From contig JAQGEQ010000090.1 in the NCBI GenBank assembly GCA_034620365.1, positions 713,966 to 777,965 of the forward strand: DNA of 64,000 nt, given 5' to 3'. Each line of letters begins with the position of its first letter. Within the stretch, counting starts at the first letter, position 1. This DNA is from Pegea sp. RAD2-039 (Eukaryota; Chordata; Thaliacea; Salpida; Salpidae). The translations under genes were made by a program, and so were the position numbers. Of the stretch, positions 1 to 64,000 are shown piece after piece. Below the pieces are notes generated by a model, which searched no databases, was not told the origin of the DNA, and saw only the letters and a program-made list of their open reading frames with translations.

Positions 1-667
1 GCCGTAAAGCTCGTTTTTTTTGCAAACATCTGATTGGCTCTTCATCATCCGGTTTGACTAATCCGGCTTGATAACATTTCTTCAATTCAACCTCATTCTT
101 ATTTTGCTGATGTTCATCTTCTGGGTCTAATTTTCCCATCTACTGCGGAGGTTCTATATTTTGGTGCAGCTACGTAATTGTCATCTTGAGTATAAAAATC
201 TGTAAATGTAAATAAACAAAACTTGTTTCTACGTTTTCAAGCATTTTTGTAATTCGAATTTGCCTCATTTGAATAAAAATCAGAAAACTTCTTTCTAACC
301 GACATCTTTACTGTTACTCGGTTAAAGAGTTTGTAATTTGTTTGTTAAATCAATAATACTTTCTTACTGTTGATTTTAAGAACTTTTAAATCAACCTGAG
401 CTTTTATCAGAGTTTTATGTAAGTAATACATCAAACTTCGACTGACACACAGTGTAAACTACAACACTTTCTAATTAAATAAGAAATTATAGTAAGCTTT
501 CAGAGCTTGTAACCCTGAGCGACAAGAAGTTTAAAGAAGTATTTTCCTATTGAAAGCCTTTGTTGGACACCATTTTTATCTGGTGGTAAAAATGATTTTA
601 TCTCTACTTTGAAGTATACGAAGAAGATGAATATTGTGAATAACAGTCACGCGCGGAATATCGATCA
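1..667. other. Gene-free AT-rich flank
   Basis: I see no coding exon, RNA gene or tandem repeat here. Open frames are short and match nothing. It ends where the left arm of the large inverted duplication begins, at the tail of a SINE. Confidence 0.5.
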
Positions 668-965
668 TGTTACCCAGGCAACAAGATCCTAATCTTGACG
701 CCAACAGGGTATGCTGCGGAACAAAAGAACTGGTGCACCCAGCTGGCGTCGAAAGAGATGTCAGAACGACACTGAGTACAATGACAAACTGCCTACGAGG
801 CTCCAACTTTACGAGGTTCCAAGTTTTGCGTCTCCTTGAAGGGCTGCAGTAAAACAGACTGACAAGGTCTTTTTACCTATTTTACAAATATGTGTATTAT
901 CGGAATCAAACCCCGGGACCAGCCACGTGTTAGGTGGGTGTAATAACTGCTACGCTACAGACAAA
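668..965 (-). mobile_element. tRNA-Val-derived SINE (left copy)
   Basis: On the minus strand, from about 965 downward, there is a tRNA-like head. It has an A-box-like stretch (TAGCGTAGCAGTTA), an anticodon-loop-like CCTAACACG that matches the arm of tRNA-Val(AAC), and a B box close to GGTTTGATTCC. A body of about 200 bp follows and ends near 668. The right arm has the same element at 22484-22772. The body contains a long open frame, but both copies differ in ways that do not preserve protein, so I do not call it coding. Confidence 0.7.
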
Positions 966-1616
966 AAGCTCTACTTTTCAATTTACAAAAGGTTTGGTAA
1001 ACTGATTACAATTTACAAACAATCATAGAGTTGTACTATATTTAATCTAACTAGTTGTAATAAAAGTAATAATAATTACATTAACCTGCTTGTGGTTTAG
1101 TTGAAGAATTTGTCTGAACCTGGACACTGTTGCTTCAAAAACTAATTCGAATCACATAACATTAAAAAAAATTAAACTTTTTTAAATGGTCTCACATGAA
1201 TAGTCTGTTTTTTAAACCTTTTATAGATTTACATCAACATTCAGTATATTATAAATCCTATAAATTAAAACTCCACAAGTGATTCATGATTCTGATGACA
1301 ACTTGTTTTATATTTTTCTCTATTTCTAAATACTTGAATTATATATATACTTGAAGTACTAGCAACACTCTTCTATATGATATATTTAGTTTAGTTCAAT
1401 ATATAAGCGAGTGATTAATGTTTAATTTGTAGGTTTTCGATTTATAAAAGTCAAAAAGAAAAGAATTAATTGATCCTTAAACAAAAATTTTTATAAGAAG
1501 CAATAATCAAAATATACATACATTTGAAAATGAGAAGTTTATAAAATAGAAATTAGATATATTATCACTAAAATTCATTTACAATTTGATGACTTTTAGC
1601 ACTAATAATTTAGTAT

Positions 1617-2090
1617 TTATTTAAGTAATAATTCAGTATTATCGAAGCGATAAAACCCAAACTTGTTATCAACTGTAACATCTTGTGCTCCTAAATCTTT
1701 TAAGAACTGAAATCGTTGATCAAAAGTTACACAAGGTATCATTACTATCGTATGTTCATTTCCAGTTGTAGCTACTTCCTTTAATAGTTGAAACTCATTT
1801 GCTTGAGTTCTATACTCAGGTTCAATATAAAAATCTTCTATATATAATCCTTTTCCTTTCCAAGTAGAATAATAATAATATGATAATGTATAACCAACTG
1901 GTATATGAGAAGAATTTTCAAGAATATGACAGAAAAAAAATGGATTGCTTCCAGTAAAGCCATCTTTTATCAAGTCTTCAGCATTTATACATTTTTTAGT
2001 GTCTAATGCATGAAACTTGGCGAGTTTTTTCATCATTTCTAGAATGTCTGGACAATCTTCAACTGTAGCTTTTCGAACAAAACAACTCAT
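1617..2090 (-). CDS. SAT-like N-acetyltransferase-fold protein, copy 1
   Basis: A 157-residue intronless ORF, colinear over its whole length with animal spermidine/spermine N1-acetyltransferase (SAT1/SAT2, about 170 aa; GNAT fold). Landmarks are CFVRKATVEDCPDILEMM at the N-terminus, KDGF near residue 50, and the strand LYIEDFYIEPEYR, which aligns with the polyamine-site strand LYLEDFFV. The glycine-rich acetyl-CoA loop after EPEYR is not present (TQANEF where SAT has GFGIGS), and the catalytic Tyr position before KDLGA is Leu. SAT activity is therefore doubtful; the fold is probably kept. An open frame extends upstream to 2219 but has no ATG matching the second copy. I chose the Met at 2090 because it aligns with that copy and with SAT1. 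An acceptor-like AG lies at 2116-2117. Confidence 0.75.
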   Translation of the reverse strand: MSCFVRKATVEDCPDILEMMKKLAKFHALDTKKCINAEDLIKDGFTGSNPFFFCHILENSSHIPVGYTLSYYYYSTWKGKGLYIEDFYIEPEYRTQANEFQLLKEVATTGNEHTIVMIPCVTFDQRFQFLKDLGAQDVTVDNKFGFYRFDNTELLLK

Positions 2091-2334
2091 AATGTGATAA
2101 AATAAGTTTTCAAATCTATAAGGAAAAAGTATAAAATATTGATAGATAAAAAAAACTTTAAGTATTTGCACTGAAATCAGAGTAACATAATAATAAAAAT
2201 AATATTGCATTAAGTACAAAATAAACCTTATTTGTTTTAAGAGATATATTGATTAATATCAATAATAACTACATACATATTTAAACTATCTGATAGTGAA
2301 TAAAACAAAAAGTTTTAATAACCGAAACGTCACT

Positions 2335-3025
2335 TGCAAAAATTAAAATATAAAATAAGCTGGTTGAAAAAATAGACCAAGTAGTCTAGAAATAATAAAT
2401 TTGATAAAAATGTTTTCATTTTGATTTAAAAAGTATTATTTTATAAACAAGTATTTCTTAGTCATATTAGCTAGTTATAATGCAACGAACTACAATAAAT
2501 GAGTTTTAGGGAAACCCCCTATCGACAAAAAGCTGAAAAAAATTGTAGCAACTTAATTTTATTGCTAAATAATTATATATTATAATTTATCATCAACAGA
2601 ATTTATAAAAGTTTTTTGAACACATATCTTATGATTAAAATCAGCTTTTTTTGTATTTTTATCGTAACTTTAAACACTATATTTTCAACAGCAGATAAAA
2701 GTTTAATAGGAGCATTTTATACTAATAATCATATATTTTCAGCATTTATTTCGGCTGTAATAAAGTTAGAAAGTTTACTTTACGTTTTCTGAATGCTTAG
2801 TGTTTCAATATGTATGTGGTTATTAATCAATTTTTAATATATTAAGTTATTATTATAACTATGTAATCAGTACAATTTATTTATTTATTTTAGTGACGTT
2901 AATTTTTTTCTTTTCAGAATATAAAAAATAAGTACTAATCTCATTTAAGTTTTTTCACGAAATTCTAGAATAAGTCTTCAAGATGATTAATAGATAATTC
3001 TGATCATTACAGCTGTAAAAATAAA
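2335..3025. other. Segment present only in the left arm
   Basis: The right arm passes directly from the sequence matching about 3030 to that matching about 2335. Roughly 690 bp is therefore inserted here or lost there. I see no open frame, tRNA-like promoter or clear terminal repeat in it. The edges are approximate. Confidence 0.5.
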
Positions 3026-3317
3026 ATGAAACTACTAATAAGCTTTTTATTCTTCTATTTGAACTAAATAGTTGAGAAAAATTGATCAGTTTTTGATAAA
3101 AGAGAACTTTTGCAATCATAGAAGAAAGTTTTAATGTTTTCGGGCGTCCACTCAAAAAAAGTCTGCAGAATTTAAACAATTTCAAAATTTTTATTTTTAT
3201 GAGCAGGCTATTATCAAATGTTACTAACTAACTAAATCAGTTAAATTTGTAGAAATTGTAGAAATACTGGTGTAAGAAACAGATAAAAATATCTTTCTTT
3301 TTCAGTATTTTTTCAGA

Positions 3318-5150
3318 TTTAATGATAAAATAAATAAAGACTCAAAAAATTTACAAACAAAATTTTGAAAAATTGAATAAATGAATTTATCAAAAATAAA
3401 ACTTTAGAACCAAATCAATACCAGTAGTTTTTTGATTAATTTTTTGACGATGGCCCCAAATAAATTTTAGTTTGATATTTTTAATGTTGTTTAATTGAAT
3501 TAAGCGTAGAGCAAAAATGACACTAAAATATATTTTTTCAATATAAAGAAAAATTGATTATAGCAAGGTAAGTTTGTTACTCAGAAAAAAGTTGCTAAAC
3601 TTTAATGTGGCAAAAGATAAGTTCTTAATTTCTTCGCCTAATTTTCAATTATTAATTTTATTCAACTTCTGACTGCAGATGACAGTTTATACAGCTCTTA
3701 TAGCGAATAAAAAATAATATGATAGGTGACTAAAAGTACCACAGTTTAACATGTAGTAAAAAACAAAAACACTGCAAAGACATATTTGAATACAAATTAT
3801 GAATCAAAACTAAAAAGTTACAAAATGAGTAGAGAAAATGAAGAAACTGGCATGTTTCTTACATGTGGCTTTGCTAAAAAAGTAGTTTAGTATTTCAAAA
3901 AGCTTGAGTAAAAAATAATTGACTTAATTAATCATTTAAAAAGTTTTTATCGAATATTAAGATGCTCAAAAAATGATTGATTTCAATTGATTGATTTTAA
4001 CTTAATTAATTATTTAAAAAGTTTTCCTTAAAGATTAAAATGGTTCAACCTCGAATTTTGTAGACTTCTTATTTATATTAGTTACCTTTGATTTTCTGAT
4101 TTTAAGAGTAATTTTTTTAAATTCCTAATGTACTCTAACTAAATAGAAAACGAAAAATGATTCACTGTTGCTGTGCAGCAATTATAAAAATATTTTAATT
4201 TAAGTTTTTTTATAAAGCCTGTTGTTGTAGCTAGTAGTAGATCATTATAAAATACGGACATTAGTTTTTACTAAAGAGGTACTTGAATTATAAAAGAAAT
4301 ACTAATTATATACCAATTTTTTTTTAATCCAAACTTTATAGAAAAACTCAGTTTGATATATCTTAGTTTATTAATTTAGTTTCATTTAATCAACTCAAAA
4401 ACATAAAAATCCATTTTAGTTGCCTTTTTATAAGGATTAGCACATTGCATGGCTAACAGGTCTGTTCGACTAGAAAGTTTGAATAGAAAATTTTATTTAT
4501 TTTCAAATTTAAAACTTTTGTTGTTTGTTCTTCATCTTGGTTTTACTATTAACCTAATTCTGTTGAATTTTCTAAAGTTGCAAATATATTTTTCATCTTA
4601 ATATATATATCAAAATATACTTTTGATTGTAAATTTATGTTTTAATTATTATTTTGTTTTAATTTTCACTTTCAGTATAAGTTTCATTTTAATATTTAAA
4701 TTTTCATATTTAATAGTATAAGATATCTTTGTTATTTACTGTTTATTTAAAAGAATGATAATAATTAGTGGTTTAAAATTAAAAATAATTTTTTATAAAA
4801 GTCCAGTAACTTTTAAAAGAAAATTTTAATTTAGAAAAATTCAAATGTCTCATTTTTATTAAAAGGAAAACCTTTCATATAATTGTATTTTTTATTTTGT
4901 ATTTATTTTGTATCCATTTAAAATGAAAATTTAAATAAATAAATTTAAAATTAAAAAAATGTAAAAAAATTTCATTTATTTCATATTTTTCAAAGTAAAT
5001 ATATATTAATATTAAATTGTTTATATCATTAATTTTATTAAATTTATCAAGATAAATATTTTTACTATTCTATTTTAATATCTACTTTAATATTTCATAA
5101 TTCACCATTAATTTTATTTAATTTTTGTAACAATTCTTTTATATACTTGC
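3318..5150. other. AT-rich intergenic region
   Basis: Between the left arm and PUM3. It is very AT-rich, with homopolymer runs and no supported exon or RNA gene. Confidence 0.5.
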
Positions 5151-5176
5151 AGCTTTTTATAAAGTAGATTTATAAA

Positions 5177-8100
5177 ATGGTTGAAAAGAATAAGAAACGG
5201 AAATCTGAAATAGCTGATGTAGAAAAACCAGGTAAAAAGTTGAAATATTTTTCAGTCAGAATGTTTGTTTTAAAACAAAAATCTTTTGATAAGTATTTTT
5301 AAGAATTTAGTTTTATATATTTTGAACTATATGACTTTAAAAACAAAAATTATAAAGTTTTGTATTTAGAATATAATAAGAAATATAAATATTTAAATTG
5401 ACATTTATAAGACAAATATATGTAAGAAACTAATTATTATTAATTAAGACTTATTGCAAACATTAAAAATATTTATATTTCTATGATTTCAAATAAGTTT
5501 CATTTTTTTAATATTTCATTTTTATTTCAACAAAACAAATTATTACTTTTAAATATAAATAAATGATAATAAATATGTAATTTATGTGATAAAAATTACT
5601 TCATTTATTAATTTATGGCCCTGATTTTAATCTTATTCGAAACAAGCAAATATTAAGAAAATTATGAGTCAAATTATTACCTTGATATATAAAAACTGTA
5701 GAACAAATTTCTCTTATAGAACAAATTTGTTGAATTTTGGTTCAGTTTACTTCGAGCTAACTTGTTTAGTATCAAGCTATTTTCCTCTGATATATTTTTC
5801 AGCTAAAAAGTTAAAGGCTAGCAATCCTGTTGGTAAAAAGGAAAAAGGTGTGAAGAAATTACAGAAAGAAACAGCTAAAACTAGAAGAGACCGGAAAATA
5901 TTTAGGTAAAAATTAATATTTCTACAAATAATTTGTTAAGTTGTTTATTTAACAGACAAAAGCAGAAACCTAAATATGAATTAACATCTGAATCCAAAAA
6001 GATTTGGGAGAAGTTAAGAATTCAAAAAAATCAACTTTCCAAGAAACAAAATTACGAATTAGTTGATGAATTGATGCAATTGGTCAAAAATAAAGATAAA
6101 AATGTGAGTATGATGTCATCAAAGGCTCCCAGTTGATCCCAATATTCAACAAAAGCTCCCAGTTGATCTCAACATCCAACAGAAGCTCCTATTCGATCCC
6201 AACATCCAACAGAAGCTCCTATTCGATTCCAACATCCAACAGAAGCTCCCAGTTGATCCCAACATCCAACAGAAGCTCCCAGTTGATTCCAACATCCAAC
6301 AGAAGCTCCCAGTTGATCCCAACATCCAACAGAAGCTCCCAGTTGATCCCAACATCCAACAGAAGCTCCTATTCGATCCCAACATCCAACAAAAGCTCCT
6401 ATTCGATTCCAACATCCAACAGAAGCTCCCAGTTGATCCCAACATCCAACAGAAGCTCCCAGTTGATCCCAACATCCAACAGAAGCTCCCAGTTGATCCC
6501 AACATCCAACAGAAGCTCCCAGTTGATTCCAACATCCAACAGAAGCTCCCAGTTGATCCCAACATCCAACAGAAGCTCCCAGTTGATCCCAACATCCAAC
6601 AGAAGCTCCTATTCGATCCCAACATCCAACAAAAGCTCCTATTCGATTCCAACATCCAACAGAAGCTCCCAGTTGATCCCAACATCCAACAGAAGCTCCC
6701 AGTTGATCCCAACATCCAACAGAAGCTCCCAGTTGATCCCAACATCCACAGAAGCTCCCAGTTGATCCCAACATCCAACAGAAGCTCCTATTCGATCCCA
6801 ACATCCAACAAAAGCTCCTATTCGATTCCAACATCCAACAGAAGCTCCCAGTTGATCCCAACATCCAACAGAAGCTCCTATTCGATTCCAACATCCAACA
6901 GAAGCTCCTATTCGATTCCAACATCCAACAGAAGCTCCTAGTCGATTCCAACATCCAACAGAAGCTCCCAGTTAATTCCAACATCCAACAGAAGCTCCTA
7001 GTCGGTTCCAACATCCAACAGAAGCTCCTATTCGATCCCAACATCCAACAGAAGCTCCCAGTTAATTCCAACATCCAACAGAAGCTCCTAGTCGGTTCCA
7101 ACATCCAACAGAAGCTCCCAGTTGATCCCAACATTCAACAGAAGCTCCCAGTTAATTCCAACATCCAACAGAAGCTCCCAGTTGATCCCAACATCCAACA
7201 GAAGCTCCTAGTTGATTCCAACATCCAACAGAAGCTCCCAGTTGATCCCAACATCCAGCAAAACCTCTTTCCTACTTTTAAATCCTTCCAAATTTACCCC
7301 CTGGCTAACTTTCCATATTTTTCTAATATATTTTTTACCTTTACTCCTTCTCCTAGTTGTTGAATCTGGTGTATGCTCATGATACAAGTCGAATCATCCA
7401 AACATGTTTGAAAGAAGGAAGCGTTGAACAACGGAATCAAATATTCGAGGAACTTAAAAATGATCTTTTGTTGCTGAGTAAAAACAAATATGCCAAAAAT
7501 ATTCTGTGGAAGATGGTGAAGTACGGGTAAGTTGCTAACTTCAGGGGTTTGTCATCATGTCGTGACGTCATCACTTGTTTCATAGCAACGCTGAACAGCG
7601 TGAACAAATAATCAACAGCTTTAAAGGACATATTTACGATTTGATGAAAAAAAATCGGTTATCTGCTAGTATCATTGAATACTTTTATAATGATTATGCA
7701 AACGTGAAGCAACGTCAGATGATTACTCGAGAATTATGTGGAAAGATGTTTCAACTTCACGCGGTTTGTAGCTGTAAAAATCGCGTTTTCGCGTTCCTTA
7801 TTAATTACTGTGTAGAAATCAGAAGAATTGCCATTTACTGAGGTTTGGAAACTGCTCGAAACTGACGAAGAGAAGAAGTCGTTGCTATGCAGCTTTCATA
7901 AAGCGTTGCTACCATTCGCTGAAAAAGCGGTGATGACGTGTACAGTTCTTCATCAAGTATTCCATGATTACTTCATCGTTTGCAACGATTCGAAATTACG
8001 AAGTGTAAGTCAGATAGTCCATCAGTAAAACATTTGGCCAGTAATCGAAGGACCCGGGTTCGAATACAGCATTTACCCTTTTTTTTTTAATAGGAAATGA

Positions 8101-9225
8101 TTGAATCAGTTCGAGATGTCCTCGTCCATATAATGCACTCTCGCGAAGGTGCTTACGTCACAATGAGATGTTTGTGGTTTGGAACAAAGAAAGATCGGAA
8201 AGTGATCCTGAAAACGATGAAGGAGTTTGTGTTGAAATTATGTTGTGAAGAATTTGGATATTTTGTTCTTTTAACATCTTTTGATTGTATTGATGATACA
8301 GTGTTCCTTAAAAAAGCGATCATTAATGTAAGTCACGTGCTTCAAAATAAACAAATGATGACGTCATCATTACAGACGATTATGAAGAATATCGATGACG
8401 TCATCAAAGATGAATATGGAGTGAAAGTTTTGATTTATCTGATGTCACCACGTGACCCGTCACATTTCACGTCACAAACCATCAAACTTCTCGAAGAAGG
8501 TCTCAACAATCCAACTAGGTTTGAATCAACTTCGGGAAAGTCCCAAAAATTTCATTTCTTCGATTTTCAGTAAAAAAGGAAATGACCAACGTCATAAAGA
8601 ACTTCTCGAAGCTGTGACGTCACCAGTAGCTCAGTATCTCGCCGATAACATCGAAGATTTGATGTTTGACGTCAAACGGTTTTTCCTGATCAAAATTGCC
8701 TTGACTAATTGTCCAGTGGACCAATTGGAACCTCTGTTTAAGGTGGTTGGAGGTCTATTTGCTGTTCCTTTTGAAGCTGGTCAAAAGGATAAAAAGGGAC
8801 ATGTTAGTAGTCACGTGATGATGACGTCATCACATGCTAATGACGTCATTTGCAGTTACATGTGGTCGAGGAGTTGACGTCACACGCGGCGCTGAAGAAG
8901 ATTATCAAATTTGAATCGAAGCAGGTCATCGAGAAAATCAGAGGTAATTTCCCGAAGATGAAATTCTTCTCGTTTTGATTTAGGGGATTTTTTTGTAGAA
9001 AAAGCCGATTTCTCGCTGTTTCTCTTGAATCAAGTCGATGCCGAGCATTTGTATTCGATGACGTCATGTAGTCGCGGTATTTCCTTTTTACTTGGATTTG
9101 TCGAAAGTGAATGTGCGATGACGTCATCACTGGCTAAGAAGATGTTAAATGAAAAAATTGAAGGTTTGAAAGAAAGAAACGAATCAAAATTAAAGGAAAT
9201 TTTGTTAACAAAATTAAATGAATGA
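5177..9225 (+). CDS. PUM3: PUM3 (Puf-A / KIAA0020) pumilio-repeat nucleolar protein
   Basis: Eleven coding exons by my model: 5177-5231, 5803-5905, 5956-6103, 7357-7526, 7586-7763, 7816-8004, 8094-8327, 8376-8518, 8571-8802, 8856-8943, 8999-9225. They join in frame to 588 aa (human PUM3 is about 648). A short lysine-rich N-terminus is followed by Puf-like repeats that follow PUM3 closely: VYAHDTSRIIQ, NAEQREQIINSFKGHI, MRCLWFGTKKDRKVI, LTSFDCIDDT, YLMSPRDP. Family knowledge: PUM3 is the animal relative of yeast Puf6, an RNA- and DNA-binding nucleolar protein in 60S ribosome maturation. Introns are 47-90 bp except intron 1 (571 bp) and intron 3 (1253 bp, filled by a minisatellite). An acceptor-like AG sits at 5151-5152, 24 nt before the ATG. 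The frame is intact throughout. Confidence 0.9.
6122..7261 (+). repeat. 30-bp minisatellite inside PUM3 intron 3
   Basis: About 38 head-to-tail 30-bp units, with a conserved part close to CCCAACATCCAACAGAAGCT. The rest of the unit comes in types: A (cccagttgat), B (ctattcgat) and, near the end, ctagtcg forms. It lies between a GTGAGT donor (6104) and a TCCTAG acceptor (7351-7356). One unit near 6748 is a base short and shifts the register. Because 30 is a multiple of 3, open frames run through it on both strands, but they are by-products of the repeat and not genes. Confidence 0.95.
8030..8093 (+). other. tRNA-like B box and T-run in PUM3 intron 6
   Basis: The 89-bp intron 8005-8093 contains GACCCGGGTTCGAATACAG, a good match to a Pol III B box (GGTTCGANNCC type), followed about 20 nt later by a run of at least nine T. 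No A box or cloverleaf is evident. It could be a SINE or tRNA relic. Confidence 0.45.
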
Positions 9226-9269
9226 CCGAAAATGGATTCTTGCTTTTTTGGCATAAACTAAAATCGTTC

Positions 9270-9288
9270 AATAAATTTCCGAAATAAA
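9270..9288 (+). terminator. PUM3 polyadenylation signals
   Basis: Two AATAAA hexamers at 9270-9275 and 9283-9288, 45-60 bp after the PUM3 stop codon. Confidence 0.6.
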
Positions 9289-9322
9289 AACTTTTGTGCT
9301 GATTCATCTCAACGTGATGACG

Positions 9323-9815
9323 TCATCGTTGTGTATCTAGAAGTAACTTGAATGAAATGTTAGAAATGAAATTACTGAGATTATTTAGAAGCAACTTTAG
9401 ATTCATGAGTTGCAGAATTTGATGATTCAAATAAATCCGTCGAATTTCCAAAGTATCTAATTTGAAGAAACTGAGACGATGTTTATAACTATCATATTTA
9501 ATAATAAGTTTCCTGCATACTAATCTTGTAAATGTGGCCTGAACAGATTCGATTTTTTTGATACCACTAACTTGATATGGCATCCATGCACTGACATTGT
9601 ATTCAAGAATTGGACGTACGTACAATTTGAAAAGATTGACAAAAAGCATAGATCCTTAGAATTAAGAGTCTTTATAATAAGGTAGACATGATTGATTGAT
9701 TTTCCAAAGATTTTAGAAACATAATTGTGCCATTTAAAGTCAGATGATAGAGTAATGACAAGGTCTAGGACCGAAGATATTTGTTGAATAATAAATCTAT
9801 GTTTGTCTAAGGAAT
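9323..9815 (-). mobile_element. Relic of a non-LTR retrotransposon reverse transcriptase
   Basis: Minus strand. The sequence encodes the end of a LINE-type reverse transcriptase in two frames. From about 9815 down it reads HRFIIQQISSVLDLVITLSS then DFKWHNYVSKI, matching the conserved stretch after the RT active site. After a frame change near 9650 it reads LYVRPILEYNVSAWMPY and IKKIESVQATFTRLV, the usual RT C-terminal motif. No upstream endonuclease or catalytic (F/Y)xDD region is present, so this is a 5'-truncated, frameshifted dead copy. The clade is not assigned. It begins about 100 bp after the PUM3 stop. Confidence 0.8.
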
Positions 9816-9829
9816 TTGAAGCTGGTTAA

Positions 9830-11635
9830 CATTATATTCAACAATTTGTAAAATTGAGATAGAGTATTACTTTCATAACGAATCTAATAATTAATTTCAT
9901 ATTTAAATCTTTCAATAATCTTTGAAAAATTCACTTCAATTTGATTTTAAAAAAAATTTCATTTTCTTCTTTTTGTTTTGAAATCACAAAATATTATTCT
10001 GATTTGTATTTTATAAATAATTTCATTCAAAATGTCAGCTTATAAAAGATATGATGCAAAGATTAATTTCTTTTTCATTTTAATAAAAACACACTCTACA
10101 AAATTTTGAGTGTTTTTTGTAAAAATATCTAAACTTAAGAGAGATGCAGAAATCTTTAAAGCATCTTTTAAATCTCGATAAAACTCACTCTTCTGAAAAC
10201 ACGCACATGTAATTAATCTAATTGAATAGAAATTTGAGAAAATGTATAAAATCATTGTAGACATGAGTATACGTAAATGTTAATCAAATGAAATTCAATC
10301 AGATGTTTAAATAGAAGATTTGATTATCAAAAGTTGGAAGTATACAAAATAAAAGCTTTCATCTGACAAACGGTTTAAACGATTTATTTGAAATAAAATA
10401 AAAATTGAAGAAAATTAAAAAAAAATACTTTTTATCGCATCAATAAATAAATAGAATTTGAAATTTGAAACTTAAAGATATAAAAATAAAATTATAAGAT
10501 TTCAAATTGAATTATAGTAGTTAAGATTACAAACAAATCTTACTGATGATGATTGAAGACACTTAATTAATCAAATTTTATTTAAAGCAGTTATTTGGAA
10601 GATATTAGATTTCAACTTATTTCATATTAGATTTAGTAACTGAATCAGAAAGTCATAATTCAATTGTCAAAACAGTCTATGTGGTCGTTTTTACTCTTTG
10701 AAGGGATTTACTTATCTAATTTATGATGCTGAGATAAAGTGGGAGATTATGACTAGAAAATGAGGTAATAAGTTCCCACGCTACTTATACACGTTGGTGT
10801 TCCTAAAAACAACCGCGCTTCTAGTTTCATGACGTCATGCTTCGATAGAAGACAATTAATAGTGGCGAAAGTGGAAATATATTTTATTTACAGCACAGAA
10901 CAGTTGAATTGTATAAATCTACTTTTACATTGATCCACATTTAACTTGATAGTCTATTACATCTTGTTTAGTTTTTCTGCTATGCGACAAACAGTCTCTC
11001 ATCTCCAAAACTTCTTTTAGCTTGAAATGTAAACATCACTATGAGATGAGAGCTTTGAAATTTGATTCAGTTTACTTATTTTTAGTTTTTTTGTTTCATT
11101 GAAGGCTTTAGCAATTACTAAGAAAGAATAAGAAGGATTTTTAATATTTAATTTCAAGTTTGATCCAAATCCGAGTTAGTTATTCAGTTTTTTTAAATAT
11201 GCTTCAGCCGAGAACGGTTCTGCTGTAAGCCAGGGCAGAAATTATCGAGATCCAGTTGTTGCCCATGTATGGTCCACCTTGGGTCGACCTTTGACCTGGT
11301 TGGCGAGTATGGTGACCACAGACATGGATAAGTAATTACAGTTACTAAGTTTTAGTTTATTTACAGATTTTAGATAACTTTAAAGACTATTAATGATGTA
11401 ACATATTTCTATTTAAAAAAACTTTTATTCTAAATCTTGTAAATCTTTCATCAGGTTTTCTGAGCTTTATTTTTCAGACTTGAGTTTATTTATAAAAGAT
11501 AAATTTCGAATCAGCAATTTTAGATGTAGATAAATTTATGGAATTTACGATTATATAAATGTTTTTCATTCTAGAAATTTAAAACAAATTTTTATGATTT
11601 AAGAACCTTGCACAATCACTAAAAAACTTATTTTC
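9830..11635. other. Intergenic region, start of the lectin duplication
   Basis: No coding exon seen. From about 10600 the sequence resembles 13940-14090, so it marks the start of the tandem lectin duplication. A GC-richer patch at 11210-11330 is not explained by any feature I recognise. Confidence 0.5.
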
Positions 11636-12780
11636 AGAAACTAAACTGCTAATTAACATCAGATAATGTCAGTTATCTTCAAATTTTTCATGACTTTATT
11701 TGTAAGTTATCAAATTTATCAGCTTCCTGCGTCAATGGCAAATCCTCCTCGTATCTATGACGATAATCCGTTGAAATCTTTGAAGAAATGTCCTTTTGTT
11801 GTTGAAACTGATTCCAATACAGTTTTGATAGTGGATCGCTCCTTAAAATATGATGATGCAATCAACCATTGTAAAGATCTTGGATATGAGTTGCTTACTA
11901 TAAAAACTAAAGAAGATTTCCACCAACTTCAACCATTCATGGAGATCTGTACACTGGTTGAAGGAGATAACGAACGTGAAAATGTAGTTCGTAGATCTAA
12001 TAAAGATATGTGGCATGCTGGAGCTGTTGTAGAAGACGATAAAGGAGTTTGGAGTGATGGAACAAGTTTTAATGTCCCTCAATTAAAAGATTTTGTAAGA
12101 GAACCTATTACAACTGGTCCTTTGTCATTTAGTATGTTCCAAGATAAATTTCTAGTGAGAATTAGAAAGATGCCATTTTTTTGTCGAATGAATAAACCAA
12201 CGACGACGACAGGATCTCAATCAACAACTCAAAATACAGAAGTTACGCCACCTAGTGTGGAAGTTTCGACTTTTAATACAGATGTTGCAACACCATATGC
12301 AGATGTAGTAAGGTCTGATCTTGTTAAAACAACAGATTGTTCTTTTAAAGGAAGCCATTTTGACTATTCGATAACTTTATCTATAATTTGTTATTGTGGT
12401 GGCTTGATGCTTGTAGTGATAATACTTGCTTCTTTGATAGCTGTCAAGTGTTCAAGAGAATAAATAAATTAATTTCAAAAAGATTTGAATGGTTCTTCTG
12501 AGTTTAAGAATAAGCTGCAAACTAAATTCAGTTAAATTTACTGATATTCTACTTGAAGAACTACTTATGTTTGTTCGAAGTGATTTCATTTATCTGAATA
12601 ATTTCAGAACATTTTGAAATCTTTAATTATGTTAATGTTTATGTCATCATTGTCAAAATAGAACAATTTCAAAATAGCAAATTACAGATTTAAAAAAAGT
12701 TTTTTTTCTAATTTACAAATTTTTTCTGACTTATTGTTCGCTGAAACTAAACTAAAAGTTAATTTTAATAAAATATTTTA
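10600..12780 (+). repeat. First unit of a tandem segmental duplication (lectin locus)
   Basis: The upstream landmark (CAGAAAGTCATAATTCAATT near 10645) and 3' landmark (ACTAAACTAAAAGTT near 12750) both recur around the second lectin gene, near 13965 and 18045. The flanks have drifted, with many indels, while the central lectin-domain block is nearly identical. Confidence 0.7.
11666..12463 (+). CDS. C-type-lectin-like membrane protein A (short stalk, short tail)
   Basis: A single-exon ORF of 265 aa. It has a hydrophobic N-terminal signal (about residues 5-24), then a degenerate C-type-lectin-like domain at roughly 40-177: YDDAINHCKDLGYELLTI in place of the usual helix-1 region, MWHAGAVVEDDKGVWSDG like the WxGL...WxWxDG motif, and a final FFCRM. 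Four cysteines fit two CTLD disulfides. I see no EPN/QPD-WND calcium site. A short Thr/Ser-rich stalk with one 14-aa repeat, a transmembrane segment (about 233-260) and a tail of only four or five residues follow. The ligand is unknown. The stop codon overlaps an AATAAA. An acceptor-like AG lies at 11636-11637. Its CTLD is nearly identical to that of the gene at 16305. Confidence 0.75.
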   Translation: MSVIFKFFMTLFVSYQIYQLPASMANPPRIYDDNPLKSLKKCPFVVETDSNTVLIVDRSLKYDDAINHCKDLGYELLTIKTKEDFHQLQPFMEICTLVEGDNERENVVRRSNKDMWHAGAVVEDDKGVWSDGTSFNVPQLKDFVREPITTGPLSFSMFQDKFLVRIRKMPFFCRMNKPTTTTGSQSTTQNTEVTPPSVEVSTFNTDVATPYADVVRSDLVKTTDCSFKGSHFDYSITLSIICYCGGLMLVVIILASLIAVKCSRE

Positions 12781-15700
12781 ATGAAACCAATTTTAAGTTT
12801 TTCTGATAAGTCAGTGTTACCAAAGAATTTTCAAACAATTTTCAAACATACAATCACGACAGTATAATTTTTTGATTCAAAATTCTTTGTTACAAATTCT
12901 GAAATTATTTTGAATTTGATCTTTTCAGTAATCGAGTCAATTTGTAAAGTTTAAAGAATTTTTCGAAAATAAAAAACTGTTGATGACTCATTGCTGATAA
13001 TTTCATTATTTGATAAATAAAAGTATTTCGTTAGAGAATTCATTTCATTAAAAATGTGACAATAAACTAATAAGTTAAATAAATATAGATGCTGTAGAAG
13101 GTTACCAATAATAGCAGATAATAGTGGAAATCTATTTTAATATTAAGAAGTAGTTATTAATATTATAACACGGATTTTTTTAAATGGGCCTTTTTCTATA
13201 ACGACCATTTTATCAACGTAAAAGGTCAAATGTTAAACGCCCAAAAAAGTCATCGACTGAATTGATTCTCAGCTTAAAGATTGCTAACGATAAAACTTGT
13301 TCAAATCTCAAATTTCTGCCTACTACTTATGACTTGAATCCTGAGTTACAAATTTTATTGTTTTCTAAACATTCACAGAAGCTATTTTCATCCACATAAA
13401 ACTTCAAATAATTTCCATCTTAAGATTCATTTAAATTAATTTAAATTTTGTGGCGACCCAAAATAAGAAAATATTTGAATGTTTAAATTCAAAGAAGCAT
13501 AATATATTTCTAATTGAAGCAAACGTGTGTTGTTGTTATAAACTTTTCAGGGTTGCAAATTATAATTTTAAAAATATCATTAAGTTAAATAAATGTGAGA
13601 CTCATGAATAAATTCTACGTTTGAAGAGTCAAATCTGAAATAGATTAGTTTTTAAAAAATATAATTTACAACTTATAGATTTAATTGTTAATTTTCCAGA
13701 TAAACATTTCTTAACTTTTATACGATTCGATTACACTGAAAATTTTCTAGCATTTCTGAGAATATGTTATTCAATATTAAAGAAAATAAAGAAAAGTTTT
13801 GTATTCGTTTGTTGTTACAACTACAAATACACAACCATTAATTGCAAAACTTTCTAAAAAATGAATTCTTAGCATCATTTAAATTGAATTTTAAAAAATT
13901 TAAAAACTTTTCTTCAACTTTTCAACTGATATTACATTTCACCCGCTTAGTAACTAAATCAGAAAGTCATAATTCAATTGTCAAAACATCTTAACTAATC
14001 ACTTTTTGTTCTTTGAAGGGCTTTAAAGTGACGAATTATGACTAGAAAATTATGTAAAGTTTGAAAATGAGGTAATAAGAGGTGTTTAGTGCGTAAGAAT
14101 TGTCCTGTGAATTTTGAAAATAATATTTGTTGATGAAATAAAACATATGAAAGAAACTTTCTTTGATTGTGATAATATTATTTTATTGCATAGTGTCTTT
14201 GTTTGCTTGTTTTGTTTAAAATAATTTGATACTTAGGGCTATAAAAAAAGCATCTATTTGTTTAAAAGTTATTAAATTTCAATGGTGTGCTCAATAATCT
14301 TTACTTTTTCAATTCTAAAAATATAAGAATATATCTTTTGTGTATTTCTAACTGTAAATGTAGCACGAATTTAATTGTCATGAAAACATAATTTAGAACA
14401 AAAAAGTTTATTTTCTCCCACAAAAGTTGAAAAGATTTCTTTTGAAAGAAAACAATCATTTCTAAATATAAACAAATTCTTGTTTTTAAAGAATTGTAAA
14501 TTTAAACTTGACTTGAAATTATTTCCATTTAATGTTTTAACTGAATTAGTTTGAGATTGATCTCGTGAAAGCCATATTTGTTGTGATTTTTCACATATTT
14601 TAAAACAAATTAATTGTAAAAATTTTGTTTGTTTGATTTGTTTTCCATTAAAGTTAGAAATTTGTGTCACAAAAAGGGTTTTTTCTCATTTTTTTTATGT
14701 TTAAATTTTATGTTTGGCAACATCTTTTTATGAAATATATTCTTGTTTTATTTGGCTCTTATTTGATCTTATGACCAAAAGAAGTCAAAATGTTTATTCT
14801 CAGAAAATAATTTGGTTTGTAGAAGGTCTTCAAAGATCTAGATATAATCTAATTGCTCACGAACTGAAGTGATTTCATCTTAATCAAATTAAAACTTTCT
14901 TTCTCACTAATAACTGTTTTTAGGACTTAAAAGTTGATTCAGTTTCTTTAGTTTTTTGTTTAATTAAAGACTTTAGCTAAGAATTGTGAAGTAAGTTTTA
15001 TTTATGATACTTTCAAAAATAATTTTCATTATTTCAATAAGTTTAAATATTTTACTGTTTAACATTAAGCTTTGTCTGAAGTCTAGAAACTTTTTTATTT
15101 ACAAAAATATTCTTGAGTTTTATTTTTAGAGTCTCCAAGAAAAATCCAAACAACAAGTTAGAAACTCGTAGTGTTTTAAAGATCTATCAGTTTTGGTTTT
15201 ATATGAGCCAAATTTTGAAAAGGTGTTTTGAAGTGATTGTGACTATACTCTTTAAAATTTCTTCATTTTTGAATAATTTCATTAAAACGCCTTTCTTCAG
15301 CCAGAAGAATTTATTAAGATGTAAAAATATCAATTCATTCTAAAATAGATTTGAAAGTTGAAAACAGTTTGTTTAACAGTTGAAAAGAAATCATTAATTG
15401 TTTGAAAAGGTTGGAATTTAATTACTTCCGGTTAAAACTAAAAACGATCCCATGCAACCTCCTTAATTTAATTGCTTTTATCTACTTACTTTCTCTTCCT
15501 CTTTCAACAGATACTGTCTCATTTGATTACCATTTGTAGTCACACTGGTAAAAAAGTTTCATTTTAAGTGGCATCAGATTTCACTTTTCAAATTACTTTT
15601 TTAATCAAGCTTTCTTAAAATGTCTTGTATGTCTAACAACAAGCTGTTAAAACTTTTTGTTGAAACTTAGAAAGCTTTGAAAATAGATAAATAAACGAAT

Positions 15701-16304
15701 AACTTCTTTATGATAAGAAAATAAGTTTATTTTGAGCTTTTTCGAGGTAAGGAAATTATTTTTTTCTACATTTCTGCAGATTTTATCGGTTTAGTATTAA
15801 ATCAAAGACTCAAATGTAATTTTCACGACAGTTTAAACCATAATTGATGTCTTTAAAGTGTTTTCGTCACCTGAGTGCTAACACAAAATTTGTTTAAACA
15901 GAACAGTTATTAGCAAGAATTAGTCTTTGATGACAATCATTTTTCACAAAGCTCTTTACAGGATGATTTACACGAAGATGATGATAGGATTTAGTTTCAC
16001 AAAGCTAGAAAGCTGATTAAGTTTTGTTTTATTTAATTTTGAGGTTTCTGCAGCTCTTATATAAGCATTAAGTTACAGTTGATTTAGTTTATAGCATTTC
16101 AATATTATCTTCATTTGATTATTGACGTTTCTTAATTTAAAGTTTTGATTTTCTAAAATAAAATAAAAGAAGCTATTCAAGCACTAAGTGAAGATTACTA
16201 CTTAGATGTAGATTTAGTTGTTATTTTCCTGTTTGTTCTCAAACTCAGCATCATTTTCTCTTTTAGACTTAAAGAATTTTTTACAATTATGTTGAAATGT
16301 TTTT
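12464..16304. other. Intergenic region between the two lectin genes
   Basis: No supported exon. From about 13940 onward it contains a diverged copy of the sequence upstream of the first lectin gene. Open frames near 14371-14670 and 15113-15343 have no domain signature and look like chance frames in AT-rich DNA. Confidence 0.5.
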
Positions 16305-17780
16305 ATGATGTGTAAAATATTCAAATTTTTCATGACCTTATTTGTAAGTTATCAAATTCATCAGCTTCCTGCGTCAATGGCAAATCCTCCTCGTATCTAT
16401 GACGATAATCCGTTGAAATCTTTGAAGAAATGTCCTTTTGTTGTTGAAACTGATTCCAATACAGTTTTGATAGTGGATCGCTCCTTAAAATATGATGATG
16501 CAATCAACCATTGTAAAGATCTTGGATATGAGTTGCTTCCTATAAAAACTAAAGAAGATTTCCATCAACTTCAACCATTCATGGAGATCTGTACACTGGT
16601 TGAAGGAGATAACGAACGTGAAAATGTAGTTCGTAGATCTAATAAAGATTTGTGGCATGCTGGAGCTGTTGTAGAAGACGATAAAGGAGTTTGGAGTGAT
16701 GGAACAAGTTTTAATGTCCCTCAATTAAAAGATTTTGTAAGAGAACCTATTACAACTGGTCCTTTGTCATTTAGTATGTTCCAAGATAAATTTCTAGTGA
16801 GAATTAGAAAGATGCCATTTTTTTGTCGAATGAATAAACCAACGACGACGTCAGGATCTCAATCAACAACTCAAAATATCGAAGTTACGCCACCTAGTGT
16901 GGAAGTTTCGACTTTTAATACGAAGCTTACGACACCTAGTGTGGAAGTTTCAACTTTTAATACAGATCTTACGACACCTAGTGTGGAAGTTTCTACTTTT
17001 AATACGAAGTTTACGACACCTAGTGTGGAAGTTTCGACTTTTAATACGAAGTTTACGACACCTAGTGTAGAAGTTTCGACTTTTAATACGAAGCTTACGA
17101 CACCTAGTGTGGAAGTTTCGACTCTTAATACAGATCTTACGCCACCTAGTGTGGAAGTTTCGACTTCTAATACGAAGTTTACGACACCTAGTGTGGAAGT
17201 TTCGACTCTTAATACAGATCTTACGCCACCTAGTGTGGAAGTTTCGACTTCTAATACGAAGTTTACGCCACCTACTGTGGAAGTTTCATCTTTTAATACA
17301 AAGCTTACGACACCTAGTGTGGAAGTTTCGACTTCTAATACGAAGTTTACGACACCTAGTGTGGAAGTTTCGTCTTTTAATACAGATCTTACGACGACTA
17401 ATGTGAATCCATCTCTTATGGAAGTTCCGACACCTGATATGAGCTTGTTGACTACTAATCTTGTTGAAACAACAGAAAGTCATCAGAGCTCTTCATCAAA
17501 TTCATTTCTACTTGTTTCTGGATTGGTTGTTGCTGTTTGTTTGGTTGTTACTTTACTGTGTGTTATTTATTTTTTAAATAATAAACGAAAAAGGAGAAAT
17601 AAACAACTAAACAGCAACTCGTTAAATACTGGAGAGACTTATACCTTAAAGTCATTGAGCTCAACTGATAGCTGTTCTGAAGATGCAAGATGTCTTTCTC
17701 CTGGTCCTTATCAATATAGCGATCCTTTTTCTAATCAGAACTCTTATCAACCTACTAATAAATGGTTTGTTGATGTTTAG
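16305..17780 (+). CDS. C-type-lectin-like membrane protein B (repeat stalk, cytoplasmic tail)
   Basis: A single-exon ORF of 491 aa. The signal and CTLD (about 1-182) match the gene at 11666 except for a handful of residues. A stalk of 12 tandem 14-aa units follows (type TTPSVEVSTFNTKL), rich in Thr and Ser and probably O-glycosylated. Then come a transmembrane segment (about 401-424, LLVSGLVVAVCLVVTLLCVI), a basic stop-transfer (KRKRR) and a 67-aa cytoplasmic tail with four tyrosines. The tail ends FVDV, which fits a class II PDZ ligand (inference). I find no ITIM or ITAM. The start follows two out-of-frame ATGs (16289, 16297), so the true start could be a later Met (MTLFVSY). An acceptor-like AG is at 16265-16266. 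Confidence 0.75.
   Translation: MMCKIFKFFMTLFVSYQIHQLPASMANPPRIYDDNPLKSLKKCPFVVETDSNTVLIVDRSLKYDDAINHCKDLGYELLPIKTKEDFHQLQPFMEICTLVEGDNERENVVRRSNKDLWHAGAVVEDDKGVWSDGTSFNVPQLKDFVREPITTGPLSFSMFQDKFLVRIRKMPFFCRMNKPTTTSGSQSTTQNIEVTPPSVEVSTFNTKLTTPSVEVSTFNTDLTTPSVEVSTFNTKFTTPSVEVSTFNTKFTTPSVEVSTFNTKLTTPSVEVSTLNTDLTPPSVEVSTSNTKFTTPSVEVSTLNTDLTPPSVEVSTSNTKFTPPTVEVSSFNTKLTTPSVEVSTSNTKFTTPSVEVSSFNTDLTTTNVNPSLMEVPTPDMSLLTTNLVETTESHQSSSSNSFLLVSGLVVAVCLVVTLLCVIYFLNNKRKRRNKQLNSNSLNTGETYTLKSLSSTDSCSEDARCLSPGPYQYSDPFSNQNSYQPTNKWFVDV
16886..17393 (+). repeat. 42-bp coding minisatellite in lectin B stalk
   Basis: Twelve in-frame 42-bp units containing CACCTAGTGTGGAAGTTTCG, followed by a degenerate unit. Unit subtypes alternate near the end (pairs STLNTDL / STSNTKF), which suggests that blocks of two units were copied together. 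Lectin A carries only one full unit at the matching place. Confidence 0.95.
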
Positions 17781-20700
17781 CAAATATTCAATGATGAAAT
17801 TTGTTACTATATGCGATGAAACTTTGTAATTTTGATTCTAAATGCTTATTATGATGTAGTTTTGATGATCAATTTATTGGCAATTGATATCTGTTTGATT
17901 TTAATAGTTTTTGTAAACTTGAACAAAGTAAATACGGTTACTTTCACAAATTATCATCGTTCATTTATACCAATGATTATTCAAATTCAAATACAAAGTT
18001 TTCGTTTCAAGTAAAAACTTATTTTTCTAGCTTATTGTTTGTTACAACTAAACTAAAAGTTTATTTAGTAAAACCTTTTGGTGAAATCTATTTCTAACTT
18101 GTCAAGCTCTTCTGATAGCTAGTGAAGTTTATAGTGTTAGCTTCAAACAATTTTTAAAGATGCAATCTTGAAACAGCATCTAGGCAGAAGTGAAAAAGAC
18201 TAAAATTGGTTTTCGAAATTAAATATGATTTGTTTTACTCTGAAGAGTAAAATATATCATCAACTTTAAAGTGTGATTTATATAAAACGCTAAAAATCAA
18301 AAACACTGCTGCTGATGAGAGCTTATTAAACTGAATACCAAAACTCATCACTAAAATCTCTCTAACAGACATCAATATAAGTTCAATATAAAGTAAAAAT
18401 GAACTAGCAGCTTAGAAACAGCTGCGAGTAAAACTTCTTTCATTGAAAACACTAATAACCTTGTGGTCCATTTCCTATATTTACCCATAAAGCCCACAAG
18501 GTGAAAAGTCCACAAGCTAAGGGACACCAGTAGAAATTGTTTAAAATAAATTTAAGGAATTTTTTTGGTGTTCACATTCTCCAGCAGTTATTTTGAAAGT
18601 TTTCCTAAAACTAGTTTTCTTTGAGTAAGAAAGATGTAATTGAAGTCTAACAGAAAGTAAAGTTGAGGAATAATTAGTTTTATTTATAATAACAAAGAAT
18701 ATACCGAGCATCTACAACAACTACCAACACTTTCAAGTTTCAGTTTTGTTTATTTATTTTAGGTTATGCCCTATATCAATTTTTTCATAGTTGTTCTTTA
18801 TTTTGTAGAAATTATTTATGAATTACCAAAAAAGCAGGAAATAAGTAATCAGCAGCTTGCTTCGAGTTTAAGGGTTTCAAAATTCAATTAAATAATGTTA
18901 AGTTCGCTGAGAAAAGGGGTTTTTAAGTGATGTTTTCGTTTTAATAAAAAAGATTTTTACAATACAATATTTAGAAAGGTATTTAGAAATATATTACTGA
19001 ATTTTTGCTGAGAGAATTTCAATCTATTTGTCTTTGAATGTTTGCTTATCATCAACAAAAAACTTTTTAAAACTTTATTTATAAAAGTCTATATATCCTC
19101 AGATAAGAAGTAGAGGTTATTACTCTTTTCTGATCTTCTAATCCGAGTTTTTGAAAGTAAATTGGAAGATGTGGATGTAGAGGGAGTCTTAAGATCTTCC
19201 AAATAGGAGAAGAATCTTTAGTAGGATCTTGAAATCATTTCATGAGATCTTTAAAATCCGGAAAACTCACTTCTGCAGTGAATCATCTCTTGAAACTTCA
19301 TCAACTGATTTCCGGTTCAAAATCGCGTCTGTTCGCTCTCTGTTGTTTTCAGAAGCTTTAAACATCACGTTGGCATGATGACGAGATCTTCGCACGCGAC
19401 CCTAAATACGTGACTAGTCTGTGAATGACGTCATCAAGTCACGACGCACCTCATAACGTTTATCGACGAGTAAATCGATCTCTGGGACATCGTGATGCTG
19501 CGTGAAGCTCCGAAAAATTATTTGGAGATATTTTGACGGATGAAAGCTCCGTAAGATTTATGTAAAGTTGATGATTGGATGATAGAAGATCTATGTGATC
19601 ACAGAAGACACAAAATAGATATAAGATCAAAAGATTTCTGTTTTTTAAATTTTGATTTTGTAGTTGCAAATGAAACAAGAAAGATGAAAGAATAATGGAG
19701 AAAAAGAGATAAGCCAGAAGATAAAAGTTCTAAAGAGAATTAGCTTATAGAAAGAGCAATAAGGAGAAAGAGTAAGTAAGAATTTCTATACAGAAAAGGT
19801 GAAGAAAAGAGAATTGTAGGTTGGAAGAGCAAATCCTGTTTTTCTGTGAATTCAGTTTTAAAATTTCTTGAAAAATAAAGAAAAAAAAATTCAAATGAAT
19901 ATTTAAAATAGTTTTAACAAAGCTAAATTTATTCTCGATTAAATGATTCTAGGTTAAAAAATTAATCGTTAACCTATAAAACCTAGACAAATTATTCCAG
20001 GTTAACGATTAAAGTATTCCAGGTTAACAAATTAATCGTTAACCTATGAAACCTAGAAAACTAAGTAAATTCTCGAAACTGGTCTAGTTAACTTTAACAA
20101 ATTTCTGAAGCTTTCTGAGAAATTTTAATTCTTTGAAAATACGAAAATTTTTTACTAGTAAATTTAGATTAAACAAATTGTTAATCGCTTTTTATTTCCT
20201 AAAATTATTTTATTTCCTAAAGTTATTCAATCTAATGCTTAAACCAAAAACCTTCTTTATTTATTTCTCTCAAAGATAAAAGTGTAACTTGAGAAACTAC
20301 TACAGTTCTAGTTGTAAACATTAAGTTATAAAATATCTGTTTAAGTTAAAATATAATTTTGGTTAAACGATATTTAATATAAATTAGTAAGTTAGCTAGT
20401 TAAAATTAGTTGATAATATTTTAACTTAACAATAAAGCTCATTTAATTTCTATTGTAAGTTAGTAGCAAATTAGTTTATAGTGTTGATGACTAATAATAT
20501 TAATTATTGACTTCTACAACTGTAGTATATACTCAACTACCCAGGTGACCTTAATTAGCTCAGTTAAGAAGCTTAGGCAGCTTGCTGAATTTTGATTAAA
20601 CTTTTATTAAATTAATTTATGATTTTATTTAATTAACAAATTTCTTGATTACAGCTCAATTTTTAAAGTTAGCAAAATATTGCTTTGTATATCTCATGAC

Positions 20701-20800
20701 AAAGTCATCAAACAAACAGTTAATAGATGAGTAATTTATTTAAAACATAAAATACAGTTTTTATATCGTTTTGTGACTGAAATTTAGAACAAATTAGAAA
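17781..20800. other. Intergenic region with a GC-elevated patch and hairpin repeats
   Basis: No complete gene recognised. Up to 18110 it matches the 3' flank of the first lectin unit. A patch at about 19250-19560 is clearly less AT-rich and contains one TGACGTCA. A small palindromic repeat lies at 19951-20060. The rest is AT-rich. Confidence 0.45.
19951..20060. repeat. Short direct repeat with internal hairpins
   Basis: A 40-bp unit occurs at 19951-19990 and again at 20021-20060. Each contains TTAATCGTTAACCT. Between them, 19999-20012 reads AGGTTAACGATTAA, the exact reverse complement, so the middle arm can pair with either flank. Confidence 0.75.
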
Positions 20801-21352
20801 AAATAGCTGAAAATACTGAAAAAGAAAGATATTTTTATCTGTTTCTTACACCAGTATTTTTACAATTTCTACAAATTTAACTGATTTAGTTAATTAGTAA
20901 CATTTGATAATAGCCTGCTCATAAAAATAAAAATTTTGAAATTGTTTAAATTCTGCAGACTTTTTTTGAGTGGACGCCCGATAACATTAAAACTTTCTTC
21001 TATGTTTGCAAAGCTTCTCTTTTATCAAAAACTGATCAATTTTCTCAACTATTTAGTTCAACTAGAAGAATAAAAAACTTATTAGTATTATTATTAGCAG
21101 ACATAAAAGTGACGTTTCGGTTATTAAAACTTTTTGTTTTATTCATTATCAGATAGTTTAAATATTTATGTAGTTATTATTGATATTAATTAATATATCT
21201 CTTAAAACAATTAAGATTTATTTTGTACTTAATGCAATATTATTTTTATTATTATGTTATTCTGATTTCAGTGCAAATATTTAAAGTTTTTTTTTATCTA
21301 TCAACATTTTATACTTTTTCCTTATAGATTTGAAAACTTATTTTATCACATT

Positions 21353-21826
21353 ATGAATTGTTTTGTTCGAAAAGCTAAAGTTAAAGATTGTCCAGACATT
21401 CTAGAAATGATGAAAAAACTCGCCAAGTTTCATGCATTAGACACTAAAAAATGTATAAATGCTGAAGACTTGATAAAAGATGGCTTTACTGGAAGCAATC
21501 CATTTTTTTTCTGTCATATTCTTGAAAATTCTTCTCATATACCAGTTGGTTATACATTATCATATTACTTTTTTTGTACTTGGAAAGGAAAAGGATTATA
21601 TATAGAAGATTTTTATATTGAACCTGAGTATAGAACTCAGACAAATGAGTTTCAACTATTAAAGGAAGTAGCTACAACTGGAAATGAACATACGATAGTA
21701 ATGATACCTTGTGTAACTTTTGATCAACGATTTCAGTTCTTAAAAGATTTAGGAGCACAAGATGTTACAGTTGAAGAAAAGTTTGAGTTTTATCGCTTCG
21801 ATAACACTGAATTATTACTTAAATAA
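21353..21826 (+). CDS. SAT-like N-acetyltransferase-fold protein, copy 2
   Basis: A 157-residue intronless ORF, about 94% identical to the inverted copy at 1617-2090 (about ten substitutions, no indel). It has the same family landmarks, including LYIEDFYIEPEYR, and the same two losses relative to SAT1: no Gly-rich acetyl-CoA loop (YRTQTNEFQLL) and Leu at the catalytic Tyr position before KDLGA. That both copies stay open with only scattered changes suggests they are recent or still selected. An acceptor-like AG stands at 21326-21327, 25 nt upstream of the ATG. Expected location is the cytosol if it resembles SAT. Confidence 0.75.
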   Translation: MNCFVRKAKVKDCPDILEMMKKLAKFHALDTKKCINAEDLIKDGFTGSNPFFFCHILENSSHIPVGYTLSYYFFCTWKGKGLYIEDFYIEPEYRTQTNEFQLLKEVATTGNEHTIVMIPCVTFDQRFQFLKDLGAQDVTVEEKFEFYRFDNTELLLK

Positions 21827-22483
21827 ATACTAAACTATTAGTGCTAAAAGCCATCAAATTGTAAATGAATTTTAGTGATAATATATCTAATTTCTATTTT
21901 ATAAACTTCTCATTTTCTAATGTATGTATATTTTGATTATTGCTTCTTATAACAACTTTTTGTTTAAGGATCAATTAAGGATCAATTAATTCCTTTCTTT
22001 TTGACTTTTATAAATCGAAAACCTACAAATTAAACATTAATCGCGTGCTTATATATTGAACTAAACCAAATATATCACATAGAAGAGTGTTGCTAGTACT
22101 TCAAGTATATATATAATTCAAGCATTTAGAAATATAGAAAAATATAAAACAAGTTGTCATCAGAATCATGAATCACTTGTGCAGTTTTAATTTATAGGAT
22201 TTATAATATACTGAATGTTGATGTAAATCTATAAAAGGTTTAAAAAACAAACTATTCATGTGAGACCATTTAAAAAAGTTTACTTTTTTTTAATGTTATG
22301 TGATTCGAATTAGTTTTTGAAGCAACAGTGTCCAGGTTCAGACAAATTCTTCAACTAAACCACAAGCAGGTTAATGTAATTATTATTACTTTTATTACAA
22401 CTAGTTAGATTAAATATAGTACAACTCTATGATTGTTTGTAAATTGTAATCAGATTACCAAACCTTTTGTAAATTGAAAAGTA

Positions 22484-22772
22484 GAGCTTTTTGTCTGTAG
22501 CGGTTATTACACCCACCTAACACGTGGCTGGTCCTGGGTTTGATTCCAATAATACACATATTTGTAAAATACGTAAAAAGACCTTGTCAGTCTGTTTTAC
22601 TGCAGCACTTCTAGAAGACGCAAAACTACGAATTTAAAGTTGGAGCCTCGTAGGCAGTTTGTCACTGTACTCAGTGTCGTTCTGACATCTCTTTCGACGC
22701 CAGCTGGGTGCACTAGTTCTTCTGTTCCGCTGCATACCCTGTTGGCGTTAAGATTAGGATCTTGTTGCCTGG
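22484..22772 (+). mobile_element. tRNA-Val-derived SINE (right copy)
   Basis: Starts near TGTCTGTAGCGGTTATTACA, then ACCCACCTAACACGTGG and the B box GGTTTGATTCC, all matching the tRNA-Val(AAC) pattern. A body of about 200 bp follows and ends near GCCTGGGCAAC. Compared with the left copy, six bases of the A-box region are missing. Confidence 0.7.
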
Positions 22773-25700
22773 GCAACAACTGGATTTCCATGATTTCTGT
22801 CCTGACATACAGCCTGCCCGTTCACGCGCGAAGCAGGCTATACTAAAACTTTTTGGCGGACGGTTAATTTGTATTTTGACCAGATAACTAATAAGATTTC
22901 TACAAATTTAATTAAGTTCAGTAGCTGAGATCTGATGCTTTTCTATTTGTTTTAAAAATTTGCAAAAAGTTTTGTTGGATTAGTTTTAGGGTATAGTTGT
23001 AAAAAAAGAAATTTATCTTCAAACTTTATACGCAGTTAGAATAAAATAGAAATTATTAAATAAAAATAGATGTGACTAACTGTTTAAATAAATATTTACT
23101 ACTTTGACGTTTATTTTTTATTAAACTGTTTACAGTAGTCACAATCTTAGTAATATAAATCATAAAAAATATATATCATATAAAAAGGTAAAAACCTTTT
23201 AATTTGCATAAGTTAGTTATCTATTAAATTATTGAACATTATTAAGAGATTGGTCAGTTCAACAAATTATTTACATTTCTGTTCGATTTAATTTTTAAAT
23301 ATAAAAGTTGTTAAAACAATGATATATGTTTAAGTTCCTTTTGTGAGCTAATTGATTTTTTTAATTTTCAAATGTGATATGAAACATTTAAATGACTTTG
23401 AATTGAATTGAATCAAAATAAATAAAAGAAGTTAATAGAATAGAGTTTCTAATCTTAGATGACGCAATCTTGCATTTCTAGTGCAGAATGTGGTGTCGCT
23501 ATTGAGTGAAAAAATTCATTTTTATATAACTGTCTTCCTGTAACACGTGGTTAGTTCTTGAACTTGAATTTTCTTATAATTTTAAGTCTGCCATGTTTTA
23601 TTATAAACTGATTAATTATTAATTTGTTATAAACTTTAAGGTGATGATATAAAACCTAGTTTACTGATTGAACAGTTTCTATGAATCATTTTATTTTAAT
23701 AAAAGATAAATTATTTTCTCAAAATGACCTCATTTTTTTTTACTACCGCAGAATTCAATTGACTTACATCACTAAAAATATGCTGATTTTGTATTTAAAT
23801 TATTTGTAAACTTAAAAACATAAGAAAAGCATCTTGTAGTATTTGAAGAAGAAAAAAGTACATCAATTAAAAACTGAAGAAAAAAGTTCATCAAATAATA
23901 AAAACTTTCATTAAAAAAGCTTTTAAACTCATTTCAAACTGCTTTTACTCAATGTTTGTGGAAACTTGAAACATATTTTTAAAAATTCGTCAATAAAATA
24001 CATGATTGAAGTTTGAGTTTGAAAAACAACAGAATCACTATAAAAAAAACTTTGAACATAATATTTGAGTAATTTATAATAATCAAAAATATTATGATGT
24101 TTGATAATGATGAAGCAAAAATTTTACTATCGGTACAATAAAAGTAACTGTTTTTTAATTCTTGTTTTTTAAGTAATGAAATAATTTTTATCTGAAATCT
24201 TTGAAATGTTATCAAAACCATCGAAGCGTAAACGCGAGAGATTTCCAGAAACCAGAAACTATGGAAGAACTGTTTAACTGGCTGTAGTGATGATTATTTT
24301 GTATATTAGATCAAAGTTCACACAATTGTGTTAACTCATAAAGTTGAATAAATAGCTTGAAGGTCCTTGAAACTGGTTTTAAAATTGTTAGAAGCATTTT
24401 AAGTAAAGCATCTAAAGATTAAATAAACAACTTTTAAGTGGAAGGGAAAATACATTCATGTTTTATTCAAACCAAACGCTAGAATCATAATAAAGAAAAT
24501 ATTGAAAATTTTGTCAAGTGAAATTTAAATAATTGAAATGTGATTTAAACAAACTTGTTAAAATTCTCTAAGTTGTTTTCAAATCTTTTTTTGTAAATTA
24601 ATAATTTTAAGTGTTTCAAACAATATTTAGTTTGGTGTTTCTCGAAAAGTTTTCACAAATATTTTCTTTACTAATTAACTATTATCATCAAGAAAATTTA
24701 CAAACTAATCTATTTTTTTTTACTTATGAGTTAGTTAAAGTTCTAACTGTTGATGTATTAAAGATGATTTTATTACGCAAGACTTTGTAACAGCTTTTTT
24801 ATTACAAACTTTCATTATAAACGTGACTATTACTTTGAAAATACATTAAATTTACGTTTTATCAAAACAAATACAATAGCTGAAAGTCTGTTTTTATCTA
24901 TTAGTAATCATTCATTTGTTTTTATCATCAGCAAATACAACTAACCTAAAGTAATTTTAGAGATTTTGAAAAGATAATATTTGTTACATTTGTCTAGATT
25001 TCCAATTAAAACTACCCGTCGTAAAATGTGGGTTTTTACCATGTGCAAATATTTTCGTTTTTAGTGAATGCTTAAAACGAAAGTTTGTTGAGTAACTGAA
25101 ACTAAAATGGATTTGTTAGTTTTCTGCCCTATTAATTATGGAAAACTAAAACCAATTTAGTGAAAGTTTTCTAACTTTTGGTGCAAGAACTTACTTTTGT
25201 TGTAGTTCTACATCAACAACAAAAATTGTTTTTGAGTTTTATAAACTGCAAACTTTCACTCAGCGCTGAGAATTACACAATTATCACTTTCTATAAAACT
25301 CTAGTCTTCCACAAGATAGTCTTCAAGATGATGATAGTATTTTTTAACTTTATCAATAAAACGTAAATCAAGAAATCAGATTTTTTATAAACTTTTCATT
25401 GAAGTCATTTAAATGATTTATAAAAATCAATTTTTTGTATTGAAATGTCAAAAGTTCTTCGATTTTCAGACTTTTCTATAAAAGAAGGAGTTGTCGAGAC
25501 TACATTTACACTTAGGGAGGTAAACTTATTAAACATTTCCTGGAATTACTGAAAGTTCCAATTATTTGCCGATTTTTTACAATTACAAAATTTTAATAAA
25601 TTCTCAGTTTGTATCAAAATAGGTTTTAAAAGCTTTTAAAGTTTGTTTTAACTAAAACCACTATCAAATATGAAAATCAACAAACAAGGCATCAAACACA

Positions 25701-25879
25701 ACGACTACTTTCACATCTACTTTATTATCAGTGTTATCTAGAAGTTTCGAAACCAGTAAATAAGATTAAAGTTGAGATACAAAGCTGTATATTATGATCT
25801 AATTTTAACAAATAGCATAACAGAACATTTGAAGATTACAACATTTACATAAAATAGCGTTTCATTTCAAGCAGGTGAC
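22773..25879. other. Intergenic region between the inverted duplication and glutamine synthetase
   Basis: AT-rich, with no supported exon. Near 23535-23580 a stretch with TAACACGTGG and a degraded B box may be a decayed copy of the tRNA-Val SINE (weak). Confidence 0.45.
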
Positions 25880-27304
25880 TTAAGAATTAAAAACTAAGTC
25901 GACATCACCTTCCTCATTGAGGATAGTAGTTCGAGCGATTGCTTCAGTGACTGTGTAAGGGTCACAGTTAGAAGAGGGGCGGCGGTCTTCAAGGTACCCG
26001 CATTTCTCTTCACCGACCTGCAACAAGGAATTTGAAAAGTGATCAACAACAACAACAGATTTCCCACATGTCTTGGAATTCTGATGGAAGCTTGACGGTT
26101 TGCAATACCAGATGAGAAGTCGTAGATGGAAGATGTCTCATGAAGACCAGTCAATCGTCTCATATTATCTCTACCACGATGAGGATCATATGCTTGGATG
26201 TGATAATTGTGACGTTTACTAAGCTTCTCGACAGCGATGTTAATCTCTCTACGAGTAATTTATTGTAACAAACAAACACAGAAGAGAACTAAGTACTCAA
26301 TGCCATTCGTGTTTCTCATCTTCTCAGTACTGTAGTTGGTATGACAACCAGCTCCATTCCAGTCTCCTCTCATAGGTTTAGGATCAAAGCTTGCCACGAT
26401 GCCAAAATCTTCACAAACGCGATGCAACAAAAAACGAGACACCCATAAATGATCTCCCATCTGTATACCCTCGCAAGGTCCTACTTGATACTCCCACTAA
26501 AAAAAAGATCATTTAAAAAGATCTTTGAAGATCAGAGGATCAAAACCTGGGCTGGCATCACTTCAGCATTACTACCACATATCTTTACCCCAGCAAAGAG
26601 GCACGCGCGGTAGTGGGCCTCAACCACCTCACGGCCATATACATTACCAGTACCAACAGCGCAATAATAAGGACCTGGAAATTATAAAAGTGATTAATAT
26701 TTCAATAAAGCAACTTTCTTTCAAACCTTGCGGTCCTGGATAACCCTGCTTAGGCCAACCAAAAGGATGTCCATCAGTATCTAACAGCGTATATTCTTGT
26801 TCAATTCCAAACCAGGGTCTTTCTTCTTTTACTCGTTGCATGATTGAAACACAAGATTGACGGTGGTTTGTTTCTAAGTTGAAATTACTTTTAATAGCAG
26901 CTAAATCAATAAAATCTTATCTATAAAACTCACCAACAGGGTCTCCTTTGTAGTTGAGGACTTCACAAAGGATTAACTTATTGGGATTTCCTCTGAAAGG
27001 GTCCCTAAACATAGCAACTGGCTTCAAGAAGCAGTCACTATTAGATCCTTCAGCTTGGCCAGTACTTGAGCCATCAAAGTTCCAAGATGGTAACTCTAAA
27101 AAGTTTTTAAATTAAAAAATATGAAATGAAATATAAATCTAAACCATCTATAGTAGTTGGTTCTTTTTGAAGACTTCTTGTTTTACATCTTAATCCTTCT
27201 CCACTACCATCAATCCATATGTACATGGCTTGGACCAGTCCATAAGACTCGAGGTCCATGTACTTAGACTTAGCAGCTTTGTCCAGTAGGGCGTCAGATG
27301 GCAT
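25880..27304 (-). CDS. GLUL: Glutamine synthetase (GSII, animal type)
   Basis: Seven coding exons on the minus strand: 27145-27304, 26934-27095, 26727-26900, 26547-26674, 26297-26496, 26068-26248, 25880-26017. They join in frame to 380 aa (human GLUL 373). The enzyme makes glutamine from glutamate, ammonia and ATP. The beta-grasp part shows [17 protein letters not shown]. The catalytic part shows [45 protein letters not shown], and RIPRH before [19 protein letters not shown], with the metal, ATP and glutamate residues of the family in place. Introns are 33-52 bp; the last has an unusual GTGGGA donor. The start Met at 27304 is the first ATG in frame. An acceptor-like AG is at 27348-27349. No sign of damage. 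Confidence 0.95.
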
Positions 27305-29059
27305 TTTAATTGTAACAGACAAAAAGTTTTACAAAAAATTTACTTAACTAAAAAAATGATTATAAAATATTAAATGATTTATAAACCAAAAAATTGAAAA
27401 CTTTTTATGGAGATTTAATAAATTAATAATATTTCTGAAGTTTGTATTTAAAAATTAACAAAATTATTTGTCAATATTTGTTTATTAAAAACAAACAATA
27501 AAATATTATTTTTATTATATACATTAAAAAAATTTAATATTATTAATTGTTATATATAATACCTCAACTTATAAAAAAATTAATCAACATTGAACTTGCA
27601 ATTTATAAAAGAAAATAATAAATTGAAAAGTTCCAGTTACACACCGTTTAAATACAGAAAAAATAAGTTCAAAGTTTAAAAGAAAAAACATTTTCTTTTA
27701 ATAACATCTATAAACAACAAATTTATATTTACTTTACCTTTTACATACTTACTGCTTAAGATAGCATGCTTATTAGATAACAAGAAATTTATAATCAATG
27801 AAAATATAATTGAATGAAATTAATAAGGATTTAGCCTTATAAGAAAGATGACAATAAATTTTATGGTAACCGTAAAACGTAATATAGTATCAATATCGCA
27901 ATATCTAAATCTTAAATTTATCTAAAAATTTTAAATTTTAGTTTCTAACCTACTATCCCATAATTATTGTAATCTAAAAATTAATAATTTAATGTTTAAA
28001 TTGCTTATTAATTCTATCTACCTTTATTACCGAAATCGTCATTAAAAAATGAAGTAAATAGCATGCTATGATGCTTGATGCTAGAGGTTATAATATATAA
28101 ACAGTATACATCTTTAAAAATAAAATTATATAATAATTGTAATAGAAATAATTATAAATTTTATAGTTATTATAAATGACGAAGATAAATATTCTTAAGA
28201 AATGTACTCTCAATTATTTTGATAAATTAAGCCAGTTCGACGAGCACAGTTCTAAGTTCTTAATATTTGTTGATTTAGTTCTTATTAGCGAGAGGTTTCA
28301 AACTCTAAAGTAGATCAAGTCGACCGTTTTCAATAAAAATATTGTGCTTTACTTGCAGTTCAAGTCAGCTTTCTAGAAGTAAATAAAATAAAGTTCGTTA
28401 TCACAATAGCAGAAAAATATAGTGAGAAATAGAAATTCTAGATAAAGAAAAATATTAGCATGAAAAGTCATCAGGTGAAAACGATAAGGTACTTTAAAGA
28501 ACACATCATTCAACAAAAACTTGATTGTAAAAGTATGGAAAGCAGACTATATAGCCATTCTAAAAACTGAAGAAAAAAGTCTTTTTTTTTTTTTTTAAAG
28601 TTTGTTGGTAACATGAGAAGTTACGTCATTTTTAATTTATTCGTTTTATCTTAGTAACACCTTTCAAAAATCAATGGAAGAACTGTTCATAATTTTGTTT
28701 AATACAGATTTCGTTTTAACTGAAACTATTCATTATATATTATGATAAAAACCAATACAGTTATTAATTTATTCTTTTGTGAAAGCTTAGTAACGTTACT
28801 TCTAATTCAAAGCTTATTGTTTTAAAATATGTTAGTCTTCTACTTTTCTTATAATCTTTTAATTTAGTTTCATTCAAACTCACGTTTTGTACTAATGTGA
28901 TTAAAAAGGGATAATAACAATTTGCATATAACAACAAGAAGGAATTATTCGGCTAACTATTATTTATTATTTTGACAATAAAAACATAATTTCTGCTTTA
29001 ATTTTATTTTCTAATTGCAGAACTATTGATAAATCTACCATTTGTAGTTTTGCTTGCGG

Positions 29060-29135
29060 TTTATCTATTTCAATAAATGCGAAGGAAGGAGCCTGAAGAG
29101 AGCACCTCTCGCTAACACACATTCTCACAAACATA
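29060..29135 (-). mobile_element. SINE fragment, second family
   Basis: GAAGGAAGGAGCCTGAAGAG and the following CACCTCTCGCTAACACACAT match, in reverse orientation, the body of the element at 31385-31515 and the fragments at 44890 and 45105. Only the 3' part is kept. Confidence 0.6.
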
Positions 29136-29368
29136 GCTTACTTTTTTCTAGAAGTAGTAAATTTCTAAAACAATGATTTATTTTCAAAACTAATTTAAAT
29201 TTTTTAGTGATTCGTTTCATGATCATTAATCCAATTTTTTCGTTTTCATAAATTTAAAAAAATTACTCTTAATTTGTATTAAAAGCAAAAACAGATTAAG
29301 CTACCACAGAAATCATTCCTAAAATTTGAGTCATAATGTTTTCTTAAAACTGTTTCTAAGTAAAACAA

Positions 29369-29912
29369 TCTTTGAAGTAAAAGATAATATTTTTTTAAAG
29401 AGTTTTGCTGACAGATCAACCAGTCTGGAAAACAATTTTCTCATGCCACATTTAATTAGTTTGTCTACTAATACTTCCATTCGAAAACCTAAAGATAAAT
29501 TAAGCTTTTATTTTGTGATTTACTTGACAATAAACCAAAAGTTTCAGTAGTTAGATTTAAAATGTTTTTATTTCAATCTTGATAAGTTAATACATGTTTT
29601 AATTATTTGATAAATTAATCATCAACTTGTTTGTAGCATCTTTAAAAGTTTAATACTTTTATATACATCAAGTATTTTGAGATACAACAAAGCTAAAATA
29701 TTGCTTTTAATTCTTTTATAATTCCAAACAAACTTCCTTTTTCAATGAATATTGGAAGCTTTCCAAAACCATAGTTTGCTGAAGCTAGCATAAATTTAAA
29801 TTGTAGAACTTTCACTTTTGTGTTGTAAATTGATATGGTCTTTTTGAAAATGCTGACAAAACAACAGATACTTTGTCCTAAAAAACAAACTAAAAGTTCA
29901 TGTGAGGTGTAC
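29369..29912 (+). repeat. Direct repeat, left copy, beside the GDF8/11-like gene
   Basis: Matches 34282-34755 in the same orientation over about 470 bp. Shared blocks include TCTTTGAAGTAAAAGATAAT (one mismatch) and a run of about 270 bp from 29630. The left copy has about 70 bp extra in the middle. No long coding frame is shared by both copies. Confidence 0.8.
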
Positions 29913-31384
29913 ACCAAAGTACGTCAAATGCTCAATTAGTCCGTAAAATTGTTATCCCATACCACACATAATCCATAAGAAAAGCTAAAGAAGCCACCCA
30001 TACTTTATTTAACTATTGTACCATATAGCTAATACAAGCTGAATTTTATTCTAAATACTGAAATCAGTTTAATTATTTTGATTATTAAAAATTATGTTTT
30101 ATTATTTGATTTAATAAAAATATTAATTCTATATCTTATACTGAAAGAAAACCAACTCAATTTGGGTAAATAAATTGTTTCATTTGAACATCTGATAAAG
30201 TTTATAACTAATAATTATATTTATTATTTATCCTGAAATAATTATTGACAAAAAAACTGTCCCAAAATATTCTACAACAATATAATAATATCTTTCAGAT
30301 ATTCTTTAAGTTTTAATCAATACAGTAAGTGAGCATAAAAGCTTTGCTAACAAATTATAAATTGAATAAAGCTATAATTCTTTTTTGTTTAAAATTTATG
30401 TAGAGTTTTTATTTATTGTGAAAAATAAATGTTTATTTAATAAGCATAATTGCACTTGCTTATAAAAACAATATCACAAAGTATTTTTATTTTATTAAAA
30501 CTTTATTTTATACAATATAAGCGACAAGTTTTAATTGAACAATTTGTGTTTGCAATTTAATTTTTCACTTTAACAAAATAGCTTACCATTGTAAACAAAC
30601 AAACTAATTCAAAGGTTAATTAAACTGTAAATTCTGAAACAAACTTTGATCTTTATCACATAAATAATTAGAAAATGAAATAAGTTATAGTTAATTTGTT
30701 TACTTCATGTTTTGTCAAACATTTTTATTAAACTTTTCTATAAGATAAAAACAATTAATTAAAAATACAGAGACAATTGACAATGAGTCATTTTAACGTC
30801 GCCAAACAAACCAAATTTTATAAACTAGTTGAAGATACATTACTTACTAATTAAATGATTAAACAAAGTTTTTTACAAATTTTTTTCAAGTATCATCAAT
30901 TACTTTAAGTTGCTGTATTTATTCGGGGTATAAGCTAATATTTTAAGTTGCAAAAATAAAAATAGTTATTTATTTCTTAATTTCAAATCAAATAACGGTT
31001 TTTGAAAGATACAATAAAACTTTGTCTCGTTAACTTGTCTGTTATAAAAATGGATTCTTTATTTTTTAGGTCATTTAAACTTAAGCTAAATTTAATGTAA
31101 AAAAGAAAGTTAGACTTCAATTAAGATTAATTAATTACTTTTATATTACTTTTATGGAAAGCTTACTTGTTAGTTTTGAAGTTATTCTTTTTGATAAAGA
31201 GCTCCATAAAGTTAAATAACCAAAGATAAAATGTAGGCTAAGGAAGTTAATAATTTACGAATGATTCTATGAGTTTGTCAAATCAAATCCAGTTTTGTAA
31301 TAATTTTTAAGTTTGTACTAATCTCAATTTTGTGAATATATTTTTCATCAGAAAACCATTCATTGAAATTTAAAATTGAAATTT

Positions 31385-31515
31385 ATCTAGGAAGTACCGG
31401 GTTCGACCCCAGGTGGAGACATATTTATAAAACTGAGAAAAACCATAAAAAACTCGTGAGAATGTATGTAGCGAGATGTGCTCTCTTTAGGAACCCTCCT
31501 TCACGTTTATATATA
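31385..31515 (+). mobile_element. tRNA-derived SINE, second family, with B box
   Basis: Begins with AAGTACCGGGTTCGACCCCA, a perfect-looking tRNA T-arm/B box, then GGTGGAGACA and a body ending GGAACCCTCCTTCACG. The 5' part of the tRNA head (A box) is missing. The body is shared in inverse orientation with copies at 29060, 44890 and 45105. Confidence 0.65.
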
Positions 31516-31806
31516 TAAAAAACGAGTATTCACTGGTTTTAAATTTAAGTTTTCCAAATATTCATTCTGATATTTCAACAACGACAAAAGAAATCGGTTT
31601 AAATAGAAACTGTTTTATTACAATTTATACACACTTTTTTTAAACAAAACTGTACAATTGTTAATTACAAATCATTCTAACTAATAAGAATTTATTCATT
31701 CTATTTATTAAGTTCTATTTACAATTGTTTTTTTTTTCAAACTTTACACAGCTTCAAACATAAGATCATATCATCAGTATGATTATTTAGTTTATCTTTT
31801 TACAAT

Positions 31807-33433
31807 TTACAAACAATCACAATCTGTGATTTTTAAGGAATCAAGTGCATTGAATTTTATTGCTCCATCATACTGATACAGCACTTGGACTGATTCCATC
31901 TTAGAAGGAGCACAACAACTATTAGCTTGACTTGGTGAAAGTGAAGTCACATGTGAGACAGCCTTGCTTCTCATATTGCTTCTTAAATGAGCAAACTCAC
32001 AAGAACCTGTACAGTAGCGCGCATCAAAACCTGATGGATATAAAATCCAGTCCCAGCCAATCTGACTAAAAAGTATGAACAGCTCGTAATTACAGCAATG
32101 TAAATGTCTTTTCGGTCCCAGGCACTCAGAGCTTGTTAGAGAACGTCTAGAACGTCTCTTTCTTGAGTGGATCACCAAATCAATATAAGGTGTCTGAAAA
32201 CAAAATGATTGTTGATAAATAAAATAAAATTCTTGATGTCTTTTCAGTTTGTAGTAATCGACAAATACTGTTAGAGAATCCGTTTTCTCGTAAAATTTAA
32301 GCAGCTTATATCATTTTTTATTAGTTTTTATTTTGATCATAAATCAAAAAATGGAATACTTACAAAAGCTAAATTACTATCATCTCTATTTACTACAATC
32401 TCGCTGGTATTTGTCGACAAAAATATATTACTAAGTGGGTTTCGATACGAAAGTATTTCAGTCAAGTCTGAAGTTAAATCAATTTTTTTCCAGTGTCCTC
32501 GTGAAGACAAAATAATCACTGGGTAAGTGATATTTTTTTCAATTATTCCGTTTTCTTGTGGTATTATTGAGATGTTGATACAAGCAATATTAGGAGTGTC
32601 TCGATTACGATTTGGAAGAACATAAACCATAAGATGAGCTCGTCGAATATGTAAATGTTGATCTGTTTTTACAAAACTGAATTGACTTCCTTGTGAGTAG
32701 TTCAAATCTATAAAAAAATCAAAGTTTAGAATACAGAAGATGAATATCTTCAACTGCAAATCATCTTTGTGAGATTCTGTAACTTTTTTAATAATATTAA
32801 AGTCTTTAAATCTTTAAGAAAGCAGTACTAATAAAGAGTACACTTGAATAAAACATTTTATTACCCTAAATTAAGAAATTATATTCAGATGGCTATCATT
32901 TTCATTTAAGTAAATTAAATAATTGAACTTATAACTCTATTCAAATAGTAAATATTAAAATTACATCTAAATATATCTAATTAATTAATACGAATGAAAG
33001 AATACTACTTACTATGCTCTGCAACCTTGATAATTTGAGTAGTTTTAAATTTCAAGCCTTCTTGTTCTCTATCAATTTCTCTTTTAGCTTTTTGTATTCC
33101 GTAATTTTGCATTAATGTTTGGATAGTCAGTTCACTTGGTCTTTCATTGATACTGATATTCGGTGGGGCTTGTAAGTCTAAAGCTTTTAAGATCCTTTTT
33201 TTAACTTCTTCAGTCCTAATCTTCTTGTGTTTTTCACGTCTAACACAGATATCGTCTCCATAATCACACACAGGGTACTTTGAATAAATAGAATCTTGTC
33301 CTACTCCTGACCCTTCTAGCTGGTTATCAGACAATTCTATAACTCCTGAATAAACTGTTTGGACATCGAAAATTATCATCCAAATAAAAACAAGGCAACA
33401 AATTTGTCTGAAAGACATTTTGCTGTAATTCAT
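31807..33433 (-). CDS. GDF8/GDF11 (myostatin)-like TGF-beta ligand
   Basis: Three coding exons, minus strand: 33013-33433, 32364-32707, 31807-32193; 383 aa in all (vertebrate GDF8/11 375-407). It has a signal peptide at about residues 6-30. The propeptide carries the family-typical CVRREKHKKIRTEEVKKRIL and LQAPPNIS. A furin site (RKRRSRR) falls just before the mature domain. The mature part of about 105 aa has IGWDWILYPSGFDARYC, TGSCEF, SCCAPSKMESVQVLY and a terminal CDCL, with nine cysteines as in GDF8/activin/TGF-beta (cystine knot plus inter-subunit Cys). Gly, usual in CxC (CGC), is Asp. Family role: secreted dimer that limits muscle or tissue growth through activin receptors; the role here is inferred. 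The acceptor upstream of the ATG is weak. Confidence 0.88.
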
Positions 33434-36400
33434 GCAGCAAAAACTTGGAAATGAGTGAGTCGGGAAATAATCTCCTCAATTAACAGACGCATGCAAAAAA
33501 ATACAGAAAAAAGCCGTTTAACTAGTGGTAGTTATTTTGCTAGTAAAAGTTGCGTCATTTTCAAGCATTTGTTTCAGACATTTTTTAGCGGCACTATTCA
33601 CAAATTACTTAACAAAATTAAAGTTTTAAATAACAATTTAATTCATATATTTTCTTTTATAATTTTTTGGGTATAGTCTTTTAACCAAGTTTTAAACAAA
33701 TTCACGTTTTATATTGTTAACAAATTTGTATAATTGTTGTAAATTTGGTGAAAGTATATTGTTTTGCAGCTTACGTAAATGTGTCACCCCTTATTACCTT
33801 ACATACTTAGTTCATTCGGTAGCACGCTGTAATGTTAGTTTGTCATCTTTTTACAAATTGAATAAATCTTAAATACTTGTTTTCATTACAATCAAAACAC
33901 AAAAATTTATATAATTAAATTTAATGATTGTTTATATTGATAAAAAAATCACATAGCTAATATGGCTAAAATCACATAGCTATGCTTTTTGTTTACTATT
34001 TGATTTGCTTATTGCATTTTCATATTTTAGTTTTTGAGCTTTTATCAAAACTATTATAAATTTATTTTTAGTATTCTATGTAACTTAATTTTTATAGAAA
34101 TTATAAATTTGAGAGTTTATTAGAATATGGTTTGACTTTTTTAAAGATTCAAATTCTGGTTTTATTTACAAAACGTGATCTCATCTAGAGTATATAAATG
34201 TAAATAAAAAAGTTGCCAGGTAAGACGTTAATATAGGAAGTAGATTTCTGAGTAAGGAAGAATTTGATGAATTTGAGGATAGTCTTTGAAGTAGAAGATA
34301 ATATTTTTAAAGAGTTTTGCTGACAGATGTAGTAGCCCTGAAAACAATTTTCTCATGCCACACAAAACTCATAGGAGCAGGAGAAGAATGCCACCTACTT
34401 TGTCTACACTTTGTATAATTTGATTTGAAAAAGTCTTATTTCTATCTTGATATGTTTAAATGATTTTAAATGTTTGTAGAACCTTTAAAAGTTTAATACT
34501 TTTATATAAATCAAGTATTTTGAGATACAACAAAGCTAAAATATTGCTTTTAATTCTTTTATAATTCCAAACAAACTTCCTTTCTCAGCAAATATTGGAA
34601 GCTTTCCAAAACCATAGTTTGCTGAAGCTAGCATAAATTTAAATCGTAGAACTTTCACTTTTGTGTTGTAAATTGATATGGTCTTTTTGAAAATGCTGAC
34701 AAAACAACTGATACTACGTCCTAAAAAAACAAACTAAGAGTTCAAGCAAGGTGTCGATATATTTACGTCAGTAGCTAGAAGCTTTACTTGGTCAATAAGT
34801 TTATGGATGACAAATTCTTTTTATCTTTTTTGTCAAATTCATTTGAACAATTTTAGTAATTGGATAGTTTCATAAAGAAATTATTGGTTTGACGTCAGTT
34901 AAGTTGACCAACAGTTCAAATGAAAATTTAATACTTTGTAAGCTAAAAAGGAAGTCACTTTCACATGATTCATAATATACAGATTTAGGTTAAATAGTTA
35001 TTGATGTTTTTTATTTAAAATTTATTGAATTAAATAAATTATTTTAATATAAACATTATCACATAATACAAAAATTACAATTGTCATATTAATGTATTGA
35101 AGAAATAAATAAATTAGGAAATATGTTTTAATGTTCGGAAAATTATTTTTTTATCTAAAACAGGATTTGATATTTTGTTTATTTATTCAACGCATGACTA
35201 CACATATCAAATCATACAGCCCCTATATGGCACCTAACACAAAATGGCCTCTGAAATAAAAGTTTCAAATATTACAAATCAAACTCGCAAAGTATAATAA
35301 CAGCTAAGAATTCTAAAATATATAAATAAACAAAATTATGAAGATGACAGTCTAATAACTCAAATCATAGGTTTTAGGTGGACAGAATTTTGTGGAGTTT
35401 ATTAAAAGATTCCAAACTGCTACTACTAATCAACGAGAAAAACTATTAGTGTTATTAACATTTTTAATTAGGTAAATTTTGAACAATCAATTATTTTATC
35501 TCGGGGTTTTACACAAACCTTAGTTCATTTTTGAAAACTGAATAAAATCGTTTTTTAATTGTTCCATTTTTTTGAATTTTTTAAGGTAAGTACAAAATAT
35601 AATGAATCGTAAAATCTTCCATTTCTTTTCTAGCTTAAAACTATTTGGTTTTATTTCCTAATAAATCTCTAATTCTCTAATATTTATTATTTATTTTTAA
35701 AGACCTTTATTTAAAAAAGTAAAAAAACTAAATGATAAGAGTAATTGAATAAATTTAATTAATTAGTTTGCCACCTTCATTGTCAATGAAGCCAATTTCG
35801 GTATTAAAGACATTTATGTGTTTAAGATTATTAAATTAATACAACTCTATAAAGCGGTAGTCATCAAGGTTTGTTTTTCAAAATATATAAGTCGTAACGA
35901 CGCCATAAGTAAAAATAATTCAGTACTTTCTACAAAACAGAAATGAGTTTGTAGTAAACTAGTTTAATTCATAGATTGAGAAAATTTGAGGATAATTCAT
36001 ATTCAATCATCACTTATTATCTGATTCTGAAGTTTTGATGATAGTATGGGTTGTTGTTTCAGACAGAGACTTCATAATAGTTGTTTTTTGTAATCTAATT
36101 TTAATTGTTTCAAAATTTAATCTTCAAATTAAAGATGTTTAAATCAGCTGGTATAAAAACATAAACTAAGAAATATAAGCTAAGTTTTTTGTTACTGAGG
36201 TGTTTTGGAATCATTCCAATAAACTTTTCTTCGTATTCTGTTTAAAAAAATACTTTATAATTGTGAGATATCTTCACATTTTGAAATTTGAGTAAAAAAT
36301 CTTTTCTTGAACAACAAAACGTTTTATTTCCTGTCTATTAGTAAACTAGAAAATAGTTTCAAACATAAAAAGTAAACTCAACAAATTGACCGGAACTCAC

Positions 36401-36794
36401 GATCACAATAACAAAAAGATTCTATTACTGACAGTAGAAACCATCTGACATTTGATACATTCGAAGTATTATGTTGAGGTCTTCACAGGAACTTGCTTCA
36501 TATTTATTTAGAATTAATAAGTTAATTGATAAAAAAGTACTTTAGTAGAAATAATAAGACGAAACTGAAAATAGTTGTTACAGAAAGCTTATCGAAGTTA
36601 AATAAAGTTGAATATGATAAAAAAACAAGAAAAAATAATGATAAAAAAATTTAGGTTTTATTAACTGGCTCACAAAAAATCAAAACAGAAATTTGTGATT
36701 TAAAAAAATTGAAATTAAAAGCTCTGATGACAGAAGCAACTTTTCAGTTGAAGTTAAAGAAGTGAATAAATAAGTTGTGAAAATTAGTGAAGTA
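33434..36794. other. Intergenic region between GDF8/11-like and SPCA genes
   Basis: AT-rich, no supported exon. It holds the right copy of the direct repeat (34282-34755). One TGACGTCA is at 34890. Nothing else was recognised. Confidence 0.5.
34282..34755 (+). repeat. Direct repeat, right copy, beside the GDF8/11-like gene
   Basis: Same orientation as 29369-29912; the pair brackets the GDF8/11-like gene with about 4.4 kb between them. Scattered substitutions indicate an old duplication or two insertions of one element. Confidence 0.8.
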
Positions 36795-41935
<5,141 letters not shown>

Positions 41936-44900
41936 TCTATATTATTGAAATTTGGTTTGAAGTAATTCAAGCTGCAATTGAGCGAAAAATAAAAAACTGA
42001 TGAATCAACAATTGTAGGTTGTTTCTCCCATGAAATAATAAATAAGTTTCCTGCTACACTTTCAATATTTTAGATTTAAAACCACTATAAGTAAAAAATC
42101 TTTTCGAAGATGATAAATTTTTAATGACTTTTTAAAAATTGATTGAGAAACTAAACAGTTTTTTTAAATAAGTAATTTTTTGTGAAAGTATCTAAAATAT
42201 ACAAAATTGTTTGTTACAAGTTTAAAAAAATAACTTTAACTTGAAAATCAAAACAAATAAAAATATAAATGGAAAAAAAATGTTCTGCAACTAAAAGTTT
42301 TTGAATTAATTTTTCTAAACTTATTTCTTTATAAAATTTGCTGTAAAACTTTCATAAAATTTCTTTTTTATGAAAATATTCAATAAATGAGTTTTACAAA
42401 CCACTACAACTTTGAAAAAATGGAATACAATTCAGATTTCAAAGTTCTATAATTAAACAAACAAATCAAAGTTCAAAGTATTGTGGACTGTGAATTTGCT
42501 AAAGTAATTATCAAAACATCTCTTATAGCTCGATAAAAAATGTTCTGTCTTGTTTATACTACATAAAAAGTCAGAAGTAATCTAAACAATAACAAAAACA
42601 ATTTATAAAATAGCTTCTTCAAAAATTATTTATAAATTTGTAATTTTAATTGAAATTTAATACTTCTCTTTTAACTAGAATTAAATTGAACAAACAAACA
42701 AGTTTTCTTGACAATAAACTTCTACATCTACAGATCAACAAGATCAACAAGATGATTTTCAGCAAATCTCAGCTTAAAGTGACCAAAATAAATGCAACTA
42801 ATAAGTTTCAAGAAGTTTCATTTCCAAATTGCTAGTTTAAAACTTTCAAACAAAGATTTTGTAAATATGTGTTCAATAAGTATGATGTGATCCATAAAAA
42901 AATCCTTTTTTAAATCTTTATGAACAGATCTAAGCTTATTCAAGATTATAAAAGAAATTTCACAACATATGATAATTTAAACTTCAAGTTTAGATGTTTA
43001 ATAAAATAAAGTAGTTTTAATCAATAGTTATACTTACAATTTGTAAAACTTTAGTTTCAGTTTAGTTTCATTAACGTTCCTATGAATGTTCAAATGGCAC
43101 CAAAATGTTTTTCAACGTTTAACTCTAAGATACTCAATTATATCTTGGTGAGGGTTATATAAAAGATTAAGTTTCTTAATCTCACAAAGAAATTCTATAA
43201 TTTAATAAAAATATTCAACATTAATATTAGTGCTATAAGATAATAGAAGATTTTTTATAATTACAAATAATCTATTAATGCTAGAAATCATTTGAAAAAG
43301 AAATTATTTTTGAAAGTTTTAAAATCTATATCAGTAGCAGTTAGCTATATAGCATAGAAAATATTTAATTATCTTGTAAAAGAACAACCTATTTATGTAA
43401 GACAGATTTTTATAAACAGATATTCTATACTCAAAGTTCATATCTATCTGTTAGATGACCACAAATGTTATCAATAAAGATAATTCTAGTCAAAACTAAA
43501 ATGTCTAAAAAATTATTTATTAATTGAATCAAGTTTATAAAGAATAGTTATTTATTTCTTCTTTATTATAATTATTAAAATTCATAATTAAAAGAAAAGA
43601 AAATAATAAATATTTAAGCAAATTAATATTTCATAGTTAAATATTTTTGTCAAATTTTAGATTCTATTAAAAATATATCCAGATTATCAGAAGAATTAAA
43701 AACGGAGTTATTTTGTAGAAAAAATTATTTTACAAAAGTATTATATAATAATATAATAATGATATATATAATGATAAAGCTTAATGATATTGGAAATGAT
43801 TTTAAAATGTAATTTTAAAAATTTTCTAAATTCAATATATATCAGATAATTTTTCTTAGTATAAATTATTTGACAAAAATAACTGACATTTGAATTTCAC
43901 AAATTTCAAAGAATAAAAATCTTTTTCTAAGAAAAATATTTGTAGCTGTATATAATAAGTAAAAAAGTGCTCACAAACAGTTTAAGATGCTTTTATAAGC
44001 TGTTAAAAAGCAGAAAAAGAAAAAAATTAAGATCATTATTAGATATATGGATAAAAAATAATAAAATAAAGTCAAATACATAAGAATAATAGTATGATTT
44101 AAACCACATGTTAAATTCCAAGTAAATTTATAACAAGAAATAATCTAGCAATGAACTAATAGTGTAAAAAAAGATTTTTATCCCATATAAAATTAGTAAT
44201 TTTATGAAATTATTTGAAGTTTACTAATAATTAATATTTTAAATAAAAAGTATGACTGTAAAAATTGTAAAAATCAATATTTTCAACTTTCTGAAAAATG
44301 ATATTATGAAAAAATATTGAAAATTGTTTATTTATCATTTAAATGATTCGTTTTAATTTATTTTTAAAAATCATTTTTTAGATACATTTTGGTCAAACCA
44401 AGAAAATCTAATAAAGTAAGATTATTTACATATAAGATAAAAACGATTTATTTATACGAATTATTTATTTACCATTATTTTATAAATAAACTAATAGTAT
44501 AAATTTCAGTTTAATCAAAATAAGATAAATTTCAATGTTTTGCCATCTGAGTGACTTTAATTAATATCAATTATCCCCTACTTTGAAAGTAAATTTTCTA
44601 AGAAAACCTATTTTTTTAAATACAAATTTAATTCTATAAAGATTAAGCTTAAATTTTATAATGTTTTTTTCTTTATTACAATTATTTATAAGATTTCGGA
44701 GTTTTTTTTCTATTAAAAGAAAAATTTCTTCTGTACAATAATTTGAGTTTACAAATATCTAAAGATACAAAATTTATCAGCTGTATTTTTTACCGATAAA
44801 AATAAATCTAAATATTTTAAAGCAGCTGTACTATTTTGTAGAATCGATAATGAATAAAAATTACTGATTTTGTAAATTTCAGTAGGATTATTTATTTCAA

Positions 44901-45809
44901 TAAATGTGAAGGAGGGTGTCCTGAAGAGAGCACCTCTCGCTAACACACATTCTCACAAATAATATTTATTAAGCTAGAAATATAGAAAGCAAAAGATGTA
45001 ACAAATGACATTTCAGTAGTCCTCAAAACATATAACAGTGAACAATTACATAGAATGTTACAGTTACTTGTAGCTTACAACTTCCTGTATTTTACAAATA
45101 AAAAAATTATTTATTGCAATAAATGCGAAGGAAGTTGCCTAAAAAGAGCTCAGCACACATCCTCACAAATAACATCTATTTACTTAGAAATATAGAAAGA
45201 AAAATACATAACACATGCTATTTCAGTAGTTAATTGAATTTTTGCTCTTATTCAAAGAGATTATATTTGTTTTTATTCATTTTCATAGTACTTATTCTAA
45301 ATATTTTTTAATAAAAGTTAATTTTGTTAGATTTAAAATTATACTTTTATTTCTTCGACTTTTTAATTTATTTTTCGAAATTCATTTAAAGAAAAAGTTT
45401 TATTTAAAAATTGTTACAAATGATCGTAATATCCAATAAAAACAAATAATTATTTTTTAAACCATTTAATTTATATTATATATTAACAAATCAATGAAAC
45501 TTTCATCGTATATAAGAAAAGCTTTTATAGATAAAAGATGTATGTACAAAATTTCTTAAAAAGATTATTTGTGAAATATTAGTTTGTAAAACTTAAAGTA
45601 TTTTTAAGAAATGCAAATTTGTAAATTTAATATTTGCATTTTGTAGTTTTAACTTTATATAATGATGTTTAGTTTATCTAACAACTGACATTTCTTAGTG
45701 GATTATATTTTAAAATATTGATTTTTTAGTTGCTAGTTAGTAGTCACAGTTAAATTAAAACCAACAGTAAAAAATATGAAGTAAAAAGTTTAAAAAATGA
45801 AGTAAAAAG
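41936..45809. other. AT-rich intergenic region between SPCA and IFT56
   Basis: No supported exon. Two adjacent SINE-bearing repeats lie at 44888-45022 and 45108-45231. The remainder is AT-rich with homopolymers. Confidence 0.5.
44888..45231 (-). mobile_element. Two tandem SINE-bearing fragments, second family
   Basis: Copies at about 44888-45022 and 45108-45231 share the SINE body (TGAAGGAGGG / GCGAAGGAAG, then CTCACAAAT), the following AGAAATATAGAAAG and CATTTCAGTAGT (CTATTTCAGTAGT in the second copy). Shared non-SINE flank means the second arose by local duplication and not by a separate insertion. Confidence 0.65.
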
Positions 45810-48598
45810 TTATTGAGGTGTGACTCTGTTGTCCTTCGCCCACTTGCCAATTGTTCTGGTGATATATTCAACTTGAGGATTAGTTGTGTTTCTCAAAATC
45901 ATTAGAATGTCTCGGAGTGTCTCTCTGTTCGCAAATTGAGATGAAACAAGGACTCCTTAGTTGGATTAAACAACTTACTTGGGTTCTTTCTCAGCAATAA
46001 TCATTTGAAATAATCCCACACACGCCCCTCTTTTACCTTCCCAGTACTCTGGATTTGGATCTAACCTTTCTAAGACATCAAAAGCTTTTGCTGAGATGAA
46101 AAAGTCACCCATCTACAAACAGAAGAATTTGAAAGATGAAGATGATTGAAGATGAGACCTTGTAGCAATCATTCGCAATCAATTGTAACAAACTGAATGA
46201 TTCTGCTGAAGTTTCTAGCGAAAGATAAAGCTCCCAAGCAAGTCGAGCTCGCTTGTTCATGATATCTGTTGTCAGAAAATGATTAAAAGCGGATTTCAGA
46301 GACTTCAAACAACTTACAGCATCTTGCCAACCAACTGATGTACACATAATCACTTTTCAACCTCTCACTTTGAATGAGTAAAAAAGCCTAAAAAAGAAGA
46401 GATAAAATTGAAAGAAGCGTTTGTTAGAAAATGAATCACTTCTTCAGCCTCTTTGTAGTTGCCAGATGCAGCTTTAGCTTGAGCGTAATTGAAGTTAAAA
46501 TCATCATCATTATAGAAATAAGTCTGTTGAAATTGAAGGGAGTATTTAGGAAGAAGTCTTGATGAAGATACTACCTTGATGGAGTTTAAATAAATCAAGA
46601 CATCATCAAATTGTTTCAACAAAAAGAAACATGAAGCCATACACTGTCTACCGTGAATTGTATCTAAAAAAATAACTTCTGGTGATTATTGAAGACTAAC
46701 TAGTTGTTAGATGAAATTTGTTGGATGAAGTATATCTGATCACTATCTTTTATGGTGACCCAGTGACATTGAGGTCAAAGGGTCTGGGTTTTAGTTGGGG
46801 CCCTTGACCAGTATCTCGAAGTTTTAGGAAAAGTTTGTAAAGAAAAGATGAAAGAACTCCGACAAACCACATTCACTAGCAGAACTACCAACAAGTTGAA
46901 AGTATTGTTGTGCCACTTTCAAATGTTCTCTCTGAAAATAAGAAAAGATCTCAAAATCTTTAGAAGCAGCAGCAGAGAAGAACATACCGAGCCTTCTGAT
47001 TGGCCGAGAGCAGCGTTGACGACCGCTTTGATGACGTATTCCTGAGGTCCAGTGGGTTCGTGATGCTTGATCAAGTTATAAGCTTCTTGGAGATCATCTA
47101 GAAGAAAATCTTTATCAAATCAAGAAGAAGACTTCTCAACTGACCTTGTCGAAGATAGTAGATGACTAGATTCAACCTTGCCTCCGGGATCACATCAATT
47201 AGAGGAGGAAGAGCTTGTAAGGCTCCTTCCCCTCCTCTGAAGACTACCTAGTAGAAGGAGGAGTGATTATATTATTGAAGATTGATGAGGAGCAAACCAA
47301 GTTGTGTTTGATTAGCTCGGAACCGAAACTAAAAACTCCTGATGACGAAATATCTCGTAAATGTTTCAATTCCATCTCAGCTGCTTTTCCGTTATATAAC
47401 TTGAAATGGTTGCAAGCTTTTAAGTTGACAGCTATTGAAGAGTCTGGGAAAGACTGTAGATAAACCGCTAGCACCTCCTGATGATAAAGATCTGTTGTTA
47501 CAGGATCTGGAGTTAGATGAGGTTACCTGGGACACATCGTAGTAATCAAGTTTGTAGTAACACAAAGCAACATACACGTTCAAAGCTAAAAATGATCTGA
47601 AGAAAAAGATTAGTTTGAAGTTGATCCAAATTTTCAGTTTTCTACCTGTTTTCTAGCAGAATTCTTTTGTAAATATCAATTGCTTCTTGATAGTGAGATC
47701 TCATGTAATGGATTGAAGCAAGACACATTTGATCTTCAAACTGATCTTGAAGATACTGATGATATGACAGAAGTTGTTTCTCGTCATTAAACTGCAAAAA
47801 CAATTGACAATTTACTCTATAAAGTTCATTAAAAACTTATAAATGTGAAAATCTTGTTACCTTATGAGAAAGATGAAACAAGAGACGGTTTTGAAGTGGT
47901 GACTTTTGCACTGAAAGAATAGAAGTAGATAAGAAAGGAGAAGACAACAAATAGATTCTTACGTTTTTTACAAGCTTCATCAGATTCTTTATACATTCCC
48001 AAATAGAAACAAACACAAGCAAAGTTTAATAAAGCTTCTTGTTGAGTAGATTTTTGATTACTTAATTCATTATAAACCTGTTGAAATTGATAAAAGCTTC
48101 TTAAAAACAAAATTTATTAATGAGTTTCATAACATTCTAAGCGACTATTTACATATTTTTTATTCAATAGGAGATATAAGACAATATTTAGGTGAAAAAT
48201 AATCAACTATTTAATTTTTTATTAACTTATTTCAAATTTGAATTACCTGCAAAGCTTTTTTGTAGTCCCCTAAATGAAAAGCACAATAACCAATCCATAG
48301 ATTTGCATCTTTATCTGGTTTGTTTGCATTTTTATTGAACTATTTAATAACAAATTCAATCTTATTAGTAAAATCTACCAAACATCAGTAAAATTAAAGT
48401 ACCTCTAATAAAGTTATAGCCCCAGTATAATCTCTATTATCTAAAAATTCTTCAAGTGCAGGTATCTTAGATTGCTTTTCAACAGGTTTATTGTCTTTGG
48501 CATTTCCAAGTGCAAACGAAGCAGGCTTTTGACGAGATAAAATCTAAACAACGAAATCTTCTTATTATTGAAATCAATTTTTATTTTAAACTTACCAT
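45810..48598 (-). CDS. IFT56: IFT56 (TTC26 / DYF-13), intraflagellar transport TPR protein
   Basis: Seventeen coding exons, minus strand, from 48596-48598 (only the ATG) through 48403-48543, 48247-48339, 47963-48077, 47861-47910, 47646-47791, 47527-47596, 47298-47477, 47145-47247, 46988-47097, 46868-46931, 46575-46663, 46440-46523, 46318-46387, 46159-46265, 45979-46112 to 45810-45924. They join in frame to 557 aa (human 554). It follows TTC26 from end to end: [104 protein letters not shown] and the final [12 protein letters not shown] helices fill the protein. Role: part of IFT complex B, needed for motility cargo in cilia, so the organism has motile cilia (inference). An acceptor-like AG sits 14 nt before the ATG. 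Confidence 0.95.
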
Positions 48599-48614
48599 TT
48601 CAATGTAAAAGTCT

Positions 48615-50900
48615 GTAAATAATTTTTGGGAAATTTAATTTATAATCTGTTTTACTATTAGAGCTATCAAAAATTGTTTTATTTAATATTTATCAAACTA
48701 ATAACAATTTATTACTGACAATTATTTATTGAATAAAAGATGAACAAATCGAAAAACTGATTGGTTTTTATGATATTTAATAAAAATTAATTTCAAAAAC
48801 TATTTTTTTAATTTTTAATGATGATTTCTATAAATATAAATAATTGTTTTTCTCTCTTTTATAATCTTTCATTAATAACCTGGTCTTAATTAAACTCATT
48901 TTATAAAACTTAACTAATCATTATTAAGAAGTTATTTCTGATTAATTATTGAAACTTAATAATTTGTAAAAATTTTCTATTAAATGATATATTATTTCAT
49001 AACTTAAAAAATTATAATAAAATGCTACAAAGTAAATATTATCGGTAAATATTATGGGTAAATAATATTCTAAGGCTTTTAAGTAGAAAAATTTTAATTT
49101 TTATGATTACAAAGGTGATAAAGATAAATTTAAATTACTAGAAAATATTATTTCAAAGTTTATTTAATGATTTAAAATTCTGATATAGCTAAAAATAATT
49201 AATTTTCTTTATTTATAAAAGTTTCCTTAAAGCAACTTCAGTTGAAAACTAAAAATGTGGAAATTGATTATTTTTATTTATAATAAAAATTTATCAAATT
49301 TGAAAAACAAATTTAAATTCTTTCAACAACTACAAAGCTTATGATGATTTCCACAAGAACGCTTTTTTAAATCTAGCGGTTAAGTAAAAAAGCTGTTAAT
49401 TTTACCACTAATCATTGTTTGAAGGCAACTTACAGATAACTAATTTTTCGGCATTTAATATTTCTAATACTTTATAAGTAAGCAATTCAGCTTTAAATAT
49501 TTTGGACATGGAAAAATGTTTAGTAGTGAATATTTAGATTATTTAGCACCTAAACGTTTTGATCATTAATACCAACCCCCCAAAAAGTTATGCTATTGAC
49601 TAATTTTAACCTTCACAACAAAAAATCGAAGAAAGTTGCATAACTGCGCCCAATATTAATAGTTGTTTGAAGGTTTATTATTCGAGAAATGCACTTTTTA
49701 TCGACATAAGGTGTTATAAAAATAAAGGCTTAAAAAAATAAAATTCTGAAACATCTCATTCAGCTACACACAATATAGACATTACAATTTCTGAGTCTAG
49801 TTCAAACACAATTTTTAAAACAAAATTATCTTAGCTCATTTAAGACTTAAAAGTTAAATCATTAACTTGTTTAAGACAATTTGGTAAATTTTGCCTTTTA
49901 ATCTATAGATATTATCTATCAATAAAATTCATGAAAAAAGTTTATAAAATTGCTGTTTTTATAAAAAACCCATTTGCATTTAGTGGACTCTATCCCTAAC
50001 AAATCGTAAAAAGTGTTCTTAGATAAATTAGCAGTGATTAATTAGCATAATAGTCTTTTTAATTGTTAACAGATTTTTTAATCAAAAGGTTAAAAACAAC
50101 AAGCTAAAGTAAACTTTTTCTGCAAAATTTATATTTGGTGGTAAACAGTGCTCAGAATCTCAGCAAGAAAATGCGTTAAAGTAACTTTCTTAATAATATA
50201 TTCCCAATTAAACAATAAGTTCCATATAATTTTCATATTATCTGTCAATCTGTGTATAGCAAATCATAAATATCGATTTATTTTACTAAATAACAACAAT
50301 GTTTTCTAAGATTATAAATAAGATAGTCTTTAATTTTTGTTTAATTTTAAATAAATGTATTAACTTTTTAAAGACTTGACATTAGAAGATATATTTAACT
50401 TTACGTTTACCAGAGAAATATTGTTTTACTGATAGCAACGCAGACGCTGTTAAATGTAACTTAGTTTTGCTGTTTTGTAAATAACGTCACGTTTTTTTTA
50501 ATAAAAAGTTTTTCAATGATTTAATTTAAAGTATTTGCTAATTTTTTATTACAAAAAATAATTTCAAACTATCATTTTACGAAATGATTTAATTTTAGTA
50601 GCTTTTGTTTTGGTTAAATAAATTTTTAAAATGATCATAATTAGTGTTTCATAGAAAAAGTTATTTTTTATTAAAAGATGTTTAATTTTCTCAACAATTA
50701 TGATTGTTGAAAATACTTAATGTTCAGTTTTTAATGAAAAGATTAAATACTTTATAAGTAACTTTACTTTTAAATCTGTTATTTATTTATAAATCCTAAT
50801 AAAAACTAATTTATTTAATTTTCCAGATTTTTTGCTAAATTTTGTATATTTCAAAAAAGTTATTTTTCTTATTTATTAGATAATTTGAAATGAATCCATT
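48615..50900. other. Intergenic region between divergent IFT56 and LRR genes
   Basis: About 2.3 kb of very AT-rich DNA between divergently transcribed genes. No exon, RNA gene or tandem repeat recognised. Confidence 0.5.
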
Positions 50901-50938
50901 TCAGCATGAATGAAAGTTTAACATAAATTTTGCTTATT

Positions 50939-53900
50939 ATGAAAAAGAAAACAACCTTATTGCGTCGACCACCTAAACCATCACTAGACAAAGAGGTTTC
51001 ATCAAAATCATTTCTTCCACCGATAAAACCTTCAAAAAGAACTTTATTAACTGCTCTAGGTAAAATATATTATGAAATTTTATATTCATTGTTTTAATTT
51101 CAATTTTTTTAGCTTCTAGTAATGAAACAAAGAAAGTCATCTTAAAAAAAACTGATGATAAAACTAAAGACTTTGATAATAAATCTATAAGACTTGAAAG
51201 ATCTGAAAATTTTAATGATTGCTTTTCTGTAAATTCTTTCAATGGATTACTATGTCAGATCTCAAATAAAATCCCAACTAACACTCCAGAAACAAAATTA
51301 TCTTCAGTAAATGCCCCAGAAATTTCAAATAAAAGTATGTTTTACTTATTTAGTTCACTTTTAAGTCTATTATTAAGCTTCTTGACTTGAAGAACAATAT
51401 ATATTTGTTCAGCTTATATTAAATCATTTTAGAATTTGCAATGAAAAACATATACAATTCAAACTATAATGTAACTGATTTAATAATATTTAATTTCAAT
51501 AAAATTCTAAGTTTACATATTTATTTTCAAAATAACATTAATCTATAAGCTTTTAAGTTTGTTTTAATTAAATATTTTTTAGGTTTAAATCAAAATGCTC
51601 CACATAAGTATTCACCAAAGCCCTATAAGCCAAGAGGTCCTGATGTATTTCCTAGGCATGTACCAAAACAACTAGAAGAACTACAAAAAGGAGTTATGCT
51701 AAGAAAATGGAATGAATTGGTGTTGTATCCAAATTTTAGGTTTTTCTTTTTATTATATTCAAGTAGAATGTTTTAAGGATATTTTAAAAACTTTGTAAAC
51801 TATTTTTCAGATCCAGTGATGTTGCTTTTCATAAGATACCCTTTTCATCAACAGCTCTTGTGTTCGTAATAAATTTTTTAACTTTTTTGATGCTAGTGAT
51901 AAATAATAAATAGTTTTATTTCTATTTCTTTGCACCTGAATTGGAGCTAATCAATTGATAGATCAGATATTTTTGAAGGACTTTTTTTTAATCTTTTTTA
52001 AACAAGCATCTTTATTTAAATCTTTAATCTTATGTAAGCTGCCTTATTTATAGAAAAAGTCGGATTTCAAAATCAGCTGAAGGATTTTATTCATCAAAAC
52101 ATCTTGTAGATCTCAGATCAATTGATCATAATAATATACAAGACTTTGAAAAGAATGATTATGATCCAAATGAGCTTTTAGATGCTATATGTGACTGGAA
52201 TCCTGTCATCAGCTTCGATAACTTTGTTGGTTCTCGTAAGAGACCGCTAATAATTAGCAAAAGATCTTCACGAAAGAAGAACTCGTTGACTATTTCTCTA
52301 CCTTCGATATACGGTCGAATGTCTGCTCCTACAATCAGTCAACATTCTGTATTTGTCGGATTGGATCCTGATCAAGAAGATCTGATGGATTCTAATCACA
52401 GCTTACTTCATCACGAAGAGTTAGAAGAAGTAGAGAATCGAAAAGAAATTGAAGAAAGTTATTTAGAAGATGATAGAAAGTTTGGATATCAAACTAACCT
52501 CATAGACATCAATGAAAAATTAAATGAAACTTTGAAGTCTATAGGACTTTCTGGAAGTTTAAGAGATCTTACACAAAGACATACAATCCATCAAAGACAA
52601 TTAGAAAAGAAAAAAATAGATGCTTACGAAGGCCGGAGCTTAAAAGGAAGAGATAGCCGATCTTATGACAGAAGAGAATCTTCAGTTGATGACAACATAA
52701 GAGATAAAACTTCAGCAGCTGTTCTACATATCGATTTTTCTCAACTTAAAAAATTACCAAATCGCACACCGAAGCACATTGCATTACTCAGTAAATGTTT
52801 AAATAGTTTCTAAAATATTTGATAATTTTTAATTGTTTTCTATAAAATATTTAAACAAGATCACATTTATTTTGTTTTAATTTTCTAGTGTGGAAAGATG
52901 AATTTAAACGTCTATTAACAGAAAACAAAATTATGAGTTTCAATGAAATGTTAGAAAACAAACGATTGCAAGTTTTTTTAAGTCACACTTCCCAGTTTGC
53001 AAGTTCGTTCTACAATTCTATTTATCAAATACTATTACTTGGGTTTTCATTTAAGTTGATTTAAAATTGTTAGCTTGTTGGAATCATGTCTTGATCAGTA
53101 TTTAATTCCAGAACAACAAGATTTAACTGCTGGTGAATGCTTGAAGATTGTTAAAGATACAACCGAAGAGTACTTCCGTGGACTTGAAAATATCACTCAA
53201 CAACCAGAAGATATGACTTTTCTGGGCGGGGAACATAACAATTTGAGTTTAGCTCAGATGGCAGTTCTTTCTTCATTAGTTATTGGAGGTCAAAGTTTAA
53301 ATTTAAAGGTATGAAGTTTTATCTTTTCTTTTCTTCTTCTTTATAATTGTTTTTCATCAGGCTTATTTTATATCAAGTTTACCAGATGTTAAACAATTAC
53401 AAAGTACTTTGGTTTATATAAATATTTCTTTCAATAATTTTGAGTTTTTACCGGAAGAAGTTTTTACTTTCGATAAATTACAGTTTATCAAATCTCGTGA
53501 TAACCCATTAAGAAGTATATCATCAGATATATATAAGTAAGTATTCGTGAGTTCATACTTTCATAAAATAAAAACAATTTCACAGAAAATTTAAAGCTAA
53601 TAGCTAAAACCAGGGTATTACCGAACGAATTATTTGTTTATATGATAAGTTTTGTTGACTTATTCTGTTAATTGAAGATTATCTACAAGCAGAGGTTCAT
53701 TTAGAGATTTTAAGTCTTTATACTTCATAATAAACTCAAATTTATCTTCAGTTTTCTCCACACTACTCGACTAAATCATATTATTTGAAAATTAGATTAA
53801 TTTTAGTGTTTTTTTGTAGATTACGAAACCTGCGAAGCATTGAAGTATCGTTTTGTTGCCTCACAAGTTTACCTTCTGAGATATTTTCGTTAGAAAACTT

Positions 53901-54523
53901 AGAATTTCTTGATATCTCTTATAATTGTTTTACAAATCTCAATCCAGATATTATCAAGTTGAAATCTTTAAGGTAAACAAACAAGTCATGAAAATATTTA
54001 ATCACTTATATTTGTCGAAACGTCATCAGATACTTGAACCTTGAAGGTAATCAAATCACAGCTCTACCTTGCACTATGCTACATATGAAGTTACATCGTA
54101 TTAGAACCAAAAATAATTTTATGCATCCGGCGTTTTGGAGGGATAGTTTAAAAATTTCACCTCAAACTCTTTTAGAGATTTGTCTTAGTTTTGTTGAGCA
54201 TAACTCTTCAAAATATCAGTGGAATTTACAAAAAGACATCATAGATATTCTCTCAAAGTAAACTAATTCAAATTAGTTTTATAAATACTTTAAAATCAAT
54301 TTTTAATTAGAATAAGAAGAACTTTTTGTTTAATTCTGCTGTAAACTACTCACAACTGTTTTGTTTTAGTTGCAGCACATGTACATGTTGTGGCAAGACA
54401 CTATTTGGAAAAGGACTTAGTGTTTTAAGACCAGCATCCAGTATTTGGGGACTAAAAAATGTCCCTTTTACGTTTCAAAGTTGCTCTCTAAGTTGTTATA
54501 AAAACTTTTCTCAAAGCTCTTAG
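50939..54523 (+). CDS. Leucine-rich-repeat protein, LRRC63-like
   Basis: Eleven exons by my model (50939-51059, 51113-51334, 51583-51739, 51811-51861, 52054-52790, 52889-52994, 53074-53308, 53361-53536, 53820-53972, 54030-54257, 54370-54523) join in frame to 779 aa. The 51861 donor is weak, so the exon 4/5 joint is the least certain. The N-terminus is basic and proline-rich (TLLRRPPKPS). A charged, probably disordered region follows, then about four LRRs with LxxLxLxxN-like pattern (LRNLRSIEVSFCCLTSLPSE, LEFLDISYN, YLNLEGNQITALP). The C-terminus has a cysteine cluster (CSTCTCCGK...CSLSC) that could bind zinc. The arrangement recalls LRRC63, from memory only; the function of that family is not known to me. 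A 6-codon uORF precedes the ATG. Confidence 0.65.
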
Positions 54524-56449
54524 TGACAATTATCCAAACCTTTTTTCTATTTAAAAGGAGTTTTTATTACAAAAAATTATAAAATAGAAATTATTGTTGG
54601 TTTTGAAAACTGTTTTTACTTAGCATCAAAAATATTTGAAAAATTAACTTTCAGTGAAAGAAAAATTACCTTAGCTGTAAAAATTTCTTTTTAAAAATAA
54701 AAATAAATCGATTTTATAAATTTGTTAATTTAAACATTTTCAAAATTCCCCTGTTTTTATAAATATTTATAAATTTGAATAAGTATTTATAGAATATCAG
54801 ATAATATAATAAGATTTTGTTTTAGTAGTTTACAAAGTTTCGATTTATTTGAGTATTTTTCTGAAAGAAATAAGAATTGTTTTTAAGTTGCAGATTTCTT
54901 TAGTTGAAAGTTCTTCTTTTATAAAATGATTATAAATTTTGTAAATCTTTCTACACTTTTAGTTTTAATATTTTTACTAAAATAGAATTGAAAAATAAAA
55001 TCTGTAGTTTTTGTTAATTTAGTTTTAGACAATTATTCGCCAGTAATTTCTAACAAATAATATCTCAATATAGAAAGTTGTTTTATTCCTTTATATAGTC
55101 TGAAAGTAGACTACTAAAATGGCGTTAAATCAAAAGATGCGTCTTAGAAAATACAAAATATATCTTAGAGTTTAAACTTTGATATTTTAATAATTTCATT
55201 AAAAAGTAATTTTCATTCAAATAAAATTTATAAAATATTTTATTAAAGATGAAAAACAATTCATCTGACTCAAGCTAACTGAAAATGAATTTTTAATGAG
55301 TTTTCAAAAGTTCGTCGGTTTTATAATTTACAAGAATTTGTTTAATTTATATTCAAGAAGTTTTTTGTTACAATAATGATGATAATTAACATTTAAACTC
55401 ATCAAGCTAATAATTAGTTTCTAATTTGCTTCAATTAGTCAGTTCTTTCTTTTGAGATATGTTTCATTTGTGTCAACTTTCTGTATTTTTCTTAAGCAAT
55501 TTTTTAACACAAGCAGATACTTTGATTTGTAGTTTATATTTATTTATTTTTATGTTAAAAACTAAACGCTGAAAGTTTTTAGAGTTCCTCCTTTTCTTTA
55601 AAATTGGTTTTTCTTCTCTATCTTTTATAAAATAAATGACATTAATAAAAAATTTCCAGATAAAAATTTAAAAAAACTTTAAGTTAAAAATAGCTAGAAA
55701 CTTTATCTAAAAATAATTTAACAACCGAAATTAATAATATTAACTTTTTAGCCGTCAAAATATTAAATATAGAAAATTTAAACACTAAATAATTTAATAC
55801 AAAATGATAAAAATAATTTGAATAATGAACCAAAAGTGTCACGTGATACTATAACGCGATAATAAAATCATGATGACGTCATCAGTCAATTTTTATTCGT
55901 TGCAAAATTTTGGTTTTTAAATATTAATTAAGTTTAGAATTTTGAAATGAGAATATTTATGTTTATATGTACTTCCCTTAAAATAATTTTTGTTTAAAGC
56001 AATAGAAATATTTTATTAAAATATTTTCAATTTTTTTAATAAGAAAAATAAATTGTAGAAAATCAAATGAAACGATTTTTAGATAAAGACGAAGAAAAAC
56101 TGTTTCAAATCTTTTCATTCATATGATTGTAGCGTAGTAAACCACTTTATAAAAACATCACATTGAATTATTAGCACCAGTTTTTGTTTGTTTACTTTAT
56201 TTATATTAAATCATTAATTTAAAATCAGACAAAAGTTTAAAAGTTAGTAATGATAACTGATCTTTTCGAATATATCACAATTCCTAAATTTACGCAAGCG
56301 GTCTTTGAAAATTTTATTCTTAAAATAAGTCAAAGTAATTACTTCATAAACCAAAATTTAACTTAAAAAAAGAAAATGAAATATTTAGAATTAAAAATAT
56401 AAATAAATAAAATATTCTAAAACTTTAGCTTGTTCAGTTATCAATTAAA
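54524..56449. other. AT-rich intergenic region
   Basis: Between the LRR gene and the tetraspan gene. No supported exon. One TGACGTCA lies at 55874-55881. Confidence 0.5.
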
Positions 56450-57038
56450 ATGATTTTATCAACTGCAACTTCGGTTTTTGGTTTATTGTTAATTGTTGGA
56501 GCGTTTGTAAGTCCTTTGTGGCTTGTAATTAAAATGGATGTATCTTTTATGGAGCCACGTTTGATTCTTTGCAACTTTTACAAATGTTACGATACAACAG
56601 CCAAAACCACTTTAAGTAAAAACCCTCAAAATATTAGATCTGTTTTTTATTCGACTTTTTTTTCAGGCCTTACATTAAACGGTGGAAACTTACCGACTTA
56701 TCTTCTTATATCTACTGTTGCTGTAGTCATAACTGGACTTATATCTCAGCTGTTTTTGATCAAGAAATTGAAAATTGGAGTTGTAATTGGTTGTCTGTTT
56801 AACATGGCATCTTGTAAGTTTTCATACAAACTTTTTTTTTATGTTTTTGAACCTCGAATCACTGAATTAATGTTTTTTAGGTGCTGTTTGGCTTTGGCTT
56901 GGGTTTAGTTTTTATACTCAAAGTCTAAATAGTGAAAAACTTATGAAGGGGACTGTATATTCAGTTTGGATTGGATTAGCTTCAGTCTTGTGTTATTTAC
57001 TTTCACATATATCCGCTTTAAGTGCTAAAGTTCAATAA
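56450..57038 (+). CDS. Four-transmembrane claudin/PMP22-like protein
   Basis: Two exons (56450-56813 and 56881-57038) encode 173 aa. Transmembrane segments are predicted at about 5-27, 82-101, 107-131 and 146-166, with a larger first extracellular loop. That loop has a Trp close to TM1 (SPLWLVI) and two cysteines (CNFYKC), which recalls the W...C...C arrangement of claudin, PMP22 and LHFPL proteins, but the exact family is not clear to me. The stop codon is embedded in AATAAA (57034-57039). The gene converges on the TRP gene, with 351 bp between stops. AG acceptors at 56427-56428 and 56436-56437 precede the ATG. Confidence 0.65.
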
Positions 57039-57389
57039 AAACCTTTTTTCATTTAAAAAATTTCTTCTTTTTATAATGCATCGTATATTTAAGTGTTTCC
57101 AAAGATTTTTCGCAAATATATTTGAACTATGAGTAAACTTCAATATTTGATTTTTAGTGAGCCACAACCACATGAATTGATATTTAACCCTGAGATTAAA
57201 ACCTTCAACTGAATTCTTTTCTAATTTTTCACGAAATTCAGTTTTCAAAAATAAAAGCATTTTTCTGAATTCAAAATATTCTATTTAATCTGAAAAGTGT
57301 TTCCGAATAAAAACTTCACAGTGATTACACAAAGAAAAAGATTAAATTCAGGAAAATAGGATAAGAAGCATGATGGTTATAAGATTCAA

Positions 57390-60300
57390 TCAGGCTTGTG
57401 CTTCTTCATCTGATAGATTGATTCGAATCTCAGCCATTCTCAGCTGTGGAAAGACTTTCAACTTGACCTCCTCATCATCATCAACAGCTCCAGGTATATG
57501 TTCGAGATTCACTCTGAAGAAAACACTTGATTCATCGAATCAAGTAGCTGCTGATACTTACTCTTGTTGAGATCTTCTGTATGATGATTCGTACATAGAC
57601 GGCGACTTTAATGGTCGTCTACAAAAAAGCCCGAAGTTGAAACTATTTGATGAAAGTTAGATACTGACGTCATCAGAATAGTTTTATTGATTTCATTGAC
57701 TGATGAAGTCTGATTATGAATGATCTGATGTAGGAGTTGTCTAATCTCTTTCATCTCACGTTTGATCATCTTTAACTCGCTTCCTGGTAACTTCTCTCTT
57801 CTTCTTTCTGATCCTTTAACTTCCTGAAATTGATTAAAATGATCAGATGAGGATATTTGAGTTGATAGTTTGAATTGGAATTGATTAGCAACAAACCGGA
57901 ACTTGAGGTGGAAGACCTCTGTTTTCATCTTCTAATAAAACAGTTTGTGACTGAAGCAGAAAATTAATTTGAATTAAAAATTAATCTTTTATCATTTTTT
58001 TTTTTAGTAAAGACTCAAAACCTCATCGTTGAGTCTTTCCACTAATAAATCCAACTGATCTTTTATCTGAAAAGTGACTTTTTTTAGATTCTCATCTCCA
58101 GGAGTTGTAAGATCATCATCATAACTCATTTCTTCAGGATTACAGAACCTCAGTAAGTGTCTAAGATGGAAGATTTGAAATAAATGAAGAAAGTCAGGAA
58201 GACTAACTCATAAAATCGAGATTTCCGGTCAGCTGATTGAAAACTGAGAAGCAAAGATGCTTGCTGCATCACTGCGTTAGCGCGCGCGTTGTCATAAACC
58301 CTACACAAAGACATCATTTGTATCAGAAGATCAGATGCAGAGATCTACCTCTGAAATGTGTCCGAAAGAAGAGCAATGAACAAATTAAGACACAAAACAG
58401 CTGACAGGAAAGTAAATGTGACGATAAGGAAGTAGCTCATCACTACGTCATAACTCGTCATCGCGTCATATTCGTAATCGTCCACAAGAGTGAGACGATA
58501 AAGTGATATAATCAACTTGTCCACTTGTGAAAGACTCGGGACAGCCGCGATTCCGCCTGAAACGCATGAGTGAACATGATACGTCTGATACGCATGAATG
58601 AACATCAAACCAAAAGTCATCCAGAAGACGATTGAATATGGAATGAAGAACTCGAGATAGAGATAAAGAAATCGAAGGATATCGCTTCCAAGTTTAGTTA
58701 GCATGACGATAAAAGGACCCAGCTGACTGTAAACAACTGATTAGTTGTTAGTTGGTTGCGATGACAACTAACCGGAAAGCGCGCGCGTATTTCATCAAGC
58801 GCAGCCACATACAAATAATTGTGATCGCGAATATTCGATTGTTCCAAACTGTTAGACTTTGATTATTTACATAACTATCTTCTCGGTCGCATGAGTAAGT
58901 ATCGGCGGGAGTTTCGCAACCCAAAGTCGGGGAACAACAAATTGGAACCCGAAAAGGTCGCGCAGCATCAATAACATGTGTGATCTGTTCTTAAAGATCT
59001 AATTAAGTTTAATGAAGTTGTGATGAGCTGAATAATTTACAAGAACAAGAAAAGAGAGAGAATAAACGATCCAATCGAAATAATTCCACATATCCTGGAA
59101 GTAAGAAGACACAGAGTTCTCAATCAAGTCAATCTCATCTTTTAAGTAATCAGATTCCTACAAAAAAGATGAATAAAAAGATGTAGCGTCAGTTTATCCG
59201 CTTACATCCGGCCATTTTGGATGACACAGTTTAAAATCTCTTTTGATCTCACTGATCCTCCAGCTCTTCCACTCTTTAAACTTCTTCCGGGACTTCATGA
59301 TCTCTCGGACCTCATCAACGATGAAGTAGAGAGTGAAGATGAACCCAACAACAAGAAAAACCAGTTTCGCTAAATCCTAATCAGATATCAAAAAGAAGTT
59401 GTTGATAGAAGTCGACCAGGGGCACCTGTGGGAAGTTGTACACTGGTCGCAAGTACCAGGGACTAATCACTGCAAACGTTGTCCAGATCAGGACATACAG
59501 GATGTTGATCAATAAGTTGATCCAAGCAACTTTTCTATTAGAAAAGATTTTAGAACTTTTATTCGAATCTCAGCTGATTTTTAAAACCTCCCAAATGAGT
59601 CCCACTTTACATCAATTAATCGGATTATAACTGGATGTAGGATCAAATCTAATTGTCTGTATAAAACGATTGCTTCCAGCTGGAATAGAAGCAGAAATTG
59701 GAAGATGTTGGGAAGTTTAGGAGGTTTATCACCGGGGTTTTAGCTAGAGATGAATTTCTATTTTTATCTTCATTTTTTTCATCTAACATTGAACATTCGA
59801 TTTCAAAAAGTTGGAAAAATTGTTTTCTATTTCTTCTATCTTTTCGATGAAACTTATCCAACGCGATATTAGCCTGAAATACTTCAATGTTTATCGATTA
59901 AAACTTCAGTTGTCATGGTAACAAACCACTGGCGCCATTTTTATAATCATATGAGTGATACATTTGTAACCAGCTTGATCAACAACTGACACCTGGGCAC
60001 CTCGCTCCACTAGCTCGCGAGCTGTCTCACTACGATCTAACTCTGCAGCTAGAAACAAAGGCGTTCGATTCTTGTAGTCACGTGACTCTGTATCTGCTCC
60101 TGATTCTAACAGCATTATTAAAGACTCGACTGCATCATTGCTAGCAGCGTAATGTAGAGGGGTTTGCCCTCCTTTAGCACGTGCTTCGTAGTCAGCTGTT
60201 TCAAAGAATTGAATCAAATAAGTTTTAAAGATTTGTGTCTACCTCCATTTTCTATGAGGATTTGAACCATCTCTTTGTAGTCAGTTGCTGCTGCGATGTG

Positions 60301-61197
60301 TAAAGGTGTTCTTCCAAAGCTGAAAAGACCAATAAAATCGTAAATTTGAATAAATATAATTCCTGAATATTTATAAAATATTTAATAATAAATTTATTCG
60401 TTTTATTTTTATTATTCATTTATAAAAATCACTCACTTATCGATAGCGTTTATATTAGCTTTACGCTTCAATAAAAACAATGAGACATCAGGATGCCACT
60501 CCCTAGCCGCCTACAAATATCATGATTCAGAAGACACAAGATTAACAGAAGATCTACCTCATGTAGTATGGTTTGACCATATTTATCAGTGAAATTTATA
60601 TCAGCTCCAAGGTCAAGTTGATGTTGAATGAAGTCTAAATCCACCTGATTTATAGATGGATAGTTATTATGAAAAAAGAGTCTGTAACTACCTCATCATC
60701 TTCACTACAGTTTTTATCTAAATTGATGAAGTGACGAATAAGAGATTGACTTCTTCTCTCTGTTTTTACTTCAACGCCACTTACATCAAGATCTAGAACT
60801 GTTGATCTTGGCTTTAAAGCTGATAAATACATCAGTTTAACAGATCATCAAATTGAAGATTTGAATGGATAACCTGATGTTAAATTATTTATATTTTTTT
60901 TTCGTCGTTTTCTTGATAATTCTTTTAATCTTGAAATAGCTGCTTGTGCCTGGCTAATTACTTTCATCGGATTAACAACCTAGAATTTAATTAACAAATA
61001 AACTTGGATAGAAATTAAGGTTATGACATGATTTACCTCATTTTCAATTTCAGCTAAATATTCTGAATTAAAAACTTCATTTTCGGAGCCTTTTAAAAGA
61101 CCTTCAAATAAATTGAAATTTAGATTCAAAGAAAATATTTAAAAATTAGAAATATAAACTTACTTTTTCGTCTCACTAAATTTTTTCGTTTACTCAT
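57390..61197 (-). CDS. Ankyrin-repeat TRP cation channel
   Basis: About 20 small exons on the minus strand, from the ATG at 61197 (first exon 61164-61197) to a stop at 57390. The N-terminal basic segment (SRLKELSRKRRKKN) is followed by about five ankyrin repeats: GADINFTDKYGQTILHEAA, INAIDKFGRTPLHIAAATD, YEARAKGGQTPLHYAASND, DTESRDYKNRTPLFLAAE and a degenerate last one. A linker DKFHRKDRRNRKQFFQL follows, then six TM segments (S1 near 59500, S5 near 58670). The pore is LYRLTLVDDYEYD and S6 is LCLNLFIALLSDTFQRVYDN. The C-terminus is charged and partly coiled (ERRREKLPGSELKMIKREMK), ending SDEEAQA. Five ankyrins are far fewer than TRPA1 or TRPN. I cannot assign the subfamily. Exact inner exon limits were not all fixed. 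No acceptor is seen near the ATG. Confidence 0.85.
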
Positions 61198-61885
61198 TAT
61201 ACGTTTAAAATAAAAAAAAAGTAAATTATAACAAACTTATAACTGATTAATTATATTAAATATATTTTTATTAGCTGTAAACAAGTGGAATAAATCTAGA
61301 AAAAGATAAAAAACCAAAAAATATTTCAGATTTCATTCATTTAACTTTACTTAAAAAAATCCGAAAACTATTTTTAAAATTCTTTCACTCGAAAAATTAT
61401 AATTTTATTTTTGATTTTATTCAACAAATATCAGAAATAAGAAAATTCCTCGAACTTATAGCGAACACATCAAGAACATTTCTGTAGAAAGTAAAATATT
61501 CGATATATTAAAAAGTTTATCGTATTTAATATTTCATAAAACGAACAATACAAAGAAATAGAATAAATAGAAATCATAAACAAACTAAATGAAGTAGTTG
61601 TTATGGTTACAAAGTTTTCGATGTATTTGCAAATTCGCCTTTTCAAAGCAAAAAAAATCTTTTTTAAAAAGAATTTTTGTAAATTTAATGGAAAATATTA
61701 CAAATTGATTCATATATATTCAATTTCTTGATAATATCTGTATTCACTGTCAACTGAAACACTATAAATTGCTACACAGAACTTTCACATTTGCAAAGCT
61801 AATTTAAATAGTAGAGAAGTGCTCGCGTTGTTCTTAAAGATTTTTAATGATATTTCAGCAAAAATTACTTTTAGATTGAAATTTT
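61198..61885. other. TRP gene 5' flank
   Basis: AT-rich spacer between the TRP start codon and the satellite array. I see no TATA-like element that stands out and no other gene. Confidence 0.5.
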
Positions 61886-64000
61886 AATTACATTTTTACT
61901 GTTGTTACTTGATGTTGATTACATTTTTACTGTTGTTACTTGATGTTGTTTACATTTTTACTGTTGTTACTTGATGTTGATTACATTTTTACTGTTGTTA
62001 TTTGATGTTGTTTACATTTTTACTGTTGTTACTTGATGTTGTTTACATTTTTACTGTTGTTACTTGATGTTACATTTTTACTGTTGTTACTTGATGTTGA
62101 TTACATTTTTACTGTTGTTACTTGATGTTGTTACATTTTTACTGTTGTTACTTGATGTTGTTTACATTTTTACTGTTGTTATTTGATGTTGATTACATTT
62201 TTACTGTTGTTACTTGATGTTGATTACATTTTTACTGTTGTTACTTGATGTTGATTACATTTTTACTGTTGTTACTTGATGTTGTTTACATTTTTACTGT
62301 TGTTACTTGATGTTGATTACATTTTTACTGTTGTTACTTGATGTTGATTACATTTTTACTGTTGTTACTTGATGTTGTTTACATTTTTACTGTTGTTACT
62401 TGATGTTGATTACATTTTTACTGTTGTTACTTGATGTTGATTACATTTTTACTGTTGTTACTTGATGTTGTTTACATTTTTACTGTTGTTACTTGATGTT
62501 GATTACATTTTTACTGTTGTTACTTGATGTTGATTACATTTTTACTGTTGTTACTTGATATTGATTACATTTTTACTATTGTTACTTGATGTTGATTACA
62601 TTTTTACTGTTGTTACTTGATGTTGATTACATTTTTACTGTTGTTACTTGATGTTGTTTACATTTTTACTGTTGTTATTTGATGTTGATTACATTTTTAC
62701 TGTTGTTACTTGATGTTGATTACATTTTTACTGCTGTTACTTGATGTTGATTACATTTTTACTGTTGTTACTTGATGTTGTTTACATTTTTACTGTTGTT
62801 ACTTGATGTTGTTTACATTTTTACTGTTGTTACTGGATGTTGATTACATTTTTACTGTTGTTACTTGATGTTGATTACATTTTTACTGTTGTTACTTGAT
62901 GTTGATTACATTTTTACTGTTGTTACTTGATGTTGATTACATTTTTACTGTTGTTACTTGATGTTGATTACATTTTTACCGTTGTTACTTGATGTTGATT
63001 ACATTTTTACTGTTGTTACTTGATGTTGTTTACATTTTTACTGTTGTTACTTGATGTTGCTTACATTTTTACTGTTGTTACTTGATGTTGTTTACATTTT
63101 TACTGTTGTTACTTGATGTTGTTTACATTTTTACTGTTGTTACTTGATGTTGTTTACATTTTTACTGTTGTTACTTGATGTTGTTTACATTTTTACTGTT
63201 GTTATTTGATGTTGATTACATTTTTACTGTTGTTACTTGATGTTGGTTACATTTTTACTGTTGTTACTTGATGTTGATTACATTTTTACTGTTGTTACTT
63301 GATGTTGTTTACATTTTTACTGTTGTTATTTGATGTTGTTTACATTTTTACTGTTGTTACTTGATGTTGTTTACATTTTTACTGTTGTTACTTGATGTTG
63401 TTTACATTTTTACTGTTGTTACTTGATGGTGTTTACATTTTTACTGTTGTTACTTGATGTTGTTTACATTTTTACTGTTGTTATTTGATGTTGATTACAT
63501 TTTTACTGTTGTTATTTGATGTTGATTACAATTTTACTGTTGTTACTTGATGTTATTTACATTTTTACTGTTGTTACTTGATGTTGTTTACATTTTTACT
63601 GTTGTTATTTGATGTTGATTACATTTTTACTGTTTTTATTTGATGTTGTTTACATTTTTACTGTTGTTACTTGATGTTGATTACATTTTTACTGTTGTTA
63701 CTTGATGTTGTTTACATTTTTACTGTTGTTACTTGATGTTGATTACATTTTTACTGCTGTTACTTGATGTTGATTACATTTTTACTGTTGTTACTTGATG
63801 TTGTTTACATTTTTACTGTTGTTACTTGATGTTGTTTACATTTTTACTGCTGTTATTTGATGTTGATTACATTTTTACTGCTGTTACTTGATGTTGATTA
63901 CATTTTTACTGTTGTTACTTGATGTTGTTTACATTTTTACTGTTGTTACTTGATGTTGTTTACATTTTTACTGTTGTTACTTGATGTTGATTACATTTTT
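61886..64000 (+). repeat. 31-bp satellite array, runs off the window
   Basis: About 68 head-to-tail units containing TTACATTTTTACTGTTGTTA followed by CTTGATGTTG(A/T). The main variants are a GATT/GTTT switch at one site and ACTT/ATTT at another; two units near 62070 and 62130 are shortened. No open frame is maintained. The right end is not reached, so the full size is unknown. Confidence 0.97.

Follow-up and report, generated by a model that had tools for sequence, protein, structure and literature searches.

Genes and motif islands in the window

The window, a 64,000-nucleotide stretch of the Pegea sp. RAD2-039 genome, contains parts of two genes that had been named PUM3 and SPCA in a preliminary description. 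Both names are borne out by homology: for the exons in 7357-9225 the match is to the PUM3 structure KIAA0020 (E 1.6e-100), and for those in 37856-39959 it is to ATP2C1/SPCA (E 1.4e-206). Copies of the 8-bp palindrome TGACGTCA are concentrated in both genes, and a minisatellite lies near each concentration. An Rfam search of the window returned no match.

6125..7257, no strand: 30-bp minisatellite, 37.8 copies, ending 306 bp before the PUM3 island
7357..9225, plus strand: PUM3 3′ exons up to the stop codon, 487 codons including the stop, with 7 introns of 48-89 bp
7563..9325, no strand: PUM3 motif island, 11 TGACGTCA, of which 4 are intronic, 6 exonic and 1 about 90 bp past the stop codon
10830..10837, no strand: single TGACGTCA
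19426..19433, no strand: single TGACGTCA
34890..34897, no strand: single TGACGTCA
37856..39959, minus strand: SPCA (ATP2C1-like) middle exons, 553 residues, with 9 introns of 43-53 bp
38040..39621, no strand: SPCA motif island, 5 TGACGTCA, of which 3 are intronic and 2 exonic
39989..40755, no strand: 20-bp minisatellite, 38.3 copies, beginning 368 bp past the SPCA island
55874..55881, no strand: single TGACGTCA, part of a full 12-mer
57665..57672, no strand: single TGACGTCA

All 21 exact octamers reported in the preliminary description were recovered at their places, 11 in 7563-9325, five in 38040-39621 and five singly. Its expectation of about 0.5 copies agrees with the mean of 0.42 obtained from 100 dinucleotide-preserving shuffles, the maximum of which was 3. 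Many copies were said to extend further, and the full GATGACGTCATC is indeed found at seven of the 21 sites (8359, 8396, 8822, 9119, 9318, 38494 and 55874). The placement in introns, in flanks and in exons in two frames was likewise confirmed; the third reading frame would contain TGA, a stop. The assignment of sites in the SPCA island is corrected here to intronic for 38040, 39180 and 39614 and exonic for 38320 and 38494. A sixth place in this island, in the intron near 38240, holds a decayed TGATGTCA with TTACGTCA. The clustering in PUM3 and SPCA holds as to position, but it is not special to these genes.

Introns carry far more of the word than exons. In partial models of three genes, TGACGTCA density is 12.0 sites per kb in introns versus 1.6 in exons. 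This difference and the use of two frames reject protein coding as the cause, as had been claimed from the window. When PUM3 and SPCA are aligned with known structures, the motif codons at all eight exonic sites are free of gaps. Judged by these alignments, exonic copies of the word replace residues in place, that is, by substitution.

Excess and sharpness of the word across the genome

In the whole assembly of this animal (105.7 Mb), TGACGTCA occurs 27,792 times and the reversed word, which served as the control, 969 times, a 28.7-fold difference. For GATGACGTCATC the corresponding counts are 3,824 and 4. Neither the nematode SL1 leader nor, in a first-look search, COX1 gave a match in the assembly, from which mitochondrial DNA is probably missing. 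The palindrome far exceeds what a Markov model predicts, both in coding DNA and outside it. Base composition is rejected as the cause, since Markov expectations reach only 0.4-1.5 per sequence set and the word is absent from many high-GC bins. A second word in excess is the E-box TCACGTGA. In the literature that we searched, where coverage of subscription papers was poor and absence from print is not implied, no paper was found that describes TGACGTCA as being in excess throughout an animal genome.

The excess is sharply confined to the exact word. In 19,346 bp of motif-rich DNA, 78 exact copies were counted versus 31 for all 24 one-mismatch forms together (10.2 expected). Plain mutation bias, which had been suggested earlier, fits badly with this scarcity of near misses, and nuclease avoidance, also suggested, would predict depletion of the word where an excess is found. 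Among 100 distinct sites the favoured form is TGATGACGTCATCA, and flanks more than three bases out are near background. Each half prefers its TGA/TCA flank independently (A at -1 coincides with T at +1 in 46 of 100 sites, with 42.8 expected), as would be the case for a symmetric dimer. In islands, which were picked for holding the motif so that enrichments in them are inflated, the CRE was counted 71 times versus 0.47 expected. The AP-1 word TGACTCA showed no enrichment in the islands (3 versus 3.4 expected) or elsewhere (34 versus 36.4). The earlier identification of the word as the CRE/ATF site fits this specificity; that such a protein binds there is something we infer.

The copies are clustered, forming islands whose size is very roughly 1-5 kb. 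For example, 107 of the 156 10-kb bins of C1:1-1.56 Mb have none, and the peak density is 32 copies per 10 kb. These islands preserve CpG: with the motif masked, CpG observed/expected is 1.12 in seven islands versus 0.69 in GC-matched bins, and it is 0.66 outside islands. A TpG surplus outside islands was looked for and not seen (TpG observed/expected 1.12 outside versus 1.19 inside), which argues against methylation decay as the cause of the CpG depletion there. Three other words of vertebrate CpG islands (NRF1, ETS and SP1) each gave a count of 0 in the islands, but only 0.1-0.5 were expected. Among the 56 close pairs of TGACGTCA listed, none is spaced at 8-10 bp and 10 are at exactly 20 bp; when 31 spacings are compared, 466 pairs out of 5,280 have this one. 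Tandem arrays of 20 bp contribute to it, so it weighs little.

Binding, recombination and repair as candidate causes

A DNA-level force that favours the complete TGACGTCA site is the best reading of these observations. The preliminary description had proposed that a genome-wide excess would point to such a cause rather than to protein coding, and the genome counts, the sharpness of the word, its flanks and its higher density in introns support the proposal. Counts beyond the window are far above those of the reversed word, and the near-background outer flanks show that the excess is not confined to one repeat. Binding, chromatin, conversion and repair are candidates for the process at work, and the force may be selection, conversion drive or a HIP1-like repair ratchet.

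The explanation that we prefer, tentatively and with slightly less than even confidence, is that a bZIP dimer of CREB/ATF type binds to islands in the germ line and thereby maintains complete palindromes. A symmetric dimeric protein, most likely of this type, would recognise the whole palindrome and, in germ cells, occupy the islands, whose sites form homotypic arrays. Binding would keep the islands open and probably unmethylated. A slight advantage per complete site could then allow sites to accumulate and be maintained, and protein-level selection would thin them in exons. Twelve bZIP_1 matches were found in the genome, and a CRE-binding member may be among them; DNMT1 is encoded as well. 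Vertebrate CREB/ATF CpG-island promoters are alike in their octamer, their CpG-preserved surroundings and the E-box TCACGTGA as second excess word. In vertebrates, TGACGTCA and YCACGTGA are two of the CpG-containing factor sites in promoters with CpG islands (PMC2267717). However, the islands described here span exons and introns within genes, and a single word dominates them at up to 32 copies per 10 kb. Coding exons are an odd location for regulatory sites, which counts against the binding explanation.

Recombination hotspots coupled to drive are a rather unlikely cause. A bZIP-bound CRE would open chromatin and start meiotic breaks, as at fission-yeast ade6-M26; repair would expand minisatellites, and if conversion favoured the complete palindrome, the motif would spread despite protein constraint. 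The closeness of the two window minisatellites to the islands suggests that both may belong to the motif system, and some tandem arrays carry TGACGTCA in successive units. Minisatellites occur in four of five tiles with at least five motifs versus two of 26 other tiles (p 0.002), although four of the five motif-rich tiles were not randomly sampled; among 23 regular tiles an array is found in one only, the richest in motifs. The ade6-M26 hotspot is alike in its ATGACGT core, its bZIP ligand and its ability to act inside coding sequence, whereas thousands of clustered copies are at issue here. In fission yeast, M26 acts via ATGACGT and Atf1-Pcr1 within coding sequence, but the CRE TGACGTCA at +1131 of ade6 is unbound and does not promote recombination (PMC9775316). 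The hotspot explanation has a further difficulty in that the motif would erode, because break-starting alleles usually lose through conversion.

A ratchet like that proposed for HIP1 of cyanobacteria is improbable. CpG methylation in the palindrome would guide mismatch repair, and the complete word would be gained and kept as a by-product. Over-represented palindromes in cyanobacteria accompany methyltransferases that recognise them, and a repair model of this kind has been put forward (PMC4390886). HIP1, too, is a perfect palindrome of 8 bp and far in excess throughout the genome, coding DNA included. However, HIP1 is spread through its genomes, whereas TGACGTCA is clustered, has a three-base flank preference on each side and resides in an animal. 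DNMT1 is present and its family is expanded in this genome, and matches to C5 methylases are DNMT1-like where the sequence was read. Nonetheless, what DNMT1-type enzymes recognise is CpG rather than an 8-mer, we know of no methyltransferase that reads TGACGTCA, and the CpG retained in the islands suggests low methylation.

We give very little credence to a role in splicing at the RNA level, in which the word would supply or mask the branch-point or acceptor sequence of very short introns. The word is present in 13 of 25 introns; where the intron is short, 12 of the 14 copies begin within a zone 12-25 bases upstream of the 3′ end (probability by chance 0.001, with the zone chosen afterwards). 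However, such a role does not require a palindrome, TGACGTCA also lies in exons and outside genes, and two L015 introns, judged by eye, have the word nearer the 5′ half. That the word was spread by a mobile or repeated element is scarcely credible: one repeat family (L015:8030-8371 and L016:975-1315, 92% alike) and some tandem arrays carry the word, but the outer flanks are near background, the exonic sites are free of gaps, and only two of 127 duplicate alignments in the examined DNA contain it, both 92% alike and both keeping the word, too few to judge motif turnover.

A possible motif-specific drive and wider implications

Short exact words far over expectation with few near misses are also found in bacteria, where uptake and repair words (DUS and VSP-shaped) are shaped by drive. 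To our knowledge, no animal uptake or very-short-patch system reads this word. In a broader proposal, which we regard as doubtful, a motif-specific drive (bZIP-guided recombination/conversion or methylation-guided repair) would perfect near-matches into TGATGACGTCATCA at islands open in the germ line. Introns would be altered without restraint, and conserved proteins would be forced to accept amino-acid changes. Such a drive would give eukaryotes an equivalent of HIP1. If the main reading is true, a short protein-binding word is dense enough to mould the protein sequences of ordinary housekeeping genes. This genome would then serve as a natural experiment separating binding-site selection from conversion drive, and its islands would map the germ-line action of one DNA-binding protein.

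Abundance and clustering of the CRE octamer

The preliminary description had counted 21 exact copies of the palindromic CREB/ATF-site octamer TGACGTCA (CRE) in the window, and both the count and the positions proved right. Across 100 dinucleotide shuffles of the window the mean was 0.42 copies and the maximum 3. With four tandem arrays masked, the octamer ranked first among the window's 8-mers when scored for departure from a first-order Markov expectation. Seven of the 21 copies have the full 12-mer form GATGACGTCATC.

The excess extends genome-wide. The assembly that holds the window (105.7 Mb, 387 contigs) has 27,792 copies versus 969 for the same letters reversed, a lenient control given that the reversed form lacks a CpG and the genome is CpG-poor. 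The 12-mer occurs 3,824 times versus 4 for its control or, with at most one mismatch, 11,980 versus 173. Composition does not explain the excess, a single repeat is ruled out as its source, and protein coding is rejected as its cause, as had been claimed from the sequence.

The 230 kb of 23 spaced 10-kb pieces from contigs C1 and C3 contain 20 CREs, below the genome mean, so many copies must sit in dense places. Two fetched pieces, L015 and L016, picked because 12-mers were listed there, carry 32 and 19 copies per 10 kb. Among the first 100 sites of C1, neighbours lie ≤500 bp apart in 29 of the 99 gaps, where 3.1 such gaps would be expected; of the 156 10-kb bins that these sites span, 107 are empty. 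Two such islands lie in the window, their earlier gene names upheld by structure matches:

7563..9325, island in PUM3
38040..39621, island in SPCA

Close CRE pairs listed on C1 start exactly 20 bp apart in 10 of 56 cases and 8-10 bp apart in none. Genome-wide, the 20-bp spacing accounts for 466 of the 5,280 pairs tallied at 31 spacings. This is 2.7 times the mean, an excess to which 20-bp tandem arrays contribute. Such spacing equals two helical turns and would suit paired dimers, to which it lends weak support.

Minisatellites of 38 copies lie 306 and 368 bp from the two window islands. Of the 5 10-kb tiles with ≥5 motifs, 4 have an array, versus 2 of the 26 others (31 tiles in all, p 0.002). 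Four of the five motif-rich tiles were non-random (two from the window, plus L015 and L016), and the L015 array itself contains the motif. The single array in 23 regular tiles is in L022, which also has the most motifs. The link between minisatellites and islands is suggestive only.

Minisatellites whose successive units carry the motif
C1:6114786-6115655 of the whole assembly (G000), 33-bp steps
C8:368056-368223 of the same assembly, 20-bp steps
L015:173-336, 36-bp units

Other repeated features of the window were also recorded.

1617-2252 (-) and 21266-21826 (+), closely similar copies of one frame, presumably acetyltransferase-like
11657-12463 and 16296-17780 (+), near-identical open frames; the first has no Pfam match, and within the second 12.4 copies of a 42-bp unit form a coding minisatellite
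61887-64000, strongly strand-skewed tandem array of a 31-bp unit in at least 68 copies, continuing past the window's end

Specificity of the word and CpG in the islands

Across 13,285 bp of islands, 71 CREs were counted where 0.47 would be expected. The T-form TGATGTCA numbered 9 (1.4 expected) and AP-1 TGACTCA 3, against an expectation of 3.4. A further five CpG palindromes (TTACGTAA, GTACGTAC, AGACGTCT, CGACGTCG and TGTCGACA) occurred 0-1 times each, with expectations below 0.5 that say only that none approaches CRE. Outside islands (301,104 bp) CRE was found 24 times (1.5 expected), and GTACGTAC (4 versus 0.6) and an ETS word (11 versus 2.7) were also raised. Read as an equilibrium, the logarithm of enrichment gives scaled coefficients of ~2.8 elsewhere and ~5.0 in islands, the latter inflated by the selection of islands for their motifs.

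The favoured form among 100 distinct sites is TGATGACGTCATCA, with flanks further out near background and the palindrome halves varying independently of each other. A motif-rich set of 19,346 bp, including a short tandem part of L015, contains 78 perfect CREs versus 31 for all 24 single-mismatch words pooled (10.2 expected). We infer that the sites are young or maintained, because freely decaying sites would leave more near-misses.

A second word in excess is the E-box palindrome TCACGTGA, with 4,614 copies versus 237 reversed genome-wide; the window has sites of it too. On C1, 10 of 41 occurrences lie ≤200 bp from a CRE (0.83 by circular shift); in fetched DNA its enrichment is equal inside and outside islands (6.4 versus 7.4 times; 3 versus 11 copies).

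With the motif masked, CpG observed/expected (o/e) is 1.12 in seven pooled islands (singly 0.83 to 1.27), versus 0.69 in 73 GC-matched motif-free 500-bp bins and 0.66 in fetched non-island DNA; GpC o/e is 0.98 in islands and 0.96 in the matched bins. Methylation-driven CpG loss outside islands is the simplest reading, yet the TpG surplus it predicts there was not seen (o/e 1.12 outside, 1.19 inside). Of the deaminated 12-mer GATGATGTCATC, 343 copies were counted on one strand and 277 on the other (control 2 and 4), beside the 3,824 intact.

The genome encodes DNMT1: a frame in fetched piece L030 matches DNMT1 structures with E down to 4e-193. The family is multicopy and intronless. Three places score 181-185 bits with the C5 methylase model and four others just 71-77. 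L031, the one weak copy read of the four, is 53% identical to L030 and keeps the BAH domain; it lacks the catalytic motifs PCQ and ENV, and is possibly a non-catalytic DNMT1 paralogue.

C5 methylase matches
C57:824201-827200 (L030), 181-185 bits
C57:819728-821071, 181-185 bits
C249:1740707-1742050, 181-185 bits
C32:24001-26800 (L031), 71-77 bits
C32, two further places, 71-77 bits
C52:9209-10639, 71-77 bits

Introns, exons and protein constraint

Partial manual gene models without internal stops were built for PUM3, SPCA and a tankyrase with ankyrin, SAM and PARP matches. Their 25 introns, 24 of them 43-89 bp long, hold 19 CREs in 1,583 bp (12.0 per kb) versus 8 in 4,872 bp of exon (1.6 per kb; Fisher p 6e-7, pooled). 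These genes, like that in L015, were chosen for their clusters, which leaves the within-gene comparison fair and the densities not typical.

CREs in introns and exons
Tankyrase: introns 12 (5 in a single 336-bp intron), exons 0
PUM3: introns 4, exons 6
SPCA: introns 3, exons 2

The motif codons of all 6 PUM3 and 2 SPCA exonic CREs align ungapped with known structures, so these sites, seen at the protein level, arose by substitution. The L015 gene matches ankyrin, RCC1 and BTB and is presumably IBtk; its frame at 1121-1705 (-) carries 9 CREs coding, by eye, MTSS, DDVI, RDVI and similar, which lie outside the pooled count, so that count understates exonic sites in this gene.

In short introns (window 7357-9225 and 37856-39959, and L016:3100-5660), 12 of 14 motifs begin between 12 and 25 bases upstream of the acceptor (0.001, for a zone picked after looking). 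The motif extends into the CAG acceptor itself in some short introns.

Forces that could maintain the sites

The binding word itself is already known; the literature searched yielded no report of it at such density through animal exons and introns. To account for the pattern, a force is needed that reads DNA. Such a force would see the complete palindrome, half by half, would act mainly in islands with preserved CpG, and would be opposed by protein constraint. Selection on binding, conversion drive and a repair ratchet give the same static picture. Conversion drive at hotspots would have a precedent in M26, the fission-yeast ade6 CRE meiotic hotspot; the source for this also notes that not every CRE is active (PMC9775316). 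A ratchet of repair would resemble that proposed for the iterated cyanobacterial palindrome HIP1 (PMC4390886). Binding by CREB/ATF-type bZIP dimers in germ-line islands fits best what the pattern requires.
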